From positions 1-64,000 of the forward strand of contig NZ_MBLO01000258.1 of NCBI RefSeq assembly GCF_001854805.1: a DNA stretch of 64,000 nucleotides, in the 5' to 3' direction. The DNA comes from Pseudofrankia coriaricola (GTDB lineage: Bacteria > Actinomycetota > Actinomycetes > Frankiales > Frankiaceae). This document shows positions 1-64,000 of this stretch, piece by piece (position 1 is the stretch's first letter; every line of letters begins with the position of its first letter). The notes under the pieces were generated by a model that was not told the DNA's origin, ran no database searches, and saw nothing but the letters and a program-made list of their open reading frames with translations. Position numbers and translations under genes: made by a program.

Positions 1-1
1 G

Positions 2-397
2 CGTGGTCGCGGCGGATTGCTGCTGGTCAATTCCGGCGCAGCCTACGGCGGCGGCAGCTTCATGGCGACCTACGCGGGAAGCAAAGCCTTCGAACTGTGC
101 TTCGGTGAGTCCCTGTGGGCCGAGCTGCGCCCCTACAACGTCGATGTGCTCAACCTGGTTCTCGGCAAGACCGAGACACCGTCTTTCCGGGCTCTGCTGG
201 CGGAAAAGGGATTGCCGGAGCCGACCGACTGGGCGACACCGCGGGATGTGGCTGACGCCGGAGTGACGCGCCTTCCGCACGGCCCCACCCATAATCAGGG
301 CCAGGCGGTTGACACGGCGGGCGATGAACGGCGCGCCAGGATTCTGATGATTGACGAGATGGCCAAGGACGTCTTTGGCGAGAGGGTCCCTGACTAG
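2..397 (+). CDS. SDR-family oxidoreductase, 3' part only
   Basis: The frame is open from base 2 to a TAG at 395-397, giving the last 131 residues of a short-chain dehydrogenase/reductase cut by the window edge. The visible part starts at the strand that carries the catalytic serine (LLLVNSGAAYGG) and contains the YxxxK catalytic pair as YAGSK. The tail (WAELRPYNVDVLNLVLGKTETP) fits the substrate-loop side of the fold. The NAD(P)-binding Rossmann half lies outside the window, so cofactor preference cannot be judged. The C-terminus ends in a charged tail without a lipid or membrane signal, so a cytoplasmic enzyme is expected. No substrate can be named. Confidence 0.8.
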   Translation, partial: RGRGGLLLVNSGAAYGGGSFMATYAGSKAFELCFGESLWAELRPYNVDVLNLVLGKTETPSFRALLAEKGLPEPTDWATPRDVADAGVTRLPHGPTHNQGQAVDTAGDERRARILMIDEMAKDVFGERVPD

Positions 398-560
398 CCC
401 AACCGCCACGTAAGCCGGAGTCGAATATTCCGGCCGATCACACAGCTACTTGTGTGGCCATAGATCGGCTACAATCGGAACTGCTATCCATGGCTTGCCG
501 CAGCACTCCGAGCTCCTCGCGCCGGCCGACCAGGTCGGCTGCCCTCCTCGCCGGTACACG

Positions 561-703
561 CTGGAACTCAAGGCGTTCGCGCTGCAGCCGCGCTTCGGGC
601 AGGAAGTCCGCGCCGAGGTCGACGACGTCCTGATCTGGGACAACTGGTCGGTCGTGCACAGCGCGACGCCCACCCACTACAGCGACCGCGACGGCGAACG
701 CCG
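561..703 (+). pseudogene. Relic of a TauD/TfdA-type dioxygenase (3' piece)
   Basis: This 143-base stretch translates to LELKAFALQPRF...VDDVLIWDNWSVVHSA...HYSDRDGERR. It matches residues near the C-terminus of the intact dioxygenase encoded further right, at bases 20571-20713. By hand I count 13 differences in 143 bases, about 91% identity. It keeps the distal metal-ligand histidine region (VVHSA), but the N-terminal two thirds and the very C-terminus are absent and the flanks are unrelated. The surrounding open frame (450-815) has no domain of its own. I read it as a dead fragment left by duplication or recombination. Confidence 0.8.
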
Positions 704-756
704 AGAGCCCGCGCCAGGCGGTCCTTCGCCAGGGAGGAGCCGCGGTGCGGGCGGTC

Positions 757-1641
757 TTAGCTCTGTGGGGAGCGGTCCTGGGTGGAATCGAGGAAGGCGA
801 GCAGTCGATTGTTGACGTCGCCGCCGTGCTGGAAGCCCGGTCCGTGGCCGACCCCGGGCAGGATCTCGGCGTGGCCGCCCGGCATGAGCGCCACCCGGGC
901 CTGGGCGCGGGCGGGATGGAGCAGGGGACTGCGTTCCCCGATCAGGACGAGGGCCGGAGTCTGGATGGCCCGGAGGTCCTCGTCGGAGAGCGGGAGGGGG
1001 GCGGGTCGGCGGGTGCGGAACGCCCACGCGCCGGTCAGCAGGACCTTCTTGAGTTCGGGGATGATCAGGACGGGGTTGTCCAGCCAGACCGCGAGCCGTC
1101 GGCGCAGGGGCGCCGGGGTGAGGCCGGCCATCCCATTCAGGTACATCAACCAGATGAACCGGGCGCTGACCTTCTCCAGCCCGCCGGGATCGAGCGCGGT
1201 CACGCTCACGAGCCGGTCCGGGGCGTGCAGGGCCTGGTTGAGGGCCAGCCATCCGCCGTAGGAGTGCCCGATCAGATGCGCCCGGTCAATATCGAGGCCA
1301 GCGAGGGTCTGATCGAGCCAGACGGCGCTGTCCGGCGGATCGTGGACGGGCCGGCGGGCGACGCTGCGGCCGGGATCACCGACGGTGTCCAGCGCGATGA
1401 TCGGGCGGCGCGCGCCGAGGGCGGCCAGGAACGGGTACCACTGGACCGCGTTGGAGTTGGCTCCGTGTAGCAGCACGACCGGCACGCCGGTGTCGGGTCC
1501 GTAGCGGTGCGCATGGGTGGTGCCGAAGTCGGTCTCCACATCGGTTTCCGTCCACGGCGTGGGCCACAGCGCGGCGAAGGCCGCGTCGTAGGCGGCGAGA
1601 AACCTGGCACGCTGCTTGTCACCGCGGAACCGGCCGACCAT
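757..1641 (-). CDS. Alpha/beta-hydrolase fold protein
   Basis: The 294-residue protein has the standard single-domain alpha/beta-hydrolase layout. An oxyanion-hole segment VVLLHGANSN is followed by the nucleophile elbow GHSYGG (Ser), an acid-side strand ending PALVLIGERSPLL, and a late histidine in LPGVGHGPG. These make it a probable serine esterase or C-C/epoxide-type hydrolase; the substrate is unknown. I place the start at the ATG at 1641 because GGAGG sits five bases before it; an ATG seven codons upstream lacks such a site. The gene is divergent from a TetR gene 48 bases away, the classic layout of a regulator controlling its neighbour. Confidence 0.85.
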   Translation of the reverse strand: MVGRFRGDKQRARFLAAYDAAFAALWPTPWTETDVETDFGTTHAHRYGPDTGVPVVLLHGANSNAVQWYPFLAALGARRPIIALDTVGDPGRSVARRPVHDPPDSAVWLDQTLAGLDIDRAHLIGHSYGGWLALNQALHAPDRLVSVTALDPGGLEKVSARFIWLMYLNGMAGLTPAPLRRRLAVWLDNPVLIIPELKKVLLTGAWAFRTRRPAPLPLSDEDLRAIQTPALVLIGERSPLLHPARAQARVALMPGGHAEILPGVGHGPGFQHGGDVNNRLLAFLDSTQDRSPQS

Positions 1642-1661
1642 GGGGTCCTCCGTAGCTTTCA

Positions 1662-1677
1662 TGGTACGTGTGTATCA
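1662..1677. promoter_or_regulatory. Candidate TetR operator between divergent genes
   Basis: The 48-base gap between the hydrolase and TetR starts contains TGGTACGTGTGTATCA. The outer six bases (TGGTAC/GTATCA) form an inverted repeat with one mismatch. Its position between two divergent starts is where a TetR dimer would repress both genes. The symmetry is modest, so this is a suggestion only. Confidence 0.35.
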
Positions 1678-1689
1678 CGAAAGGATGCG

Positions 1690-2298
1690 ATGCCGAAACG
1701 GGTTGACCACGAGCAGCGCCGCCGCCACATCGCCGACGCGCTGCTGCGCGTCGCGGCCACACGTGGGTTGCACACAGCTGGGTTCCGGGAGGTGGCAGCC
1801 GAAGCCGGGGTCTCGGTGCGGCTGGTCCAGTACTACTTCCAGACCAAGGAGCAGCTGCTGCTGTTCGGGCTGCGCCGGGTGGGTGAGCAGTTCGCCGAGC
1901 GGGTGCTGCCGCGCCTCGCCGCCGCCGGGCTGCCCGCCGCCGGCCGGGCACGGATCGAGTTCGTCCTGCTCGCGACGCTGCCCCTGGACGCCGAAAGCCG
2001 GTCGCTCCACGTCCTCTACAACCAGTACTTCGCGCTCGCGCTGACCGACCCCACGCTGGCGGCCCAGCCCTACGGCAGCGACCCCGACGCTCTCGAGGCG
2101 TGGCTGATCGAGCAGCTGCGCGCCTGCCAGGCCGATGGGCGACTCGACCCTGGACAGGACCTCGCCGACGAGGCGCTTGCCATCCTCGCCTTGGGTGTCG
2201 GGCTCGGCAACGCCATCCTCAGCGGCCGACGATCAGCAGACGACGCCCGACGCGTCCTCGCGCGCCACCTCGACCACCGACTTGGCCCACAAAGTTGA
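1690..2298 (+). CDS. TetR-family transcriptional regulator
   Basis: A 202-residue TetR-type repressor. The N-terminal helix-turn-helix spans roughly residues 10-55 (HIADALLRVAATRG, then FREVAAEAGVSVRLVQYYF, then TKEQLL), with the usual recognition helix ending in YYF. The C-terminal ligand domain is alanine/leucine-rich. The ATG at 1690 is chosen because AAAGGA lies six bases upstream and the protein then begins just before the first helix; the open frame extends further 5' but only as antisense to the hydrolase gene. It most likely represses itself and the divergent hydrolase. The effector is unknown. Confidence 0.85.
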   Translation: MPKRVDHEQRRRHIADALLRVAATRGLHTAGFREVAAEAGVSVRLVQYYFQTKEQLLLFGLRRVGEQFAERVLPRLAAAGLPAAGRARIEFVLLATLPLDAESRSLHVLYNQYFALALTDPTLAAQPYGSDPDALEAWLIEQLRACQADGRLDPGQDLADEALAILALGVGLGNAILSGRRSADDARRVLARHLDHRLGPQS

Positions 2299-2370
2299 AC
2301 CGAATGCGCCGAGCGAGCGCGAGCAGCCCAGGCCGGCAAACGGCACTCCGAACTCCCACCGTCCGACGCC

Positions 2371-2446
2371 GCTACTGAACTGATCGATCCCGGACTGAAG
2401 CGTCGACTGAAATGTTGGGCACGCTACTGAACTGTTCGGGTTCAGT
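2371..2446. repeat. Direct repeat plus small hairpin in intergenic DNA
   Basis: GCTACTGAACTG occurs twice, at 2371-2382 and 2423-2434. The second copy is part of an inverted repeat, ACTGAAC (2426-2432) with GTTCAGT (2440-2446). It lies between the TetR stop and the phosphotransferase relic. It could be a scar of a lost mobile element or a weak terminator; no transposase remnant is visible. Confidence 0.4.
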
Positions 2447-2488
2447 TGAGAGCTCGTGCCAGCCGCCGCGCTGGCGTGACCGCGAGGC

Positions 2489-2762
2489 CTACGGCGTCCG
2501 TTCCCCGCGCGCGATCGCGAGCGCGTCGGCGAAGATCGCCGGCGCCATCGGGGCGAACCGGGCACCCGAAGGGTCCCCGGTCCGGGCGGCCTGGGCGTGG
2601 TGGCCCTCCATGATGCAGCCGAGCTTGAACAGCGCCAGCACCTCATAGAACCGCAGGTCAGCGAGCGAGTGGCCGGTGCGCTCCGCGTAGCACGCGGCCA
2701 GCTCGGCGCGGCCGGCCAGCCCCGTCCGGTCGGCGACGTCGCTGGAGCCGAGGAAGGTCGCC
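2489..2762 (-). pseudogene. Relic of an APH-like phosphotransferase (last ~90 codons)
   Basis: On the minus strand this encodes ATFLGSSDVADRTGLAG...FYEVLALFKLGCIMEG...ALAIARGERTP and then a stop. This is the C-terminal end of the phosphotransferase-family protein whose complete gene lies at 50415-51482. The DNA match runs from about 2475-2762 (here) to 50402-50688 with about seven differences in some 280 bases, so it is a recent duplicate. The kinase motifs (HGDxxxxN, DxD) lie upstream of the break and are missing. The frame upstream of 2762 is unrelated, so no functional product is expected. Confidence 0.85.
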
Positions 2763-2823
2763 ACGGCTCCCCTGGATGCTGATCGCATCGACGGGGTCTA
2801 GCCTCGCGGGCGATGGGAGGTGG

Positions 2824-2970
2824 ATGCCTGCGATGAATCGTCTTCGGGTGGTCCCGGTGACGCGGACGGCGCAAGCCGGGACCGTGCTGCGAGTTGTCGA
2901 CGGCCACTCCGGCCGCGTGGCCGAGGTCGAAGAGGTCGGCCGCCCGCACCCGCCCAGGCCCGCACCATGA
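2824..2970 (+). CDS. Possible small protein translationally coupled to SixA
   Basis: A 48-codon frame begins at an ATG preceded closely by GGGAGG and ends at TGA 2968-2970, overlapping the ATG of the next gene in an ATGA arrangement. The predicted peptide (MPAMNRLRVVPVTRTAQAG..., then an acidic VEEVGR stretch and a proline-rich tail) matches nothing I recognise. The ribosome-binding site and the four-base overlap are what support it; it may equally be a leader that only sets translation of the phosphatase gene. Confidence 0.35.
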   Translation: MPAMNRLRVVPVTRTAQAGTVLRVVDGHSGRVAEVEEVGRPHPPRPAP

Positions 2971-3491
2971 CCGCGCCGTTCTCGCGGCGGTTGGTCGTCC
3001 TGCGGCACGCCAAATCCGCCTGGCCCGATGTGGCCGACCACGACCGGCCCCTAGCTCCGCGGGGACGCCGCGACGCCCCGGCCGCGGGTCGGTGGCTGCG
3101 CGACGCCGACTACCTGCCGGACCTGGTCGTCTGCTCCACCGCCAGGCGCACCCGCGAGACCTGGGAGCTGGCAGCCCGGGAACTCGCCGACACAGCGCCG
3201 GTCGTCTACGAACCCCGCCTCTACGACGCCACCGTCCCCGTCCTGCTCGACGTCGTCCGCGAAACCCCCGCGGCCTGTGGCACCCTGCTGCTGATCGGCC
3301 ACAACCCCGGCGTGCAGCAGCTCACCCTCCACCTCGCCGCCACCGCGGACGGCAACCTCCTGGAACGGGCGGCGACGAAATTCCCCACCAGCGCGGTCGC
3401 GGTGGTCACCTGGGCAGGTCCCTGGGCGGCGCTCGCTCCCGGCACCGCCCGGCTGACCGCGTTCACCGTCCCGCGCGGTGCGAAGCCCTGA
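2967..3491 (+). CDS. sixA: SixA-type histidine phosphatase
   Basis: A 174-residue member of the histidine phosphatase (phosphoglycerate-mutase-like) superfamily, close in size to SixA proteins, which dephosphorylate phosphohistidine. The catalytic motif is VLRHAKSAW near residue 12, where SixA-type enzymes carry RHA/RHG. A second conserved block is CSTARRTRETWE (about residue 58). The second catalytic histidine is in LLLIGHNPGVQQL (about residue 113). No signal peptide is seen, so it is probably cytoplasmic. Its target here is unknown; no phosphotransfer protein lies beside it. The start is the ATG that overlaps the preceding small frame; an upstream in-frame start at 2820 would add a low-complexity, arginine-rich leader. 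Confidence 0.8.
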   Translation: MTAPFSRRLVVLRHAKSAWPDVADHDRPLAPRGRRDAPAAGRWLRDADYLPDLVVCSTARRTRETWELAARELADTAPVVYEPRLYDATVPVLLDVVRETPAACGTLLLIGHNPGVQQLTLHLAATADGNLLERAATKFPTSAVAVVTWAGPWAALAPGTARLTAFTVPRGAKP

Positions 3492-3640
3492 CCGCCACGA
3501 GCGCCCTGATCGGTGACCCGCTCACGGTGATCTGGTGCCGCAGGGTGAGGATCTCGACGCCGTTGTCGCGATCAGTGCGGGGCGGCAGGCGTAGCAGCGC
3601 GACCGCGTTGTGGCATTTCCGGCAGGCACAGGGCCGGCGG

Positions 3641-4699
3641 CTAGGCCGGTCGTGTGTACGCGGGGCGCGTCCGTGCCGCGTGCCGGTATGCCGCGCCTAC
3701 GAGCGTGAGCGTGATCACGCTGACGGCGACGTCGCTGATCAACGCCGCCGGCGCGGACGTCGGCTCGTAGTTTGGCACGAGGTAGGCGCCGACCGCCGCG
3801 AGAATCATCGGAGCCGCCCACGCGGCCAGCACGTGCCGCTGCCCCCAGTCGGCGCGCCGGGACCAGGCCACGACGACGGCCGCGATCGCCGCGACGAGGG
3901 CGACCCGCACGCCCACGCCGGGCCAGCCGGAGACGAACCAGCTACCGAGGTTCGCGCCGATTACGACCGCGCCCACCCAGACCGGGCGTGGGGCGGGCCG
4001 GGACGCGGGGCTGAGCCCGCGGCGCCGCCACCGTGGCAACAGTGCAATGCCGACGAGCGCGAGCACCACCGACGTCGCGAACGCCACCTGCGACGGGCTG
4101 GCCATGAAGTCCTTGCGTCCGGATTCGTCGGAGAAGATCAGTAGGCTGCCGAGCAGATACAGGACGCCGACCACCGCCAGACCGGGCCGGCCCAGCCAGG
4201 GCCGGTGGCGCCGGGGCGGGGCCACGAACGACTCGACGAGCGCAATCGGCGCGCACATGCTCAGCGTGACGTGGTTGCCGATGAAGTCGAACGCCTGTCC
4301 GGCGCTGAAGCCGAGCGCCGGCACCCACGTCGCCTTCGCGACCACCGCCTCCGCGGCGAACCCGGTGTCGTCCAGGTAGTCCGGATTGAACAGCGACTGG
4401 TCGACCAGGCCGGCCTGGAGCATCCCGAACGCGGCGGCGAGAAGGACGATCGCCGGCCACCCGCCTCCGGCTCGGCGGGCTGTCTCGCGGATTAGCACCG
4501 CGGCTCCGCCGTACATCGGGGCCAGGATGAGAACGACGGTCAGGAACTCGTCGGCCGGGAAGCCGCCCCAGGAGCATTCGGCGGCCCACGGCGCGATCAG
4601 CATCAGGGCGACGACCGGCGCGAGCCGGCGCGACCGCGATGGCGGGTCGGCGGCTTCCGGCGAGGCGACACTGTCGGCGCCTGGTCTGTCGACAGTCAC
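3641..4699 (-). CDS. Polytopic membrane protein of unknown function
   Basis: A 352-residue protein. After a polar, proline/serine-rich N-terminus of about 25 residues come many hydrophobic segments, for example LAPVVALMLIAPWAA, FLTVVLILAPMYGGAAVLI, AIVLLAAAFGMLQAG, VVGVLYLLGSLLIF, VALVAAIAAVVVAW and a C-terminal VITLTLVGAAY: eight to ten transmembrane helices. Charged residues cluster in the loops. I do not recognise a family. The start is the GTG at 4699, preceded by AGGAGG at good spacing; the frame continues upstream through relic DNA but without a better signal. It faces away from the ferredoxin/P450 genes and converges on sixA, so context does not suggest a role. Confidence 0.75.
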   Translation of the reverse strand: MTVDRPGADSVASPEAADPPSRSRRLAPVVALMLIAPWAAECSWGGFPADEFLTVVLILAPMYGGAAVLIRETARRAGGGWPAIVLLAAAFGMLQAGLVDQSLFNPDYLDDTGFAAEAVVAKATWVPALGFSAGQAFDFIGNHVTLSMCAPIALVESFVAPPRRHRPWLGRPGLAVVGVLYLLGSLLIFSDESGRKDFMASPSQVAFATSVVLALVGIALLPRWRRRGLSPASRPAPRPVWVGAVVIGANLGSWFVSGWPGVGVRVALVAAIAAVVVAWSRRADWGQRHVLAAWAAPMILAAVGAYLVPNYEPTSAPAALISDVAVSVITLTLVGAAYRHAARTRPAYTRPA

Positions 4700-4820
4700 C
4701 GGTCCTCCTGCTTGGTTCGGGTGGAGCACCACTCTCCCGGTTCGCCGCGGGGGTCGACCACGGCCATCGTGCGAATCCGTACCGACCAAAGTCGATGATC
4801 CGGGCGTCGGGGCCGCGCCC

Positions 4821-4893
4821 GTCGCGAACGCCACCTTCCCCGTCAGGTCTCCCATCCCCGACCAGACCGGCGGGCGGGCCATGCGGGCGGACG
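4821..4893. pseudogene. Mosaic relic: SDR gene start joined to an amidohydrolase piece
   Basis: Bases 4821-4855, read on the minus strand, give MGDLTGKVAFATGA, the start of a mycofactocin-type SDR. They match 62281-62315, the start of the SDR gene near the right end, with about five differences in 35 bases. Directly next to it, on the plus strand, 4853-4893 encodes IPDQTGGRAMRADV and matches 63133-63173 inside the amidohydrolase gene with two or three differences in about 40 bases. Both parents lie within about 900 bases of each other at the right end. The wider gap 4700-5341 holds no gene I can support. Confidence 0.65.
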
Positions 4894-5180
4894 TTCTGTC
4901 AGGCCGGGCGACGGTGCCATGCGGACCGACCTCGTGTCCGTCCGCACCGTCGCGCGGCATCGTCCGCGCCTGAGATCCGACGCCTGAGGTGAGATCACTG
5001 ACCGTCAGGAGGAGAGCGGTGGCTGCGAGGCGCCTCGACGCCAAGCCGCCGCGGTCCGCCAGCTCCGCCCCGAGGCGCCCCGTCCGCACGGGCCAGCGGC
5101 GCTCCCCCGTCGTGCGCCGAAAGGCCGCCGCGCGCGACTTGACGATGACTCAGTGCCGGGCCATTCTCGACCTTACGCCG

Positions 5181-5210
5181 ACTTATATAACTAATTAAGC
5201 GTTTAGCTTG
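5181..5210. promoter_or_regulatory. AT-rich promoter/operator island 1
   Basis: In otherwise GC-rich DNA, this 30-base stretch contains ACTTATATAACTAATTAAGC followed by GTTTAGCTT. It lies 130 bases upstream of the ferredoxin gene and is the obvious promoter candidate for ferredoxin and P450. The words TTTAGCTT and CTAATTA recur in similar islands at other promoters of this window (see findings). Confidence 0.5.
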
Positions 5211-5341
5211 GGCCGAGCCGGCCCCGTCAGCTGGTTGGCGGGCGCGCGTCCCATGGATCCGCCGCGCGACGAGATCGCTCTGGCAGGCCACCGAAGCCCA
5301 GCGACGGCTGCCAACGGCCGAGGAAGGAGGAGAAGCGAGTC

Positions 5342-5536
5342 GTGCGCGTCCGTGTCGAGGAGGATGTGTGCCAGGGGCACACGCTGTGCGCGATGAACGC
5401 GCCTGAGCTGTTCGACCTGCGGGAGGACGACGGCCACGCCGTGGTCCTGCTCGTCGACGTTCCCGCCGAGCTGGAGGCGAAGGCCCGGCTCGCCCATCGA
5501 GGCTGCCCGGAACACGCGGTCGTCCTCGAGGAATGA
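5342..5536 (+). CDS. Small 3Fe-4S ferredoxin, probable P450 redox partner
   Basis: A 64-residue ferredoxin of the short type that feeds electrons to actinobacterial cytochromes P450. Cluster ligands visible are Cys10 and Cys16 in CQGHTLC and Cys54 in CPEHAV. The usual middle cysteine of a 4Fe-4S cluster is replaced by His13 (CxxHxxC), the pattern of [3Fe-4S] P450 ferredoxins. It is acidic, as expected for docking to a reductase and a P450. The start is the GTG at 5342, with GGAGG about 14 bases upstream. The P450 gene follows after 244 bases on the same strand; no ferredoxin reductase gene is present, so one must be shared from elsewhere. Confidence 0.9.
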   Translation: MRVRVEEDVCQGHTLCAMNAPELFDLREDDGHAVVLLVDVPAELEAKARLAHRGCPEHAVVLEE

Positions 5537-5622
5537 CGACGATCGCCAGCTCGATGCGGCCCCGGCGACCCGACCGCGCGGTTGGCCGATGGCATACGCG
5601 CCCACGACCTCATCGGGCCTCT

Positions 5623-5655
5623 ACCTGACTTTTACCTGACTTTTATCTGACTTTC
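5623..5655 (+). promoter_or_regulatory. Three 11-bp direct repeats upstream of the P450 gene
   Basis: Three tandem units (ACCTGACTTTT, ACCTGACTTTT, ATCTGACTTTC) occupy 5623-5655, exactly one unit per helical turn. They lie between the ferredoxin stop and the P450 start. Helically phased short direct repeats are the kind of site bound by SARP-type and other activators, so this may be an activator site for the P450. No SARP gene is in the window. Confidence 0.5.
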
Positions 5656-5780
5656 GCCATCAGGCCGCCGCCGCTGACGCCGCTCCCGCCGCCTGCGGCA
5701 CCCTCACGCGCAGAGATCACTGGCCCCGCCCGGGCGTGACCACGCCGGGGCTCCGGCACCATCGAGAGCGGATCCCCGTC

Positions 5781-7031
5781 ATGACCACCCAGCAGGCCCA
5801 GACCGCCGAGTCGGTCGACTTCGACCATCATTCCCCCGCATACGCCGAACACTGGCGGGAGACCTACGCCGACCTGCGCGGCCGCTGCCCGGTAGCGCAC
5901 TCGACCGCCCACGGGGGCTTCACCGTGTTAACGCGCTACGCCGACGTCGAGGCCGTCGTGAAGGACGACGCTTCCTTCTCCTCCCGCCACGACCCTGACC
6001 CCGCGTCGCCCTTCAAGGGCATCACGCTGCCAGAGGCACCCGTCATCTCGACCCCGATCGAGATGGACCCACCGTTGCACACCGCCTACCGCAAGTACCT
6101 CAACCCGTGGTTCTCCCCCGGCAGGTCGAAGTCGTACGAACCGTTCGTCCGCTCGGTCACCACCGCGATGCTCGACGCCGTCATCGAGACCGGGACGATC
6201 GACCTGGTCCACGACCTGGCGAGCCCCGTGCCGGCGCTGCTGACCGCGCAGGTGCTGGGCGTGCCGCTCACCGACTGGCGGCTGTACTCCGACGCCGCGC
6301 ACAGTATCGTGTTCAATCCACCGGGGACGGCCGAGTTCGAGGCAGCGGTCGCCAAGAACCTGAAGGTGCTCGAGCACTGCTTCCAGACCGTCCTCGCCCG
6401 CCGCGCGGAGCCGAAGGACGACCTGATCAGCGTGTTCGTCGACATGGAGATCGACGGGGAGAAGCTGTCCGACCAGCGCATCGTCGAGATGTGCAACCTG
6501 GTGATCGCCGGCGGCAACGACACCACGACCAGTCTGCTGGCCAACGCGTTCGCCTGGCTGGTCGAGCACCCGGACCAGCGGGCCTGGCTCGCCGCGGACC
6601 CGGCGCGCATTCCGGCCGCCTGCGAGGAGTTCCTGCGCTACTTCACCCCGACCCAGGCGCTCGCGCGGACCGTGACCCGCGACGTCGAGATCGGGGGCTG
6701 CCCGCTTAGGGAGGGCGACCGGGTGCTGATCTCGTTCGCGGCCGCGAACCAGGACCCGGAGATGTTCGACCGGCCCGACGAGGTCGTGCTCGGCCGGTGG
6801 CCGAACCGGCACCAGGCCTTCGGCCTCGGCGCGCACCGTTGCCTCGGCTCCAACCTCACCCGGGTCGAGTTCCGCGTCGTGCTCGAGGAGGTCCTGCGCC
6901 GCATCCCGGACTTCCAGATCGACTTCACGGCCGCCCAGCGCTACCCGACCATCGGCATCGTCAACGGCTGGATCGACATGCCCGCGGTCTTCACGCCCGG
7001 CGGCAAGGTCGGCAGCGGCTTCGTCCTCTGA
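5781..7031 (+). CDS. Cytochrome P450
   Basis: A 416-residue soluble bacterial P450 monooxygenase. The I-helix oxygen-activation motif is AGGNDTTTS (about residue 243), the K-helix ExxR is EEFLR (about 282), and the heme-binding loop is FGLGAHRCLG with the thiolate cysteine at about residue 353. All key residues are present. Together with the ferredoxin just upstream it forms a class I electron chain and should hydroxylate a hydrophobic substrate, probably the compound whose degradation the cluster serves. I chose the ATG at 5781; an in-frame GTG at 5736 would add 15 residues. The gene is followed by a strong hairpin. Confidence 0.92.
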   Translation: MTTQQAQTAESVDFDHHSPAYAEHWRETYADLRGRCPVAHSTAHGGFTVLTRYADVEAVVKDDASFSSRHDPDPASPFKGITLPEAPVISTPIEMDPPLHTAYRKYLNPWFSPGRSKSYEPFVRSVTTAMLDAVIETGTIDLVHDLASPVPALLTAQVLGVPLTDWRLYSDAAHSIVFNPPGTAEFEAAVAKNLKVLEHCFQTVLARRAEPKDDLISVFVDMEIDGEKLSDQRIVEMCNLVIAGGNDTTTSLLANAFAWLVEHPDQRAWLAADPARIPAACEEFLRYFTPTQALARTVTRDVEIGGCPLREGDRVLISFAAANQDPEMFDRPDEVVLGRWPNRHQAFGLGAHRCLGSNLTRVEFRVVLEEVLRRIPDFQIDFTAAQRYPTIGIVNGWIDMPAVFTPGGKVGSGFVL

Positions 7032-7038
7032 TTCCCGG

Positions 7039-7068
7039 CCCGGTGCCGGTCGCGCGACCGGCACCGGG
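7039..7068. terminator. Perfect 30-base palindrome, bidirectional terminator
   Basis: Bases 7039-7068 are a perfect inverted repeat beginning CCCGGTGCCGGT and ending in its complement. It sits eight bases after the P450 stop and between two convergent genes, so it probably terminates transcription from both sides. There is no U-tract, as is common in GC-rich actinobacteria. Confidence 0.7.
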
Positions 7069-7111
7069 ACCGCCGACGGGCGGCCAGGCGACGCCCGGCC
7101 GCCGCGGCCGG

Positions 7112-7545
7112 TCAGCCAGTGAGCAGCTCCGCGCAGGACATGAGCACCATGCTGGAGGCGACGAACCCCGCGGTCGCCGCCCGGTCGATGGCGATCGTCG
7201 AACCGTTGATGAGGGCCGCATCGTCGTCGCACAGCAACGCCAGCGCCTTCCCGACGTCCGTCGGGGACTGCCGCAGCGCCCGCGCCAACTCGTCACCCGC
7301 CCCGGTCCGTTCGTAGCCCGGGTGCGGACCAGGCGGTCGCAGTCGTCCGTGCGGCGCACGTCGCCCGCGACGAACGTCAGCTCGCCGCCCGCGTCGCGTA
7401 CCTCGCGCTCCAACGCCTTGCCCAGCTCCTCCCGGCGGGCCATCCCGACGACGAGCGCGCCCTGCCGGGCGAACTCCGCGGCGACCCCCCGCCCCACCCC
7501 GGACGAGATCCCGGTCAGGACCGCGACCTTCCCCGCCATCGACAT
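7112..7545 (-). pseudogene. Internally deleted, frameshifted SDR gene
   Basis: On the minus strand the gene begins as a good SDR: MSMAGKVAVLTGISSGVGRG (TGxxxGxG cofactor motif), continuing to DVRRTDDCDRLVR. At about 7320 the frame changes. In another frame the C-terminal part follows, GDELARALRQSPTDVGKALALLCDDDAALINGSTIAID and a stop at 7112. Roughly 100 residues, including the NNAG, Ser and YxxxK catalytic parts, are missing between the two pieces. The product cannot be an active SDR. The neighbouring aldehyde dehydrogenase is divergent and intact. Confidence 0.85.
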
Positions 7546-7580
7546 ACCCGCGCTCCCTCGGACTGGCCCGAGCGGTGGTT

Positions 7581-7610
7581 GAAATAGTCAGTTCATTAAT
7601 CTAACTTAGG
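7581..7610. promoter_or_regulatory. AT-rich promoter/operator island 2
   Basis: GAAATAGTCAGTTCATTAAT followed by CTAACTTAGG lies between the broken SDR gene and the aldehyde dehydrogenase gene, which diverge. The GAAATAG and CTAACTT words are shared with the island at 57947-57979. Confidence 0.5.
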
Positions 7611-7699
7611 CATGTGTCGTCCGCCACTGCCGCGGGCCCAGGCTGGCGAGGCGAACAGAGCACCGGCCGAGCGGCCAAGACAGGAAGTCGGAGGAACGA

Positions 7700-9172
7700 A
7701 TGCCCGTCCTGGAAGCGCCCGTCGAGTTACTCGGCGAGCCTGGCCTGCTGATCGGCGACAAGCTGGTACGCGACACGTCCGCTGGGACCTACCAGCACGT
7801 CTACGCCGCGACGGGGAACCCGACGGTGGCGGTGCCCGTCGCCGGGTCCGCCGAGATCGACCAGGCGGTCACGACCGCGCGGGCGGCGCTGGCGGTCTGG
7901 AAGGCGATGCCCACAGCCGCGCGGCGCGACGCGCTGCTGCGGCTGGCGGACCTGCTGCGGGCACACGTCGACGAGCTCGGGACACTCGCCGTGATCGACA
8001 GCGGCGGCCCCGCCTACGTCCACCACCACGCGCCGCTCGCCGCCGCCGAGCTGTTCACCTACAACGCGGGCTGGGTCGACAAGATCGGCGGCGACGTGGT
8101 CACCACCGACACCGTCCCGTCGTTCGACTACACCCGCGACGAGCCCTACGGCGTCGTCGGGGTGATCATCCCCTGGAACGGGCCGGTGCACGCGATCGGC
8201 ATGACCTGCGCGCCCGCGCTCGCCGCCGGCAACTGCGTGATCGTCAAGCCGCCGGAACTGACCCCGTTCGCCGCGCTGCGCATCGGCCAGCTGGCGCTCG
8301 AAGCCGGGCTGCCGCCGGGTGTCCTGCAGGTCGTGCCCGGCGGGGCCGAGGCCGGCGAGGCGCTCGTCGCCCACGAGGGCGTCGACAAGGTCCACTTCAC
8401 CGGCAGCGGCGCGGTCGGCCAGAAGGTCCTCGCCGGCGCGTCACACACGCTCAAGCCGGTGGCCCTCGAGCTCGGAGGGAAGTCCGCGAACCTCATCTTC
8501 GAGGACGCCGACCTGGTCGCGGCCGCGCAGCAGGCCCTCGGGGCCGTCATCAACCTCTCCGGCCAGGGCTGCATCAACGGCACCCGCGTCCTCGTCCAGG
8601 CGTCCGTCTACGACCAGGTCGTCGAGATCATCCGCGCCGTGGCCGAGCAGATCCCGCTGGGCGACCCGGCGACCGCACTCGCCCCGCCGACCATGGGCCC
8701 GGTCATCAACGCGACGGCGTGCAACCGGATCCTGGGGGTCATCGACCGCGCGAAGGCGGGCGGCGAGGGCCGCCTGCTCGCCGGCGGCGCCCGGGCCGGC
8801 GATGACCTCGCCGGCGGCTACTTCATCCAGCCCACTGTCTTCGTGGACGTCGACAACGCCAGCCCGCTCGCCCAGGAGGAGATCTTCGGCCCGGTGCTGA
8901 CCGTCGCGCCGTTCGCCAACGAGGACGAGGCCATCCGCCTCGCCAACGACACCCGCTACGGACTGGCCGCCTACGTGCAGACGGGCGACGTCCGCCGGGC
9001 CCACCGGGTCAGCGCGGCGCTGGAGGCCGGCAACGTGTGGGTCAACGGCTTCGTCGGCATCCACGAGGCCGTCCCGTTCGGCGGGGTCAAGCAGAGCGGC
9101 ATCGGCCGGCTCGGCGGGATCGCCGGGATCCGGGAGTTCAGCCGGCCCAAGAACGTCTGGATGGCGCTCTAG
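7700..9172 (+). CDS. NAD(P)+-dependent aldehyde dehydrogenase
   Basis: A full-length 490-residue aldehyde dehydrogenase superfamily enzyme oxidising an aldehyde to an acid. The conserved PWNGP segment (Asn at about 158), the general-base motif LELGGKS (Glu about 256) and the catalytic cysteine in SGQGCINGTR (about 290) are all present. VHFTGSGAVGQ fits the cofactor-binding loop. The ATG at 7700 has GGAGG at ideal spacing. It may oxidise an aldehyde made after P450 hydroxylation of the cluster's substrate; this is inference from position. An amidohydrolase gene follows on the same strand after 112 bases. Confidence 0.92.
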   Translation: MPVLEAPVELLGEPGLLIGDKLVRDTSAGTYQHVYAATGNPTVAVPVAGSAEIDQAVTTARAALAVWKAMPTAARRDALLRLADLLRAHVDELGTLAVIDSGGPAYVHHHAPLAAAELFTYNAGWVDKIGGDVVTTDTVPSFDYTRDEPYGVVGVIIPWNGPVHAIGMTCAPALAAGNCVIVKPPELTPFAALRIGQLALEAGLPPGVLQVVPGGAEAGEALVAHEGVDKVHFTGSGAVGQKVLAGASHTLKPVALELGGKSANLIFEDADLVAAAQQALGAVINLSGQGCINGTRVLVQASVYDQVVEIIRAVAEQIPLGDPATALAPPTMGPVINATACNRILGVIDRAKAGGEGRLLAGGARAGDDLAGGYFIQPTVFVDVDNASPLAQEEIFGPVLTVAPFANEDEAIRLANDTRYGLAAYVQTGDVRRAHRVSAALEAGNVWVNGFVGIHEAVPFGGVKQSGIGRLGGIAGIREFSRPKNVWMAL

Positions 9173-9284
9173 CCCAGCCGGCGGCGACGGCCCCGGCTCC
9201 GACAGGTCGCCACCTGCCACGTCGCGTCGCACGTCGCGCCGCCTACGGACATCGCGCCGACCGGCTACCGGTGAGGAGACAGTC

Positions 9285-10421
9285 TTGTACACCCTGTTCA
9301 GCGTCGACGACCACATCGTCGAGCCCGGGCATGTCTGGTCGGACCGGGTGCCGGCACGCTACCGAGAGGCCGCGCCGCACGTCCAGGAGGCCGACGGCCG
9401 CGAGTTCTGGGTCTACGAGGGCCAGCGCCAGCCGACCATGGGCCTCAACGCGGTCGCCGGCAAGCCCCGCGAGCAGTGGGGCATGGAGCCGGTCCGCTTC
9501 GACGACATGATCCCCGGCTGCTACGACCCCGTCGCGCGCGCCGCCGACATGCGCGCCGACGGGATCTTCGCGAGCGTGAACTTCCCGACCCTGCCCGGCT
9601 TCGGCGGGCGGAAGTTCATCACCTTCGCGGACAAGGATCTCGCGAAGGTCTGCGTCGAGGCATGGAACGACTTCGTGCTCGACGAATGGTGCGCCGCAGC
9701 GCCGGAGATGTTCGTCCCGATGACGATCGTGCCGCTGTGGGACGTCCCCCTCGCCGTCGCCGAGATGGAGCGCACCCTGGCGAAGGGCGCCAAGGCGCTG
9801 TGCTTCGTCGAGGACCCCGCGGCGCTCGGCGTCGGGTCCTGGCACGACGGCACCTGGGAGCCGCTGATGCGGCTGTGTGAGGAGAGCCAGACGCCAGTGT
9901 GCATGCACGTCGGCTCCGCCGGCTCCTCCACGCTCGACCCCGGCACCACCCCGATCGTGGAGATCGCCGCGGCGTTCGCCCACACCGGCCGGGCCGCGGT
10001 CAACGTCATGTGCTCCCCGATCCCCCGGAGCTTCCCTGACCTGCGCCTGGTCTGGAGCGAGGGCGGCATCGGCTGGCTGCCCGCCGCCCTGGAGCGCGCC
10101 GACCGCCAGTGGGAACGGCACGGCTACTGGAGCCACCTCGACGCGACGAAGCCCTCGGAGGTCGCGAAGCGGAACATGTGGTTCTGCATGATCGAGGAGC
10201 CGTGGGGGCTGACGACCCGGCACTACTACGGCGTCGACCGGATCCTGTTCGAGTCGGACTACCCGCACGCCGACACCCCTTGGCCGCACACCCAGAAGGC
10301 CTGCGCGGAGCTGTTCGCCGATGTGCCCGCCGACGAGGTCGCCGCGATCACCCACGGCAACGCCGAGGCCCTGTTCCACTTCCCGCTCGCCGTCCCCGCC
10401 GGCACGGACACGTCCGCCTGA
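9285..10421 (+). CDS. Amidohydrolase (amidohydrolase-2 type, TIM barrel)
   Basis: A 378-residue metal-dependent hydrolase or decarboxylase of the amidohydrolase-2 group. The N-terminal VDDHIVEPGHVW carries the DxH-type metal motif. A central CMHVGSAG offers the next histidine, and ESDYPHADTPWP provides the late catalytic aspartate. Related proteins in actinobacteria occur in catabolic clusters next to P450, CoA-transferase and SDR genes, but their reactions are mostly unproven. The start is the TTG at 9285, with GAGGAG upstream. A truncated relative is present at 45048-45518. A strong hairpin follows before the next gene. Confidence 0.85.
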   Translation: MYTLFSVDDHIVEPGHVWSDRVPARYREAAPHVQEADGREFWVYEGQRQPTMGLNAVAGKPREQWGMEPVRFDDMIPGCYDPVARAADMRADGIFASVNFPTLPGFGGRKFITFADKDLAKVCVEAWNDFVLDEWCAAAPEMFVPMTIVPLWDVPLAVAEMERTLAKGAKALCFVEDPAALGVGSWHDGTWEPLMRLCEESQTPVCMHVGSAGSSTLDPGTTPIVEIAAAFAHTGRAAVNVMCSPIPRSFPDLRLVWSEGGIGWLPAALERADRQWERHGYWSHLDATKPSEVAKRNMWFCMIEEPWGLTTRHYYGVDRILFESDYPHADTPWPHTQKACAELFADVPADEVAAITHGNAEALFHFPLAVPAGTDTSA

Positions 10422-10457
10422 CGGGACGCGGCCGCCCGGGCCAGGCGCGCTCGCGGG

Positions 10458-10502
10458 ACCGCCGTGCCACGGCCCGCCGGGAACGGGCCGTGGCACGGCG
10501 GT
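10458..10502. terminator. Strong hairpin, 19-bp perfect stem
   Basis: ACCGCCGTGCCACGGCCCG at 10458-10476 pairs perfectly with 10484-10502 around a seven-base loop. It lies between the amidohydrolase stop and the CoA-transferase start on the same strand, so it probably ends one transcription unit. Read-through regulation cannot be excluded. Confidence 0.7.
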
Positions 10503-10548
10503 CGTCCGACCAGCCATACAGCCGGAACGACGGAACAGAAAGAGACTG

Positions 10549-11826
10549 ATGATCAGGCTGCTCGAAGGCGTGCGGGTGCTCGAGTCCGCGCAGCTGCTCA
10601 ACGGCGACACCCTGGGCATGTTCCTCGGCGACCTCGGCGCCGACGTCGTCAAGATCGAGGCACCGCCGAACGGCGACTACCTGCGCCACTTCCTCGGCCA
10701 GATCGCGCCCGCGTACAGCGTGCCCCACCTGCAGGTGAACAAGAACAAGCGCTCGGTCACGCTCGACGTGCGCGCCGAGGCCGGCCGGGAGGTGTTCTGG
10801 CGGCTCGTCGAAGGCGCGGAGATCTTCGTCGACGGCAACCGGCCCGGAGTGCTCGACCGGCTCGGGATCGGCTACGAGGCGATGCGCACCCACAACCCGC
10901 GGATCGTCTACGTGTCCTGCACGGCGTTCGGCGCGAACGGCCCCTATGCCCGCATCCCGGCACACGGGATGATGATGGGCGCCATCGCGGGCTCCCACCT
11001 GCGGGCCCGCGGCGACGACGGTCTGCTGCACCGTCAGGAGCCGACCGGTACCGGCACCGAGCTGGCCGGCGAGGCGACCGTGATCGCCGCGATGCAGGCC
11101 GCGCTCTACGCCTGCGCCGCCCTGGTGCGCGCCCGCGCGACCGGCGAAGGGGCGAACATCGATGTCGCCGCCTGCGACGCGGCCGTGCTGTCGGCCTACT
11201 TCCCCGTCGACCTGGCGCTCAACGACGCACGGATCACCGACCGCGCCGGCATGCCCGACATGGTCGGCGGCGAGATGACCGGCGCCCGCTACAACTTCTA
11301 CGAGACCCGCGACGGTCACGTGGTGCTGTTGGCCGCCATCGAGCCGCGGTTCTGGCGGAACTTCTGCCAGGCCGTCGGCCGCGAGGACCTGCTCGCCGAG
11401 GCCTCCCCCACCGACGGCGGCGCGGTCGACTTCGGCACCCCCGAGCTGCGCCACCGGCTCGCCGAGGTGTTCCTGACCCGCGACCTGGCCGACTGGGTGG
11501 CGCTCGCCGCGGCGCACGACATCACGCTCGGCCCGGCGAATCAGGGCGTCGCCGAGATGGCCGCCGACCCGAACATCCGCGGCCGCCAGATCCTGGTCGA
11601 CACCGAGCACCCGGTCGCCGGGCCGTTCACCTGTGTCGGCAGCCCGGCCGTCATCGCGGGCCAGCCCTACGAGGTGCGCATCCCGGCGCCGGCCGCCGGC
11701 GAGCACACGCGGCAGGTGCTGCGCGAGGCTGGCCTGTCCGACCCCGAGATCGACCAGCTACGGGACCAGGGCCTCGTGACGGAGGCCGGACCGCTGACCG
11801 GCGCCACGGCGGCGCGGAGGGGGTGA
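10549..11826 (+). CDS. CaiB/BaiF-type (class III) CoA-transferase
   Basis: A 425-residue class III CoA-transferase, which moves CoA between carboxylic acids without ATP. The N-terminus MIRLLEGVRVLESAQ and LGDLGADVVKIEAP are typical of the family, as are NKNKRSVTLDV and the SCTAFGANGPYA segment. The catalytic aspartate of the family should lie near residues 170-180, but I cannot place it with certainty. The ATG at 10549 begins right at the domain start, with AAAGAGA upstream; longer frames run into the terminator. The next gene, a double CoA-transferase, starts one base after this stop, so the two are co-translated and may form one enzyme. Confidence 0.9.
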   Translation: MIRLLEGVRVLESAQLLNGDTLGMFLGDLGADVVKIEAPPNGDYLRHFLGQIAPAYSVPHLQVNKNKRSVTLDVRAEAGREVFWRLVEGAEIFVDGNRPGVLDRLGIGYEAMRTHNPRIVYVSCTAFGANGPYARIPAHGMMMGAIAGSHLRARGDDGLLHRQEPTGTGTELAGEATVIAAMQAALYACAALVRARATGEGANIDVAACDAAVLSAYFPVDLALNDARITDRAGMPDMVGGEMTGARYNFYETRDGHVVLLAAIEPRFWRNFCQAVGREDLLAEASPTDGGAVDFGTPELRHRLAEVFLTRDLADWVALAAAHDITLGPANQGVAEMAADPNIRGRQILVDTEHPVAGPFTCVGSPAVIAGQPYEVRIPAPAAGEHTRQVLREAGLSDPEIDQLRDQGLVTEAGPLTGATAARRG

Positions 11827-11827
11827 C

Positions 11828-14254
11828 GTGATGTCCGCGCCATTGGAGGGCGTCCGGGTCGTCGACCTGACCGAGGGCATCGCCGGGGCCTACGCCACCA
11901 AGCTGCTCGCGGACGGCGGCGCCGAGGTGGTGAAGGTCGAGCGGCCCGGCGGCGACTGGCTACGGGGCTGGAGCGCGAGCGGCGCCACGATCGCCGCCGG
12001 CGACGACGGCGCGCTGTTCCAGTTCCTCGCATCGTCGAAGACCAGCGTGGTGGTCAGCCTTCCAGGCGACGCCGACCTGCTGGACAGCCTGCTGTCCAGC
12101 GCGGACATCGTCGTGGTCGGGCCGGGCGGCGCCCACGACCCGCACGCGCTGCGCCGCGACCACCCCCACGCGGTCGTCGTCAGCATCACCCCGTGGGGTC
12201 TGGACTCCCCGTGGGCCGACCGGCCGGCGACCGACGCGGTGCTGCAGGCCCTGGCCGGCGCGCCGATGACCCGCGGCAGCCGGGCCCGGCCGCCCGTGGC
12301 GCAGGGCGGCCAGCTGGTCGAGTGGACGTCGGGGATGATCGCCGCGATCGGCGCGCTGACGGCCAGGTGGCGGGCGCTGTCCACCGGGGACGGCGACCTG
12401 GTCGACGTCTCGCAGCTGGAAGCCGCCATCCTGACCACGACGATGTACTCGGTCACGTGGGCGTCGATCGCGGGTACCCCGATGCGACCGAACAGGAGCC
12501 GCAACCTGCCGGCGATCCACCGCACCAAGGACGGCTACGTCGGCTTCATGGTCGTCACCGGCCAGCAGTGGCTCGACTTCTGCGCGCTCGCCGAACAGCC
12601 GGACTGGATGGACGACGAGTCGCTGATCCGGTTCCATGTCCGCGCCAGCCGGTCGGCCGAGCTCACGGCCGCGATCGACGCCTGGGCGGCGCGGCACACG
12701 ACGGAGGAGATCCTCGACCTCGCGGACGCCTTACGGGTTCCCGCCTCGCCGGTCGGCCGGGGCGACACCGTGGTCGGCTTCGACCACTTCGTCGAACGCC
12801 ACGGCTTCCTGGCAAACCCACGCCGAGGCTTCACCCAGCCGGACGTGTCCTACACCCTGTCGGCCGGCGCCGCCCGCAGGCCGTTCACCCAGGCCCCGCG
12901 GCTGGGCGAGCACAACGATCGCTACCGGTCGGCGAAGCCCCGCCTACCCGAGGTGTCGGCGGTGCCGCGCGGCCAGGCGGCCGGGCGGCTGCCGTTCGAG
13001 GGGCTGCGGGTCCTGGACTTCACCATGAACTGGGCCGGCCCGATCGTCGGGAACGTGCTGGCGATGTTCGGCGCCGACGTCATCCACGTCGAGTCCATCC
13101 AGCGCCCCGACGCCCTCCGGTTCAACACCCTCAGGCAGATCGGCGAGCCGGGCTGGTGGGAATGGGCTCCGCAGTACATCGGCCCCAACGCCGGCAAGCG
13201 CGACCTCACCGTGAACATGGGCTCGGAGCGCGGCCGGGAGCTGGCTCTGCGGCTGGTCGCGCACGCCGACGTCGTCATCGAGAACTACAGCCCGCGGGTC
13301 ATGGACGGCTGGGGCATGACCTACGACAAGCTCCGCGGCGTCAAGGACGACATCATCTACGTTCGCGCGCCCGCCTACGGCCTCACCGGACCCTGGCGCG
13401 ACCGCGGCGGCTACGCGCAGACGATGGAGATGGCCTCCGGCCTGGCGTGGATGACCGGCTGGCCGGACGAGCCCCCGGAGATCCCGAACGGCCCGATGGA
13501 CCCGACCGCCGGCGGCCACACCCTGCTGGCCTTGCTGCTCGCTCTCGAACACCGCCGCCGCACCGGCCTTGGCATGCACCTCGAAAGCTCCATGATCTTC
13601 AGTGCACTCAACATCGCCGCCGAACAGGTCATCGAATACTCCGCCTACGGCGCCCTGCTGTCCCGCGAGGGCAACAGAAGCCCGTACGCGGCCCCGCAGG
13701 GGGCGTACCGCACCTCTGATCGGCCGCCGACCGGCGACCTCGACCGCTGGATGATGATCTCAGTCGCGACCGACGGGCAGTGGGAGGCACTCAAGGGCGC
13801 CCTCGGCTGTCCGACCTGGGCGGATGACCCGGCGCTCGACACCAGGGAAGGCCGCCGCGCCGCCCACGACCTCCTCGACAACCATCTGGCGACCTGGGCC
13901 GCGGCCCGTACCTCCGACGAAGCGGTCGCGACGCTCGCCGTGGCCGGTGTGCCGGCCGCGCCGGTGCTGCTCCAGCACGAGCCGGCGAGGCTCGAACCGC
14001 TGCTGGCCCGCAAGTTCTACGAAAGCGTGGAGCGCCCCATCACCGGCGGCCATCTGCTGCAGGCCTACCCCGCCCGCCTGGCCAGCGGTCCCGCTATGTA
14101 CAACCGCACCTCCGCGCCCCTGCTCGGCCAGCACAACACCGAGATCCTGCGTGACCTGCTCGGTCTCACCGACGAACAGATCAAAACCCTCGAAGCCGAC
14201 GGCGTCATCGGCACCGAACCAGACGCTGGCGGCCGCAACCGCGGCATGCAATAG
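11828..14254 (+). CDS. Tandem CaiB/BaiF CoA-transferase fusion, two domains
   Basis: An 808-residue protein with two complete class III CoA-transferase domains. Domain 1 spans roughly residues 4-365 (PLEGVRVVDLTEGIAGAYA, LLADGGAEVVKVERPGGDW). Domain 2 spans roughly 385-790 (LPFEGLRVLDFTMNWAGP, MFGADVIHVESIQRPD, NAGKRDLTVNMGS). The family normally forms an interlocked dimer of about 400-residue subunits; here both halves are on one chain, so one domain may have lost catalysis. The start is the GTG at 11828 or the ATG three bases later, after GGAGGGGG. It is in an operon with the single-domain transferase upstream and SDR genes downstream. Confidence 0.9.
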   Translation: MMSAPLEGVRVVDLTEGIAGAYATKLLADGGAEVVKVERPGGDWLRGWSASGATIAAGDDGALFQFLASSKTSVVVSLPGDADLLDSLLSSADIVVVGPGGAHDPHALRRDHPHAVVVSITPWGLDSPWADRPATDAVLQALAGAPMTRGSRARPPVAQGGQLVEWTSGMIAAIGALTARWRALSTGDGDLVDVSQLEAAILTTTMYSVTWASIAGTPMRPNRSRNLPAIHRTKDGYVGFMVVTGQQWLDFCALAEQPDWMDDESLIRFHVRASRSAELTAAIDAWAARHTTEEILDLADALRVPASPVGRGDTVVGFDHFVERHGFLANPRRGFTQPDVSYTLSAGAARRPFTQAPRLGEHNDRYRSAKPRLPEVSAVPRGQAAGRLPFEGLRVLDFTMNWAGPIVGNVLAMFGADVIHVESIQRPDALRFNTLRQIGEPGWWEWAPQYIGPNAGKRDLTVNMGSERGRELALRLVAHADVVIENYSPRVMDGWGMTYDKLRGVKDDIIYVRAPAYGLTGPWRDRGGYAQTMEMASGLAWMTGWPDEPPEIPNGPMDPTAGGHTLLALLLALEHRRRTGLGMHLESSMIFSALNIAAEQVIEYSAYGALLSREGNRSPYAAPQGAYRTSDRPPTGDLDRWMMISVATDGQWEALKGALGCPTWADDPALDTREGRRAAHDLLDNHLATWAAARTSDEAVATLAVAGVPAAPVLLQHEPARLEPLLARKFYESVERPITGGHLLQAYPARLASGPAMYNRTSAPLLGQHNTEILRDLLGLTDEQIKTLEADGVIGTEPDAGGRNRGMQ

Positions 14255-14348
14255 ACGACGGGGTCCCAAGGTCCCCTGGGTCGCCGCACATGTCGCCGAC
14301 CACGCCCCTCATCCGCACCCCACTTCGCTCGCTCGACGGAGGTCACCC

Positions 14349-15143
14349 ATGCAGCTCACGGGAAAGGTCGCCGTCGTCACGGGCGGCGGCAGCGGCTTCG
14401 GCGCCGCCCTGTGCCGCGGCCTCGCCGCCGAGGGCGCTCACGTCGTCGCCGTGGACCTGCACGGGGACCGAGCACGCGAGGTGGCCGCCGAGGTCGGCGG
14501 GCTCGCCGTCGAGGCGGACGTGAGCGTCGAGGAGGAGGTCCAAAGGGCGGTGGACGAGGCCGGCCGGTGGCGTGGGCCGGTCGAGGTCATGATCTCCAAC
14601 GCCGGGGTCGTCGGGCCCTCGGACGTGTTCACCGGCGACGACTGCTGGGATCGCGAGTGGCGGGTGCACGTCATGTCGAACCTGTACGCCGCGCGCGCGG
14701 TGCTCCCCTCGATGCTGGAACGAGGATGCGGCTGGCTCGTCTCGACGGCCTCGGCGGTCGGGCTGACCAACCAGCCCGGCACCGCCGCCTATGTCGTGAC
14801 CAAGCACGCGCAGGTCGCGCTCGCCGAGCATCTCGCGCTCACCTACGCCGACCGGGGGATCCAGGTCTCCTGCATCTGCCCGCTCGGCATGCGCACCGGC
14901 ATGACGGCGTCCGCCGCGGCCGGCGCGGACCCCGCCGACCGGTTCGGGGCCACCACCCTGATCGACGCGGACGAGGCCGCGGCCCGCGCGCTCGCGCAGC
15001 TCCACGAGGGCCGGTTCCTCGTCCTCACCCACCCCGAGGTCGCGACCTACGCGGCGCGCCGGGGCGCCGACCACGACAGGTGGCTCGCCGGTCTTCGCCG
15101 GATGTACACCCGCCTGCGGGTCGGGGAACCCACCGCCGGCTGA
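14349..15143 (+). CDS. SDR-family oxidoreductase
   Basis: A 264-residue classical SDR. The cofactor motif is VVTGGGSGFG (residues 8-17), the central motif is ISNAGVVG, the catalytic serine lies in STASAVGL, and YVVTK is the Tyr-Lys pair. An aspartate after the second strand (VAVDLHGD) suggests NAD(H). The C-terminus ends RWLAGLRRMYTRLR, like the SDR at 53687 (DYDRWLAYTTNRL), marking the two as one subfamily. The ATG at 14349 has GGAGG 10 bases upstream. It is probably co-transcribed with the CoA-transferases and may oxidise or reduce a hydroxyacyl intermediate. Confidence 0.9.
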   Translation: MQLTGKVAVVTGGGSGFGAALCRGLAAEGAHVVAVDLHGDRAREVAAEVGGLAVEADVSVEEEVQRAVDEAGRWRGPVEVMISNAGVVGPSDVFTGDDCWDREWRVHVMSNLYAARAVLPSMLERGCGWLVSTASAVGLTNQPGTAAYVVTKHAQVALAEHLALTYADRGIQVSCICPLGMRTGMTASAAAGADPADRFGATTLIDADEAAARALAQLHEGRFLVLTHPEVATYAARRGADHDRWLAGLRRMYTRLRVGEPTAG

Positions 15144-15205
15144 TCAGCCGGACGGCGGTTCATCCAACCGCGGCACAGCAGCCGGAAGGCAGGCAGGGAA
15201 CAGAC

Positions 15206-16048
15206 ATGGGTCGTGTCGAGGGCAAGGTCGCCTTCATCACCGGGGCGGCGCGAGGCCAGGGCAGGTCGCACGCGGTGCGGCTGGCGCAGGAGGGCGCGGA
15301 CATCATCGCGGTCGACGTCGTCGCGCCGGACGCCTATCCCTGGATGACGTACCGGCAGGCCGAGCCGGGCCAGCTGGACGAGACCGTCGCGCTCGTCGAG
15401 AAGACCGGCCGCCGGATCGTGGCCCGCCAGGGCGACGTCCGCGACCGCGGCAGCTTGCGGGCCGCGCTGGACGCCGGTCTCGCCGAGTTCGGCCACGTCG
15501 ACATCGTCAGCGCCAACGCCGGCATCAGCCCGTTCGGCCCGGAGAGCTGGAAGATCTCCGAGCAGCAGTGGGCCGACGTGCTCAGCACCAACCTCACCGG
15601 AGTTTGGAACACGACATCGGTGTGCGTGCCGCCGATGATCGAGGCCGGACGTGGCGGCTCGATCATCCTCACCAGCTCGGGCGCCGGCACCAAGGGCGTG
15701 CCGAACCTCGCCGACTACTGCGCGTCCAAGTTCGGCGTCATCGGTCTGATGAAGAGCCTCGCGGGCGAGGTGGCCCCGCACAACATCCGAGTCAACGCGC
15801 TGACCCCGGGCACCGTGGCCACCGACATGGTCCTCAACGAAGGGCTGTACCGGCTGTTCCGCCCCGATCTGGAGAACCCCACGAAGGAGGATGCGGCGGC
15901 CATCTTCGCGACCATGGTCAACCTGATGCCGACACCGTGGGTGGAGACCGTCGACATTTCCAACGCGCTGCTGTTCCTCGCCTCCGACGAGGCCCGCTAC
16001 GTGACGGGCCAGGTCTTCGGCGTCGACCTCGGCTCCTCCATCAAGTAG
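15206..16048 (+). CDS. Mycofactocin-type SDR oxidoreductase
   Basis: A 280-residue SDR with TGAARGQGRSHAVRLA at the nucleotide site and YCASK as the catalytic pair. Between the second strand (IIAVDVVAPDAY) and DVRD there is an insert of about 30 residues (YRQAEPGQLDETVALVEKTG). This insert, with the GQGRSHA signature, is characteristic of the mycofactocin-coupled SDR subfamily, whose NAD(H) stays bound and is recycled by the cofactor mycofactocin. No mycofactocin biosynthesis gene is in the window. The ATG at 15206 gives the standard N-terminus; the next gene starts directly after its stop. A close relative is at 61467-62315. Confidence 0.88.
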   Translation: MGRVEGKVAFITGAARGQGRSHAVRLAQEGADIIAVDVVAPDAYPWMTYRQAEPGQLDETVALVEKTGRRIVARQGDVRDRGSLRAALDAGLAEFGHVDIVSANAGISPFGPESWKISEQQWADVLSTNLTGVWNTTSVCVPPMIEAGRGGSIILTSSGAGTKGVPNLADYCASKFGVIGLMKSLAGEVAPHNIRVNALTPGTVATDMVLNEGLYRLFRPDLENPTKEDAAAIFATMVNLMPTPWVETVDISNALLFLASDEARYVTGQVFGVDLGSSIK

Positions 16049-16951
16049 TTGACGGCGTGTCCGCCGCCTCTCGCGCGGCCAGTCCTGCTCGCCGCGGGCC
16101 CCTGCTCGCTTTCCGGTCTGCTGTCCCGGCCGCGGCGGCACGCTCGCGGCACGCTCGTGGCGCTGCACGGCGGCGGCATGAACGCGGCCTACTTCCACGG
16201 CGAGGCGCTGCCCGAGCTGTTCCTGCTCACGATCGGCGCGGCCGCGGGCTGGAACGTGCTCGCGCTGGACCGGCCAGGCTACGGCGCCTCGGCCGGGCTC
16301 CCCGCTGAGCTGTGTCTCCTGCGCGCGCAGGCCGACCTGGTCTTCCGCGCGCTCGACACCTTCGCGCTGTCCCACGACGTCGGCGCGGGTTTCCTGCTGT
16401 GCGGCCATTCCTACGGCCTGAAGCTCTCGATTCATCTCGGCGGGCATGCCCGCGGTGGTGAGCTGCTGGGCCTCGACGGCTCCGGCGCCGGCCGTCGCTA
16501 CCGGCCCGAGCGCACCCGCCGCGTCGCCGAGGGCACCCGGCAGCTGAGCAGGCAGGACGCGATCCGCCTGTTCTGGGGGCCTCCCGAGCTCTACCCGCCG
16601 GGGACCTTCCGGCCCGGGCGCGGGCTCATCGAACCTGTGCCGGCCACGGAGAACCGGGAGGCAGCGGCCTGGCCGGACGAGTTCCCGGCGCTCGCCGCGG
16701 CGGTCCGGATTCCGGTGCGCCTCACGTTCGCCGAGCACGAGAACTGGTGGGTGTGCGACGACGCCGAACTGGCCGCGATCGCGGGCGCCTTCGCGGCCGC
16801 GCCGTCCGTGGAGACGGCCCGCCAGCCCGGCGCCGGTCACAACATCAGCCTGGGCTGGGCCGCCCTCCCCTACCACCTCGCCGCACTCGCCTTCGCCGAG
16901 CGCTGCCTGCTACGCGCCCGCGGCGACACACCTCCCAAGGAGACCTGGTGA
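16049..16951 (+). CDS. Alpha/beta-hydrolase fold protein
   Basis: A 300-residue alpha/beta hydrolase. TLVALHGGGMNAAYFHG forms the oxyanion region, LLCGHSYGLK holds the nucleophilic serine, a later acidic strand is VRLTFAEHE, and GAGHNISLG carries the histidine. The frame begins at a TTG immediately after the preceding stop and ends overlapping the next start in GTGA, so it sits tightly inside the operon. It might release a free acid from an ester or thioester; this is not provable here. The TTG start is inferred from position only; no strong ribosome site is seen, in line with translational coupling. Confidence 0.8.
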   Translation: MTACPPPLARPVLLAAGPCSLSGLLSRPRRHARGTLVALHGGGMNAAYFHGEALPELFLLTIGAAAGWNVLALDRPGYGASAGLPAELCLLRAQADLVFRALDTFALSHDVGAGFLLCGHSYGLKLSIHLGGHARGGELLGLDGSGAGRRYRPERTRRVAEGTRQLSRQDAIRLFWGPPELYPPGTFRPGRGLIEPVPATENREAAAWPDEFPALAAAVRIPVRLTFAEHENWWVCDDAELAAIAGAFAAAPSVETARQPGAGHNISLGWAALPYHLAALAFAERCLLRARGDTPPKETW

Positions 16952-17751
16952 CAACCAACGACAAAGAGCCGGTGCTGGTCAGCGGGCCGCGGCCCGGCGT
17001 CCGGCTCATCACCCTGAACCGGCCGCACCGGCTCAACGCGATCACCGTGCCGCTCGTCGAAGGCCTGCACGCGGCCCTCGACCGCGTCGACCATGACCTG
17101 GATGCCCGCGTCATCGTCCTCACCGGCGCCAGGCGGGGCTTCTGCGCCGGCTTCGACCTCAAGGACGGCTGGGATGGCGCCGGCACGGACAGCGCCGAGG
17201 AGCGCTACAGAGGCCAGCAACGGCTGGCCTCCCTGGTCACCCGCCTGCGCGAGGCACCGGTGCCGGTCGTGGCGGCCGTCAACGGACCGGCCGCCGGGGG
17301 TGGTTTCGGGCTCGCGCTGGCCGCGGACATCCGCCTGGCCGCGACCACCGCCAGCTTCCTGGTCGCGAACGCCCGCCTCGGCCTGTCCGCCGGCGAAATG
17401 GGAATCAGCTATCTACTTCCCCGCCTCGTCGGCGAGGGCCGCGCGGCCGAGATGATGTACACCGGGCGCGCCGTCGACGCGGCCGAGGCCCTGGGCTGGG
17501 GGCTGGCGAACCACGTCGTCGCCCCGCACGCCGTCCTCGACGCCACCCTCGACCTGGCCGCGCAGATCACCGCGAACGCGCCGTTCGGTGTGCGGCTGAG
17601 CAAGGAGATGCTCCGGCTCGGCTCCGACGCGCCGAGCCTGGAGCAAGCCCTCGTGCTGGAGAACCGCACCCAGGTCCTCGCCGGCTACAACCACGACCTC
17701 ACGACCGCCATCCACGCCTTCCGCGCCGGCCAGCCCTCGCGCTTCGGGTAA
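16948..17751 (+). CDS. Enoyl-CoA hydratase/isomerase (crotonase family)
   Basis: A 267-residue crotonase-fold enzyme. It has the CoA-binding segment RRGFCAGFDLKDG and the oxyanion segment NGPAAGGGFGLALAADIRLA. The ARLGLSAGEMGISYLLPRLVG stretch carries a catalytic glutamate (AGE). This E-containing pattern is common in actinobacterial EchA proteins that hydrate 2-enoyl-CoA esters. The GTG start overlaps the upstream stop (GTGA) after AAGGAGA, so it is translationally coupled to the hydrolase. It is the last gene of the operon that begins with the CoA-transferases. Confidence 0.9.
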   Translation: MTTNDKEPVLVSGPRPGVRLITLNRPHRLNAITVPLVEGLHAALDRVDHDLDARVIVLTGARRGFCAGFDLKDGWDGAGTDSAEERYRGQQRLASLVTRLREAPVPVVAAVNGPAAGGGFGLALAADIRLAATTASFLVANARLGLSAGEMGISYLLPRLVGEGRAAEMMYTGRAVDAAEALGWGLANHVVAPHAVLDATLDLAAQITANAPFGVRLSKEMLRLGSDAPSLEQALVLENRTQVLAGYNHDLTTAIHAFRAGQPSRFG

Positions 17752-17785
17752 CAGGCTCGATGACGCGGCCCGACCGCCACCCGCG

Positions 17786-18787
17786 CTATTGGGCCGGGGA
17801 TGCTGGCAGGCGGCGGGCAAAAAGAGAGATGTGCTCCCACAGGTGTTCCCGCGTACGGGCGAAGTTGTGCATATGACCCATCCGAGGAACGACGACGAGC
17901 GAGATGTCGGACGAAGACCGGTAGGCGGACGGTTCCGCCCGGGGGTCTGGGATCACATCGCGCTCACCGCTACCAACGAGCACCGGCACGTCGATCGCCG
18001 CCGCCTCAGCACTGACCGCGCCTTCGGTCATCATGGTGACCGCGCACGGAGGCACGGTCGTGCTTCCCCACGGTGTCCTGTCGTCGCCGCGGACGACGCC
18101 GGAGAAAGGGCGATAGGTCGACAGGTCCGCCTCCATGAGCTCCGGCTCCTCGTCCGGCCAGTGGAAACAGAACCTGAACTGGTCCTCATCAGGAGCCACG
18201 ACGCCCAGCACCTTGTCCGCGATGGGGTGCAGATCCGTACCACGGGTCGGCAGGGGATGCGTGGCGCGGCCACCGTCAGGCGTCGGGAAGTTGGTATAGA
18301 TCCCGCTCCAGCCAAGGAAGGCGACCCCGTCGAAGGTACGGTGGTTCGCCTGCTGCACGGTGAGCAGGCAGCCGCCCATCGACTGTCCCATTCCCACGGT
18401 CTTCACGACACGGACGGGCGCGACCTCAGGCACCAATGCGCCTTCCCCGAGGCGCGCGACGATGTGCTCGACTGTGGCATGGTTGGCGGCGGCCAGGTTC
18501 TCGTAGGTGAGCGCGAGCGGGTCATGCGGCCGGGCGCTGTCGCCGACGAGCAGGTGGTCACACGCCACGAAGACGAAACCGGCCGCGGTGTGGTACTCGG
18601 CCTGGCTGTAGCCGGGAAGGGCCTGGACGTCGAAGTAGCGGCGGCCAAAGCCGCCGCCCGGGAACCCGAATAACACAGTCACCGAGTCGGAGAGGCGGTC
18701 GGGCAGATAGACGGTGGCGGCCGTCCACAGCTCCCCCGGCAGATCCGTCCGTCCGGTCACGGTTACGGTCACGTTGTAGGCACGCAT
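17786..18787 (-). CDS. Alpha/beta-hydrolase, atypical
   Basis: A 333-residue protein with a weaker alpha/beta-hydrolase pattern. VTVLFGFPGGGFG takes the oxyanion position, GMGQSMGGC is the nucleophile elbow (Ser in GQSMGG), VPVLVGSGERDV is the acid region, and PRMGHMHNFA carries the histidine. The N-terminus is MRAYNVTVTVTGRTDLPG. It may act as an esterase; the substrate is unknown. The ATG at 18787 is chosen because the frame upstream of it is antisense to the LivF gene. It lies just downstream of LivF on the same strand (76-base gap) and converges on the hydratase gene. Confidence 0.75.
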   Translation of the reverse strand: MRAYNVTVTVTGRTDLPGELWTAATVYLPDRLSDSVTVLFGFPGGGFGRRYFDVQALPGYSQAEYHTAAGFVFVACDHLLVGDSARPHDPLALTYENLAAANHATVEHIVARLGEGALVPEVAPVRVVKTVGMGQSMGGCLLTVQQANHRTFDGVAFLGWSGIYTNFPTPDGGRATHPLPTRGTDLHPIADKVLGVVAPDEDQFRFCFHWPDEEPELMEADLSTYRPFSGVVRGDDRTPWGSTTVPPCAVTMMTEGAVSAEAAAIDVPVLVGSGERDVIPDPRAEPSAYRSSSDISLVVVPRMGHMHNFARTREHLWEHISLFARRLPASPAQ

Positions 18788-18863
18788 CAAGGTCTGCCTT
18801 TCATCACGGATAGCCAGGGACAGACGAGAAGGAGGACGAGAAGGCGGGCGGTGGTATTCGCCG

Positions 18864-19640
18864 TCAGGGCACGGTGGGTTCCGGCGCGCCGAGCGCCCTG
18901 TCCGTGGCCTGCCGGTCGCCGCCGACGACGCCACCGGCCAGGTAGCTGCCCTCGACCTCGGCCAGGCGGCCGCGGAGCTCGGCCGCGGTGCCGGACAGTT
19001 CGACCCGTCCGCGACGCAGCACATACGCCCGGTCGGCCACCTCGAGAACCTTGGTGACGTGCTGTTCGACCAGCAGCACGCCGACACCGTCCTCGTCGGC
19101 GGCCGCACGCACCGCGCGCAGCAGGCGGGCCACCGCCAACGGCGCCAGGCCAAGCGACAGCTCGTCCGCGAGCAGGAGGCGGGGCCGGCGGGCCAGCGCT
19201 CTGGCGAGGGTGAGCATCTGCTGCTCCCCGCCGGAGAGCAGCCCGGCGGGGGTTTTCAGCTTTGCCCGCAGCTCGGGGAACAGGGACAGCGCCCGGCCGA
19301 TGTCGCACCGGCCGACCCGAAGGTTCTCCGCGGTCGACAGGTTCATGAACACCGACCGCTCCTCCGTGACGAGCGCCAGGCCACGGGCCGCGCGCCGATG
19401 CAGGGGTGCCCGGGTCGGGGTGCCGTCCGCGAGCACAGTCCCGGACACCGCGCGCAGTCCGCCCGCCAACGTCAGCAGCGTCGTCGTCTTGCCGGCGCCG
19501 TTCGGGCCGAGCAGCGCGACGACCTCACCCGGCCGGACGGTGAGGTCGAGGTCACGGACCACCGGGACCCCCTGGTACCCGGCGCACAGGCCACTGGCTT
19601 CGAGCAGCGCGGTCTCGCCGTCGGTTCTGGCCGCTGTCAT
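18864..19640 (-). CDS. livF: LivF-type ABC transporter ATPase
   Basis: A 258-residue ATPase of the branched-chain amino acid (HAAT) importer family. It has Walker A GPNGAGKTT, a Q-loop region before LVTEERSVFMNL, ABC signature LSGGEQQML, Walker B RLLLADEL (Glu) and switch His in LLVEQHVTK. LivF works paired with LivG at the membrane. Its partner is most likely the LivHMG fusion at 24693-27488, about 5 kb away and on the opposite strand. The TauD gene diverges from it, with an AT-rich island between. HAAT systems in actinobacterial catabolic clusters often import organic acids rather than amino acids. Confidence 0.88.
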   Translation of the reverse strand: MTAARTDGETALLEASGLCAGYQGVPVVRDLDLTVRPGEVVALLGPNGAGKTTTLLTLAGGLRAVSGTVLADGTPTRAPLHRRAARGLALVTEERSVFMNLSTAENLRVGRCDIGRALSLFPELRAKLKTPAGLLSGGEQQMLTLARALARRPRLLLADELSLGLAPLAVARLLRAVRAAADEDGVGVLLVEQHVTKVLEVADRAYVLRRGRVELSGTAAELRGRLAEVEGSYLAGGVVGGDRQATDRALGAPEPTVP

Positions 19641-19760
19641 GGCTCGTCCCTCCTCGAGGACCGCCTGCGGCGAGCAGGCGGGCCAGCCCGTCCCGCCATG
19701 CCAGGGGCCGGGCAGCGCGGACGCATCCGAGGCGCCCTCCGCAGCCGGCGCAGCGTGCCT

Positions 19761-19790
19761 CTTAGCGATAGATTAGTAAGATAATTGAAC
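19761..19790. promoter_or_regulatory. AT-rich promoter/operator island 3
   Basis: CTTAGCGATAGATTAGTAAG followed by ATAATTGAAC lies between the divergent livF and TauD-type genes. It shares TTAG words and AT-richness with five other islands in the window. Confidence 0.5.
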
Positions 19791-19919
19791 GTTCGCCAGC
19801 GAACATCGAGCTACCAGCCACCCATGCGCCACGCGCGTCCGCCTGACGCCGGCATCCCATCGACGCAACCGCTGTCACCCCGCCAGCGCGGGACCGGACA
19901 ACCAGGGAGCGACTCCACC

Positions 19920-20897
19920 TTGATCGAGACAAGGCTGCCAGGGGCGTTCGGCGCGACCCTGACGGACATCGACCTCGCGGCTCCACGGTCGGACCAGCAG
20001 ATACGCGCGATCGTCGACGCGCTGTTCCGCCACCGGGTGCTCCTCATCCCTGGTCAGCGGCTGAGCCGCGCCCAGTACGTGCGCTTCGGGGCCGAGTGGG
20101 GCACGCCGATCTCCTTCTTCGTGCCCGGCGCCCGGGATCACGAGTTCCCCGAGATCATCCGGATCACGAATTCGCCGGCGACCCCTGAGGTGTCGCGGGA
20201 CGGCGCGATGCACTGGCACTCGGACAGCTCCTACGAGGCGGAGCCCGCCGCGGTGACCATGCTCTACCCCCGTGAGATGCCCGCGGCCGGAAACGCCACC
20301 CGCTTCGCCGACAGCGCCGCCGCCTACGCCGCTCTGCCCGACCGGCTACGCGCCCACGTCGACCGGCTGGCCGTCATCCACGACCCCCGGGGCGGCAAGG
20401 TCACGACCGACGGCGAGGTCCGCGGCCGGGGCGCGACTCGGGAGCTGCCGCGCGTCACGCACCCGCTCGTGGCGACCCACCCGGTCACCGGCCGGCGCTC
20501 CCTGTTCGGCTTCTCCGGCACCGCTGCCGGGATCGTCGACATGGCCGAGGACGCGGCGATCGAGCTGCTGCTGGAGCTCAAGGAGTTCGCGTTGCAGCCA
20601 CGCTTCCGGCAGGAGGCACGCGCCGGCGTCGACGACGTCCTGATCTGGGACAACTGGTCGGTCGTCCACAGCGCGACGCGCACCCACTACAGCGACCGCG
20701 ACGGCGAGCGCCGGCTGGTCCACCGCATCAGCACCCGCGGAATCCCCCAGGTCTACGCGGACCGCGCGCCGCGACCCGGGCACAGGAACCCGGCGCCGGC
20801 TGACCGGCCCGGACCCCAGACGCCCGGGTCCCCACAACCGATGCCACCGACCCCGAACGATCCGGCCAGCGCATCTCCGGCCGTCCGCCCGCATTAA
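19920..20897 (+). CDS. TauD/TfdA-type Fe(II)/2-oxoglutarate dioxygenase
   Basis: A 325-residue member of the taurine/2,4-D dioxygenase family, which oxidises its substrate while decarboxylating 2-oxoglutarate. The facial-triad HxD is in MHWHSDSSYE, the distal histidine in WSVVHSATRTHY, and the 2-oxoglutarate-binding arginine in RRLVHRIS. The TTG at 19920 gives the usual MIETRLPGAFG-like start; a weak GGGAG lies ten bases upstream, and an ATG at 19824 is an alternative that adds a disordered leader. The C-terminal 50 residues are proline-rich and beyond the catalytic fold. A 143-base copy of its 3' region survives at 561-703. Confidence 0.85.
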   Translation: MIETRLPGAFGATLTDIDLAAPRSDQQIRAIVDALFRHRVLLIPGQRLSRAQYVRFGAEWGTPISFFVPGARDHEFPEIIRITNSPATPEVSRDGAMHWHSDSSYEAEPAAVTMLYPREMPAAGNATRFADSAAAYAALPDRLRAHVDRLAVIHDPRGGKVTTDGEVRGRGATRELPRVTHPLVATHPVTGRRSLFGFSGTAAGIVDMAEDAAIELLLELKEFALQPRFRQEARAGVDDVLIWDNWSVVHSATRTHYSDRDGERRLVHRISTRGIPQVYADRAPRPGHRNPAPADRPGPQTPGSPQPMPPTPNDPASASPAVRPH

Positions 20898-20970
20898 GGG
20901 GCGGCTGACCTCGCACTCTCTGGACCGGCCCGGGCAGGCCCGGCCGGACGACCGTCGACAGGAGCACATC

Positions 20971-21405
20971 ATGAGCCTTGACGAGTCACCGAGCACACCG
21001 GATGGCCGATCCGAGAGCGTCCGCGAGGAAGTCCCGCTGGCGGGCATCCGGGTCGTGGAGCTGGCGGGGATCGGGCCAATCCAGTTGGGCCTCACCCGCA
21101 CCCGCGACGAGTGGGCACATGCCTTCGCCGCCGTGGACGGCTGCGTCACGCCGGTGCTGAACCTCGACGAGGCCCCCCACGACCCCCATCTGGCCGCCCG
21201 GGGCACCTTCACCGACGCCTTCGGCGTCATCCAGCCCCAGCCCGCCCCACGCTTCTCCCGCACTCCCGGCGGGATCCGCTCCGCGCTGCCGGCGCCCGGC
21301 GCCGACAGCCACGCGGCCCTGTCGGCCTGGGGCTTCTCCGCCGCTGAAATCGACGACCTGGTCGCCGCCAGCGCCGTCCATGAGCCGGATTCCGCCCCGG
21401 CCTGA
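20971..21405 (+). pseudogene. Alpha-methylacyl-CoA racemase-like gene with internal in-frame deletion
   Basis: The 144-codon frame starts with VPLAGIRVVELAGIGP, the conserved N-terminus of alpha-methylacyl-CoA racemases (CaiB/BaiF superfamily). It then jumps directly to TRTRDEWAHAF, CVTPVLNLDEAPHDPHLAARGTF and PRFSRTPG, the C-terminal third of the same family. Intact members are about 360 residues, so roughly 200 residues, including the catalytic aspartate/histidine region, are lost while the frame is kept. The start and stop are intact, so a short peptide might be made, but it cannot be a racemase. Confidence 0.85.
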
Positions 21406-21587
21406 CCCAGGAGGTAGGTGCCCTGGGAGGGGAAGACGAGCCCAGCCCACCTACCCGAACAACGAACGCTGCTCGACGCCATCTTCAGGGGCGCGCACGA
21501 CGACGTACGGCGGAGGATCAGGGACGGCAACTTCGGCCGAGCCGTTCCGTTCTGCGTTTCGGAGCCATCGCGAAAGGGTTGGTGCGC

Positions 21588-22523
21588 ATGCGATTCGATG
21601 GAACCCGGGGACCCAAAATCGGTGTCTTCGCTGACTGTACCGATATCTCGATGCCGATACTCGACCTCGCCAAGGCCTGCGAGGAACGCGGTTTCACAGG
21701 TTTGTTCCTCAACGAGCACACCCACATCCCGGTCGACTCGTCGCGAAGCCAGTATCCGCCGGGCGGGCCAATACCCGAGCGGTATGCCCGATTCTGGGAT
21801 CCGTATATCGCCCTGTCCTTTGTGGCCGCGCAGACCTCGCTCGAGATCGGTCCCACCGTCTCACTCGTCGGCGAACATGACCCGATTGCGCTCGCCAAGG
21901 CCGTCGCGACGTTGGACGTGCTGAGCGAGGGGCGTCTTGTGTTGGGCGTCGGCTGGGGCTGGAACCGCGAGGAGTTCGAGGCGCATGGTTTCCCCGCGAA
22001 CCGGCGCGCCCAGGTTCTGGGTGAGACGCTGCAGCTGATGACGTCACTGTGGACGGAGGAGATCGCCTCCTACAGCGGAGAATTCCTCGACCTCAAACCG
22101 AGCCGCTCCTGGCCGAAGCCCTATCAGAAGCCCAGGCCGCCGATCCTGCTCGGCGTTCCCCCGAGCCCAAGGAACTTCGAGCGGATCGCGGCGTGGGCGG
22201 ACGGCTGGGTGCCGATGGGCAATGCCCTTTTCGACTCCGACCTGCCGCGTCACCTCGATGCGATCGCCGAACAGTGGGAGGCGCGCGGGCGGACCGAGGC
22301 GTTCCGACTCTCGATCCTGCTGACGGGGTTTAGGCGGCCCGGCGACGCCAACGCCATGACGGCGGTGGCGATGGGACCGGCGCAGGCATCCGACGTCCTC
22401 GAGCGGGCCGAGAAGGTCCGGGCGGAGCGGCTCATCGTCGGCGGTCTTGGACACGTGGGCGCCGACAAAATCCTCCCGCGGCTCGACCGCCTCGCCGACG
22501 CGTTCGGCAAAGCGCTGCGATGA
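21588..22523 (+). CDS. LLM-class (probably F420-dependent) oxidoreductase
   Basis: A 311-residue luciferase-like TIM-barrel protein. The segments GFTGLFLNEHTHIPV, TVSLVGEHDPIALAKAVATLD, LGVGWGWNREEFEAHGFP and RPPILLGVPPSP fit the LLM F420-dependent family common in mycobacteria and relatives. Such enzymes transfer hydride between F420 and a carbonyl, or act as monooxygenases. The ATG at 21588 is preferred (GAAAGGG upstream); in-frame GTG 21582 and TTG 21579 are alternatives. It stands alone between two relics. Its codon use is slightly less GC-biased than the neighbours (more TTC/TTT and CGA mixtures), which may mean a different origin. Confidence 0.85.
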   Translation: MRFDGTRGPKIGVFADCTDISMPILDLAKACEERGFTGLFLNEHTHIPVDSSRSQYPPGGPIPERYARFWDPYIALSFVAAQTSLEIGPTVSLVGEHDPIALAKAVATLDVLSEGRLVLGVGWGWNREEFEAHGFPANRRAQVLGETLQLMTSLWTEEIASYSGEFLDLKPSRSWPKPYQKPRPPILLGVPPSPRNFERIAAWADGWVPMGNALFDSDLPRHLDAIAEQWEARGRTEAFRLSILLTGFRRPGDANAMTAVAMGPAQASDVLERAEKVRAERLIVGGLGHVGADKILPRLDRLADAFGKALR

Positions 22524-22739
22524 CCGGCGACTTGTTGAAAAACGGCTACGGTCGACGCGAGCGCTCGTCCCTCCCATAAGGTCTCCCCTTCGCCTGCCCG
22601 TACACAAGCTGTAGCGGTCTGGTCATGCTTGAGGCTCCGCCGTCGCTACCCCCCGCGGCCGGGTCCGGGCCCGGCACGGACCTAGGGCTGGCGGCCCGCG
22701 CACTCGGCCGCGGGGAGGACGACCGTCGCGCGGGAGGCT

Positions 22740-22868
22740 CACTGGACCTCGCGACCACCACCGAGCGGCCCAAGGCCCTGTGGCTCCAGCACGACGCGGA
22801 CGGCCCGGAAACGTACGACGCGTTCCTCGCCTGCGGCGCCGGCACCGACCCCCAGGTCGAGGTCCCCC
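22740..22868. pseudogene. Mosaic relic: SDR gene end joined to an acyl-CoA synthetase piece
   Basis: On the minus strand 22740-22766 reads LGGGREVQ-stop, identical at protein level to the last eight residues of the SDR encoded at 57174-57935. Immediately beside it, on the plus strand, 22770-22868 reads KALWLQHDADGPETYDAFLA, nearly identical to residues 129-148 of the synthetase encoded at 59839-61401 (one Asp-to-Glu and one Glu-to-Asp change in that run). Two gene ends that are about 3 kb apart elsewhere are thus fused here. The 520-base gap 22524-23042 otherwise holds no gene I can support. Confidence 0.75.
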
Positions 22869-23042
22869 GACACCGCACACCCGACAGCTGACGGGTAGAT
22901 CCGCCCGTACCACGCGGGACGTCCTTGCGCCGGCGTCAAAAGGTTGACAAGGTCGCAGAATCATATGAATTTGTTAGCCACATCACCTCGCGGGGCGCCG
23001 AGGCAGGCGACCAGCCTCCGGCGACCGGAAGGAGCATGATCC

Positions 23043-24689
23043 GTGCCCATTACGCCGCGGGCGCTGTGGACCGCCGGGCGCAGCGCCGACCTCCTCGAGT
23101 GCGCCATCGGCGATCTTCTGGCTCAGTACGCGCGCTCCGCCGCCGCGTCCCAGGCCGCGGTGCAGTGGGAGGACGGCGCCGAGCTGCGCCACCTGACCTG
23201 GTCCGAACTGCACCAGGCCGCGGCGCGCGGCGCACAGTGGCTGCTGACCCGCGCCCGGCCGGGGGAACGCGTCGCGGCCTGGGGGCCGAACAGCATCGGC
23301 TGGGTCCTCCTGGAGTACGCCAGCGCGCTGGCCGGGACCGTGCTGACGCCGCTGAACCCGGCCCTCGTCGACGCCGAGTGCGAGTACCTCCTGAACAGCG
23401 CGGACGTCACCCTGCTGTTCACGGTCGCCGACTCCGCCGGCAAACCACTGCTGGAGCGTGCGGCCTGGTTACGGGCCGGCCTGCCCACGATCCGCGCTGT
23501 GGTCGAGCTCGACACCTGGGCGACGGAGGTCATCACCGGTGGACCCGCGACGGCAGGCGACGAACCGAGCGTTTTGCCGCCCGTGGGCCCGCACGAGCCG
23601 TTCCTGGTGCAGTTCACGTCAGGCACAACCGGCCGCCCCAAGGGGGCGATCCTCAGCCACTTCGCCGCGCTGAACAGCGCCCGCCTGTCTGCGCTGGCGC
23701 TCGAGCCGACGGACGCGGAGGTCTGGTGCACCGCGCTGCCGCTGCACCACGTCGGCGGCTCCGTGTCGGCGGTGCTCGGCGCCCTCGCCGTGCGGGGCAG
23801 CTACGTCGTGGCGCCGTCCGCCCAGCCGGAGGCGCTGCTGCGGCTGCTCGAACGCAGCCGGGCGACACACACGGGAATCGTCCCGACGGTGCTGCAGCGC
23901 ATGCTCGCGCACCCCGAGTTCGCGCGGGCCGACCTCGGCACGCTGCGCACGATGATGGGCGGTGGCGCGTCCATCCCGCCGGCGTTGGTGCGTGACCTGG
24001 AGACGCGCCTCGGCGCGACCCTGCTCATCGGCTACGGCCAGTCCGAGTCGGTCTCCATCACGCAGACCTCCCCGCGAGACACAGCCGAGGACAAGGCGGC
24101 GACCATCGGACGCCCCCTGCCCCACCGCGACGTCTGCGTCCGCCGGCTCGACGCGGCCGTCCCCACGGATCCGGAAGGCATCGCCGCGCACGACGAGGTC
24201 GGCGAGGTGTGCACCCGGTCCGCGCTGACGATGATCGGCTACCTCGGCAGCCCCGAGGGCGACGCCGAGGTCTTCGACGCCGAGGGCTGGCTGCACACCG
24301 GCGACCTGGCGTCCATGGACTCCCGAGGCGTGCTCACCTTCCGAGGCCGCGTGCGCGAGGTGATCATCAGGGGAGGCGAGAACATCTACCCCCGGGAGGT
24401 CGAGGAGGCGCTCCTGAGCCTTCCGGAGATCGCCGAGGTCGCCGTCGTCGGTTTTCCGGACCCGATGTGGGGGGAGCAGGTCGCGGCGTTCGTCCGCGCT
24501 GTCCCGGGAGCCACCCTGACCGAGGAGGTGCTGCGGGCCTACGCCCGCCGCGTGCTCGCCCCGTTCAAGGTGCCGGTGCTGTGGCGTCAGACCACCAACT
24601 TCCCGATGACGGCGTCACAGAAGATCCGCAAGAACGTCCTGCGGGCCGAGCTGGTCGCCGAACTCGCCGGCCAGAAGTTAGCGGGCTGA
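23043..24689 (+). CDS. AMP-forming acyl-CoA synthetase
   Basis: A 548-residue ANL-superfamily ligase that activates a carboxylic acid to its CoA thioester with ATP. The P-loop FTSGTTGRPKG is at about residue 191, GYGQSES at about 335, WLHTGDLASMD at about 418, and the C-terminal lysine region TASQKIRKN at about 530; all are intact. The acid is unknown. The start is the GTG at 23043 after GGAAGGAG. Its stop is three bases before the LivHMG fusion start, so activation and uptake genes are co-transcribed, an arrangement suggesting the imported solute is the acid this enzyme activates. Confidence 0.92.
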   Translation: MPITPRALWTAGRSADLLECAIGDLLAQYARSAAASQAAVQWEDGAELRHLTWSELHQAAARGAQWLLTRARPGERVAAWGPNSIGWVLLEYASALAGTVLTPLNPALVDAECEYLLNSADVTLLFTVADSAGKPLLERAAWLRAGLPTIRAVVELDTWATEVITGGPATAGDEPSVLPPVGPHEPFLVQFTSGTTGRPKGAILSHFAALNSARLSALALEPTDAEVWCTALPLHHVGGSVSAVLGALAVRGSYVVAPSAQPEALLRLLERSRATHTGIVPTVLQRMLAHPEFARADLGTLRTMMGGGASIPPALVRDLETRLGATLLIGYGQSESVSITQTSPRDTAEDKAATIGRPLPHRDVCVRRLDAAVPTDPEGIAAHDEVGEVCTRSALTMIGYLGSPEGDAEVFDAEGWLHTGDLASMDSRGVLTFRGRVREVIIRGGENIYPREVEEALLSLPEIAEVAVVGFPDPMWGEQVAAFVRAVPGATLTEEVLRAYARRVLAPFKVPVLWRQTTNFPMTASQKIRKNVLRAELVAELAGQKLAG

Positions 24690-24692
24690 GCC

Positions 24693-27488
24693 GTGGACCC
24701 GGTTCGGTTCGCCCTGCTGGGCATGGGAGTCGGCGCCGTCTACGCGCTGCTCGCGCAGGGCCTCGTCGTCGTCTACCGCGGCTGCGGCGTCGTGAACTTC
24801 GCCCACGGCGCGCTCGCCATGCTCGGCGCCTTCACCTACGACGAGCTGGTCCGTGGCCAGGGCTGGGCTCAGGCACCCGCCGTCGTCACCGCGGTGGCCT
24901 CGGTCGCCGCGCTCGGCGCCCTCATCCACCTGGCGGTCATGCGGCCGCTGCGGACCGCGTCGCCGCTCGCCCGGGTCATCGCGACCCTCGGCATCATGAT
25001 CATAATTCAGTCGGCGGCCACCCTGGTGTGGGGTGCCAGCCCCCGTACGGTGCGCGGCTTCCTGCCACGCTCCCCCCTGCGGCTGGGCTCCCTCACCGTC
25101 GCGTCCGACCGCCTGTGGCTGCTCGGCATCGCCGTGGTGCTCACCGCGGTGCTCACTCTGGTGTTCCGCCGCACCCAGCTGGGCCTCGCGACCCGGGCGC
25201 TCGCCGAGAACCAGACGGCGCTGGCGAGCCTCGGCTGGTCGCCGGACCTGATCGCCGTGTTGAACTGGGCACTCGGCGGCGGGCTCGCCGCACTCGCGGG
25301 CATCCTTATCGTTCCCCTTACCGGCCTGCAGATCGGCACCCTGACCTCCCTGGTCATCGTGGCGATGGCGGTGGCCCTGTTCGGCTCGTTCAGCTCTTTC
25401 TGGCTGGTCACCGCCGGCGGCCTCGGACTGGGGATCATCCAGAGCGAGCTGAACCGCTACGTCACCCAGCAGGGCGTCTCCCAGGCGGTACCGTTCTTGC
25501 TGATCCTCGCCGTCATGGTCGCGCGCGGACGCGGCCTGCCGCTGCGGGGCTCCCTAGTGGAGCACCGGCCGACCGTGGGCACCGGAAAGGTCCGCTGGCG
25601 CGTCGTGCTGCCGCTCGCGGCAGCGCTCGCCGCGCTTGCCCTCTGGGTACTGCCGGCGGCCTGGAACGCGGTGATGACCTACAGCTGCGTCATCGCCATC
25701 CTGCTGCTGTCCGTCGTCGTGCTGACCGGCTACTGCGGGCAGCTCTCCCTCGCGCAGTTCACCTTCGCGGGGATCGGCGCGTACTTCTCGGGCAGGCTGG
25801 TGGCCGCGGCGCACTGGCCGTTCGAGCTCGCCCTGCTCGCCGGCATCGCGGGAGCGGCAGCCGTGGGCACCCTGTTCGCCCTGCCGGCGCTGCGCACCCG
25901 TGGGGTCAACCTCGCCGTCATCACCCTCGGGCTCGGCTCGGCCGTCCAGGCGGTCCTGTTCAACAACGCGAGCTTCACCGGCGGCGCGGCGGGCACGACG
26001 GTCGGCCCGCCGACGTTTCTCGGCATCGGCGTCGACGCCATCGCCTCACCGGGCCGCTACGCCGTGTTCACCCTGTGCTGGCTGCTGCTGGCGACCGCGG
26101 TCGTGGCGGGCGTCCGGCGCGGCCCGTCGGGCCGGCGGATGCTGGCCGTCCGGACCAACGAGCGAGCGGCCGCCTCCCTCGGCATCGACCTCGTCCGGAC
26201 CAAGCTCTCCGCGTTCGCGCTCTCGGCCGCGCTGGCCGGGCTCGGCGGGACCCTGCTGGCGTTCACCGCCAGCACCATCACCTACGACGTCACGTTCGAC
26301 CCCACGAACTCCATCACCACAGTGACTCTCGCGGTACTCGGCGGCGTCGGCTACCTCACCGGCCCGCTACTCGGGTCGACCCTGTCGACCGGCGGCGTCG
26401 GCAGCCTCCTGACGAACTACCTCGGCGCGATCGAGGCCTGGCTCACGCTCGCCGGCGGCCTGATCTTCATTCTCCTGCTCCTACAGGATGCCAACGGGAT
26501 GGCGTCCCACAATCAGCACGCCGTCGCCCGCCTGGCGGCCAAGGCGCGCAGGAGGCCACCAGCCGGGGACGCCCGCGCGGATGCCGCCCAGGCCGCGGAC
26601 GAGCCGGCACCGGGCGCGCCCCGCCAGCCGGACACGCCCGCCGCGGACGACGAACCAGCGGGGGCCGACCTCGTCGTAGAAGGGCTCACCGTCCGGTATG
26701 GCGCCGTCGTCGCCGTCGACACGCTCGACCTGGTCGTGCGGCCTGGTGAGGTCCTGGGACTCATCGGGCCCAACGGCGCGGGCAAGACCTCGGTCATCGA
26801 CGCCGTCAGCGGATTCACCGGGGCCGTCGCCGGGTCGGTGCGGATCGGCCACACCCCACTGGAGAACCTGCCCGCCCACCGACGGGCTCGGGCCGGCCTC
26901 ACTAGAACCTTCCAGTCGCTGGAGCTGTTCGGCGATCTCACCGTCCGGGAGAACCTGCTCGCCGCCGACGGCGGGCAGGGGCGGCTCGCCGGCCTGCGCG
27001 ACCTGGTCCGGCCGGCCCACCAGCGGGTACCCGCGCCGGCCATGGCGGCGCTACGCGAGTTCGGCCTGCTCGAACACCTGGACGAGGTCGCCGACCGGCT
27101 GTCGTTCGGCCAGCGCCGGCTGGTCGCGATCGCCCGCGCACTGGCCACCGGACCGGCCGTACTCCTGCTCGACGAGCCGGCCGCCGGGCTGGACGACACC
27201 GCCAGCGCGCACCTGGGCCGGCTGGTGCGTCAGCTGGCGGACAACTGGCGCCTTGCGGTCCTGCTCGTCGAGCACGACATGGCCGTGGTCATGTCGATAT
27301 GCGACCGCGTCACCGTGGTCGACTTCGGCCGGCGCATCGCCCACGGCACACCGGCGCAGGTGAGCCAGGACCCCGCGGTACGCGCCGCCTATCTCGGCGA
27401 GCCGGAACCGGTCACCGTTCCCGACGAGGCCAACCCGCCCGGCCCAGGCGTGCCTGCCGACCCGAACGTAGCCCCGTCCCGGGCCTGA
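24693..27488 (+). CDS. LivH-LivM-LivG triple fusion, HAAT-type ABC importer
   Basis: A 931-residue protein joining three normally separate subunits. Residues 1-290 are LivH-like permease (VVNFAHGALAMLGAF). About 305-610 is LivM-like permease (GYCGQLSLAQFTFAGIGAY, LPALRTRGVNLAVITLGL). A linker of about 45 residues rich in Ala/Pro/Asp follows, then a LivG ATPase at about 660-905 with Walker A GPNGAGKTS, signature LSFGQRRL, Walker B VLLLDEPAAGLD and switch His LLVEHDM. All three domains look complete. The linker is long enough to let the ATPase dock under the permeases. It is followed by livK, and the likely LivF is at 18864-19640. The second cluster has the same fusion. Confidence 0.93.
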   Translation: MDPVRFALLGMGVGAVYALLAQGLVVVYRGCGVVNFAHGALAMLGAFTYDELVRGQGWAQAPAVVTAVASVAALGALIHLAVMRPLRTASPLARVIATLGIMIIIQSAATLVWGASPRTVRGFLPRSPLRLGSLTVASDRLWLLGIAVVLTAVLTLVFRRTQLGLATRALAENQTALASLGWSPDLIAVLNWALGGGLAALAGILIVPLTGLQIGTLTSLVIVAMAVALFGSFSSFWLVTAGGLGLGIIQSELNRYVTQQGVSQAVPFLLILAVMVARGRGLPLRGSLVEHRPTVGTGKVRWRVVLPLAAALAALALWVLPAAWNAVMTYSCVIAILLLSVVVLTGYCGQLSLAQFTFAGIGAYFSGRLVAAAHWPFELALLAGIAGAAAVGTLFALPALRTRGVNLAVITLGLGSAVQAVLFNNASFTGGAAGTTVGPPTFLGIGVDAIASPGRYAVFTLCWLLLATAVVAGVRRGPSGRRMLAVRTNERAAASLGIDLVRTKLSAFALSAALAGLGGTLLAFTASTITYDVTFDPTNSITTVTLAVLGGVGYLTGPLLGSTLSTGGVGSLLTNYLGAIEAWLTLAGGLIFILLLLQDANGMASHNQHAVARLAAKARRRPPAGDARADAAQAADEPAPGAPRQPDTPAADDEPAGADLVVEGLTVRYGAVVAVDTLDLVVRPGEVLGLIGPNGAGKTSVIDAVSGFTGAVAGSVRIGHTPLENLPAHRRARAGLTRTFQSLELFGDLTVRENLLAADGGQGRLAGLRDLVRPAHQRVPAPAMAALREFGLLEHLDEVADRLSFGQRRLVAIARALATGPAVLLLDEPAAGLDDTASAHLGRLVRQLADNWRLAVLLVEHDMAVVMSICDRVTVVDFGRRIAHGTPAQVSQDPAVRAAYLGEPEPVTVPDEANPPGPGVPADPNVAPSRA

Positions 27489-27636
27489 GTCCGTCTGGAC
27501 GGCGCCGGCGGGCACAGGCCCTGGCCGTTCTCGCCCCCGGCCGCCGGTCAGGTCCACCCACCCGCCACACCTCGCGTCCCGGCGCGCCCGCGCCGGACCG
27601 TCCATGTCCGTCCACGCCTCGATCCAAGGAGAGTCC

Positions 27637-28890
27637 ATGCGCATCCGAGCATCCGGCACGGCGGTCGCCGCGCTGTTAGCGACGGCCGTCCTTCTCACCG
27701 CCTGCGGCGGTGGCTCGTCGTCCTCGAGCTCGCCGACGGGCAGCGCCGCCCCAACGGCGAAGCTCACCGGCGCGCCGATCAAGATCGGCCAGATCGCCCC
27801 GACGGACAACTCGTTCTACAACACGCCCGACTACGTCGCCGTCGCCCGGGCGGCGGTCCGGGGCGTGAACGCCCGCGGCGGGATCAACGGCCGGCCGCTG
27901 GAACTCGTGTACTGCAATGATCAGTTCGACCCGAACAAGGCCGCGGCCTGTGCCCGGAAGCTCGTCGACGAGCACGTCGTGGCCACGGTCAAGTCCATCG
28001 TCGCCCAGGGCGGCGCGCAGGTCTCCGACATCCTCGCGAAGGCCGGCATCCCGCAGGTCGGGCTCGGCGCCCTGACCCCGACCGAGTACAAGGCCAGCAA
28101 CTCGTACCTGATGGACGGCGGTCTGAACTACCCGTACGCCGCCGCGATGATGGGCGCGGCCCAGGAAGGCCGCAAGAAGGTCTTCATCGCAACGACGGAC
28201 AACGCGCCCGCCGGCCCGTTCATCGCGGCGATGCAGCAGGTCGCGGCGAAGCTCAGCATGCAGGTTGTCGGCACCCAGAAACTCCCCGTCACCACGGCGG
28301 ACTATGCGCCGTTCGTCACGGCCATCCAGCGCAGCGGCGCGGACAGCGCCGTCATCGCGCTCACCCAGCAGGGGGTTGTCCAGACGCTGCAGGCCGCGGA
28401 CCAGAACGGCGTGCGGGTGAGCTGGCTGCTGAACTCGGGCACGCTCAGGCCGCAGGACTATGGGCAGCTCAGCGGCGACGTCACCGACACCATCATCCAC
28501 GGGACGAGTGTGCCGCCGCTGTCCGCCGCCGACGACAACCCCGCCGTCCGGCGGATGAGCGAGGATCTCCAGGCCGAGCTGGCCTCCGGTGACAAGGATG
28601 CCGACCCCAAGGCGCTATTCGGCACCTCGCTGCTCGCCTGGCCGGCGGTGGTCGCCGTGGCCGAACTGCTGGCGAAGGCCCCGACGAAGGACGCCCCCGG
28701 CCTCGTCGCGCAGCTCGACGCCGCCAAGGACCTCGACCTCGGCGTCCTTCCCCCGTGGACGCCGACAGAGTCCGTGTCCACGACCTACCCACGGATCTCC
28801 AACCCGTTCGCCTACCTCGTGAAGGTCACGGACGGGGAGCCCGTCCTGGCGTCCCCCGACCCGGTGGACGTCCGCAAGGTCCTGTCCTGA
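27637..28890 (+). CDS. livK: LivK-type substrate-binding lipoprotein
   Basis: A 417-residue periplasmic-binding-fold protein of the branched-chain amino acid/amide family. The N-terminus is a lipoprotein signal: basic MRIRA, a hydrophobic stretch LLATAVLLTAC with the lipobox cysteine, and then a Ser/Gly linker. The mature part has RGVNARGGINGRPLEL and CNDQFDPNKAAACARKL, a segment shared almost exactly with the other LivK at 35423-36628, so both systems are homologous. It should sit on the outer membrane face and pass ligand to the LivHMG fusion upstream. The ATG at 27637 follows AAGGAGAG. The ligand is unknown. Confidence 0.92.
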   Translation: MRIRASGTAVAALLATAVLLTACGGGSSSSSSPTGSAAPTAKLTGAPIKIGQIAPTDNSFYNTPDYVAVARAAVRGVNARGGINGRPLELVYCNDQFDPNKAAACARKLVDEHVVATVKSIVAQGGAQVSDILAKAGIPQVGLGALTPTEYKASNSYLMDGGLNYPYAAAMMGAAQEGRKKVFIATTDNAPAGPFIAAMQQVAAKLSMQVVGTQKLPVTTADYAPFVTAIQRSGADSAVIALTQQGVVQTLQAADQNGVRVSWLLNSGTLRPQDYGQLSGDVTDTIIHGTSVPPLSAADDNPAVRRMSEDLQAELASGDKDADPKALFGTSLLAWPAVVAVAELLAKAPTKDAPGLVAQLDAAKDLDLGVLPPWTPTESVSTTYPRISNPFAYLVKVTDGEPVLASPDPVDVRKVLS

Positions 28891-28894
28891 GCCT

Positions 28895-28932
28895 GTGGCG
28901 GGCCGGCCATCCGCGGACGGCCGGCCCGCCAC
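28895..28932. terminator. Hairpin after livK, 14-bp stem
   Basis: GTGGCGGGCCGGCC at 28895-28908 pairs with 28919-28932 around a ten-base loop, five bases after the livK stop. It probably ends or attenuates the uptake operon before the next synthetase gene. Confidence 0.65.
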
Positions 28933-28981
28933 CAGGTCCAGCCATGCCCACAGGGGCAACGCCTGGAGGGAGTCCTTCCTC

Positions 28982-30511
28982 ATGAGCACGATGTCGTTCG
29001 GCCGGGCGATGAGCACATTGGCCGACGAGGATCCCGACCGGCCGGCGGTCACCGTCGGCGCTAAGACCATGACGAGGTCCGAGCTGGAGGCGTCCTCCAA
29101 CCGGCTCGCCCGGATGCTCGCGGACCTGGGGGTCCACGAGAGCGACCTGGTCACCCTCGCCCTCCCCAACGGGCCCACCATCGTCGAGGCGACCCTCGCG
29201 ATCCTCAAGCTCGGCGCCACGCCGCAGCCGGTGTCGCCACGGCTGCCCGGCCGGGAGCTCGCCGCCATCGTCGAGCTGGCCGACTCACGGTTGGTGATCG
29301 GCGTGGACCAGGCCGTCCTGCCTGACCGCCAGGTGCTGCCCGCCGACCTGAGCGCGGACGAGTCCCACGACTCCTCACCGCTGCCGGACCGGGTCTCGGC
29401 CTGCTGGAAGGCGCCCACCTCCGGTGGCAGCACCGGGCGGCCGAAGCTGATCCTGGACGGCCAGCCCGCGCTCATCGACCCGACGACGCCCTTCGGGTTC
29501 GGCGACCGGGTGGGCGGCACCCAGCTGGTGACCTGTCCGATGTACCACAACGCGCCGTTCGGCTATGCGATCCGCGGCCTGCTCACGGGAAACCACCTCG
29601 TCGTCATGCCCCGGTTCGACGCCGAGGAGGTGCTCCGGCTCGTCGAACGTCACCGCGCAGACTGGATGATGCTGGTGCCGACGATGATGAACCGGATCTG
29701 GCGGCTGCCCGAATCCGTGCGCACCCGGTACGACCTCGGCTCCCTGCGCCGCGTCTGGCACATGGCCGGGCCGTGCGCCCCCTGGCTGAAGCAGGCGTGG
29801 ATCGACTGGCTGGGCCCGGAGCGGCTCTGGGAGCTGTACGGTTCCACCGAGCAGATCGCGGCCACGGTGATCTCTGGGACCGACTGGCTCACGCACCGGG
29901 GATCGGTCGGCCGGCCGCTGTTCGGCGAGGTGCGCGTCCGCGACCGAGGTGTCGACTGCCCGCCGGACGTCGTGGGCGAGATCTGGCTGCGCTCCCCGGG
30001 CGGCGTCACCACCTTCCGGTACCTGGGCGCCGAGGCGTCCGTGGACGACGACGGCTGGCAGACGGTCGGCGACCTCGGCTGGCTCGACGAGGACGGCTTT
30101 CTCTACCTGTCCGACCGCCGCGTCGACATGATTGTCACCGGTGGACAGAACGTGTACCCGGCCGAGGTCGAGGCCGCCCTCGACGAGCACCCGGCCGTCG
30201 TCGGCAGCGCGGTGGTCGGCCTGCCCGACACCGACCTCGGGCACCGCGTCCACGCGGTCGTCCAGGTCGGCGCGGCGCAGGCTGGCCCGGCGCAGGCCGG
30301 CGACGAGCCCGCCGCGGTCGACGAGGCAGCCCTGCGCACGTTCGTCGCGGACCGGGTCGCGCCGTACAAGGTGCCGCGCAGCGTCGAGTTCGTCACACAA
30401 CCGCTACGCGACGAGGCCGGCAAGATCCGGCGAAGCGCCATCAGGGAAGCCCGGATCGCGGCGACGGCGCCGCCCCTCGCGGCCAGCGATCCGGTCGCTG
30501 GCGAGGCGTGA
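28982..30511 (+). CDS. AMP-forming acyl-CoA synthetase
   Basis: A 509-residue ANL ligase. The P-loop is PTSGGSTGRPKL (about residue 143), with the Gly-Ser order altered but the lysine kept. YGSTEQ is at about 285, TVGDLGWLDEDGFLYLSDR at about 360, and the C-terminal catalytic lysine is in DEAGKIRRS (about 481). The WHMAGPCAPWLKQAWIDWLG segment resembles bile-acid/aryl-CoA ligase-like enzymes of actinobacteria, but the substrate cannot be fixed. There is a short Ala/Gly/Gln repeat (AQAGPAQAGDEP) in a surface loop. It lies behind livK and before a TetR gene on the same strand, and probably belongs to the same pathway as the importer. Confidence 0.9.
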   Translation: MSTMSFGRAMSTLADEDPDRPAVTVGAKTMTRSELEASSNRLARMLADLGVHESDLVTLALPNGPTIVEATLAILKLGATPQPVSPRLPGRELAAIVELADSRLVIGVDQAVLPDRQVLPADLSADESHDSSPLPDRVSACWKAPTSGGSTGRPKLILDGQPALIDPTTPFGFGDRVGGTQLVTCPMYHNAPFGYAIRGLLTGNHLVVMPRFDAEEVLRLVERHRADWMMLVPTMMNRIWRLPESVRTRYDLGSLRRVWHMAGPCAPWLKQAWIDWLGPERLWELYGSTEQIAATVISGTDWLTHRGSVGRPLFGEVRVRDRGVDCPPDVVGEIWLRSPGGVTTFRYLGAEASVDDDGWQTVGDLGWLDEDGFLYLSDRRVDMIVTGGQNVYPAEVEAALDEHPAVVGSAVVGLPDTDLGHRVHAVVQVGAAQAGPAQAGDEPAAVDEAALRTFVADRVAPYKVPRSVEFVTQPLRDEAGKIRRSAIREARIAATAPPLAASDPVAGEA

Positions 30512-30580
30512 CCCGGGGTGCGCCAGCCGGACGCGCCGGGCACCGTCGGGCGGTTCTCCCCCGGGTACTCTGACCACACC

Positions 30581-31330
30581 ATGATCGAGGAGTCCGGCGC
30601 GTCGCCGCCAGGATCTGGTCGCCCGCGACCAAACACATCCCGGCGGCAGCTCGTCGAGGAGAAGATCTACGATGCCGCGGCTCGGCGCTTCGCGACCCGG
30701 GGGTTCGCCGGCACCAACCTCACGGACATCGCCGAGGACGTCGGCGTCACCCGGCAGGCCCTTTACCACTACGTGGCGAACAAGGAGGCCCTGTTGGCCC
30801 GGCTCGCGGACGCGGCCATCCACGCCACCGCCGCGGCGCTCGACACGGCGGCGGCCACACCGACCGGACCCGCCGCGGGTCTGCGCCGGCTCGCCCATCT
30901 GCTGGTGCTTGCCTCCATCGAGCACGCCTATCTCTACCGCGCGGTCGCACTGAGCGCGCACCATCTGGCCGCGGACGAGGCCGCGGCCTACGCCGACGCC
31001 CGCCGCGCCGTGCACGACCGGATCGGCGCCCTCCTCGCCGAAGGTGTGCGCGACGGGGTGTTCCTCCCGCTGGACGAGCAGGTCGCGGCGCACGGCATCG
31101 AGCACCTGGTCACGGCGCCGGCCTGGTGGTCCGAACCGGGCTGTGGGGTGCAGCCCCATCTCGCCGCCGAGCAGATCGCCGCCATGGCGCTGCGCGGCGT
31201 GGCGCGGGGCGGTGGCGACGCGACGGCGAGAGGCGGGCCGTCCTGGGCGATCGCGCGGCTGCGGACCGATCTCGACTATCTCGAACGGTCGCTGCGACTG
31301 CCCTCGGCCGCGCCTCCCGACGGGGAGTAG
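30581..31330 (+). CDS. TetR-family transcriptional regulator
   Basis: A 249-residue TetR protein. After a polar leader of about 25 residues, the HTH runs KIYDAAARRFATRGFAG, LTDIAEDVGVTRQALYHYV and NKEALLARL, typical for the family. The rest is an alpha-helical ligand domain. The ATG at 30581 is the first good start after the upstream gene's stop. It follows the synthetase on the same strand and may control the importer/synthetase genes. No clear operator was found nearby. Alternative: a repressor acting at a distance on the AT-rich islands. Confidence 0.85.
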   Translation: MIEESGASPPGSGRPRPNTSRRQLVEEKIYDAAARRFATRGFAGTNLTDIAEDVGVTRQALYHYVANKEALLARLADAAIHATAAALDTAAATPTGPAAGLRRLAHLLVLASIEHAYLYRAVALSAHHLAADEAAAYADARRAVHDRIGALLAEGVRDGVFLPLDEQVAAHGIEHLVTAPAWWSEPGCGVQPHLAAEQIAAMALRGVARGGGDATARGGPSWAIARLRTDLDYLERSLRLPSAAPPDGE

Positions 31331-31385
31331 GCCCTTCCCGCCGATTGACCAGGTCGGGTGGAACAGGCCGATCCGCGGCTCGGTC

Positions 31386-31500
31386 TCGAGACCAACATGT
31401 GCGAGACCGATGACGGCGACTGGTGTAGGGCAGCCGCCGCCCGGGTGACACTGCCGTAGTCGGCCACGGCAACGACGACCCGTAGCGCCCGCAGCTCCAT
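31386..31500 (-). pseudogene. LysR-type regulator stub (HTH only)
   Basis: From the ATG at 31500 on the minus strand the frame gives MELRALRVVVAVADYGSVTR and then AAAALHQSPSSVSHMLV, an unmistakable start of a LysR-type DNA-binding domain. After 38 residues similarity stops; the rest of the about 300-residue protein is absent and the continuing frame runs antisense over the end of the TetR gene. The gene was cut, probably by the same process that made the other relics. Apart from this stub the gap 31331-31546 holds nothing. Confidence 0.8.
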
Positions 31501-31546
31501 TCGCCCACTCACCTCTCGTCGGCGCGACCCGGCCGGTGTTTCGTGG

Positions 31547-32305
31547 TCATCGCGAGCCGGCGGTAGCGGCGGGACCCGTGAGGTAGGAGTGAGTGATGTC
31601 CTCGATCCGGCCGCGCAGCTGTTCGCTGCTGCCGCGCAGTTGGACCGTCCCGCGGGCCAGTACGTAGCCGCGGTCGGCGTATTGCAGCGCCTTGGCGATG
31701 TGCTGCTCGACCAGCAGCACGCCGACGCCGTCGTCGGCACAGCGGCGCACTGCCTCCAGCAGCCGCTCGACGACCAGCGGCGCCAGCCCGAGGGACAGCT
31801 CGTCGGCGAGCAGCAGAGCTGGCCGGCGGCCCAGTGCCCGGCCCAGGGCGAGCATCTGCTGCTGGCCGCCGGACAGCAGCCCGACCCGGGTCCGCCGCAT
31901 CGCGGCGAGTTCCGGGAAGAGATCCAGGGACACGTCCGGGTCGCTGCCGGAGACCCGGAGGTTCTCGTCGACCGTCAGGCTCATGAAGACCGACCGTTCC
32001 TCGGTGACGAGGCCCAGGCCGGCGCGTGCCCGGAGGTGCAGGGGAGCGTTGGTCGCCGCACCCCGCCAGCGCACCTCGCCGGCCAGGGCGGGCAGCTCGC
32101 CGGCCAGGGTGAGCAAGGTCGTCGTCTTGCCCGCACCGTTCGGGCCGAGCAGCACGACGACCTCACCGGCGCGCACCTCGAGGTCGAGGTCCCGGACGAC
32201 CGCGAGCGCGCCGTAGCCGGCCGACAGGCTCCTGGCTTCGATCAACGTTGTCATCCCCGCTCCCGTCCTCTCCGTGCCCGACTCGCTCGTCGATGTCGTT
32301 CTCAT
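31547..32305 (-). CDS. livF: LivF-type ABC transporter ATPase
   Basis: A 252-residue HAAT ATPase. Walker A GPNGAGKTT, LVTEERSVFMSL, signature LSGGQQQML, Walker B ALLLADEL and the switch region LLVEQHIAK are all present. It is similar along its length to the LivF at 18864-19640, so the two importers are sister systems. The ATG at 32305 overlaps the stop of the LivHMG gene upstream in ATGA, favouring coupled translation; an internal ATG 17 codons later (MTTLIEARSL) with GGGAGCGGGG before it is a real alternative. It completes the second importer with the fusion protein and LivK upstream. Confidence 0.9.
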   Translation of the reverse strand: MRTTSTSESGTERTGAGMTTLIEARSLSAGYGALAVVRDLDLEVRAGEVVVLLGPNGAGKTTTLLTLAGELPALAGEVRWRGAATNAPLHLRARAGLGLVTEERSVFMSLTVDENLRVSGSDPDVSLDLFPELAAMRRTRVGLLSGGQQQMLALGRALGRRPALLLADELSLGLAPLVVERLLEAVRRCADDGVGVLLVEQHIAKALQYADRGYVLARGTVQLRGSSEQLRGRIEDITHSYLTGPAATAGSR

Positions 32306-35298
32306 GCCGGGCGTCCGGCCGTTGGCTGCCCCGAGCGGACAGACGTCGACTCCTCCGGGCGGCTCACCCCGTCAGGGCCGGCACCGCCCGGGCTGGCCCC
32401 GGCCGGGCACGGATCCGACGAGTCCGCGCTCTGCTCACCCAGGTAGGCCCGCAGGACGGCCGGATCGCTGGAGATCTCGTCCGGGGTCCCGCCGGCGATG
32501 CGCCGACCGAAGTCCAGCACGACGATGCGGTCGCAGACTCCAAGGACGAGGGGTACGTCGTGCTCGATCAGTAACACGGCGGTTCCGCGCCGATCCGCGA
32601 TGCCGCGGATGACCGACCCGATCTCCGCGCTCTCCTGCGAGTCGAGGCCGGCGGCGGGCTCGTCCAGGAAAAGCACCGATGGCTCGGTGAGTAGCGCGCG
32701 GGCGACGCCGACCAGCCGGGCACGGCCGTGTGGCAGCTGCGCCGGCAGCCGGTCGAGCAGGGCGTGCAGGTCGAACTCGGCGACGACCTCGTCGACGAGC
32801 GCGCTCGGTCGCTCCCGGCCGGGGCGTACCAGGTCGGTGAAATAGGCCCAGCGGCTCTGGCGGTCCGCCGCCGCAAGCAGGTTCTCGCGGACGGTCATGT
32901 CCGGGAAGAGCTCGACGGCCTGGAACGAGCGGCCCAGCCCGGCCCGCGCGCGCTGTACGGGGGAAAGGCGCGCGATCGAGCGCCCGTCGAGGACTACCTC
33001 GCCGGAGTCGGGTCGGGTGAAGCCGGTGACAACGTCCAGCAGGGTGGTCTTGCCGGCGCCGTTCGGGCCGATCAGGCCCATTACCTGTCCGCGCTCGAGC
33101 CGCAGGCTCACCGAATCCAACGCCTGCACCCCGCCGAATCGGACCGAGACATCGCGGACATCGAGGATCGCCGGAGCCTGGTGCGGCGATGCGGCGTACC
33201 CCACGTCCATCGCGGCGGCAGTCGTCGTGGTGGTCTCCGCATCGCTGGCATCGACCTCCGCGACACCGACAGCAACCTCACCCGTCCTCGCCGAGCGCTC
33301 ACTCTCAGAGGCGTTCCGCCGCCCCGGCGGCGTTCTCCGGCTCGATGACGCCCCCGGCTCGGCGGCGCGCTCCAGATCGGACGCCGGCCGCGGATCCCCG
33401 CCGTCCGGTTCTTCCGTTGGGCCGGCTCGGCCGCCGGCGGCCCGCCGCAGCATGCCCAAGACCTTCCGATACCGCTCGGCGTTGAGTTTCGCCACCCCGT
33501 CCGGTGCCTGGATGAGGGTGGCGATGACGCCGAATCCGGCGATGAGCGGCAGCCAGCCGTTGATGTCGCCGGCCTCGGATATGATCTTCGCCATCAGCCC
33601 GCTGGCGGCCAGGGACGTGCCGGCCACGCTGCCCGATGCCCAGCCGATGCCACCGATGACCGCGAACATCACGACGTTGATCGAGCCGAACACGTCGAAC
33701 TGGGCGAAGACCACGGTCGGGCTGCGGAAGGCGGTCAGGATGCCCCCGACGGCGGCGATGGCGGCGGCGACCGCGAAGGCGTAGAGCTTGGCGGTGTACA
33801 CACCGACCCCGATCGAGGCGGCGGCGCGCTCGTTGCTACGGATAGCCAGCAACCGGCGCCCGGTGCGGCCGCGGCGGATGTTGGCGACCATCAGGCCCAC
33901 CAGCACCAGAGTGATCAGTGCCAGCGTGGCATAGCGCCGCGGGTAGAGCGTCGGGTCCAGGTCGATGCCGAACAGGGACGGCGAGCTGACGTTCGTGCCG
34001 TCGAGGCCGCCGGTGAGGTCCCCGTTGTTGAGGATCATGCTTTGGATCACCAGGGCAAGACCGAGTGTGGCCACCGCCAGATTCACTCCACGGGTACGCA
34101 GCGCGGGCAGCGCCACGACCAGGCCCGCCGGGATCGCGGCCAGGATACCCAGCAGCGCGGACAGCCAGAAAGGCCAGTGAAGCGTGGCGACCAGCCCGGC
34201 CGCCACCCACGCTCCGAAGCCGGCGAGCGCCCACTGACCGAGTGACAGCTGGCCCGCGTAGCCGGTCGCGACCACCACCGACAGCACGACGAGGGCCGCG
34301 ATGAGAGTGGTGCTGATCGCGTCAACCCAGTCTGAGCTGAGCGTCCAGACAAGGAGCAGGCCGAGCCCGGAAGCAATGACCAGGATCGGGAGGTTGACTC
34401 GGCCGGGGCCGGGCGTCGGCAGCCGGGTGGGCAGGTCGCCGCGAGCCGGTCGTGCTCTCCCACCGGTCATGATGATGAGCGTGATCAGCATCAGCGGCAG
34501 GGAGTCGGCAAGGCCGGTGACATGCGCGTACCGGCCGACCTCGGACTGGGCGACGCCCAGCGTCATCCCGCCGGCGATGGTGAGCAGGAACGAGGAGAAG
34601 CCGCCGAGCAGCGCGGCGGCGAGGGCCGGCACGATGAGCAGCGTCAGGGAGCTCGCCGACAGTCCGGCGATCGGTGCGAGGAAGATGGCGACGGTCGCGT
34701 AGAGGGCACCGCCGACGGTCCAGTTCGCCAGCTCAATGGTGGACGCCGACCAGCCGGCGGCGGAGGCGGCCCGCCGGTTCTCTGCGACCGCGGCGGTGGC
34801 AAGGCCGAACCGGGTGCGACCGTAGATCAGCTTCAGCGCGCTGGCGAGCACCACCAGCATGCCGATGAGGGCGATGCGGTCCTTGCCGATGGTGAGCGAC
34901 CCGGAGAGGTGCGCCGGCTCGGTCGGCAGGATCGACTCCACCAAACGGCCCGACGACCCCCAGATGAGCACCACGGCGCCCTGCAGGAACATCAGCAGGC
35001 CGAGCGTCGAGATCAGTTTGACCAGCGCGGACGCCTTGCGCAGCGGAGTCATCACCAGCAGGTGGGTGGCCGCGCCGAGCGCGGCCCCGAAGGCGATCGA
35101 GAGCGCCAGCGCGAGGATCCAGTTGACGTCGTGCATGTCCCGCAGGTCGTAGAAAACGAACGCGGCGAACCCGCCGGTGATGCCGCTGGCAAAGTTCAGC
35201 ACCCCGGAGGCGCGGAAAACCAGGACGATCCCGAGTGCGGCCAGCGAGTACAGGCTTCCGGCGCCCAGTCCGAGCAGGGCGAAACGGATGACTTCCAC
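32302..35298 (-). CDS. LivH-LivM-LivG triple fusion, HAAT-type ABC importer
   Basis: A 998-residue fusion. The LivH-like permease (residues 1-290, VLNFASGITGGFAAF) is followed by a LivM-like permease (about 310-610, GYAGQLSLGQWALAGFGAW, LPALRTRGVNLAVATLGL). Then comes a linker of about 100 charged, repetitive residues with Asp/Glu/Thr-rich stretches, and a LivG ATPase (about 715-975) with Walker A GPNGAGKTT, Walker B VLFLDEPAAGLD and switch His LLIEHDV. The signature is LPHGRARL, where the usual Gln is Arg. The linker is clearly longer than in the fusion at 24693. The GTG start at 35298 lies 124 bases after the livK stop; LivF follows with an overlap. Confidence 0.92.
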   Translation of the reverse strand: MEVIRFALLGLGAGSLYSLAALGIVLVFRASGVLNFASGITGGFAAFVFYDLRDMHDVNWILALALSIAFGAALGAATHLLVMTPLRKASALVKLISTLGLLMFLQGAVVLIWGSSGRLVESILPTEPAHLSGSLTIGKDRIALIGMLVVLASALKLIYGRTRFGLATAAVAENRRAASAAGWSASTIELANWTVGGALYATVAIFLAPIAGLSASSLTLLIVPALAAALLGGFSSFLLTIAGGMTLGVAQSEVGRYAHVTGLADSLPLMLITLIIMTGGRARPARGDLPTRLPTPGPGRVNLPILVIASGLGLLLVWTLSSDWVDAISTTLIAALVVLSVVVATGYAGQLSLGQWALAGFGAWVAAGLVATLHWPFWLSALLGILAAIPAGLVVALPALRTRGVNLAVATLGLALVIQSMILNNGDLTGGLDGTNVSSPSLFGIDLDPTLYPRRYATLALITLVLVGLMVANIRRGRTGRRLLAIRSNERAAASIGVGVYTAKLYAFAVAAAIAAVGGILTAFRSPTVVFAQFDVFGSINVVMFAVIGGIGWASGSVAGTSLAASGLMAKIISEAGDINGWLPLIAGFGVIATLIQAPDGVAKLNAERYRKVLGMLRRAAGGRAGPTEEPDGGDPRPASDLERAAEPGASSSRRTPPGRRNASESERSARTGEVAVGVAEVDASDAETTTTTAAAMDVGYAASPHQAPAILDVRDVSVRFGGVQALDSVSLRLERGQVMGLIGPNGAGKTTLLDVVTGFTRPDSGEVVLDGRSIARLSPVQRARAGLGRSFQAVELFPDMTVRENLLAAADRQSRWAYFTDLVRPGRERPSALVDEVVAEFDLHALLDRLPAQLPHGRARLVGVARALLTEPSVLFLDEPAAGLDSQESAEIGSVIRGIADRRGTAVLLIEHDVPLVLGVCDRIVVLDFGRRIAGGTPDEISSDPAVLRAYLGEQSADSSDPCPAGASPGGAGPDGVSRPEESTSVRSGQPTAGRPA

Positions 35299-35422
35299 GT
35301 CCGGACCTTTCTAGCCAGGCCGACGAGAACCAGGAGCGAAGGACGAGAACGAAAAGAACGAAGAGAGGGAATAGCCACCACCGGCCGGCCACCCGCCTGG
35401 CGGGCCGGCCAGCGGCGCCAGT

Positions 35423-36628
35423 TCAGGACGAGCCGAGGACGCTGAACTGCTGGTTCCCATACAGCGGCACGCGCTTCCCACCCCTGATCTCCGACAGGAA
35501 GACGGAGGTGTTGAAGACGCGGTTGCCGGGGAACACCATCGTGATCGGCTTACTGAAGTCGACCTTGGGCAGCGGGTCGTAGTTGATCGTGCCTGCCTTG
35601 TTGAGCGCGACCGCGAGGCTCGCGCCGTCGATGGACGGCAGGCTCTTGGCCAGTTCGGCGACGTAGTGCGTGGCCGCCCAGGCAATCATGCTGTCGTCGG
35701 TGAGGGTCCTGTCGTCGACGCCCGCCGCCCTGGCCTCGTCGTGGAAGCGCTTGACGCTGGGCACGGATGTGTCGCTCACCGGTACCTGCTGAGCGACCAG
35801 GACGACGTGGTCCCCGGCGGAGCCGAGCGAGTCGATCGTCTGCTGGCTGACGTCCGCCGATCCGTAGGCGATGACCGCGCCGTTGTCCGCCTGCCGCATC
35901 GCCTGGGTCAGCCGGTCGAACTGGGCGGAGCCCACCACAACCTCGACGCAGTCGGCACCGGAAAGGTTGGCCGCATAGGTCGACAGGTCGGTGGCGGTCG
36001 GCGCGATGGTCACGTTCTTCGTCACCGTGAGGTCGAACGGCTTGAGGCCAAGCGCGAAGATCCCCGCGAGCGCCTTGGCGGCGGCCAGGTCGAGGACGGC
36101 GGAGGCGGGCTTGGTCTTGCCCTGCTTGCCGCATGCGGTCCCGCCACCGGCGATCTGGACCAGAGTGGAGGTGAACGGGAACGAGTAGGGACTCTTCAGC
36201 TCACTCGCGCTGTTCGGCTGGGCGCCGACGACCGGGATCTTCGCCTGCTCAAGGATGGGCATGAAACGGTCACCGAAGCCGCTGCTGCCCGTGACGAACA
36301 GGTACTTGCCGGCAACGGCCTGGGTCGCGCAGGCGGCCGCCTTGTTCGGATCGAACTGGTCGTCGCAGACAGTAACCTCGATGGGCCGGCCGTTCACCCC
36401 GCCGGCATCATTGATGGCCTTGGCCGCCGCCTTGGTGGCGGCCGGGATCCACGTGTTGCCAACCGACGGGCCGGACAACGCGGTAATAGTCATGATCCTG
36501 ATGGGCTCGCCGGTCGGCTTGCTGCTACTCGCCGCCCCGCTACCCGATGACCCGCTACTCCCGCACGCGGCGAGTGTGAGTGCGAGGGCGCCCGCCAACC
36601 CGGCGCCCAGTCCTAACTTCTTGCGCAC
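35423..36628 (-). CDS. livK: LivK-type substrate-binding lipoprotein
   Basis: A 401-residue binding lipoprotein. The signal is MRKKLGLGAGLAGALALTLA with the lipobox ending at the next residues, AC (LAAC), followed by a Ser/Gly linker. The mature protein has INDAGGVNGRPIEV and CDDQFDPNKAAACA, the same landmark as the other LivK, but the rest differs considerably, so the ligands may differ. The GTG at 36628 is supported by GGAGG nine bases upstream. It is the first gene of the livK - LivHMG - livF operon. Confidence 0.92.
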   Translation of the reverse strand: MRKKLGLGAGLAGALALTLAACGSSGSSGSGAASSSKPTGEPIRIMTITALSGPSVGNTWIPAATKAAAKAINDAGGVNGRPIEVTVCDDQFDPNKAAACATQAVAGKYLFVTGSSGFGDRFMPILEQAKIPVVGAQPNSASELKSPYSFPFTSTLVQIAGGGTACGKQGKTKPASAVLDLAAAKALAGIFALGLKPFDLTVTKNVTIAPTATDLSTYAANLSGADCVEVVVGSAQFDRLTQAMRQADNGAVIAYGSADVSQQTIDSLGSAGDHVVLVAQQVPVSDTSVPSVKRFHDEARAAGVDDRTLTDDSMIAWAATHYVAELAKSLPSIDGASLAVALNKAGTINYDPLPKVDFSKPITMVFPGNRVFNTSVFLSEIRGGKRVPLYGNQQFSVLGSS

Positions 36629-37074
36629 CTTTCAGTACCTCCATGAGTGAAACGATCAAAAGAACAAGGCGACCGGGCGCGGACGCGGCGCGGGTCGGTG
36701 GTCGAGGCGCCGGCGTCAAGACCTGATGGGTCGGCTCGGATCCTCGCCACGAGACCGCGGCTCGCGGCCGGGTCCCTCAATCTGCCGCTCGCCCGCCAGC
36801 TCCTTGGAAATAGGCAGATAGCTCAGTGTTCTGGATAACGTCGACATGTTCAGATCACGCCGACCCGAAGCGGGTAGGAGGCTCACGAACGACGTGGCGT
36901 AGGACGGATGCATGACGAGCGCTCATGATCGCTCCGTGACCGAACCGCGGTTCGGCGAACCTCGGCCACCGGGTCTACGGCGCGCAGGTTCTCATTCTGG
37001 ACGGCGTCAACGGCGGGTGGCCGTAGCCGAGGTCATCGCGGCGCCGACCCCCGGCCGGAACTATGAGTGTCCGG
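36629..37074. other. 446-base gap with overlapping palindromes
   Basis: No gene is supported on either strand between the livK start and the end of the dioxygenase gene. The gap holds a perfect 16-base palindrome CCGAACCGCGGTTCGG (36940-36955), overlapped by GGTTCGGCGAACC (36949-36961), also symmetric around a central G. Either could be an operator or the base of a terminator for the upstream dioxygenase gene, which runs towards the gap. The livK promoter must also be here, but I see no convincing -35/-10. Confidence 0.5.
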
Positions 37075-37893
37075 CTATATCGTGGCGGGCACGGGCGGCT
37101 CGCCTTCGATTTCGATGCGGTGGATCTTGCGTGGTGCCGGGTGGTAGTCACCGACTGCGTAATGCTGCACGAATTGGTTGTCCCAGATGGCCAGATCGCC
37201 CTTGCTCCACGTCCAGCGGCAGACCAGCTCCGGTCGCGTGCTGTGGGCGAACAGGTAGGCGAGCAGCCCGTCGCTTTCGTCCTCGCGGAGCTCGATGATG
37301 CGTTTCGTGAAGATGGAGTTGACGAACAGGGCCTTGCGCCCCGTACGGGGGTGGCTGATGACGACTGGGTGGCGCGAAGAGAACTTGGCGTCACCGGTGG
37401 GGAGTGCGTGCTCGGCGGTGAGCCCGATCAGGAGGGACTGGAGGCTCGGGCTCAACCAGTCGAAGGCCTCGAACTGGCTCGACCACATCGTGTCGCCGCC
37501 ACTCGGTGGCGGCTGCTCCATGTGCAGGATCGAGTACTTCGGTGGCGCCGCCGCCCACGTCACGTCGGAGTGCCACCGGTCGGTGGCGTACCCGAGACCG
37601 TTCTCCGTAGAGATCACAGCGAGCTGGTCGAACCCCGGCAACGTTTCGATGTAGTCCGGCGGTTGCTTGATCCGCCCGAGCGCCTCGCCGATGCGGATGT
37701 GGTCAGTGGGCGTCACGTGCTGATCGGGGATCACCACCACGCCGTGATCTGCGAGCAGCGACTGGAGCCCTTCAACGGCGGTGTCATCGGCTGCCCGCAG
37801 GTCCAGTCCTCGAACCGCGACCCCAACTCTCCCCGCGAGCGGGGTGACCTGCCACGCGGCGGTCATCCCGGCCTGGTCTGTGGTGGACGTCAT
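37075..37893 (-). CDS. TauD/TfdA-type Fe(II)/2-oxoglutarate dioxygenase
   Basis: A 272-residue TauD-family enzyme of normal length. The HxD motif is RWHSDVTW (about residue 107), the distal histidine lies in DNQFVQHYAVGDY, and the 2-oxoglutarate arginine is in PRKIHRIEIEG near the C-terminus. It begins with a short leader and then PLAGRVGVAVRGLDL, standard for the family. The ATG at 37893 follows GAGGAG. It differs clearly from the TauD-type protein at 19920, so they are separate family members. A divergent TetR gene 53 bases away probably controls it through the inverted repeat between them. Confidence 0.9.
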   Translation of the reverse strand: MTSTTDQAGMTAAWQVTPLAGRVGVAVRGLDLRAADDTAVEGLQSLLADHGVVVIPDQHVTPTDHIRIGEALGRIKQPPDYIETLPGFDQLAVISTENGLGYATDRWHSDVTWAAAPPKYSILHMEQPPPSGGDTMWSSQFEAFDWLSPSLQSLLIGLTAEHALPTGDAKFSSRHPVVISHPRTGRKALFVNSIFTKRIIELREDESDGLLAYLFAHSTRPELVCRWTWSKGDLAIWDNQFVQHYAVGDYHPAPRKIHRIEIEGEPPVPATI

Positions 37894-37913
37894 CGACGCT
37901 CCTCAGCGGCAAA

Positions 37914-37958
37914 CATGTGTTGGTTTTTCAAACGCCTGATGTAGACATGCAACACATG
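37914..37958. promoter_or_regulatory. Perfect 9-bp inverted repeat between TauD and TetR genes
   Basis: CATGTGTTG (37914-37922) and CAACACATG (37950-37958) are perfect inverted copies 27 bases apart in the gap of two divergent genes. The right arm covers or abuts the TetR start. This fits two half-sites of a TetR dimer, or a pair of sites giving autorepression and control of the dioxygenase. Confidence 0.55.
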
Positions 37959-38618
37959 ACGAGTCCGCTGTCAACGCTGTCCGTCCGTGATCGATCAAGG
38001 ACGCACCTACTGGAGACAGCGGAGCGCCTCTTCGCTGAACACGGCATCGACGCCGTCTCACTTCGTCAGGTCACGGCGGCCGCCGGGCACCGCAACCCCG
38101 CCGCCGTCCAGTACCACTTCGGTTCCAAGGACGGCCTGTTGCGGGCGATCTTCGAGCATCGCGTCCCGCTGCTGAACCGGCGGCGGCTGGAACTGCTGGA
38201 GCAGCTGACCGACGCACCCGCGGAGCAACACCTCAGGATCATCGTGGAGGCGATCATCCGACCCCTGGCGGAGATCGATCCGGCGCAGAGAAGCTACGTC
38301 AAGTTCCTCGCCCAGCTGGTGACCATCCCCTCGCGACCCGAGCAGATCTACGCGTCGCTACCAGGCGAGCTCGGACTGAGCGGCCAACGGACGAGGGAGG
38401 CGCTCAAGCGAGCCCTTCGTCACGTACCCGAAGCCGTCGCCGAAAACCGCCGCGTACTCCTCGTCGCCTTCGTGCTCACCGCGTTGGCGGGCCGGTTGCA
38501 CTCGTCGCACGACGAGCAGCAGGGCGGGCTATCCGACGACGCGTTCCTGGACGACGTGATCGACGCGGGGGTGGGCATCCTGAGCGCACCCCACACGGTT
38601 CGCACCAAGGAAGGTTGA
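37947..38618 (+). CDS. TetR-family transcriptional regulator
   Basis: A 223-residue TetR protein. The HTH is THLLETAERLFAEHGID, VSLRQVTAAAGHRNPAAVQY and HFGSKDGLL: the loop with HRNPAAVQYHF is longer than in typical TetR proteins and marks a known subgroup. The ligand domain follows. The ATG at 37947 is assumed; ATG 37956 or the TTG at 37917 are alternatives, and none has a clear ribosome site, so translation may be leaderless. The divergent dioxygenase gene is the likely target. Confidence 0.8.
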   Translation: MQHMTSPLSTLSVRDRSRTHLLETAERLFAEHGIDAVSLRQVTAAAGHRNPAAVQYHFGSKDGLLRAIFEHRVPLLNRRRLELLEQLTDAPAEQHLRIIVEAIIRPLAEIDPAQRSYVKFLAQLVTIPSRPEQIYASLPGELGLSGQRTREALKRALRHVPEAVAENRRVLLVAFVLTALAGRLHSSHDEQQGGLSDDAFLDDVIDAGVGILSAPHTVRTKEG

Positions 38619-38640
38619 TGTTCAGGCGGCCGGCAGCGCC

Positions 38641-38745
38641 AAACGGGGCAAGGCCCTCGCGCCCGAGTCAGTTCTCATGGAGCAGGTCAGCGTGTCGCGA
38701 CCGACGCTAGGTGAGGCGTTCTGGCTTCTCGAAGCCGTCGGCGGT
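38641..38745 (+). pseudogene. GntR-type regulator stub (HTH piece)
   Basis: The plus strand reads KALAPESVLMEQVSVSRPTL followed by GEAFWLLEAVGG. This is the core of a FadR/GntR winged helix (consensus ...LMEQxGVSRPTLREAxRLLEAEG). No start, no complete wing and no ligand domain follow; the sequence runs into the antisense of the next gene. I read it as a remnant of a regulator gene truncated at both ends. Confidence 0.65.
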
Positions 38746-39769
38746 CAGCGGGGCCTGCGTTCGCCGTTGGCGGGGACCGTCTCGCCCCAGGCCATCCACA
38801 CATCTGGGGCGCGCCGCTCCCCCACCCCCGCACAAGGCCTTCCTGCTGCGGGTTCGGGATGGGGCCCAGCCGCATCCGGCCCCGCGGGTCCGGGACGAGC
38901 TCCCAGGCCTCGCCGTCGAGGGTCAACTCGAGGCCGTCGTGCCAGTAGCCGTCCTCGGCGCGCCGGACGACGACATCCATCTCCCGCACCACGCGGACCG
39001 AGCCGTCACCATTCACGACGAGCCCGACGTGGAACCGGCCCTGGCCGAACAGGAAATGGCCGAACTCCACCTCGCCGTCCTCCCAGCGCGTCGCCCAGCT
39101 GTACCAGGTCAGATAGTCGACGTCGTGCAGTGGGTCCTTCGCGACGTAGAGCCGGGCGCCGGGGCTCATGTAGGCCTCCTCGACGAACAGGAAGCCACGC
39201 GCCTCCCAGCCCAGCGCCGTTCCCTCGACCAGCCAGGTCTGGGTCGGGTAATAGAGCGCCCCGGAGGTTCCCGGCAGGTACCACTGCAGGCCCGGGCCGA
39301 CCCGGGAGCCCGACAGCTCCAGCACACCCTCCTCCAGGTAGTCGATCGACACGCCGTCCGTCCGCAGGCACATCCGGCCGCGGCCCGCGCTCTCGCCCGC
39401 GAGCGTCGCGACGCCGTCCGCCATCGAACGGGTCACCTGGTCACTGGACACCGCGTTACGCGGCTCCCGGCGGGTCACCAGCATGTCCGCGTCGGCGCTC
39501 GACAGCACGACCAGGCGGTCACCGAGGGAGTTGGCGTCGACCGTTCCGGTGACGGCCCCGGTCGGCGGCACCCGCCGCATAAGGCTGAAGAGATCGCCGT
39601 TGCCATCACGCAGGGCTCCCCAGATGTAGGTGCCCTCACGGCGCAGCCCAAGGATCTCCCGGTCAACGACGAACTCGTCCGCCACGACTTGGCGGTGGCC
39701 GGCGAGCGCGGCCCCGCCGAAGTCCCCTCGCGACGGCACGGCCGCGACGGCCAGGTTTTCGGCGCGCAT
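38687..39769 (-). CDS. Unrecognised protein, C-terminus probably rearranged
   Basis: A 360-residue protein I cannot assign. Visible features are an N-terminal MRAENLAVAAVPSRGDFG, a stretch of alternating hydrophobic residues with many Gly and aromatic residues (TWLVEGTALGWEARGFLFVE, DYLTWYSWATRWEDG, FHVGLVVNGDGS) suggesting beta-sheet folds of the lipocalin/barrel kind, and no signal peptide or membrane span. The ATG at 39769 has AAAGGA nine bases before it; the frame is open 18 codons further. The last 40 or so residues are read across the antisense of the GntR stub and are Arg/Pro-rich, so the natural end was probably lost. It sits downstream of an alpha/beta-hydrolase relic. Confidence 0.6.
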   Translation of the reverse strand: MRAENLAVAAVPSRGDFGGAALAGHRQVVADEFVVDREILGLRREGTYIWGALRDGNGDLFSLMRRVPPTGAVTGTVDANSLGDRLVVLSSADADMLVTRREPRNAVSSDQVTRSMADGVATLAGESAGRGRMCLRTDGVSIDYLEEGVLELSGSRVGPGLQWYLPGTSGALYYPTQTWLVEGTALGWEARGFLFVEEAYMSPGARLYVAKDPLHDVDYLTWYSWATRWEDGEVEFGHFLFGQGRFHVGLVVNGDGSVRVVREMDVVVRRAEDGYWHDGLELTLDGEAWELVPDPRGRMRLGPIPNPQQEGLVRGWGSGAPQMCGWPGARRSPPTANAGPADRRRLREARTPHLASVATR

Positions 39770-39807
39770 CGGCACCTGTCCTTTCAGACGGGAGGTCAGC
39801 ATGAAGG

Positions 39808-39946
39808 TCACGAGGTCGGCCACCCGAAGGCCGCGATCAAGGTCGCGAGCTCCTGTGGCCGGTCGCCCTGCACCGAGTGGCCAGCCCCAGGCACCACCTC
39901 GATGCGCGTGCCGGGCTTGCGCGACCAGGGGATGCCCGCCTCGGGC
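39808..39946 (-). pseudogene. Relic of an alpha/beta-hydrolase gene (last ~45 codons)
   Basis: The minus strand encodes PEAGIPWSRKPGTRIEVVPG, then AGHSVQGDRPQELATLIAAF and a stop at 39808. This is the characteristic end of an alpha/beta hydrolase, with the catalytic histidine in GAGHS. All upstream parts are missing; directly beyond it the DNA turns AT-rich. It was once the gene in front of the unrecognised protein. Confidence 0.75.
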
Positions 39947-39980
39947 TATTTATATAGACAAGTTAGCTAATTAGCAACCT
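39946..39980. promoter_or_regulatory. AT-rich promoter/operator island 4
   Basis: CTATTTATATAGACAAG followed by TTAGCTAATTAGC. The last part contains the perfect 10-base palindrome GCTAATTAGC. It stands just upstream (minus strand) of the hydrolase relic, as if the original promoter had been joined to the truncated gene. The TTAGCTAA word recurs in islands 1, 5 and 6. Confidence 0.5.
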
Positions 39981-40076
39981 GTCTGGTCACGTGGAAGGTC
40001 TGTGCGTGCGGCCGACGTGATCGTGAGTGGCCGCCATCGCCGCCCGGCTGGCCGCCCTGCCTCGTCAGACCTTCGG

Positions 40077-43000
40077 CTATCCCGACGCGGGGTGCGGGTG
40101 TGCTACTTCGACGCGGTTACGTCCGGCGCGCTTGGCTCGGTAGAGCTCGACGTCCGCGAGGTCGATGAGGCTTTGTGGCTGATTGTCGGAGGTGGGGATG
40201 GTGGCGGCGACGCCGATGCTGAGGGTGACGATGTGGTCGATGCCGAGGGGGTGTGGTTCGGCGAGCGCGGCGACGGCAGCGCGTAGGTGCCGGGCGACGC
40301 GGGCGGCGGTGTCGGTGTCGGTGTGTGGCATGACGATGGCGAATTCCTCGCCGCCGTAGCGGGCGGCGAGGTGGGTGTCGTCGATGTTGGTGGCCAGGCA
40401 GGTGGCGACGAGTTGGAGGCAGCGGTCGCCGGTGGTGTGGCCGTAGTGGTCGTTGTAGCGCTTGAAGTAGTCGATGTCGGTCATGGCGACGGCGAGGGGG
40501 GTGTGCTGATGGCAGGCCTGGTGCCATTCGGCGTGGAGGATTTGTTCGAGGCGTCGTCGGTTGGCCAGTCCGGTGAGGGGGTCGGTGATGGACAGTTGTT
40601 CCAGGCGTTGGTTGGCGGCGGCGAGTTGGCCGGTGCGTTCGGCGACCTTGCGTTCCAGGGATGTGTAGACCTGCGCGTGGTCGAGGGAGACGGCGAGCTG
40701 CCCGGCGATCAGCATGATCGGCTCGAGGCGGTTGGTGGCGAACGCGCCGCGGATCATTCGGTTCTCGAGGAGGAGCATGGCTTTGAGTTCGCCGCGGATC
40801 GTGACGGGGATGGCGAGTAGGGAGCAGCGGTCGAGGCTGGTGAGGTAGGGGTCGCGGGCGAACCGGTCGTCGCGGGTGGCGTCGGCGATGACGGTGGGTT
40901 CGTGGGTGCGTTCGGTGTACCAGACGACCGAGGGTGGCAGCAGACGGCGCAGGCCGGCCTCGCGCAGCGGGATGGTGCCGTCGTCGGTGGGTACCAGCCA
41001 GCCGCCCTCGTGGTCGGCCTGGTCGCGAAGGAGGAGGTGGACGCCGGTGGCGCCGGTCATCTCGGACAGGATTCCCACGACTTTGGCGCGCAGGCCCTCG
41101 ATGCTGGTCTCGGAGCTCAGTGCCTGGGAGGCGGCGACGACGCCGAGCAGGTCGATGGTGCCGGTGCTGACGGCGGTGCTGCCGGACGTGGGTTGGGCTG
41201 GTGCTCGCGCCGCCAGCGTCGGGTAGGCCCAGTCGAGCTGGCTGACCTTGGCGGTGGCGCCCCAGTCGGCGTACTGGTGGCGGGCGGCGGCCAGCAGCAT
41301 GCGGCCGGTTTCCTCCATCCCCTGGGCAAGGTGGAACCGTGCGGCGCGTTCCAGGATCAGTGCCCGGTGCCAGGGGCGCGACCGAGTGGCGGCCTCGCGC
41401 TGCGCCAGGTCGAAGGCGTAGGCGGCCTCGCGGAACTCACCGGTGGCCCAGGCCCGTTCGGCCTCGACCAGGCGTAACAGGTGCAGGAAGTTGACCGGCG
41501 CGTCGGCCGCGCGGGCCGCCAGCCAGTCGACCACCTCGTCCAGCTCGGCCAGCACGGCCCCGCGCCGGCCCGCTTCCGTCATCCGGGCCTGCCCGGCCAG
41601 GGCCAGAGCCCGTAGCACGCGCGCGACCGCGATCAGGTAGGTCGCATCGAGGGCCGGCAACAACCGCATCACCGCCACTGTGTGCCGGGCCAGCCCGGCC
41701 GGATGATCGAAGATGGCGGCGGCGATCGCCCGGGTGAGGTGCAGGTTGGCGGCGGCGAGCGGGTTGGCGGCCAGCAGGCCCTGCTCGGCCGCCTCGTCGG
41801 CCGCCTGGCCGACGGCCTCGCCACGCAGCACCCTCGCCAGCTGGCGCCAGCTCCGGAACACCTCTTCGGCGTGTCCGTTGCCGGTTCGTGTGGCGATAGC
41901 CATCGCCTCGTCGGCATCGGCGACGGAGACGTCCAGCGACGGCGCGCAGTCAAGCAGGTCCGGGAGCAGCACGCAATGGGTCCAGCAGGCGTACTGCAGG
42001 TCGCCACCCTGGAGCAGGCCCTCCAGTGCACGACGCGCGGCGGACAGATTGTCCTCGAGCGGGTCGAACCAGTGGCCCGTAAACACCGCATAGAGCGACT
42101 GCATCTGCCATATGTCCGGTTCGTAGCCGCGTGCGTGACCGACCTCGAGGAGGCGCCGCATTATGCGGTACCCGGTGCGGTAGTCCTGCCTGAGTGCCAT
42201 GGTCACGACGGAGGCGTGGCTGATCGGGCCAATCAGGGCGGGATCCGGTCCGTCCCGCGCCCACATCTCCAGCGCCGTCGCGGTCAGCCAGGCCATCATC
42301 GGCCGGTCGCAGAGGAACGCCGCGGGGATGAGCCGGTTGACGAGCTTGATGGCGCCACGTCGCGAACGGTCGATGGCCTCCGGCCGGCGCAGGTCGTCGG
42401 CTGCGCTGGTCTGGTCGACCCACCGGTAGACCACGTCGAGCTTGCGGTCGATCTCCGCATCGAGATGCTCCCGGTCCGGCACGGCGAAACCGACCTCGCG
42501 CAGCTGGTCCAAGCCGAGCCGGACCGCCTCGTCGGGGCGGCCCCGGTTGGTCAGGCTGATCACCTGCAGCACGGTGGCCGCCGTGCGCTGCGCCGGGCGG
42601 GTGCACAGCCGGCTGACGTTCCCGTACTCCTCGTCCGCCTCCTCCAACCGGCCCAGGCTGTACAGGGCGGCGTGCCGGCCGGTGCGGACCTCGATCAGCT
42701 GGTCGGCGTCGGTCGGGTCGACCAGCGGCACCGCCGCGGTCAGGAACCGCTCCACCAGCGGATGGTTGCTCAGCAGCCGCGCCTGCTCGGCGGCCTGCTG
42801 GAACAGCCCGGCCACCAGCCGCCGCTCGGCGTCGTCCCGCACGGCCTCGACCACGTGCAGGTACTGCTCGGCCGCGACCGCGAAGTACTTCGATCGCCTC
42901 GCAAGCCGCCGGGCCAGCCGCCGTCGCAGGGCACGCTGCCGCCGCGGGCTGAGGGCGCCCAGCACGGACTCCCACGTGCGGTCGTGGTGGAACCGCACCC

Positions 43001-44966
43001 CCTGCCCGCCACCGGGCTCGAGCACCAGCAGGCCGACGGCGAACGCCGGGGCCAGCCGGTGCTCGACCTCCTCCGCGGCCAGCCCCGTCGCGATCTCCAA
43101 CAGGTCCAGCTCCACCCGGCCCGCCAGACACGCCATCACCGCCAACATCTGCCTGGTCGCCGACGGTAGCCCGGCCACCCGAGCGGCCAGCATCCCGGCC
43201 ACATCCACCCGCCCGAGCCGGCGACCCAGCACCGCCCGATCCCATCGCCACCCGCCGTCGCGAGGGACGAGCAGACCGTCGTGGCGCAGGGAGTTCAGCA
43301 GCTCCTGCGTGTCATACGGATTACCCCCGGTCGACGGCGCGATCATCCGCGTCAGCTCCACGGCGGCCTCAGGCGCGCCGCGTAGCAGGTCGGCCACCAT
43401 GGCCGCCTGGCCGTCCGGGGCCAGGTTGCCGAGCCGCAAGACGCGCGGACCGACCGGCTGGCGCTGCCAGCGGGCGAGCATCGGCGTCATCGGATGGGCC
43501 GGGTCGACCTCGTCCTCCCGGTAGGCGCCGACCAGCAGCAGTCCCTCGACCTGTTCGGCGCCGCTGAGGATCAGATCGAAGAAGCCCAGCGGTGTCCGCC
43601 CGGCCCACTGCAGGTCGTCAACGAAGAACACCACCGGTCGTTTCCGGGAGGCGACGGCGCGCAGGACCTCGACGCCGTTGCGCTGCGCTCGCACCTGCAG
43701 GGTCATCGGATCGCCCGGATCTGGGGGGACCTTCAGCAGAGTCGCCAGCTCCGGCACGACGGCGGTCGCCAGCCCGGCGCTCGGTCCCAACGCCCGCAGT
43801 ATCCGCTCCCGCACCTCGGCCAGGTAGTCCTCGGGCTCGGCCAGCAACAGCCGGCCAAGCGCCCGAAACGCCTGCCAGCCGCCGTCATACTCCTGGTCAC
43901 GGCGATACTGGTCGTACTTGCCCGCCACGAACCAGCCGTCGACACCGGCCACTATCGGCCGCAGTTCGTTGACCAGTGCCGTCTTGCCCACCCCCGGTGC
44001 ACCGCAGACGAGCAGCCCGCGGCAGCGGCCCTCCATCGCCTCGGCGAACGCCGCGCCCAGCTCGCCGATCTCCCGGCCACGCCCGGCCAACCGGGATGGT
44101 GTCAGCGGTCGTGCGGGGAAATCGTGCTCGCCGGGATGCACCAAGACGACGCCACGACGTACCAGGGTAAGATCGTGTACCAGCCCGTCGGCGCTCTGGT
44201 AGCGATCGTCCGGCTCCTTCTCCAGCAGATGCATGATGATCGCCGACAGGCCGGCCGGCACCGCCGGGTTTACGGCCGACGGCGGCGCCGGCACCCGCGT
44301 CAGATGGTCATGAATGACCTGAACAGGATCACCGGCACCGAACGGCGGCGCCCCGGTGGCCAGCTCGTACAACGTCGCCCCGAGCGCGTACAGATCGGCC
44401 CGCTGGTCGACTTGACGACCAGTCCGGCCAGTCTGCTCCGGCGCCAAATACGGCACCGTTCCGACGATCTCGCTGTAATTTACGAATTCCGGCTGAACCA
44501 CCGCGAACGTCGTGGCCAGCGAGAAATCGACCAGACATGGCGCATCTCCGCCACCAGTCATCACGATGTTCGCCGGATTGACGTCCCGATGCACCACCCC
44601 CCGCCGGTGCATCTCCGCCATCGCCCGCCCCAGCAACCCGGCCAGTCCGACCAGCTCGCCCGCATCCAGCGGAGTAGTCCGCTCGGACAGCGCCGCACCG
44701 CCGACATCGGCCAGCAGGATCGAGTCCGAAGACGACGGCAGCCCGGTCGCCAGCTGCGTGACTCCCTCGTCACCGGACAGCTGACCGAGGATCTCCACCT
44801 CATGCCGCAGCCGCCGCCGCGCGCCGGGCCCCAGCGGCTCCTTCCGGATCACACTTCCACCCGGGAACGTCAGCCGAACGACCCGGGTCCGCTCCGTCTC
44901 ATGGAGCACCGTCACCCGCGCAGCCAGCAACGGATCCCGGACCGACGCCGTTGCCTGCTCGTCCAT
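40077..44966 (-). CDS. Ser/Thr kinase-AAA ATPase-GAF-diguanylate cyclase hybrid
   Basis: A 1629-residue cytoplasmic signalling protein. Residues about 20-285 are a protein kinase domain (VVHRDVNPANIV catalytic loop, APEQ), but the metal-binding DFG reads DFS. About 295-560 is an AAA-type ATPase with Walker A GAPGVGKTALV and Walker B FFVDDLQW. A long helical, repeat-like region (about 640-1260) follows. A GAF domain lies at about 1284-1430 and a GGDEF domain at about 1460-1620 with active-site RYGGEEF. No RxxD inhibitory site precedes the GGEEF. The output should be cyclic di-GMP synthesis. The kinase-AAA-GAF order is known from large bacterial hybrids, usually ending in a histidine kinase; a GGDEF end is the less usual variant. 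What it senses is unknown. Confidence 0.9.
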   Translation of the reverse strand: MDEQATASVRDPLLAARVTVLHETERTRVVRLTFPGGSVIRKEPLGPGARRRLRHEVEILGQLSGDEGVTQLATGLPSSSDSILLADVGGAALSERTTPLDAGELVGLAGLLGRAMAEMHRRGVVHRDVNPANIVMTGGGDAPCLVDFSLATTFAVVQPEFVNYSEIVGTVPYLAPEQTGRTGRQVDQRADLYALGATLYELATGAPPFGAGDPVQVIHDHLTRVPAPPSAVNPAVPAGLSAIIMHLLEKEPDDRYQSADGLVHDLTLVRRGVVLVHPGEHDFPARPLTPSRLAGRGREIGELGAAFAEAMEGRCRGLLVCGAPGVGKTALVNELRPIVAGVDGWFVAGKYDQYRRDQEYDGGWQAFRALGRLLLAEPEDYLAEVRERILRALGPSAGLATAVVPELATLLKVPPDPGDPMTLQVRAQRNGVEVLRAVASRKRPVVFFVDDLQWAGRTPLGFFDLILSGAEQVEGLLLVGAYREDEVDPAHPMTPMLARWQRQPVGPRVLRLGNLAPDGQAAMVADLLRGAPEAAVELTRMIAPSTGGNPYDTQELLNSLRHDGLLVPRDGGWRWDRAVLGRRLGRVDVAGMLAARVAGLPSATRQMLAVMACLAGRVELDLLEIATGLAAEEVEHRLAPAFAVGLLVLEPGGGQGVRFHHDRTWESVLGALSPRRQRALRRRLARRLARRSKYFAVAAEQYLHVVEAVRDDAERRLVAGLFQQAAEQARLLSNHPLVERFLTAAVPLVDPTDADQLIEVRTGRHAALYSLGRLEEADEEYGNVSRLCTRPAQRTAATVLQVISLTNRGRPDEAVRLGLDQLREVGFAVPDREHLDAEIDRKLDVVYRWVDQTSAADDLRRPEAIDRSRRGAIKLVNRLIPAAFLCDRPMMAWLTATALEMWARDGPDPALIGPISHASVVTMALRQDYRTGYRIMRRLLEVGHARGYEPDIWQMQSLYAVFTGHWFDPLEDNLSAARRALEGLLQGGDLQYACWTHCVLLPDLLDCAPSLDVSVADADEAMAIATRTGNGHAEEVFRSWRQLARVLRGEAVGQAADEAAEQGLLAANPLAAANLHLTRAIAAAIFDHPAGLARHTVAVMRLLPALDATYLIAVARVLRALALAGQARMTEAGRRGAVLAELDEVVDWLAARAADAPVNFLHLLRLVEAERAWATGEFREAAYAFDLAQREAATRSRPWHRALILERAARFHLAQGMEETGRMLLAAARHQYADWGATAKVSQLDWAYPTLAARAPAQPTSGSTAVSTGTIDLLGVVAASQALSSETSIEGLRAKVVGILSEMTGATGVHLLLRDQADHEGGWLVPTDDGTIPLREAGLRRLLPPSVVWYTERTHEPTVIADATRDDRFARDPYLTSLDRCSLLAIPVTIRGELKAMLLLENRMIRGAFATNRLEPIMLIAGQLAVSLDHAQVYTSLERKVAERTGQLAAANQRLEQLSITDPLTGLANRRRLEQILHAEWHQACHQHTPLAVAMTDIDYFKRYNDHYGHTTGDRCLQLVATCLATNIDDTHLAARYGGEEFAIVMPHTDTDTAARVARHLRAAVAALAEPHPLGIDHIVTLSIGVAATIPTSDNQPQSLIDLADVELYRAKRAGRNRVEVAHPHPASG

Positions 44967-45047
44967 CTATCAGCCCCACACCACGCCACGCCGAGCTCGT
45001 CTCGCGTGCCCGCACTCTCCCGGGTTCTGCCCAGACCACGCCCCGGC

Positions 45048-45518
45048 AATTGGACGGACCGGACACACCTGCTGCTGCTGGCCGGTGTCCCGGAGCGGTT
45101 CCCGAACATCCGCTTCGGCTGGATCGAGACCGGCTGCCAGTGGATTCCGCGGATCCTCGACTCCTGCGACATGTTCTTCCACGGCACCGTCGACCACCCG
45201 TCGCACCGGCTGACCATGACGCCGACCGAACAGTGGAAGGCCAGCTGCTTCGCGGCGGGCCCGTTGTCGAAGGCCGACGTCGCGCTCCGCGAGCGGATCG
45301 GTGTCGAGACGATCGCCTTCGGCAGCGACTTCATCCACGTCGAGGGCACCTACCCGCACTCGCGCACGCGGCTGGCGCGGGCCTTGGAGGGCACGACGCC
45401 GGCGGAGAGCCTGGCGATCTCTGCCAGGAACGCCGCGCGCCTGTTCGACTTCGACCTGACGACGCTGGCGACGACGCCCGCGGCCCAGCACGGCCCGGTT
45501 GCTACCGCCGTGAGCTGA
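45048..45518 (+). pseudogene. Amidohydrolase gene, 5' truncated
   Basis: The frame from about 45048 to the stop at 45518 gives HLLLLAGVPERFPNIRFGWI, ETGCQWIPRILDSC, IAFGSDFIHVEGTYPHSR and ISARNAARLFDFDL, the C-terminal 150 residues of an amidohydrolase-2 family enzyme including the late catalytic aspartate (GSDF). No start codon or metal-ligand N-terminus exists; upstream lies the start of the giant kinase gene on the other strand. It is related to, but clearly different from, the intact amidohydrolase at 9285. The piece was cut at about the point where the kinase gene begins. Confidence 0.85.
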
Positions 45519-45532
45519 CGAACTCCGCGGAA

Positions 45533-45568
45533 CGCCCGGCCATGGGGAGAGCGCCCCCTGGCCGGGCG
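45533..45568. terminator. Hairpin between convergent genes
   Basis: CGCCCGGCCA (45533-45542) pairs with TGGCCGGGCG (45559-45568); the loop carries a further GGGG/CCCC pairing. It lies 15 bases after the amidohydrolase relic stop and before the end of the convergent SDR gene, so it can stop transcription from both sides. Confidence 0.65.
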
Positions 45569-45583
45569 GCGTCCGCGCCGCGG

Positions 45584-46360
45584 TCAGTAGCGCATGAACT
45601 GGCCGGCGGCCACGTTCAGGGTCTCCCCGGTGATGAAGCGGGCCCGGTCGCTGGCCAGGAAGGCGACCGCCTCGGCGATGTCGACCGCGTGCGGGAGCGC
45701 GTTCATCGGCGACGCGGCGATCGCCTCAGCCACGAGGTCCGGGTGGTGGACATCCGCGTACCGGGTGCCCAGCACCAGGCCCATGGTGACGTTGTTGGCC
45801 CGGATCCCGTATGGACCGCCCTCGTGTGCGCAGGACCGGGTCAGCGCGTTCAGGCCGCCCTTGCTGACGGCGTAGGGACCCTCCAGCCCCATTCCGCCGC
45901 AGTCCGGCGCGACCGTCGAGATGTTGACGATCACCCCGCCGCCGGCCGCGCGCATCTGCGTCATGGCGACCTTGGACAGATACCAGGGCCCAGTGACGTT
46001 GGTGTCCATGACCCGGGCCCAGTCCTGCGGACGGTAGTCCCAGATCGGCGCCATGATGTTGTAGGCGGCGTTGTTGACGAGGACGCGGATCGGGCCCAGC
46101 TCCTCGGCGATCTCCTTCGCCACCGTGTCGATGGCCGCCAGGTCCGCGACGTCCAGCAGCTTGCCCAGCACCCGGATCCCCTCGGGCGCCTGGGCGGACA
46201 GCTCCGCGACGACGCGCTCGATGCGTGCCGGGTGCACGTCCGCGACGACCGTGTGCGCCCCGCCCGAGACCAGCCGGGCCGCGACGGCGCGTCCGATGCC
46301 CTGACCGGCCGCGCCCGTGACGAGCGCTACCCGGTGACCGAACTCGGCTGTGGCCGGCAT
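45584..46360 (-). CDS. SDR-family oxidoreductase
   Basis: A 258-residue classical SDR. VTGAAGQGIGRAVAARL is the cofactor site, VVADVHPAR has the NAD-type Asp after strand two, then NNAAYN, the serine in VNISTVAPD, and YAVSK for the Tyr-Lys pair. The C-terminus reads FITGETLNVAAGQFMRY, typical of 3-oxoacyl reductase-like SDRs. The ATG at 46360 follows GGGGGAGAG. It diverges from the TetR gene at 46590; the operator-like site at 46445-46455 lies between them, so the TetR protein probably controls it. Confidence 0.88.
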   Translation of the reverse strand: MPATAEFGHRVALVTGAAGQGIGRAVAARLVSGGAHTVVADVHPARIERVVAELSAQAPEGIRVLGKLLDVADLAAIDTVAKEIAEELGPIRVLVNNAAYNIMAPIWDYRPQDWARVMDTNVTGPWYLSKVAMTQMRAAGGGVIVNISTVAPDCGGMGLEGPYAVSKGGLNALTRSCAHEGGPYGIRANNVTMGLVLGTRYADVHHPDLVAEAIAASPMNALPHAVDIAEAVAFLASDRARFITGETLNVAAGQFMRY

Positions 46361-46444
46361 GTTCTCTCCCCCAATCGGACACATCCCGGCCGCCCGCGGC
46401 GACGAGGGCGTAGGGCGCGGTTGCCCTACCGGTCCCACTACCAT

Positions 46445-46455
46445 ATACGCTGTAA
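46445..46455. promoter_or_regulatory. Operator-like site A, ATACGCTGTAA
   Basis: ATACGCTGTAA matches site B (TTACACTGTAA, 47180-47190) at 9 of 11 positions. It lies between the divergent SDR and TetR genes. Two related copies flanking a TetR gene suggest its own binding motif. Confidence 0.5.
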
Positions 46456-46542
46456 GAGGTTTCTGCCGGCCGCCCGCGAGTATGCGAACTCCCCCGTTCA
46501 GGACCGGCGCACTAGCCTCGTCCGTGCCCGGCGGGGCCGCGG

Positions 46543-46578
46543 GGCCGATGGTCGACAGGAGGCCGATGGTCGACAGGA
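46543..46578. repeat. 18-bp perfect tandem duplication
   Basis: GGCCGATGGTCGACAGGA occurs twice in a row (46543-46560 and 46561-46578), ending at the ribosome-binding site of the TetR gene. It duplicates an in-frame ATG and a GACAGGA stretch, giving alternative starts for the regulator. Confidence 0.9.
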
Positions 46579-46589
46579 GGGAGTCGGGC

Positions 46590-47162
46590 GTGCCAGGACG
46601 TCGAGGGCCGGCACCCTCGTTGACCCAGGTGGAGATCGTCTCGGCGGCGTTGCGCGTTCTAGACCGCGCCGGGGCGCAGGACTTCAGCATGCGGGCGCTC
46701 GCCACCGAACTCGGTGTCTCGGCGATGACCGTCTACAACTACCTGCCAACCAAGGCGCTGCTGCTCGAGAAGACGGTCGACAGCGTGATCGACCCGATCC
46801 GCCCGCCGGACCCGGACGCGCACCCCTGGGACGCCGAGCTGCGCCGTTACGCCCTCGACGCCTGGCGCGCTCAGCTTCCGCATCCGTGGATCCCCGCGCT
46901 GCTCTCGGCGCACGGCCTCGACGAGCGCCCGGCCCAGGCGCGGGCGCGGGAGGCGCTGCTGGGCCTGTTCCAGGCCGCGGGAGCTGGCGAGGCAGCCGCC
47001 CGCGACGGCGTGACCTTCTTCTTCACCTTCATGATCGGCAGTTTTGCCCAGCTCACGCCGGCGGTGACCCGCCACTCGGCCGCGCACAGGGACGCCCTGT
47101 TCGAGCGTGGCCTGCAGATCATGACGGCGGGGCTGCGCAGCCACCTGGGCCTGCGCGATTGA
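46590..47162 (+). CDS. TetR-family transcriptional regulator
   Basis: A 190-residue TetR protein with HTH segments EIVSAALRVLDRAGAQ, MRALATELGVSAMTVYNYLP and TKALLLEKT. The C-terminal domain resembles TetR_C-type folds (FFFTFMIGSF). The GTG at 46590 is preferred because AGGAGGGAG stands six to seven bases upstream; ATGs at 46548 and 46566 lie in the tandem repeat and are less well placed. Operator-like sites lie upstream (46445) and downstream (47180), so its regulon probably includes the divergent SDR gene and the enoyl-CoA hydratase/acyl-CoA dehydrogenase operon. Confidence 0.87.
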   Translation: MPGRRGPAPSLTQVEIVSAALRVLDRAGAQDFSMRALATELGVSAMTVYNYLPTKALLLEKTVDSVIDPIRPPDPDAHPWDAELRRYALDAWRAQLPHPWIPALLSAHGLDERPAQARAREALLGLFQAAGAGEAAARDGVTFFFTFMIGSFAQLTPAVTRHSAAHRDALFERGLQIMTAGLRSHLGLRD

Positions 47163-47179
47163 CATCTCCCCAAAACTAC

Positions 47180-47190
47180 TTACACTGTAA
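47180..47190. promoter_or_regulatory. Operator-like site B, TTACACTGTAA
   Basis: A perfect inverted repeat TTACA-C-TGTAA in an AT-rich stretch between the TetR stop and the enoyl-CoA hydratase start. It lies where it would cover the promoter of the hydratase operon. It is related to site A at 46445. Confidence 0.55.
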
Positions 47191-47270
47191 ATTATTGATC
47201 TCCCGTTCCTCGGGACCGCCGCCACTCGAGAGGGTCGCGAGGTCCACGCCTGATGCCGGAGGCATTCGAG

Positions 47271-48089
47271 ATGGCGTCGATCGACGCATGGGCGGCCCGC
47301 TACGAGCACCTGCTGTTCGATCAGCACCCCCACGGCGTCCTGCTGATCACCATCAACCGCCCGGAGACCGGTAACGCCGTCAATCCACGGCTGCACGTCG
47401 AGCTCGCCCAGATCTGGCGGGAGGTGGACGCCGACCCGACCGTCACGGTCGCCGTGATCACTGGTGCCGGCGCCACGTTCTGCTCAGGCGGCGAACTCGG
47501 CACGTTCGGCCAGGACGACAATCCCGCCAGCGCGAGCGTTGACGAGTCCATGTTCGAGATGTCGGCCCTCGTCGACAACATGATCAGCTGCCGCAAACCG
47601 ATCGTCTCGGCGGTGAATGGACTGGCGATGGCGTCCGGGTTGGCGGTGGCACTGTCCGCCGACATCAGCGTCGTCGGGGCCAGCGCCAAGCTCAACGACG
47701 GGCATCTACGCGGCGGCATGGCCGCGGGCGACCACGCGGCCCTGTTGTGGCCCCTGTACATGAGTCTTGCCAAGGTGCGCTACTACCTGCTCACCGGCGA
47801 GACACTGACCGGCCATGAGGCCGAGCGGCTCGGGCTGGTAAGCGTCTGCGTTCCGGATGACCAGGTCCTGGCCCGGGCCCTGGGCGTGGCCGCTCGGATC
47901 GCCACCAATGCCCAGTACGCCACCCGCTGGACCAAAAAGGCGCTCAATACCTGGGTACGCCAGCAGGCTCCCATCTTTGAGCTCTCCACCGCACTGCAGA
48001 TGCTCACTCTTCACGGCACCGACATGCGGTCCGCGATGAGCGCGCTGGCCGACGGCCGCAAGGTTCAGTTCCCGTCGGTCCAGCCCTGA
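47271..48089 (+). CDS. Enoyl-CoA hydratase/isomerase (crotonase family)
   Basis: A 272-residue crotonase. GATFCSGGELGTFG is the CoA/oxyanion segment, NGLAMASGLAVALSADISVV the core helix, and HLRGGMAAGDHAALLWPLYM carries AGD where classical hydratases have a glutamate. The (F/A)GD-W-P pattern is a recognised actinobacterial subgroup. It might hydrate or isomerise an unsaturated acyl-CoA. The ATG at 47271 follows GGAGG by nine bases; ATG 47253 lacks one. It heads a run of hydratase, acyl-CoA dehydrogenase and SDR genes, a beta-oxidation-like set. Confidence 0.88.
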   Translation: MASIDAWAARYEHLLFDQHPHGVLLITINRPETGNAVNPRLHVELAQIWREVDADPTVTVAVITGAGATFCSGGELGTFGQDDNPASASVDESMFEMSALVDNMISCRKPIVSAVNGLAMASGLAVALSADISVVGASAKLNDGHLRGGMAAGDHAALLWPLYMSLAKVRYYLLTGETLTGHEAERLGLVSVCVPDDQVLARALGVAARIATNAQYATRWTKKALNTWVRQQAPIFELSTALQMLTLHGTDMRSAMSALADGRKVQFPSVQP

Positions 48090-48224
48090 CGCTGCCACGG
48101 TCGGCTGCCGGGCATGGCCGGCTGGGCCGTGACCGCGCCACGGACAGACAAGGGCGGACGCGAGATCCGCGCCGCTCGGTCAGTTCGCTGAGACTGCGGC
48201 CTTGATATCGCCTCGGAGGACGCC

Positions 48225-49427
48225 GTGACCAACGACTCGGACGACGAGATACGCATCGTGGACGATGCTGTCGGCAGGCTCCTCGCCGAACATCCGCCAG
48301 AGGCCGCGACACGGACCGGCTTTCTCGGCGCCCAGTTCGACGCCGGGCTCGCCTGGGTCTCGTTCCCGGTCCAGCTCGGCGGGCTCGGTGTCTCACCCGG
48401 TCTGCAGCCGCGGGTCAACGCCCGGCTGTCGGCGGCCGGCGCACCCATCGGCTTCGACAGCAATCCGCTTGGCTACGGCATGGGCGGCCCGACCCTGCTC
48501 CAGCACGGCTCGCCTGAGCAGCACGCACGCTACCTGCGGCCGCTGTTCTCCGGCGAGGAGGTCTGGTGCCAGCTCTTCAGCGAGCCAGGCGCCGGCTCCG
48601 ACCTCGCCGGGCTCGCCACGCGGGCCGAGCGAGACGGCGACGGCTGGGTGGTGAACGGGCAGAAGGTGTGGACGTCCTGGGGGCACGTCGCCCGCTGGGG
48701 CATGCTCGTCGCCCGCACCGACCCACGGGCCGTCAAGCACCGCGGCCTGACGTACTTCCTGTGCGACATGACCGCGCATGGAGTCGACGTCCGGCCGCTG
48801 CGGCAGCTGACCGGCGACGCCGAATTCAACGAGGTGTACCTGACCGACGTGCACCTGCCCGACCGGCTGCGGGTCGGCCCGGTCGGCGGTGGCTGGGCGG
48901 TCGCCCTCACCACGCTGAACAACGAGCGGTACATGCTGTCCGAGGGGCTCTCCGCCGAGCCGGCGCTGCGCTCGGCGCTGGCGGCCTGGCGGGATCGGGC
49001 CGACCGCACCTCGCCGACGGCCAGCGCGCTACGGGACGCGCTTCTGGCCCTCCGGGTCGACGTCGAGGTGAACCGCCTGACGACGCTGCGCGCGACCGAA
49101 GGCATGACTCGTGGCGCTACCGGCCCGGAAGGGGCGGTAGCCAAGCTGATGACCGCCCGGCTGAACAAACGCGCCACCGACCTGACCGTCGACCTGCTCG
49201 GCGCCGCAGGCATGCTCCACGAGTCCTACCAGCCACGCGAGGTCGATCTCGCCCAGTCAGGCGACCAGGGCAGTCCGACGCGGGCCTTCCTGCGTGCCCG
49301 GGCGAACACCATCGAGGGCGGCACGTCCGAGATCCTGCACAACATCCTGGGCGAGCAGATGCTCGGGCTTCCCGGCGAGATCCGGGTCGACAAGGGCATC
49401 CCCTGGACCGACGTCCGCCGTTCCTGA
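48225..49427 (+). CDS. Acyl-CoA dehydrogenase
   Basis: A 400-residue FAD-dependent acyl-CoA dehydrogenase, introducing a 2,3-double bond into an acyl-CoA. Landmarks are QLFSEPGAGSDLAGL (substrate/FAD binding), WVVNGQKVWTSWGHVA, VGPVGGGWAVALTTLNNERY, and the C-terminal IEGGTSEILHNILGEQMLGLP. The N-terminal helical domain is short but complete enough. Members like this often act as heterodimers with a second such protein in steroid/acid degradation; the other dehydrogenase at 51482 is a candidate partner in the window but is not adjacent. The GTG at 48225 has CGGAGGA upstream. Confidence 0.9.
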   Translation: MTNDSDDEIRIVDDAVGRLLAEHPPEAATRTGFLGAQFDAGLAWVSFPVQLGGLGVSPGLQPRVNARLSAAGAPIGFDSNPLGYGMGGPTLLQHGSPEQHARYLRPLFSGEEVWCQLFSEPGAGSDLAGLATRAERDGDGWVVNGQKVWTSWGHVARWGMLVARTDPRAVKHRGLTYFLCDMTAHGVDVRPLRQLTGDAEFNEVYLTDVHLPDRLRVGPVGGGWAVALTTLNNERYMLSEGLSAEPALRSALAAWRDRADRTSPTASALRDALLALRVDVEVNRLTTLRATEGMTRGATGPEGAVAKLMTARLNKRATDLTVDLLGAAGMLHESYQPREVDLAQSGDQGSPTRAFLRARANTIEGGTSEILHNILGEQMLGLPGEIRVDKGIPWTDVRRS

Positions 49428-49545
49428 CGTCGGCTGGCCGCGGCTTCGTCGCGACCGGCGCCGCGAGTCGGCGGGTATCCCGCGACGTCGTGGCTCGGCG
49501 GCGTGGTCAGGAAAGGCCGACACGAAGATCCCGAGGGAGAGGAAG

Positions 49546-50346
49546 ATGGGCCAACTCGAGGGCACCGTCGCGCTGGTCACCGGCGCCAGCCGGGGAATAG
49601 GCGCGGCCATAGCCCGACGCATCGCCGCCGAGGGAGCGGCCGTGGCCGTGATGGCCCGCACGACCACCGCGACCCCTGGTCAGCCTGGCTCCCTGGCGGA
49701 CACGGTGCGGGCCGTCAGCCTGTCGGGGGGTATCGCGGTAGCGGTGCCCGGGGACGTGACCCGGCCCGAGGACCGCCGCCGAGCCGTCGCGGAGGCCGAG
49801 CGGACGCTGGGACCGATCGACATCCTCGTCAACAATGCGGCCATCACCTACATCGCGCCCGTCGACGCCTTCTCCGAGAAGCGCTACCGGCTGATGTTCG
49901 AGATGCAGGTCCGAGCGCCGTTCGAGCTGGCCCAGCTCGTGCTGCCCGGAATGTATGAAAGGGGCCGGGGCCGGATTCTGAACATCTCGTCACGGGCCGC
50001 CGTCCATCCCGCCGGGCCGCCCTTCGAGGAGATCCAGCGACGGGGCTTCACCGTCTACGGCATGTGCAAGGCGGCGCTCGAGCGCTTCACGACCGGGCTG
50101 GCCGCCGAGGCGCACCCGTATGGGGTGCGGGTGAACGCGCTGGCCCCGCTTGAGAACGTCGCGACCGCGGGGACCGGCGCGCACGGCCTCGTCGCGGGCT
50201 TCCCGCTCGAGGACGAATCCGTGATCGCCGAGGCCGCCGCCGCGCTGCTCGCGAGCGACCTCACCGGCCGGATCGCATACTCGTCGCCCCTGCTCACCGA
50301 GCTGGGCCTCCCGGTTCCGGCAACCGCGCCGACCGCGCATGCCTGA
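49546..50346 (+). CDS. SDR-family oxidoreductase
   Basis: A 266-residue SDR with VTGASRGIGAAIARRIA, an insert between strands two and three (TTTATPGQPGSLADTVRAV), NNAAITYIAPV, a serine in NISSRAAVHP, and the catalytic pair in YGMCK. The C-terminal part, where SDRs usually read GxxxxVDGG, is different (IAYSSPLLTELGLPVP), so the substrate side is atypical. The ATG at 49546 follows GGGAGAGGAAG. It is downstream of the acyl-CoA dehydrogenase gene on the same strand and probably in the same operon. Confidence 0.85.
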   Translation: MGQLEGTVALVTGASRGIGAAIARRIAAEGAAVAVMARTTTATPGQPGSLADTVRAVSLSGGIAVAVPGDVTRPEDRRRAVAEAERTLGPIDILVNNAAITYIAPVDAFSEKRYRLMFEMQVRAPFELAQLVLPGMYERGRGRILNISSRAAVHPAGPPFEEIQRRGFTVYGMCKAALERFTTGLAAEAHPYGVRVNALAPLENVATAGTGAHGLVAGFPLEDESVIAEAAAALLASDLTGRIAYSSPLLTELGLPVPATAPTAHA

Positions 50347-50414
50347 CGCGGCGTCGCGGCGCGGCAGCTGCCACAAGGGCCCGTGACAGCCGCCGCGCCG
50401 ACGTGACCGGAGGC

Positions 50415-51482
50415 CTAGGGCGTCCGGTCCCCGCGCGCGATCGCGAGCGCGTCGGCGAAGATCGCCGGCGCCATCGGGGCGAACCGGGCACCCGACGGGT
50501 CCCCGGTACGGGCGGCCTGGGCGTGGTGGCCCTCCATGATGCAGCCGAGCTTGAACAGCGCCAGCACCTCATAGAACCGCAGGTCAGCGACTGAGTGGCC
50601 GGTGCGCTCCGCGTAGCGCGCGGCCAGCTCGGCGCGGCCGGCCAGCCCCGTCCGGTCGGCGACGTCGCTGGAGCCGAGGAAGGTCGCCGGCTCGCCGGGC
50701 TCGTCCCAGCGGGCGAGCAGGTGGCCCAGGTCCATGAGCGGGTCGCCGATCGTCGCGGTGTCCCAGTCGACGATCGCGGCGAGCCGGGCCGGGGCGCCCG
50801 GCGCGAACATCACGTTGAACAGGCTGTAGTCCCCGTGCATGATCGCGATCGGCCCGGTCGCCGGCTGGTGGGCACGCAGCCAGGCGGCGAGGTTGTCGGT
50901 GGATTCCGGCAGCGGCCGGGCCTGGTAGGTCCCGAGCTGCCACAGCCACCGGTCGACCTGCCGGTCGAGGAACCCGTCGGGCTTCCCGAACCCCTCGAGG
51001 CCCACCGCCCGCCAGTTGACGAGCGCGAGCTCCGCGAGCGCGTCGACGGCCTCCAGGCCGAAGGCGCGGCGGGAGGCGGGGTCGGCGTCGAACGGTGCGG
51101 GGAGGCCCCCGGCCGGGGTGAACCCGTCCACACGCTCCATAAGGATGAACGGTGCGCCGATCACCGCCGGGTCGGGGCAGGCTGCGACCAGCCGCGGATG
51201 ACGGACCGGGGTGTCGGCGAGCGCGGCGAGCAGCCAGGCCTCGCGCACGGTGTTGCCGGCGCTGCTCGTGATCCGGGCCGCGGGCGCCCTGCGCAGCACC
51301 AGCGTCCGTCCGCCCCAGTCGACGGTGAACAGCGCGTTGGCGATGCCGGTCGCCTCGCCGAGGCGGGCCCGCCGCGCCGGGCCGCCGCCCGGCAGCACCG
51401 TCTCGAGCCAGCCCTCCAACGCGGGCAGGTCGACGAGCGCGCCGCCGGCAGCCGCGGCGCCGGTGCCCGTGCCGGTGCCCAT
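50415..51482 (-). CDS. APH-like phosphotransferase family protein
   Basis: A 355-residue protein of the aminoglycoside phosphotransferase/choline-kinase fold. The Brenner motif is IMHGDYSLFNVMF, the metal site is DWDTATIGDPLMDLGHLLA, and FILMERVDGF is the hinge region. In actinobacteria such proteins are regularly encoded beside acyl-CoA dehydrogenases (FadE36-like neighbourhoods) and are not antibiotic-resistance enzymes; their substrate is unknown. The N-terminus is a Gly/Thr/Ala-rich leader. The ATG overlaps the stop of the acyl-CoA dehydrogenase gene (ATGA), so the two are co-translated. A 3' copy lies at 2475-2762. Confidence 0.88.
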   Translation of the reverse strand: MGTGTGTGAAAAGGALVDLPALEGWLETVLPGGGPARRARLGEATGIANALFTVDWGGRTLVLRRAPAARITSSAGNTVREAWLLAALADTPVRHPRLVAACPDPAVIGAPFILMERVDGFTPAGGLPAPFDADPASRRAFGLEAVDALAELALVNWRAVGLEGFGKPDGFLDRQVDRWLWQLGTYQARPLPESTDNLAAWLRAHQPATGPIAIMHGDYSLFNVMFAPGAPARLAAIVDWDTATIGDPLMDLGHLLARWDEPGEPATFLGSSDVADRTGLAGRAELAARYAERTGHSVADLRFYEVLALFKLGCIMEGHHAQAARTGDPSGARFAPMAPAIFADALAIARGDRTP

Positions 51483-52720
51483 CAGACGAGGTCCCCACCG
51501 GTCGCGGCGGCCGTCGTGCCGTCGTGCCGGAAGGCCTTGAGCACGTGGCGCCCGATCACCCAGCGGTGCACCTCGTCGGGGCCGTCGACGAGCCGCTGCT
51601 GGCGGGCCTCGACGTACCACTCGGCCAGCGGGGTGTCGAGCGTGTAGCCGAGGGAGCCGTGGATCTGCAGCGCGGTGTCGACGACGTTGTGCAGCATGTG
51701 CGCGATGTAGTTCTTGGCGATCGAGTTCTCCTGGCGCAGGTCCAGGCCGCGCTCCATCTTGTAGGCGAGGTGCAGGACCATCAGCCGGGTGACGTACAGC
51801 TGCTCGGCGCAGTCCGCGAGCATCCACTGGACACCCTGGCGGTCGGCGAGCGGCTCGCCGAACGTCTCCCGCTCCAGCGCCCGGCCGGCTGCCAGGTCGA
51901 GCGCGGCCTGCGCCTTCGCGATGCTCCACATGCCGTGGCGCAGCCGCCCGTAGCCCAGACGGTGCTGGCCCATCGCGAACCCCTGGCCGACACCGCCGAG
52001 CACGTTCTCGTGCCCGACCACGAGGTTGTCGATGACCACCTCGGCATGGCCGCTGCGCACCTCGTCGCCGAAGCGGGCCCGCAACGGCTCGTCCATGGTC
52101 GGGATGTTCCGGATGATCCGGTAGCCCGGGTTCGGCAGCTCGACGAGGAAGGTCGTGAACCGCTGCTGGCGGGGCCCCTCGTCGCTGGTACGCGCCATCA
52201 CCAGCGCGAGGTCGGAGATGGTCGCGTTGCTGGAGAACCACTTCTCGCCGTCCAGGACCCAGGTGTCGCCGTCGCGGACGGCGGTGGTGCGCATCCCGGT
52301 CGCGTCCGAGCCGGCGGCGCGCTCGGTCATCGAGAAGCAGATCCGCAGGTCGCCGGCCACGAGCGGACGCAGGTACTTCTCCTTCTGCTCCGGCGTGCCG
52401 TGCTCGATCAAGGTCATCATGGTCGCGTCCTGCGGGCCCATGCAGTTCAGCGCCCACGCGGCGAGGTAGCTGAAGGACCGGCCCACCTCGATCTGGACCA
52501 CGGCGTTCGCCAGCGGCCCGAGCCCCATCCCGCCCCATTCCCGGGGGACGAACGGGCACCACAGCCCCTCGGCGCGGGCCCTGGCCTGCAGCTCGGCGAC
52601 GATGTCGAAATAGGGCTCCTGGCCGACCCGCTGCTCGGCCGGCAGGACGTGGCTGTCGATGAAGCCCGCGACCCGGGCGCGCACGGCCCGGGCCTCCTCG
52701 GGAATGGCGAAGTCGACCAT
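51482..52720 (-). CDS. Acyl-CoA dehydrogenase
   Basis: A 412-residue acyl-CoA dehydrogenase. CFSMTERAAGSDATGMRTTA is the FAD/substrate motif, followed by WVLDGEKWFSSNATISD, VLGGVGQGFAMGQHRLGYGR, and a C-terminal HGSLGYTLDTPLAEWYVEAR. A glutamate-type catalytic base is expected in the C-terminal domain. It is paired with the downstream phosphotransferase gene, a combination common in actinobacterial catabolic regions. The ATG at 52720 follows GGGAGAG at a suitable distance. Confidence 0.92.
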   Translation of the reverse strand: MVDFAIPEEARAVRARVAGFIDSHVLPAEQRVGQEPYFDIVAELQARARAEGLWCPFVPREWGGMGLGPLANAVVQIEVGRSFSYLAAWALNCMGPQDATMMTLIEHGTPEQKEKYLRPLVAGDLRICFSMTERAAGSDATGMRTTAVRDGDTWVLDGEKWFSSNATISDLALVMARTSDEGPRQQRFTTFLVELPNPGYRIIRNIPTMDEPLRARFGDEVRSGHAEVVIDNLVVGHENVLGGVGQGFAMGQHRLGYGRLRHGMWSIAKAQAALDLAAGRALERETFGEPLADRQGVQWMLADCAEQLYVTRLMVLHLAYKMERGLDLRQENSIAKNYIAHMLHNVVDTALQIHGSLGYTLDTPLAEWYVEARQQRLVDGPDEVHRWVIGRHVLKAFRHDGTTAAATGGDLV

Positions 52721-52770
52721 GGTCTGCTCTCCCTTCGCCGGCCCGGCCCGCGCCGGTCGCCGGCGGTGCG

Positions 52771-52792
52771 GGACCGCCCGTCGGGGCGGTCC
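52771..52792. terminator. Short strong hairpin, 9-bp stem, 4-base loop
   Basis: GGACCGCCC (52771-52779) pairs with GGGCGGTCC (52784-52792). It lies between the SDR gene and the acyl-CoA dehydrogenase gene on the same (minus) strand, so it probably terminates the SDR transcript. Confidence 0.6.
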
Positions 52793-52794
52793 GG

Positions 52795-53565
52795 TCAGCT
52801 GGTCTGCCGGTACGCGCCGCCGTCGACGCGGATGAGGGTGCCGCTGACCCAGGCAGAGGCGGGGCTGGCGAGCCACAGGGCGGTGCCGACGAAGTCGTCG
52901 GCCGTGCCGGCGCGGCCGAGAGTGGTGGCGTGCGCGGCCTGCTCGCGCCGCTCGGGTGTCCAGGCGTCGGCGATGTCCGTGAGCACACCGCCGGGCAGGA
53001 TGCCGTTCGAGCGCACCGCCGGCCCGTAGGCCTCCGCCAGCCCGATGGTCAGCGCGTTGAGGCCGGCCTTCGCGCAGGCGTAGACGAGCTCGCCGGCGCC
53101 GGGGCGCAGCGAGCCGATCGTCGAGACGTTGATGATGCTGCCGCCGCCGGCCGCGGCCATCCGGTCGCCCGCGAGCGCACCGAGCCGGAACGGCCCTTTG
53201 AGGTTGACCCCGACGACCTTGTCGAAGTAGTCCTCCGTGACGCTTGGAAGGTCCGGGTAGAGCGGGGACATCCCGGCGTTGTTGACCAGGACGTCGCAGC
53301 GGCCGAACGCGGCGTAGACCTCGTCGACGAGACGGTCGCAGTCCGCCCAGCGCCCGACGTGGCAGCCGATGGGAACCGCCCGGCGGCCACTCTCCCTCGC
53401 GATCCGCCCGGCGGCCTCCTGGCAGGCCTCCAGTTTGCGGCTCGCGATGACCACGTCGGCCCCGGCCGCCGCGAAGCCGCGGGCAACGGCGTAACCGATC
53501 CCGCGGCTGCCGCCGGTCACCACCGCGACCCGGCCTTCCAGGTCGAACAGTTCCGCGAGACCCAC
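52795..53565 (-). CDS. SDR-family oxidoreductase
   Basis: A 256-residue SDR: VVTGGSRGIGYAVARGFA, IASRKLEACQ (Arg after strand two suggests NADP), NNAGMSPLYP, a serine in NVSTIGSL, YACAK, and WVSGTLIRVDGGAYRQTS at the end. It is a complete 3-oxoacyl-ACP-reductase-like enzyme. The GTG at 53565 has GGGGAGG five to six bases before it and gives the usual N-terminus (LFDLEGRVAVV); longer starts at 53604 or 53619 are possible but overlap the divergent promoter region. The SDR gene at 53687 is divergent. Confidence 0.87.
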   Translation of the reverse strand: MGLAELFDLEGRVAVVTGGSRGIGYAVARGFAAAGADVVIASRKLEACQEAAGRIARESGRRAVPIGCHVGRWADCDRLVDEVYAAFGRCDVLVNNAGMSPLYPDLPSVTEDYFDKVVGVNLKGPFRLGALAGDRMAAAGGGSIINVSTIGSLRPGAGELVYACAKAGLNALTIGLAEAYGPAVRSNGILPGGVLTDIADAWTPERREQAAHATTLGRAGTADDFVGTALWLASPASAWVSGTLIRVDGGAYRQTS

Positions 53566-53686
53566 CGTCGCCTCCCCTCGCGGCGCACCAGTGGCGTCGC
53601 ACATGGCGGAGTCTGCCATGCTGTCATTCTCTGCCACAACCTGCGACGATTGTCCGGACGGGTCCCACAGCTGTACGGAGACGGCC

Positions 53687-54472
53687 ATGAAAATCGAAAG
53701 CAGCCGGATCGTGGTGACGGGCGCGGCGCACGGCATCGGCCGCGGGCTCGTCGAAGCGTTCCTCGCGCACGGCGCACAGTCGGTGGTCGTCAGCGACCTG
53801 GACGCCGACGCCGTCTCGGCGATGTCCGAGACGCTCGGCGTCCCCGGGCGTCCCTGCGACGTCGGTGACCAGGCGGCGCTGGCGGCGTTCATCGATTGGG
53901 CCGAGGAGACCGCCGGACCGACGGACCTGTTCTGCGGCAACCCGGCGGTGTTCGGCGGGCCGGAGGGCGGCAACCTGCAGACCAGCGCGGCGACCTGGGA
54001 CCGGTCGTGGCGGGTCAACGTGCTAGCCCACGTCTGGGCCGCCCAGTGCCTGGTGCCCCGGATGCTGCGCCGCGGCGGCGGCCACTTCCTCCAGACGCTC
54101 TCCGCCGCGGCACTGATCACCGGGCCGTCGGAGCTGACCTACACCGTCACCAAGCACGCCGCGCTGGGGTTCGCGGAGTGGCTGGCGCTGAACTACTCGG
54201 ACAAGGGCATCCGGGTGTCATGCCTGTGCCCGACGGCGGTCGAGACGAGGACCGTCCAGGGCGCCGACCATCCGGGGATCGGCCTGGTGCAGACACCGGC
54301 GGAGGTCGCCGAGATCACCGTCGCGGGCCTGGCGGCCGAGAACTTCCTTATCCTGCCGAACCCGCGGGTGGGGTCGTCGTTCCGGAACAAGGCCGACGAC
54401 TACGACCGTTGGCTCGCCTACACGACCAACCGCCTCGGCGACCTGCGACCACCGTCGCCGTTCACCTTCTGA
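53687..54472 (+). CDS. SDR-family oxidoreductase
   Basis: A 261-residue SDR with VVTGAAHGIGRGLVEAFL, VSDLDADAV, LFCGNPAVFG where NNAG is usual (so NPA), a serine in LQTLSAAALI, and YTVTK. The C-terminus (DYDRWLAYTTNRLGDLRPP) resembles the SDR at 14349. The altered NxxG-type motif may affect the active-site Asn and should be noted. The ATG at 53687 follows CGGAGA. A weak hairpin follows before the next operon. Confidence 0.85.
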   Translation: MKIESSRIVVTGAAHGIGRGLVEAFLAHGAQSVVVSDLDADAVSAMSETLGVPGRPCDVGDQAALAAFIDWAEETAGPTDLFCGNPAVFGGPEGGNLQTSAATWDRSWRVNVLAHVWAAQCLVPRMLRRGGGHFLQTLSAAALITGPSELTYTVTKHAALGFAEWLALNYSDKGIRVSCLCPTAVETRTVQGADHPGIGLVQTPAEVAEITVAGLAAENFLILPNPRVGSSFRNKADDYDRWLAYTTNRLGDLRPPSPFTF

Positions 54473-54507
54473 CGGCATACCGGGGCGCGGGCGACGGTAG
54501 TCCCGCT

Positions 54508-54541
54508 CCTGGCCGCCGCCCGGCGGCGACGAACGGCCAGG
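54508..54541. terminator. Possible hairpin after the SDR gene
   Basis: CCTGGCCG (54508-54515) pairs with CGGCCAGG (54534-54541), with an inner CCGCC/GGCGG pairing possible. It lies 36 bases after the SDR stop. Weak to moderate terminator candidate. Confidence 0.4.
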
Positions 54542-54636
54542 CGCCCCACGGCACGGCGGGCCACGCCCCGACCTGGGCCGACCCGGGTGGCCGGGAGCGA
54601 CCGATCGCGACTGATCACCGCGACTAGGGTGAGGAC

Positions 54637-57072
54637 GTGGCAAGGACGCGGCGAGACGAAGGACCGGCCTCCTGGGAGCGGCCGGGGCTGCTGCGCGACG
54701 GCCGGTCGGTGCTCGTCCGGCCGATCCGCGCGGACGACGCCGACGCTCTGATCGCCTTCAGCGGCCGGCTGTCCCGCCGGACGATCTCCTACCGGCTGCT
54801 CGGCCCCGTGGTGCGGATCAGCCCCGAGACCCTCCGGGCGTGGGCCGACGTCGACCAGGTCGACCACATCGCGCTCGTCGCCACGCTGGGCACCCGGCTC
54901 ATCGCGGTGGCGCGCTGCGTCCGCGCGCCAGACGAGCCCCACCGGGGCGAGGCCACCTTCACCGTCGAGGACGACTACCAGGAGCACGGTCTCGGCACGC
55001 TGCTGCTGGAACGGCTCGCCCAGGCAGCCCGCGCCCGCGGCGTCGTGACCCTGACCGCGGACGTCCTCGCGGACAACACGCGGATGCTGCGGACCTTCGC
55101 GGGCTCCGGATACCGGACCGAGACCGTCTGGGGCGGCTCGGTCGTCCAGGTGACGATGACGACGGACCCCGCCGGCCAGGTGATGGCCCGGTCCGACCGC
55201 CGCGAGCACGTCGCGGTTCGCTCCTCGCTGCGGCCGCTGCTGCGGCCGCGGTCCGTCGCCGTGGTCGGCGCCGGGCGGCGGGCCAAGACCATCGGCCACG
55301 AGATCCTGCGCAACCTGCTGGCCCACGGCTTCGACGGGCCCGTCCACCCGGTCAACCCGCATGCCGACCAGATCGCGGGCGTCAACGCCTACCCGAGCCT
55401 GCGCGACCTGCCGGGCGAGGTGGACCTCGTCGTCATCGCCGTCCCCGCCGAGAATGCCGAGCAGGTCGTCCTGGACGCAGCGGCCGTCGGCGCGGGAGCC
55501 GTCGTCGTCGTGTCGACCGGGTTCGGCGAGTCCGGGCTCGACGGCCTGGACCGTGAACGGCGCCTGGTCCACGCGGCGCGGACCGGCGGGATGCGCCTGA
55601 TCGGGCCGAACTGCATGGGAATAGTCAGCCGGTTCGACGACCAGACCCTGTTCGCCACGTTCGCGCCCCGCATCCCCCCGCCGGGGCCGGTGTCGATGTC
55701 GAGCCAGTCCGGGCCGCTGGGCCTCGCCGTGCTCAGCCACGCCGAGCAGCTCGGCCTGGGCTTCGCCAGCTTCGTGTCGATCGGCAACGCCGCGGACGTG
55801 TCCACCAGCGACCTGCTTCAGTGGTGGGAGGAGGACGCCGCAACCTCGGTGGTCCTGCTGCATCTCGGCCGGTTCGGCAACCCGCGAAAGTTCGCGCGGA
55901 TCGCGCGGCGCATCGCCGCCCGCAAGCCGATCGTCGCCGTGCACGCGGGCTCGCCGACGCTCTGGGAGGAGGTCCCCGGCGGGCCAGCCGACGACGAGCC
56001 CGTCACCGGCTCGGACGCGGCGCTGGACGCGTTGTTCCAGCAGTCGGGGATCATCCGGACGCGGTCCCTGGGCGCCATGTTCGACGTCGCGCTCCTGCTC
56101 GCGAACCAGCCCGTGCCCGGCGGCAACCGGGTCGCGATCGTCACGAACGCCGACGGGCCCGGCGCCCTGACCGCCGACGCGTGCCAGGCGAGCGGGCTGG
56201 TCGTCACCGGCCATGCCGGGGCGAACCTGGGACCGGGCGCGACGCCCTCCGACTACCGGGCGAGCGTCGACGCCGCGCTCACCGACCCCGCGGTCGACGC
56301 GCTGGTTGTGCTGTACGTGCCGCCGCTGGTCCGCCACGTCGCCGACGTCGCCGCGGCGATCGCCACCGCGGCCGCGGCGGTGCCGCACAAGACGGTCGTG
56401 ACGAGTTTCCTGTCCGCGCCGGGGCTTCCCACCCTGCTGCGCCGCGAAGGGCGGGCGATCCCCAGCTACGTGTTCCCCGAAGCGGCCGCCTCCGCTCTTG
56501 GCGCGGCCGCAGCCTACGGCGCGTGGCGGCGCAGCCCAGCGGGCGTGGTCGTCGAGTCGGGGGACGCGGACGCGGCAGCGGCCCGGGCGTTGCTCGACAG
56601 CCTGCCAGCGGGCCCGGTGGACCCCGACGCCGCCCGGGCGCTCCTGCGCCACTACGGCATCCCGGTCGCCGAGCAGCCAGCCGCCGGCGGGGAGCCGGAC
56701 GCGGTCGACATGGCGGTCGGCGTGGCGACCGACCCGGTCTTCGGCCCGGTGGTGACCCTCGCCCTCGCCGACGACTACGCGGACCTGGTCGGGGACGTGG
56801 CCGTGCGCGTCACCCCGTTGTCGGACCGGGACGCGCCGGAGATGGTCCGGTCGCTGCGAGCATTCCCGCTGCTGGACGGGTGGCGGGAGGCGCCGCGCTG
56901 TGACGTCGGCGCGCTGGAGGAAATGCTGCTGAGGGTGTCCGCGATGGTCGAGGACCTGCCGCGGGTCACAGGCCTCGCGATCCGGCCGCTGCGGGTGTTC
57001 CCGGACAGAGGCGGCGTGGCCGCGCTCGGCGCCCGGCTCACCCTCGCCACGCCCGACGAGGCCGCGGGCTGA
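54637..57072 (+). CDS. GNAT acetyltransferase-acyl-CoA synthetase (NDP-forming type) fusion, ATP-grasp shortened
   Basis: An 811-residue Pat-like protein. Residues about 20-180 are a GNAT acetyltransferase (EATFTVEDDYQEHGLGTLLL, NTRMLRTFAGSGY). About 200-330 is the CoA-binding Rossmann domain (SVAVVGAGRRAKTIGHEILR, LIGPNCMGIV). About 345-650 is the ligase-CoA part (SMSSQSGPLGLAVL). The end corresponds to an ATP-grasp domain, but between HYGIPVAEQ (about 667) and VGVATDPVFGPVV (about 694) there are only about 14 residues, where relatives have roughly a hundred carrying the nucleotide-binding lysine. Protein acetylation by GNAT may survive; acyl-CoA ligation probably not. The GTG at 54637 follows GGTGAGGA. 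Confidence 0.85.
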   Translation: MARTRRDEGPASWERPGLLRDGRSVLVRPIRADDADALIAFSGRLSRRTISYRLLGPVVRISPETLRAWADVDQVDHIALVATLGTRLIAVARCVRAPDEPHRGEATFTVEDDYQEHGLGTLLLERLAQAARARGVVTLTADVLADNTRMLRTFAGSGYRTETVWGGSVVQVTMTTDPAGQVMARSDRREHVAVRSSLRPLLRPRSVAVVGAGRRAKTIGHEILRNLLAHGFDGPVHPVNPHADQIAGVNAYPSLRDLPGEVDLVVIAVPAENAEQVVLDAAAVGAGAVVVVSTGFGESGLDGLDRERRLVHAARTGGMRLIGPNCMGIVSRFDDQTLFATFAPRIPPPGPVSMSSQSGPLGLAVLSHAEQLGLGFASFVSIGNAADVSTSDLLQWWEEDAATSVVLLHLGRFGNPRKFARIARRIAARKPIVAVHAGSPTLWEEVPGGPADDEPVTGSDAALDALFQQSGIIRTRSLGAMFDVALLLANQPVPGGNRVAIVTNADGPGALTADACQASGLVVTGHAGANLGPGATPSDYRASVDAALTDPAVDALVVLYVPPLVRHVADVAAAIATAAAAVPHKTVVTSFLSAPGLPTLLRREGRAIPSYVFPEAAASALGAAAAYGAWRRSPAGVVVESGDADAAAARALLDSLPAGPVDPDAARALLRHYGIPVAEQPAAGGEPDAVDMAVGVATDPVFGPVVTLALADDYADLVGDVAVRVTPLSDRDAPEMVRSLRAFPLLDGWREAPRCDVGALEEMLLRVSAMVEDLPRVTGLAIRPLRVFPDRGGVAALGARLTLATPDEAAG

Positions 57073-57123
57073 CCGACGATGCCAGGTCCCGATGCACGGT
57101 CCAGTGCCTCGCCGAGCCCGCCG

Positions 57124-57173
57124 ACCGGCCCGCCGGGCGCACGGCCCGGGTGCGGCGCGGCCGGCGGGCCGGT
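57124..57173. terminator. Hairpin between convergent genes, 13-bp stem
   Basis: ACCGGCCCGCCGG (57124-57136) pairs with 57161-57173 around a 24-base loop. It ends one base before the SDR stop codon on the other strand and lies 51 bases after the fusion-protein stop. Probably bidirectional. Confidence 0.6.
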
Positions 57174-57935
57174 TCACTGGACCTCGCGGCCACCGCCGAG
57201 CATGAGCGTCGCGCCGGTCAGGTAGGACATGTCATCGCTGACGAGCGCGGCCACCGCCCGGCCGATGTCGGTCTCCGGGTCACCGAACCGGCCCAGCGGG
57301 ATCTCCCGCATCACCATCGCGAAGCGCTCGGGGTTGGCCTCGCGGTACTCCTCGGCGGCGGGCGACATCGCGGTCGGGCAGATGACGTTCACGCGGATGC
57401 CGTAGCGGCCCCACTCGCGCGCGGCGACCCGCGACAGGCCTCGGATGGCCTCCTTGGCCATCGCGTAGGAGCCGAACGTGGTGTCGCCGCGGACCCCCGT
57501 CGATGACCCGAAGTTGACGATGCTGCCTCCGCGCTCCTTCAGGTGGGGCAGGCATGCCTGCATGCAGTACAGGGTGCCCAGCGCGCCGCTGCGCCAGGCG
57601 AGCTCCACGTCGGCGTCCGTCGTGTCCTCGAGGCGGACCTGGACCGATGACTGCGCGTTGTTCACGAGAATGTCGAGGGCGCCGAACTCCGCGACGGTCT
57701 GCGCGACCATCCGGTCCGCGTCGGCGCGCACGCCGACGTCGCCCGGTACCGCGAGCGCGCTGGCACCCAGCGCGGTCAGTTCCTTCACCACCGTGTCGAG
57801 CGGATCGACGCGTCGGCCCGACACGGCCACACCCGCGCCTTCCCGGGCCAGCGCGTGGGCGATGCCCCGCCCGATGCCCTGACCTGCACCGGTCACCAGC
57901 GCCACCCGGCCAGCCAGCCGTCCCAAGCCCGTCAC
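57174..57935 (-). CDS. SDR-family oxidoreductase
   Basis: A 253-residue SDR. VTGAGQGIGRGIAHALA, AVSGRRVDPLD (Arg after strand two, NADP-like), NNAQSSVQV with Gln in place of the usual Gly, a serine in NFGSSTGVRG, YAMAK, and a C-terminus LTGATLMLGGGREVQ. The last eight codons are duplicated in the relic at 22740-22766. The start is the GTG at 57935 with GGAGG upstream. It is divergent from the DUF35/thiolase operon, with AT-rich island 5 between, so the two sides are probably co-regulated. Confidence 0.88.
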   Translation of the reverse strand: MTGLGRLAGRVALVTGAGQGIGRGIAHALAREGAGVAVSGRRVDPLDTVVKELTALGASALAVPGDVGVRADADRMVAQTVAEFGALDILVNNAQSSVQVRLEDTTDADVELAWRSGALGTLYCMQACLPHLKERGGSIVNFGSSTGVRGDTTFGSYAMAKEAIRGLSRVAAREWGRYGIRVNVICPTAMSPAAEEYREANPERFAMVMREIPLGRFGDPETDIGRAVAALVSDDMSYLTGATLMLGGGREVQ

Positions 57936-57946
57936 CCGACCTCCAC

Positions 57947-57979
57947 TGAAATAGCTAACTTCTAACTATAATTGTATGG
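57947..57979. promoter_or_regulatory. AT-rich promoter/operator island 5
   Basis: TGAAATAGCTAACT followed by TCTAACTATAATTGTATGG lies in the gap of the divergent SDR and DUF35 genes. It contains CTAACTT and AGCTAA words shared with islands 2, 4 and 6. TATAAT is included and could be a -10. Confidence 0.5.
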
Positions 57980-58015
57980 TGTGACGCGACTTGCAACGTC
58001 CGCGAGGAGGCGCGC

Positions 58016-58492
58016 ATGAGCACCGGCACCGGCACCGGATCGGTCAGCGACGAGGAAGTGCTCCTGGCCTACCCCGAGACGCGTCTAGATCACCTCAACG
58101 TCCGGTTCTACGCCGGCCTGCTGCGTCACGAGCTGCTGGCGAACCGCTGCGCGGACTGCGGGACCTGGGCGGCGCAGCCGCGCCCGCTCTGCCCGGCCTG
58201 CTGGTCGACGAACGTCGCCCTGACGCCGGTGGCCGGGCGCGGGACCGTATACATGCTCACCCGCCTGTTCCAGGGCCCGCCGGCGACGGACGTCGACTAT
58301 GCGACCCCGTGGCCGCTGGCGGCCGTCGAGCTCGCCGAGCAGCCCGGTCTGCGTTTCGCGGCCTCGATCGTCGACTGCCCGCCCGAACGGCTCGCCGTCG
58401 GCCTGCCCGTCGAGCTCATCTGGATCACCCGCGCGGGCGCGCCCTGGTACGCCTTCCGCCCGGCGGACCCGATCACGGAGGTGTCTGCGTGA
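58016..58492 (+). CDS. DUF35-type OB-fold zinc-ribbon protein
   Basis: A 158-residue protein. After a Gly/Thr-rich leader it has a rubredoxin-like zinc ribbon, CADC (about residue 45) and CPAC (about 60), and then an OB-fold, the DUF35 layout. DUF35 proteins bind CoA esters and serve as partners of thiolase-like enzymes: the DUF35 domain of ChsH2 with the aldolase Ltp2 in steroid side-chain degradation is the best-known case. The next gene starts inside this gene's stop (GTGA) and encodes just such a thiolase-like protein, so the pair most likely forms one complex. The ATG at 58016 follows the AT-rich island by 36 bases. Confidence 0.88.
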   Translation: MSTGTGTGSVSDEEVLLAYPETRLDHLNVRFYAGLLRHELLANRCADCGTWAAQPRPLCPACWSTNVALTPVAGRGTVYMLTRLFQGPPATDVDYATPWPLAAVELAEQPGLRFAASIVDCPPERLAVGLPVELIWITRAGAPWYAFRPADPITEVSA

Positions 58493-59703
58493 GCGCGCGT
58501 AACCGGGCCAAGGACAAGGTCGCCATCGTCGGCGTCGGGCTGTCGCCCTACGCCCGCGACCGCGGCGCCACGACAGAGCTGTCGATGGTGCTGGAGGCGA
58601 CCACCGCGGCGATCCGCGACGCTGGCCTGTCGGGCGCCAACATCGACGGCGTCGTCGGCGGCGGCCTGCACACGGGCGGGATCGACCCCACGGCGGTCGT
58701 GTCGGCGCTGGGCCTGGACGACGTGACCTACTGGTCGCACGTCCGCCCACCCATCATGAACCATCTGCTCGCGGCGGTCGGCGCGGTCTGCTCCGGGGCC
58801 GCCGAGACCGTCCTCGTCTACCACTCGGTGTACCGGCTGGGCGGAACCTCCCGGGGGGCGGGCGCCGACCCGTTCCGCCGACGCGCCGGCTTCGGCGTGG
58901 CCGACGGCCGGGCAGCGAGCGGCGAGGGCCACACCGACGGCGAGCCCTTCGGGATGTTCGGGCCGGTCGGCTACGCGGCCTGGGCCAGCCGCTACCTCGC
59001 CGAGTTCGGCCGCACCCGGGAGGACTTCGGCCTGGTCGTGCTCAACGACCGGGCGAACGCCGCTCGCAACCCCCACGCCGTGATGCGGGCGCCGCTGACC
59101 ATGGACGACTACCTCGCCGGCCGGATGGTCCGCGAGCCGCTGGGCCTGTACGACATGGACCTGCCGGTCGACGGCGCGGACGCGTTCGTCGTCACCGGCA
59201 CGGAACGCGCCCGCGACCTGGCAAGGCCGCCGGTACTCGTCCACGCGGCGAGCATGGGGATGACCCGCCACCCTGAGGAGCACCTCACCGAGGACCTGGC
59301 CACCACCGGGCAGGCGGTCGTCGCGCGCGACCTACGGGCCAAGAGCGATCTGTGGATCGAGGACACGGATGTGTTCCTCCCCTACGACGGCTTCTCCTTC
59401 CTCACGCTGCGCTGCCTCGAGTCCTACGGCTGGTGCAAGCCGGGAGAGGCCGGCGACTTCCTGCGCGCCCACCGCGCCGACGACGCCGGCCGGGTCCTCA
59501 TCGACGGCCGGGTACCGATCAACCCGCACGGCGGCAGCCTGTCCGAGGGCGGCTCGCAGGGTGCGGGCCACGTCCGAGAGGCCGTCACCCAGCTACGTGG
59601 CGTGGCCGGGGAGCGTCAGGTGCCGGCAGCGCGGGTGGCGTTCCTCACGCCCGGCGGCATGTTCTTCAACGCCCAAGGGCTCATCCTGCGCGCCGACGAC
59701 TGA
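58489..59703 (+). CDS. Thiolase-like protein (lipid-transfer/aldolase type)
   Basis: A 404-residue thiolase-superfamily protein. KVAIVGVGLSPYARDRG is a typical start, and the late NPHGGSLSEGGSQGAGH resembles the His-containing NxHGG motif. The nucleophilic cysteine of true thiolases, expected near residue 90 in a loop with VGxxS, is not evident: the region reads NHLLAAVGAVCSGAAETVLV and the one cysteine may not be equivalent. With a DUF35 partner this fits an Ltp2-like retro-aldolase more than a claisen thiolase, but acyl-CoA thiolysis cannot be ruled out. The GTG overlaps the DUF35 stop. Expected substrate: an acyl-CoA from the cluster. Confidence 0.85.
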   Translation: MSARNRAKDKVAIVGVGLSPYARDRGATTELSMVLEATTAAIRDAGLSGANIDGVVGGGLHTGGIDPTAVVSALGLDDVTYWSHVRPPIMNHLLAAVGAVCSGAAETVLVYHSVYRLGGTSRGAGADPFRRRAGFGVADGRAASGEGHTDGEPFGMFGPVGYAAWASRYLAEFGRTREDFGLVVLNDRANAARNPHAVMRAPLTMDDYLAGRMVREPLGLYDMDLPVDGADAFVVTGTERARDLARPPVLVHAASMGMTRHPEEHLTEDLATTGQAVVARDLRAKSDLWIEDTDVFLPYDGFSFLTLRCLESYGWCKPGEAGDFLRAHRADDAGRVLIDGRVPINPHGGSLSEGGSQGAGHVREAVTQLRGVAGERQVPAARVAFLTPGGMFFNAQGLILRADD

Positions 59704-59838
59704 CGACGACTGACCCCGCGGCGGCCCGGGCCACCGGCTGGCGCCGCCGCCTGAGCGACGGAACTCATCACACGACGCCGACCTCCGCCTCCAGTTGTGC
59801 CTCCCCACGCCGGCTCCCTCCTCCAGGAGAAGATCGAC

Positions 59839-61401
59839 ATGCCTGTGTACCGCCAGACGTTCGGCGACGTCCTGCGCGACCATGCACGCGCCTACCCGGA
59901 CCGGCTCGCCTTGGTCGACGGCGAAGCGCGGCTGACCTGGCCGGAGCTGAACACGCGGGTCAACCGGCTCGCCGACGCGCTGCGCGCCACCGGGACCGGC
60001 GAGGGCGACCGGATCCTGTGGCTCGGCCAGAACTCGGCGCGCGTCTACGAGCTGCTGGCGGCCGCGGCGAAGATCGGCGCGATGGTCTGCCCCGGCTACT
60101 GGCGCTGGTCCGTCGACGAGACGGCCTTCGCGATCGAGGACTTCTCCCCCGCCGTCGTGGTCTGGCAGGAAGCCGAGATCGGCGAGACGGTGCGCGCCGC
60201 GCGGGCCCAGGTCGGCGACCGGCACAAGGCACTGTGGCTCCAGCACGACGCCGACGGGCCGGACACCTACGAGGCGTTCCTCGCCGGCGGCGCCGACCTC
60301 GATCCGGAGACCGAGGTCTCCCCCGACACCCCCCTGCTGGTCATCTACACGGCCGCCGTCTCCGGCCGCCAGTGCGGATCCCTGCTCTCGCACACCAACC
60401 TGATCGGCATGGGGATGACGACCGCCTGGGCCGGCGACATCGGCGCCGAGACGGTGTTCCTCAACTCGGGTCCGATGTTCCACATCGGCAACTTCCAGTA
60501 CTTCGGCATCTCGACGTTCCTGTTCGGCGGCACGAACGTCGTCCTGACCCGCGTCACCGCCTCCGAGGTGCTGCGCCTGCTCGCCGACGAGCGCTGCACC
60601 CACGCCTACCTGATGCCGGCCACGATCGCCGAGGTGGTCGCGCTCCAGTCGACCGAGCAGCGCGACCTGTCCCCCCTGCGGGCCACCTTCGCCGCGCCCC
60701 TGTGGAACGGGGTCGTCGAGTCCGACCAGAGCCGGTTCGCCCGCATGGGCGGCGGCCTCGGGCAGGGCTATGGCCAGACCGAGCTGGCCGGCATGAACGT
60801 GCTGCGCTGCTACGGCAACGGCGGGGCGAACGCCGGGCGGCCCTCGCCGCTGCTGCAGGTCCGCCTGCTCGACCCGGAGGGCCGCGAGGTGCCGGCCGGG
60901 GAGGTCGGCGAGATCTGCGCCCGCGGCGACCTGGTCAACCTCGGCTACTGGAACCGCCCTGAGGAGAACGACCGCCGGTGGGCGCACGGCTGGTGGCACA
61001 CCCGTGACGCCGGCCGCCGCGAGGCCGACGGCAGCATCACGTTCGTCGGCACGCTGACCCGGATGATCAAATCGGGCGCGGAGAACATCTTCCCCGCCGA
61101 GGTCGAGCGCGCGCTCGAGGCTCACCCGTCGGTCCGGGAGGCGGCGGTCATCGGCATTCCGAACGAGCGCTGGCTGCAGGACGTCAAGGCGGTCGTCGCG
61201 CTCGCCGACGGCGCGACCGTGGACGCCGCCGAGCTGATCGAGCACTGCCGGACGCTGATCGCGACCTACAAGAAGCCCAAGACGATCGAGTTCGTCGACG
61301 CCCTCCCCCGCGTCGGCGGCTCCGTCGACTACGACGCCCTCGACGAGCGCTTCGGCGGCGGTGGCTACCCAGGTGGCAGCCACCTCGGCGCCGGACGCTG
61401 A
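59839..61401 (+). CDS. Acyl-CoA synthetase-like protein with degenerate motifs
   Basis: A 520-residue ANL-superfamily protein. The P-loop reads YTAAVSGRQCGSLLSHTN where active ligases have SGTTGxPKG (about residue 170). YGQTE (about 311) and GTLTRMIKSGAENIFPAEVE (about 412) are good. The C-terminal catalytic lysine region reads PRVGGSVDYDALDERF, without a lysine. Such variants form a known actinobacterial group near FadD17 and may have a different role or be weakly active. The ATG at 59839 follows CAGGAGAAG. It is in an operon with DUF35 and thiolase genes. A fragment of its gene survives at 22770-22868. Confidence 0.85.
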   Translation: MPVYRQTFGDVLRDHARAYPDRLALVDGEARLTWPELNTRVNRLADALRATGTGEGDRILWLGQNSARVYELLAAAAKIGAMVCPGYWRWSVDETAFAIEDFSPAVVVWQEAEIGETVRAARAQVGDRHKALWLQHDADGPDTYEAFLAGGADLDPETEVSPDTPLLVIYTAAVSGRQCGSLLSHTNLIGMGMTTAWAGDIGAETVFLNSGPMFHIGNFQYFGISTFLFGGTNVVLTRVTASEVLRLLADERCTHAYLMPATIAEVVALQSTEQRDLSPLRATFAAPLWNGVVESDQSRFARMGGGLGQGYGQTELAGMNVLRCYGNGGANAGRPSPLLQVRLLDPEGREVPAGEVGEICARGDLVNLGYWNRPEENDRRWAHGWWHTRDAGRREADGSITFVGTLTRMIKSGAENIFPAEVERALEAHPSVREAAVIGIPNERWLQDVKAVVALADGATVDAAELIEHCRTLIATYKKPKTIEFVDALPRVGGSVDYDALDERFGGGGYPGGSHLGAGR

Positions 61402-61428
61402 CTTTCTCCTGGGCCGCGCGACCTGGTG

Positions 61429-61462
61429 GGGTGTGCCCGGCGCGGCTGCGCCGGGCACACCC
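61429..61462. terminator. Hairpin between convergent genes, 15-bp stem
   Basis: GGGTGTGCCCGGCGC (61429-61443) pairs perfectly with 61448-61462 around a four-base loop. It separates the synthetase gene from the convergent SDR gene; probably a bidirectional terminator. Confidence 0.75.
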
Positions 61463-61466
61463 GTGG

Positions 61467-62315
61467 TCACAGCAGTTGGTTGCCGAAGTCGATCGGGATC
61501 TGCGCGCCGGTGAGGAACCGCGCGTCGGCGGAGACGAGCCAGGACACCACCGCGGCGATCTCCTCCGGTTCGGCGATCCGGCCCACCGGCAGCAGCTGCC
61601 CGAGCACCCCGAAGACCGCCGGGTCCAGGCCACCAGTCCGGGCGGCCCGCCCGTGGTCGCGCCCGGCCTCCCCCGGCGCGAGGTCTTCGCGCACGTTCGC
61701 CATCGGGGTGTTGACGCCGTGCGGGTGGATCGTGTTGACCCGGATGTCGTGCCCGGCAAGCTCCAGGGCGAGCACGCGGCACAGCCCGACGAGGCCGTGC
61801 TTGGACGCCGAATAGGCGGCGGCCAGCGGGAGGCCGCGCAGCCCGGCGATCGAGCTCGTTAGCACGATCGACCCTCCGCGACCGGTCTCGACCATGGCGG
61901 GGACGGCGGCGGCGCAGGTACGCCAGGCCCCGGACAGGTTGACGTCCACGGTCGTGAGCCAGGCGTCCTCCGTGAGATCCACCGTCGGGCCGCCGGTGGC
62001 GATGCCGGCGTTGGCCACGACGATGTCCAGGCCGCCAAACCGTTCGACGCCCTCCGCCACCACGCGACGTAACGCCGCGAGGTCACGGACGTCCGCGACC
62101 CGCGCGACGACACCTCGGCCGGTCTCGCGGACCAGCCGGGCGGTCTCCTCCAGGTCGGCGAGCGTGGCCGGCGGGATCCGCGACGGCGGCACGGGTGCGC
62201 ACACGTCCACCGCGATGACGTCCGCGCCGTCCCGCGCGAGCCGTACCGCGTGGGCCCTGCCCTGGCCGCGGGCCGCACCGGTCACGAACGCGGCTTTCCC
62301 CGTCAGGTCACCCAT
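61467..62315 (-). CDS. Mycofactocin-type SDR oxidoreductase
   Basis: A 282-residue SDR. TGAARGQGRAHAVRLARD, then VIAVDVCAPVPPSRIPPATL (the insert after strand two), DVRDLAALRRVV, NAGIATGG, a serine in TSSIAGL, and YSASK. The GQGRAHA start and the insert put it in the mycofactocin-coupled subfamily, like the SDR at 15206. The ATG at 62315 has GGGGAGG five bases before it; an upstream GTG at 62321 would overlap that site. The first 35 bases are duplicated in the relic at 4821-4855. It is divergent from the D-aminoacylase-type gene. Confidence 0.88.
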   Translation of the reverse strand: MGDLTGKAAFVTGAARGQGRAHAVRLARDGADVIAVDVCAPVPPSRIPPATLADLEETARLVRETGRGVVARVADVRDLAALRRVVAEGVERFGGLDIVVANAGIATGGPTVDLTEDAWLTTVDVNLSGAWRTCAAAVPAMVETGRGGSIVLTSSIAGLRGLPLAAAYSASKHGLVGLCRVLALELAGHDIRVNTIHPHGVNTPMANVREDLAPGEAGRDHGRAARTGGLDPAVFGVLGQLLPVGRIAEPEEIAAVVSWLVSADARFLTGAQIPIDFGNQLL

Positions 62316-62334
62316 CAGCACCTCCCCTTTGGCA

Positions 62335-62362
62335 TCAATTAGTTGTATCTTTTAGCTTATGC
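62335..62362. promoter_or_regulatory. AT-rich promoter/operator island 6
   Basis: TCAATTAGTTGTATC followed by TTTTAGCTTATGCG lies between the divergent SDR and amidohydrolase genes. TTTAGCTT is shared exactly with island 1 and AGCTAA (its complement) with islands 4 and 5. Confidence 0.5.
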
Positions 62363-62431
62363 GATACCGGGACTCCGTCGATCGTCTCGCGCGCCGGTCC
62401 GCCGGCCGTTACCGGCACGCGGTGGTGCACC

Positions 62432-64000
62432 ATGGCTGATCTGCTGGTCAAGGGAGGGCTGCTCGTAGACGGAACCGGCGCGCCGCCGCGCGCGGCCGAT
62501 GTCCGTGTCAGGGGCGGCCGGGTCGCCGAGGTCGGGCCGGGCCTGGCCGTGGCGGGCGAGCGCGTGCTGGACGCGGCCGGCGCCGTGGTCGCGCCGGGGT
62601 TCATCGACAACCACACCCACGTGGACCCGTCCCTGTGGTGGGACGCCTCGTGTGACCCGATGCCGCAGCACGGCGTCACGACGGTGATGATGGGCAACTG
62701 CTCGCTCTCGCTGGCGCCGGTGCGCGCCGCGGACCGGGCTGGCGTCACCAGTCTGTTCTGCTACATCGAGGACCTGCCCGAATCCGCCTTCGACGCCGCG
62801 ATCCCCTGGACCTGGGAGACGTGGCCCGACTATCGGGCCGCCGCGGCGGCCCACGGCCTAGGCGTGAACGCGGTCGGGTTCGTCGGCCACACCCCGCTGC
62901 GGTTGTTCGTCATCGGCGCGGAGGCGTGGGAGCGGCCGGCGACGGAGGCCGAGCGGGCCGAGATGGCGCGTGTCCTCGACGAGAGCCTGGCCGCGGGCGC
63001 GCTGGGCCTGTCGTCGTCGCTGGGCTTCGACGAGGACCGCGAGAAGCGCCCGGTGCCGAGCCGGCTCGCGGACGAAGCCGAGCTCGCCGCGCTCCTGGAC
63101 GTGGTGGCGGCCCATGGCCGCGCGGTGCAGTTCATCCCCGACCAGACCGGCGGGCGGGCGATGCGGGCCGACGTCGAGCGGATGGCCGCCCTGTGCGGCC
63201 CACGCGGGATCATCCACACCTGGATCGGCGTCTTCCACGACGCCGACCGCCCACACGCGGCCACGCGGATGCTCGACCACGCGCTCACCCTCCAGCAGCG
63301 CGGCGTGCGGACCCTGCCGCAGGTCTCGCCGCGCACGCTGGACATCCGGGTGAACTGGTTCGGCGGCATGTCATGGTTCGCGCTGGCCGAGAGCTGGCAC
63401 CGGATGGTCCAGGCGGACGCCGTCAGCAAGTGCGCGCTGCTGGTCGACCCAGCCTGGCGGGCGCTTGCCCGCGAGGAGTGGGACCGAGTCCCGCGCACGA
63501 TGATCCCGCACAAGTTCCCCGAACGGATGCGCCTCGTCGAGGTCCGCCGCCCGGAGCTGAACCGATGGGTGGGCGCGACCCTGGCCGACCTGGTCGCCGA
63601 ACGCGGCGGCCACCCCTCCGACGTGCTCGCCGACTGGGTGCTGGCCAACGACCTGGATCCGGGCCTCGTCGGTGTCGGTGTCTCCAACTCCGATCCCGAC
63701 GGGGTCGCGGAGACGCTCACGCACCCGGCGGCGCTGATCGGCAACAGCGACGCGGGCGCGCACCTGCAGATGATGTGCGCCACGGGCGACAGCACACTGT
63801 TGCTCACCCGCCACGTCCGTGACCGCGGCGACCTGTCTCTCGAGCAGGCGGTCCACGCGCTGACCGGACGGCAGGCGGAGGCCTTCGGGCTGCGTGGGCG
63901 CGGCGCCGTGCGCGCGGGCGGGGTCGCGGACCTGGTCGTGTTCGCCCTCGACGAGCTGGCCTGGCAGCCCGACGTCTTCGTCGACGACCTTCCGGCGGGC
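62432..64000 (+). CDS. N-acyl-D-amino-acid deacylase-type amidohydrolase, 3' end outside window
   Basis: The frame opens at the ATG at 62432 and is still open at the window end, so at least 523 residues of this metal-dependent amidohydrolase are visible. MADLLVKGGLLVDGTG is the typical N-terminal beta-sandwich, GFIDNHTHVDP holds the first metal histidines, VMMGNCSLSLAPV follows with the conserved Cys region of the D-aminoacylase group, and NSDAGAHLQMM carries the catalytic aspartate. Family members deacylate N-acyl-D-amino acids or cleave other amides and lactones. A fragment (IPDQTGGRAMRADV) of it appears in the relic at 4853-4893. Cytoplasmic. Confidence 0.9.
   Translation, partial: MADLLVKGGLLVDGTGAPPRAADVRVRGGRVAEVGPGLAVAGERVLDAAGAVVAPGFIDNHTHVDPSLWWDASCDPMPQHGVTTVMMGNCSLSLAPVRAADRAGVTSLFCYIEDLPESAFDAAIPWTWETWPDYRAAAAAHGLGVNAVGFVGHTPLRLFVIGAEAWERPATEAERAEMARVLDESLAAGALGLSSSLGFDEDREKRPVPSRLADEAELAALLDVVAAHGRAVQFIPDQTGGRAMRADVERMAALCGPRGIIHTWIGVFHDADRPHAATRMLDHALTLQQRGVRTLPQVSPRTLDIRVNWFGGMSWFALAESWHRMVQADAVSKCALLVDPAWRALAREEWDRVPRTMIPHKFPERMRLVEVRRPELNRWVGATLADLVAERGGHPSDVLADWVLANDLDPGLVGVGVSNSDPDGVAETLTHPAALIGNSDAGAHLQMMCATGDSTLLLTRHVRDRGDLSLEQAVHALTGRQAEAFGLRGRGAVRAGGVADLVVFALDELAWQPDVFVDDLPAG

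Follow-up and report, generated by a model that had tools for sequence, protein, structure and literature searches.

The window analysed here is a stretch of 64,000 bases at the start of contig C258 (140,252 bases), with a G+C content of 71.5%, in a genome of 11.2 Mb (G000, whose contigs also include C36, C69, C222 and C235); further genomes of the genus are labelled G001-G006. The first 95 bases of the window (1-95) are identical to C244:254-348 on the reverse strand, probably a contig-end overlap. The window holds six short relics of genes that are present in it as parents, together with the following adjoining features.

487-560: piece that recurs on a different contig (C222:26058-26131, 96% of 74 bases)
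560-703, forward strand: TauD dioxygenase relic, from the 3' part of the gene (parent 20570-20713, 91% of 144 bases)
702-2365: hydrolase and TetR genes between the TauD and APH relics (PF12697, PF00440)
2449-2775, reverse strand: APH-family relic, comprising the 3' end of the gene and flanking sequence (parent 50376-50699, 95% of 327 columns, 508 bits)
4810-4856, reverse strand: SDR relic, covering the 5' end of the gene, approximately its first 15 codons (parent 62270-62316, 85%, 40/47, 54.5 bits, E 3e-7)
4853-4894, forward strand: relic of an amidohydrolase interior (parent 63133-63174, 95%, 40/42, 68 bits, E 1e-11)
4892-5245: block A, intergenic backbone common to the window and G006 (74%)
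22736-22766, reverse strand: SDR relic, covering the 3' end of the gene with its stop codon (parent 57171-57201, 90% of 31 bases, 43.7 bits)
22762-22874, forward strand: AMP-binding synthetase relic, from the interior of the gene (parent 60216-60330, 83% of 115 columns, 120 bits, E 2e-27)
19920-20897, forward strand: TauD gene, parent of the 560 piece (PF02668)
50415-51482, reverse strand: APH-family gene, parent of the 2449 piece (PF01636)
57174-57935, reverse strand: SDR gene, parent of the 22736 piece (PF13561)
59797-61401, forward strand: AMP-binding synthetase gene, parent of the 22762 piece (PF00501)
61467-62315, reverse strand: SDR gene, parent of the 4810 piece (PF13561, PF00106)
62432-64000, forward strand: amidohydrolase gene, parent of the 4853 piece, continuing past the end of the window (PF07969)

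Relics and parents in the window

The 4.8-kb mosaic, placed at 4821-4893 in a preliminary description of this DNA, is real and spans 4810-4894, where an SDR start and an amidohydrolase interior abut and have bases 4853-4856 in common; Pfam agrees with the families named there (SDR, amidohydrolase and synthetase). Mismatches between the SDR-start relic and its parent number 0/2/5 at codon positions 1/2/3, and both mismatches of the amidohydrolase relic, which includes 27 consecutive bases identical to its parent, fall at third positions. The amidohydrolase relic is 93% identical to the G006 orthologue versus 95% to its own parent, and the parent gene itself (62432-64000) has 87% DNA identity to that orthologue. 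With 4700-5360 as a query against the whole of its own genome, nothing matched apart from the stretch itself, the two parents and 28 bases on contig C223 (E 9.7e-4), and window 4400-5400 had no match in a plasmid collection. Block-A homology with G006 starts at 4892, right at the end of the mosaic, which places the mosaic on a breakpoint between the two genomes. To its left, the gene at 3641-4699 matched 42 loci, by their titles from Micromonospora and relatives, and a dispersed repeat of ~87 bases at 3523-3610 is numerous in G000 and G006, with some further copies in G003, G004 and G005 (74-89% alike).

The 22.7-kb mosaic (22736-22874) joins an SDR end to a synthetase interior, and here the two halves of the earlier claim fare differently. 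The synthetase part stands at 120 bits, with mismatches of 4/4/9 at codon positions 1/2/3 and identities of 83% to the window parent and 82% to G006. The SDR-end part scores at control level, so that it is upheld only by abutting the synthetase piece and by a match in G006 that is slightly longer (36 bases, 89%, 48.2 bits) than that to its own parent (31 bases, 43.7 bits). A separate stretch beside this piece, 22696-22731, has a match only in G005 (92% of 36 bases). The control was the window compared with its own reversed, non-complemented sequence, in which the best match reached 59.0 bits and the next 44.6 bits. The possibility, already raised in the preliminary description, that the matches are no stronger than chance ones is thus removed for the 68- and 120-bit pieces, which exceed all control matches; the SDR-start relic at 54.5 bits outscores all of them except one.

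Further relics, absent from the preliminary description, occur at the left end. The APH relic is 84% identical to G006 over 265 bases versus 95% to its own parent, and in a three-way comparison 38 sites differ in G006 only, 2 in the relic only and 2 in the parent only, with 2 all different; because relic and parent agree against G006 at those 38 sites, this duplication would postdate the split from G006. For the synthetase relic, the same comparison gave 13 relic-only, 3 parent-only and 5 G006-only sites and 1 all different, and this relic thus appears to be older, or faster-evolving, than the APH relic. The TauD relic matched at length only its own parent (91%) and is abutted by the piece at 487-560, which also occurs at 88% in G004 and 81% in G006. 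Where the TauD relic ends (703), homology of the hydrolase-TetR pair starts (699-702), and the pair lies elsewhere in relatives, at 5.43 Mb in G006 and at 1.38 Mb in G002 (90% over window 699-2365), so that genes sited elsewhere in relatives now stand among the stubs. Window 1-405 matches G006 at 7.21 Mb.

Cluster presence was judged by two probes (50300-54600 and 61400-64000) across eight genus genomes, only one of which, G006, has the cluster. G006 is therefore the sole comparison for the unrearranged order: six blocks (4892-5245, 20691-20759, 40074-45072, 50417-54499, 54589-61402 and 62334-63999) are collinear in the two genomes, while the left side is different. What the window has between one and the next of the first four blocks is missing from G006, where the last two blocks are set apart by 40 kb of other DNA; the window relics are absent from the G006 cluster locus. 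All that was found there of the TauD gene is a 69-base stub (equal to window 20691-20759) beside a kinase-GGDEF gene, and since this gene is whole in the window, a stub-leaving deletion also occurred in G006. A translated search of the intergenic gaps between 20 and 63 kb gave no reciprocal stubs of genes 757-4699 scoring at least 29 bits, and in the same search a weak 30% match was seen at 64353-64598 to 2967-3491. The outer left copy would fall beyond the contig end at position 1.

Other features of the window include gene fragments, namely a CoA-transferase III C-terminus at 20971-21405 (profile 291-365 of 366), an amidohydrolase C-terminus at 45006-45518 (profile 154-289 of 289) and an intergenic, broken SDR N-terminus on the reverse strand at 7249-7545 (36-39% to two window SDR proteins). 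P450-ferredoxin pairs lie at 5338-6998 and at C258:68271-69885 (P450 69% and direct, ferredoxin 77% and inverted), and C258:70855-70010 holds an inverted sequence 86% alike to the SDR gene at 15203-16048. Possible terminators are the inverted repeats at 7039-7068, 10457-10503, 28895-28932 and 61429-61462, which are 30-49 bases long and 90-100% self-complementary. One 808-residue gene (11828-14254) carries two CoA-transferase family III matches, a fused double protein, and 40077-44852 encodes a kinase-AAA-GAF-GGDEF protein of 1591 residues by Pfam. The C235 locus at ~74.8-79.7 kb (L204) has 71-77% relatives in four genus genomes, including the G006 orthologue of 40077-44852, and because such relatives are many, the two loci probably belong to a large paralogous family.

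Order, codon pattern and joints of the pieces

All six pieces with parents in the window are on the same strand as the parent and lie to its left. The left series, starting at 560, 2449, 4810 and 4853, corresponds to 20570, 50376, 62270 and 63133, and the second series, 22736 and 22762, to 57171 and 60216. The order is kept in both, which contradicts the earlier portrayal of the pieces as shuffled or scrambled. Also in keeping with the second series is 38651-38747, which matches 74027-74122 in direct orientation (83.5%) but overlaps a predicted gene. Collinear order is what a decayed same-direction duplicate would predict, and not what random insertion of small copies would predict.

The pieces also appear to have aged as genes. 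In the six window pieces, mismatches at codon positions 1/2/3 number 8/10/32, a third-position share of 0.64 (32/50), and when the SDR-end piece is pooled with the 20 local relics of the survey, of which three are inverted, and the APH relic is left out, the share is 0.55 (85/155), or 73/136 when the inverted cases are subtracted by hand. Ten orthologous genes of the window and G006 gave 375/294/1012 mismatches, a share of 0.60 (1012/1681). The share expected under neutral decay, which we estimate on the assumption that the mutation rate is uniform across a relic and equal to that at third positions, is 0.43; both values exceed it (window p 0.002, pooled p 0.0017) and neither differs from 0.60, suggesting that the pieces were formerly genes. 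Identities between relics and parents are uneven (83-95%). A single event would not account for all the relics, since the APH relic postdates the split from G006 and the synthetase relic is as far from its parent as from G006.

Six joints, chosen because the pieces abut, were scored for strictly shared bases, with a seventh, which has 51 unassigned bases, left out. The two window joints share 4 (4853-4856) and 3 bases (22762-22764), and the other joints share 4 (C258:124097-124100), 3 (C235:98282-98284), 0 (the inner joint on C235, 98223) and 0 (the joint at the y stub in G006, described below). The chance of at least 3 shared bases is 0.08 per joint, so four of six would arise with a probability of ~5e-4, a figure from hand arithmetic on joints selected for abutting. 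The genome encodes Ku, and end joining would therefore be possible.

Stubs elsewhere in the genus

A clearer case is found in G006, where the order is X, y stub, Z1-Z7, x stub, Y; X has beta-helix and AAA domains, Y is a sigma-70 factor and Z1-Z7 comprise histidine kinase, response regulator and ABC-transporter parts. The two stubs are as follows.

G006 3893657-3893770: y stub, 114 bases matching Y, after X
G006 3901555-3901633: x stub, 79 bases matching X, before Y

Pfam found mobile-element genes among none of the nine genes of this stretch. On contig C69 of the window's own genome, X, Y and Z1 to Z7 lie in a single run, with an additional 1.5 kb separating Z1 from Z2, that stops 319 bases short of the contig end; neither X nor Y is listed a second time on that contig. 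In G005 (C138), X, Y and Z1 are adjacent and the remaining Z genes follow after ~10 kb. Unrearranged relatives (G000 and G005) and complementary relics at the two predicted places, the two marks of tandem duplication-random loss (TDRL), are thus both present at this locus. Given the stubs at these places and the X-Y-Z order on C69 and in G005, Y most likely moved behind Z7 in G006 by tandem duplication and complementary loss.

Another case lies on contig C235 of the own genome, where 98103-98463 consists of 103819-103942, 104072-104109 and then 70792-70950, that is, a gene end in two pieces followed by a gene start. This junction of END and START reads as the joint of a direct duplication of 33 kb. 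In G005, the START gene (to 9.1 kb) is close to the END region (12.8-15.9 kb). The END relic is 90-92% identical over 100-121 bases to G002, G004, G001 and G005, and 89% over 121 to its own parent. The same type of scar thus appears to recur in the genus and, in G006, to accompany a change of gene order by tandem duplication and complementary loss.

Stubs were surveyed in 2.14 Mb of the genus (C258, 140 kb; C36, 300; C125, 200; C235, 180; G006, 920; G001, 400), with one 400-kb sample of G030, of the same class, as outgroup. A stub was required to lie less than 30%, and its parent at least 70%, in called genes, with an identity of at least 80%, a length of at least 25, at least 48 bits and at most 2 matches at the stub midpoint, a copy limit that was not applied to the reversed control. 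Within 100 kb of the parent, 17 stubs are direct and 3 inverted (p 0.003), a local density of ~1 per 100 kb (20 in 2.14 Mb). When local stubs were grouped by us into events, the counts were 11 direct versus 3 inverted (p 0.057), and without C258, the contig that prompted the idea, 12 stubs are direct versus 3 inverted. Far stubs (>100 kb) are evenly split, with 5 of each (local versus far, p 0.08), and the direct bias is no different from that of ordinary local coding repeats (44 versus 19, p 0.25). Across seven stretches and at any distance, 30 relic-like matches were found versus 1 in the reversed control, and the single 400-kb outgroup sample contained no stubs.

By these rules, the 17 direct local stubs do not include the SDR-end piece (43.7 bits), the APH relic (which overlaps a called small ORF), C258:124057-124100 (whose parent is outside a called gene) or 38651-38747. 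The survey took in neither the 40-kb stretch of C223 nor the 30-kb one of C222, and the copy limit excluded the dispersed repeats of C36. The latter are intergenic, ~50-70 bases long, on both strands and partly tandem with a 69-base period (for example, 101391-101595, 173159-173363, 158636-158715, 194883-194963 and 269303-269364).

Origin of the relics and comparison with known systems

We give a probability of roughly 0.6 to the reading that deletions within a second copy of the cluster sequence now at ~5-63 kb, in the same orientation, left the mosaics as scars. Its support in the window consists of collinearity, orientation and codon pattern; the duplication itself is inferred. A segment comprising the TauD, APH, SDR-synthetase and SDR-amidohydrolase genes would have come to be present twice, in direct orientation and through more than one event, and both copies would have been used as genes for some time, as is suggested by relic-parent differences mainly at third codon positions. 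The spare copies would then have been lost by large deletions that left stubs of 30-330 bases in their original order; at the 4.8-kb mosaic, for example, which adjoins block A, the deleted part would extend from the SDR start into the amidohydrolase interior. Finally, as the location of these genes in relatives suggests, the hydrolase-TetR pair and other genes may have been placed between the stubs. The relic pieces themselves presumably have no function of their own. Against this reading stand the negative result of the gap search for reciprocal stubs, the single relative available for comparing the order, the uneven identities, and the matches of 487-560 on another contig and of 22696-22731 in G005 only. 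Decay of a duplicate cluster was one of two explanations offered in the preliminary description, and it gains from the collinearity of six of six pieces, the codon pattern and the clearer cases elsewhere in the genus; the other, repeated copying of small pieces, is not favoured, as it predicts random orientation and order and neutral decay, neither of which is seen.

The second copy may instead have been imported, that is, a diverged homologous segment from a related strain may have been inserted beside the resident one, through a single crossover or through one-sided homology with a microhomology end, and the redundant genes then deleted. Relics are 5-17% diverged from their parents, and diverged copies would resist homologous collapse; the excess at third positions would be expected from the outset; the C235 END relic is as close to G002, G004, G001 and G005 as to its own parent; and the SDR-end match is slightly longer in G006. 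The amidohydrolase, synthetase and SDR-end relics are near ties between own parent and G006. However, the APH relic resembles its own parent much more than it does G006, the TauD relic has its parent as its one match at length, and the X-y-Z-x-Y order of G006 fits plain tandem duplication with complementary loss; import seems the less likely origin.

Template switching during break repair, in which short nearby pieces were copied and a full second copy never existed, seems quite improbable, although the pieces are short, come mostly from nearby and in many cases have bases in common at their joints, the 4.8-kb mosaic lies at a breakpoint relative to G006 and Ku is encoded in the genome. Such templated copying is at odds with the kept orientation and order of all six window pieces and with third-position shares (0.64 in the window, 0.55 pooled) above the neutral estimate of 0.43, and the reciprocal relics of G006 would be hard to account for without a real duplicate. 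Chance matching between high-GC coding sequences has a negligible probability: the SDR-end piece is at control level and one control match exceeds the SDR-start piece, but the four other local pieces score 68 to 508 bits and the survey gave 30 real matches against 1, and chance is rejected by the reversed control for every piece except the SDR-end piece taken alone.

A mobile element was also considered as the source of the relics and was rejected, as Pfam (E 0.001) shows no member of a transposase or integrase family among the 52 genes called in the window, a few of which were scanned with an alternative start codon. An assembly artefact is unlikely, because the relics have diverged from their parents and the clearest case sits in the two-contig assembly of G006.

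Transposon-free movement of genes in bacteria is usually inferred from gene order alone. Stubs at joints would be direct physical traces of it, carrying information on orientation, age and the sequence of the joint, and could be counted in complete genomes. Tandem duplication with complementary deletion might even be a main route in the genus, free of mobile elements, by which genes acquire new neighbours and become lodged in clusters; this is a tentative and rather doubtful extension, under which the history of gene order would be readable from intergenic DNA.

In homology-facilitated illegitimate recombination, foreign DNA enters beside a homologous anchor and is joined at its other end by microhomology, which resembles the import reading; a donor is not identified here. 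Bacterial tandem duplications, including the short-junction duplications of enteric bacteria, are often joined at a few shared bases. Those that arise spontaneously are young, whereas the window and its relatives would hold only fossils of old ones. That spontaneous tandem duplications occur in bacteria is documented (PMC11111574), and the shedding of redundant copies by deletion has been described for maize as fractionation after polyploidy (PMC2893956). The plant process, as outlined in that source, follows whole-genome duplication in a eukaryote, whereas the duplication proposed here is local. In a literature search at the level of titles, with subscription journals mostly outside its coverage, no title described such duplicate fossils in a bacterial chromosome. 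A close likeness is to TDRL, which, as described for animal mitochondrial genomes, involves direct duplication, loss of one copy per gene, predictable stubs and a new order, as at the X-Y-Z locus of G006. In the window mosaics, strand and order agree with TDRL in six of six pieces, and complementary relics inside the right copy were not found. Compared with the mitochondrial cases, the present ones differ in that they lie in bacterial chromosomes, leave stubs of 30-330 bases and, in the window, have genes from elsewhere among the stubs.
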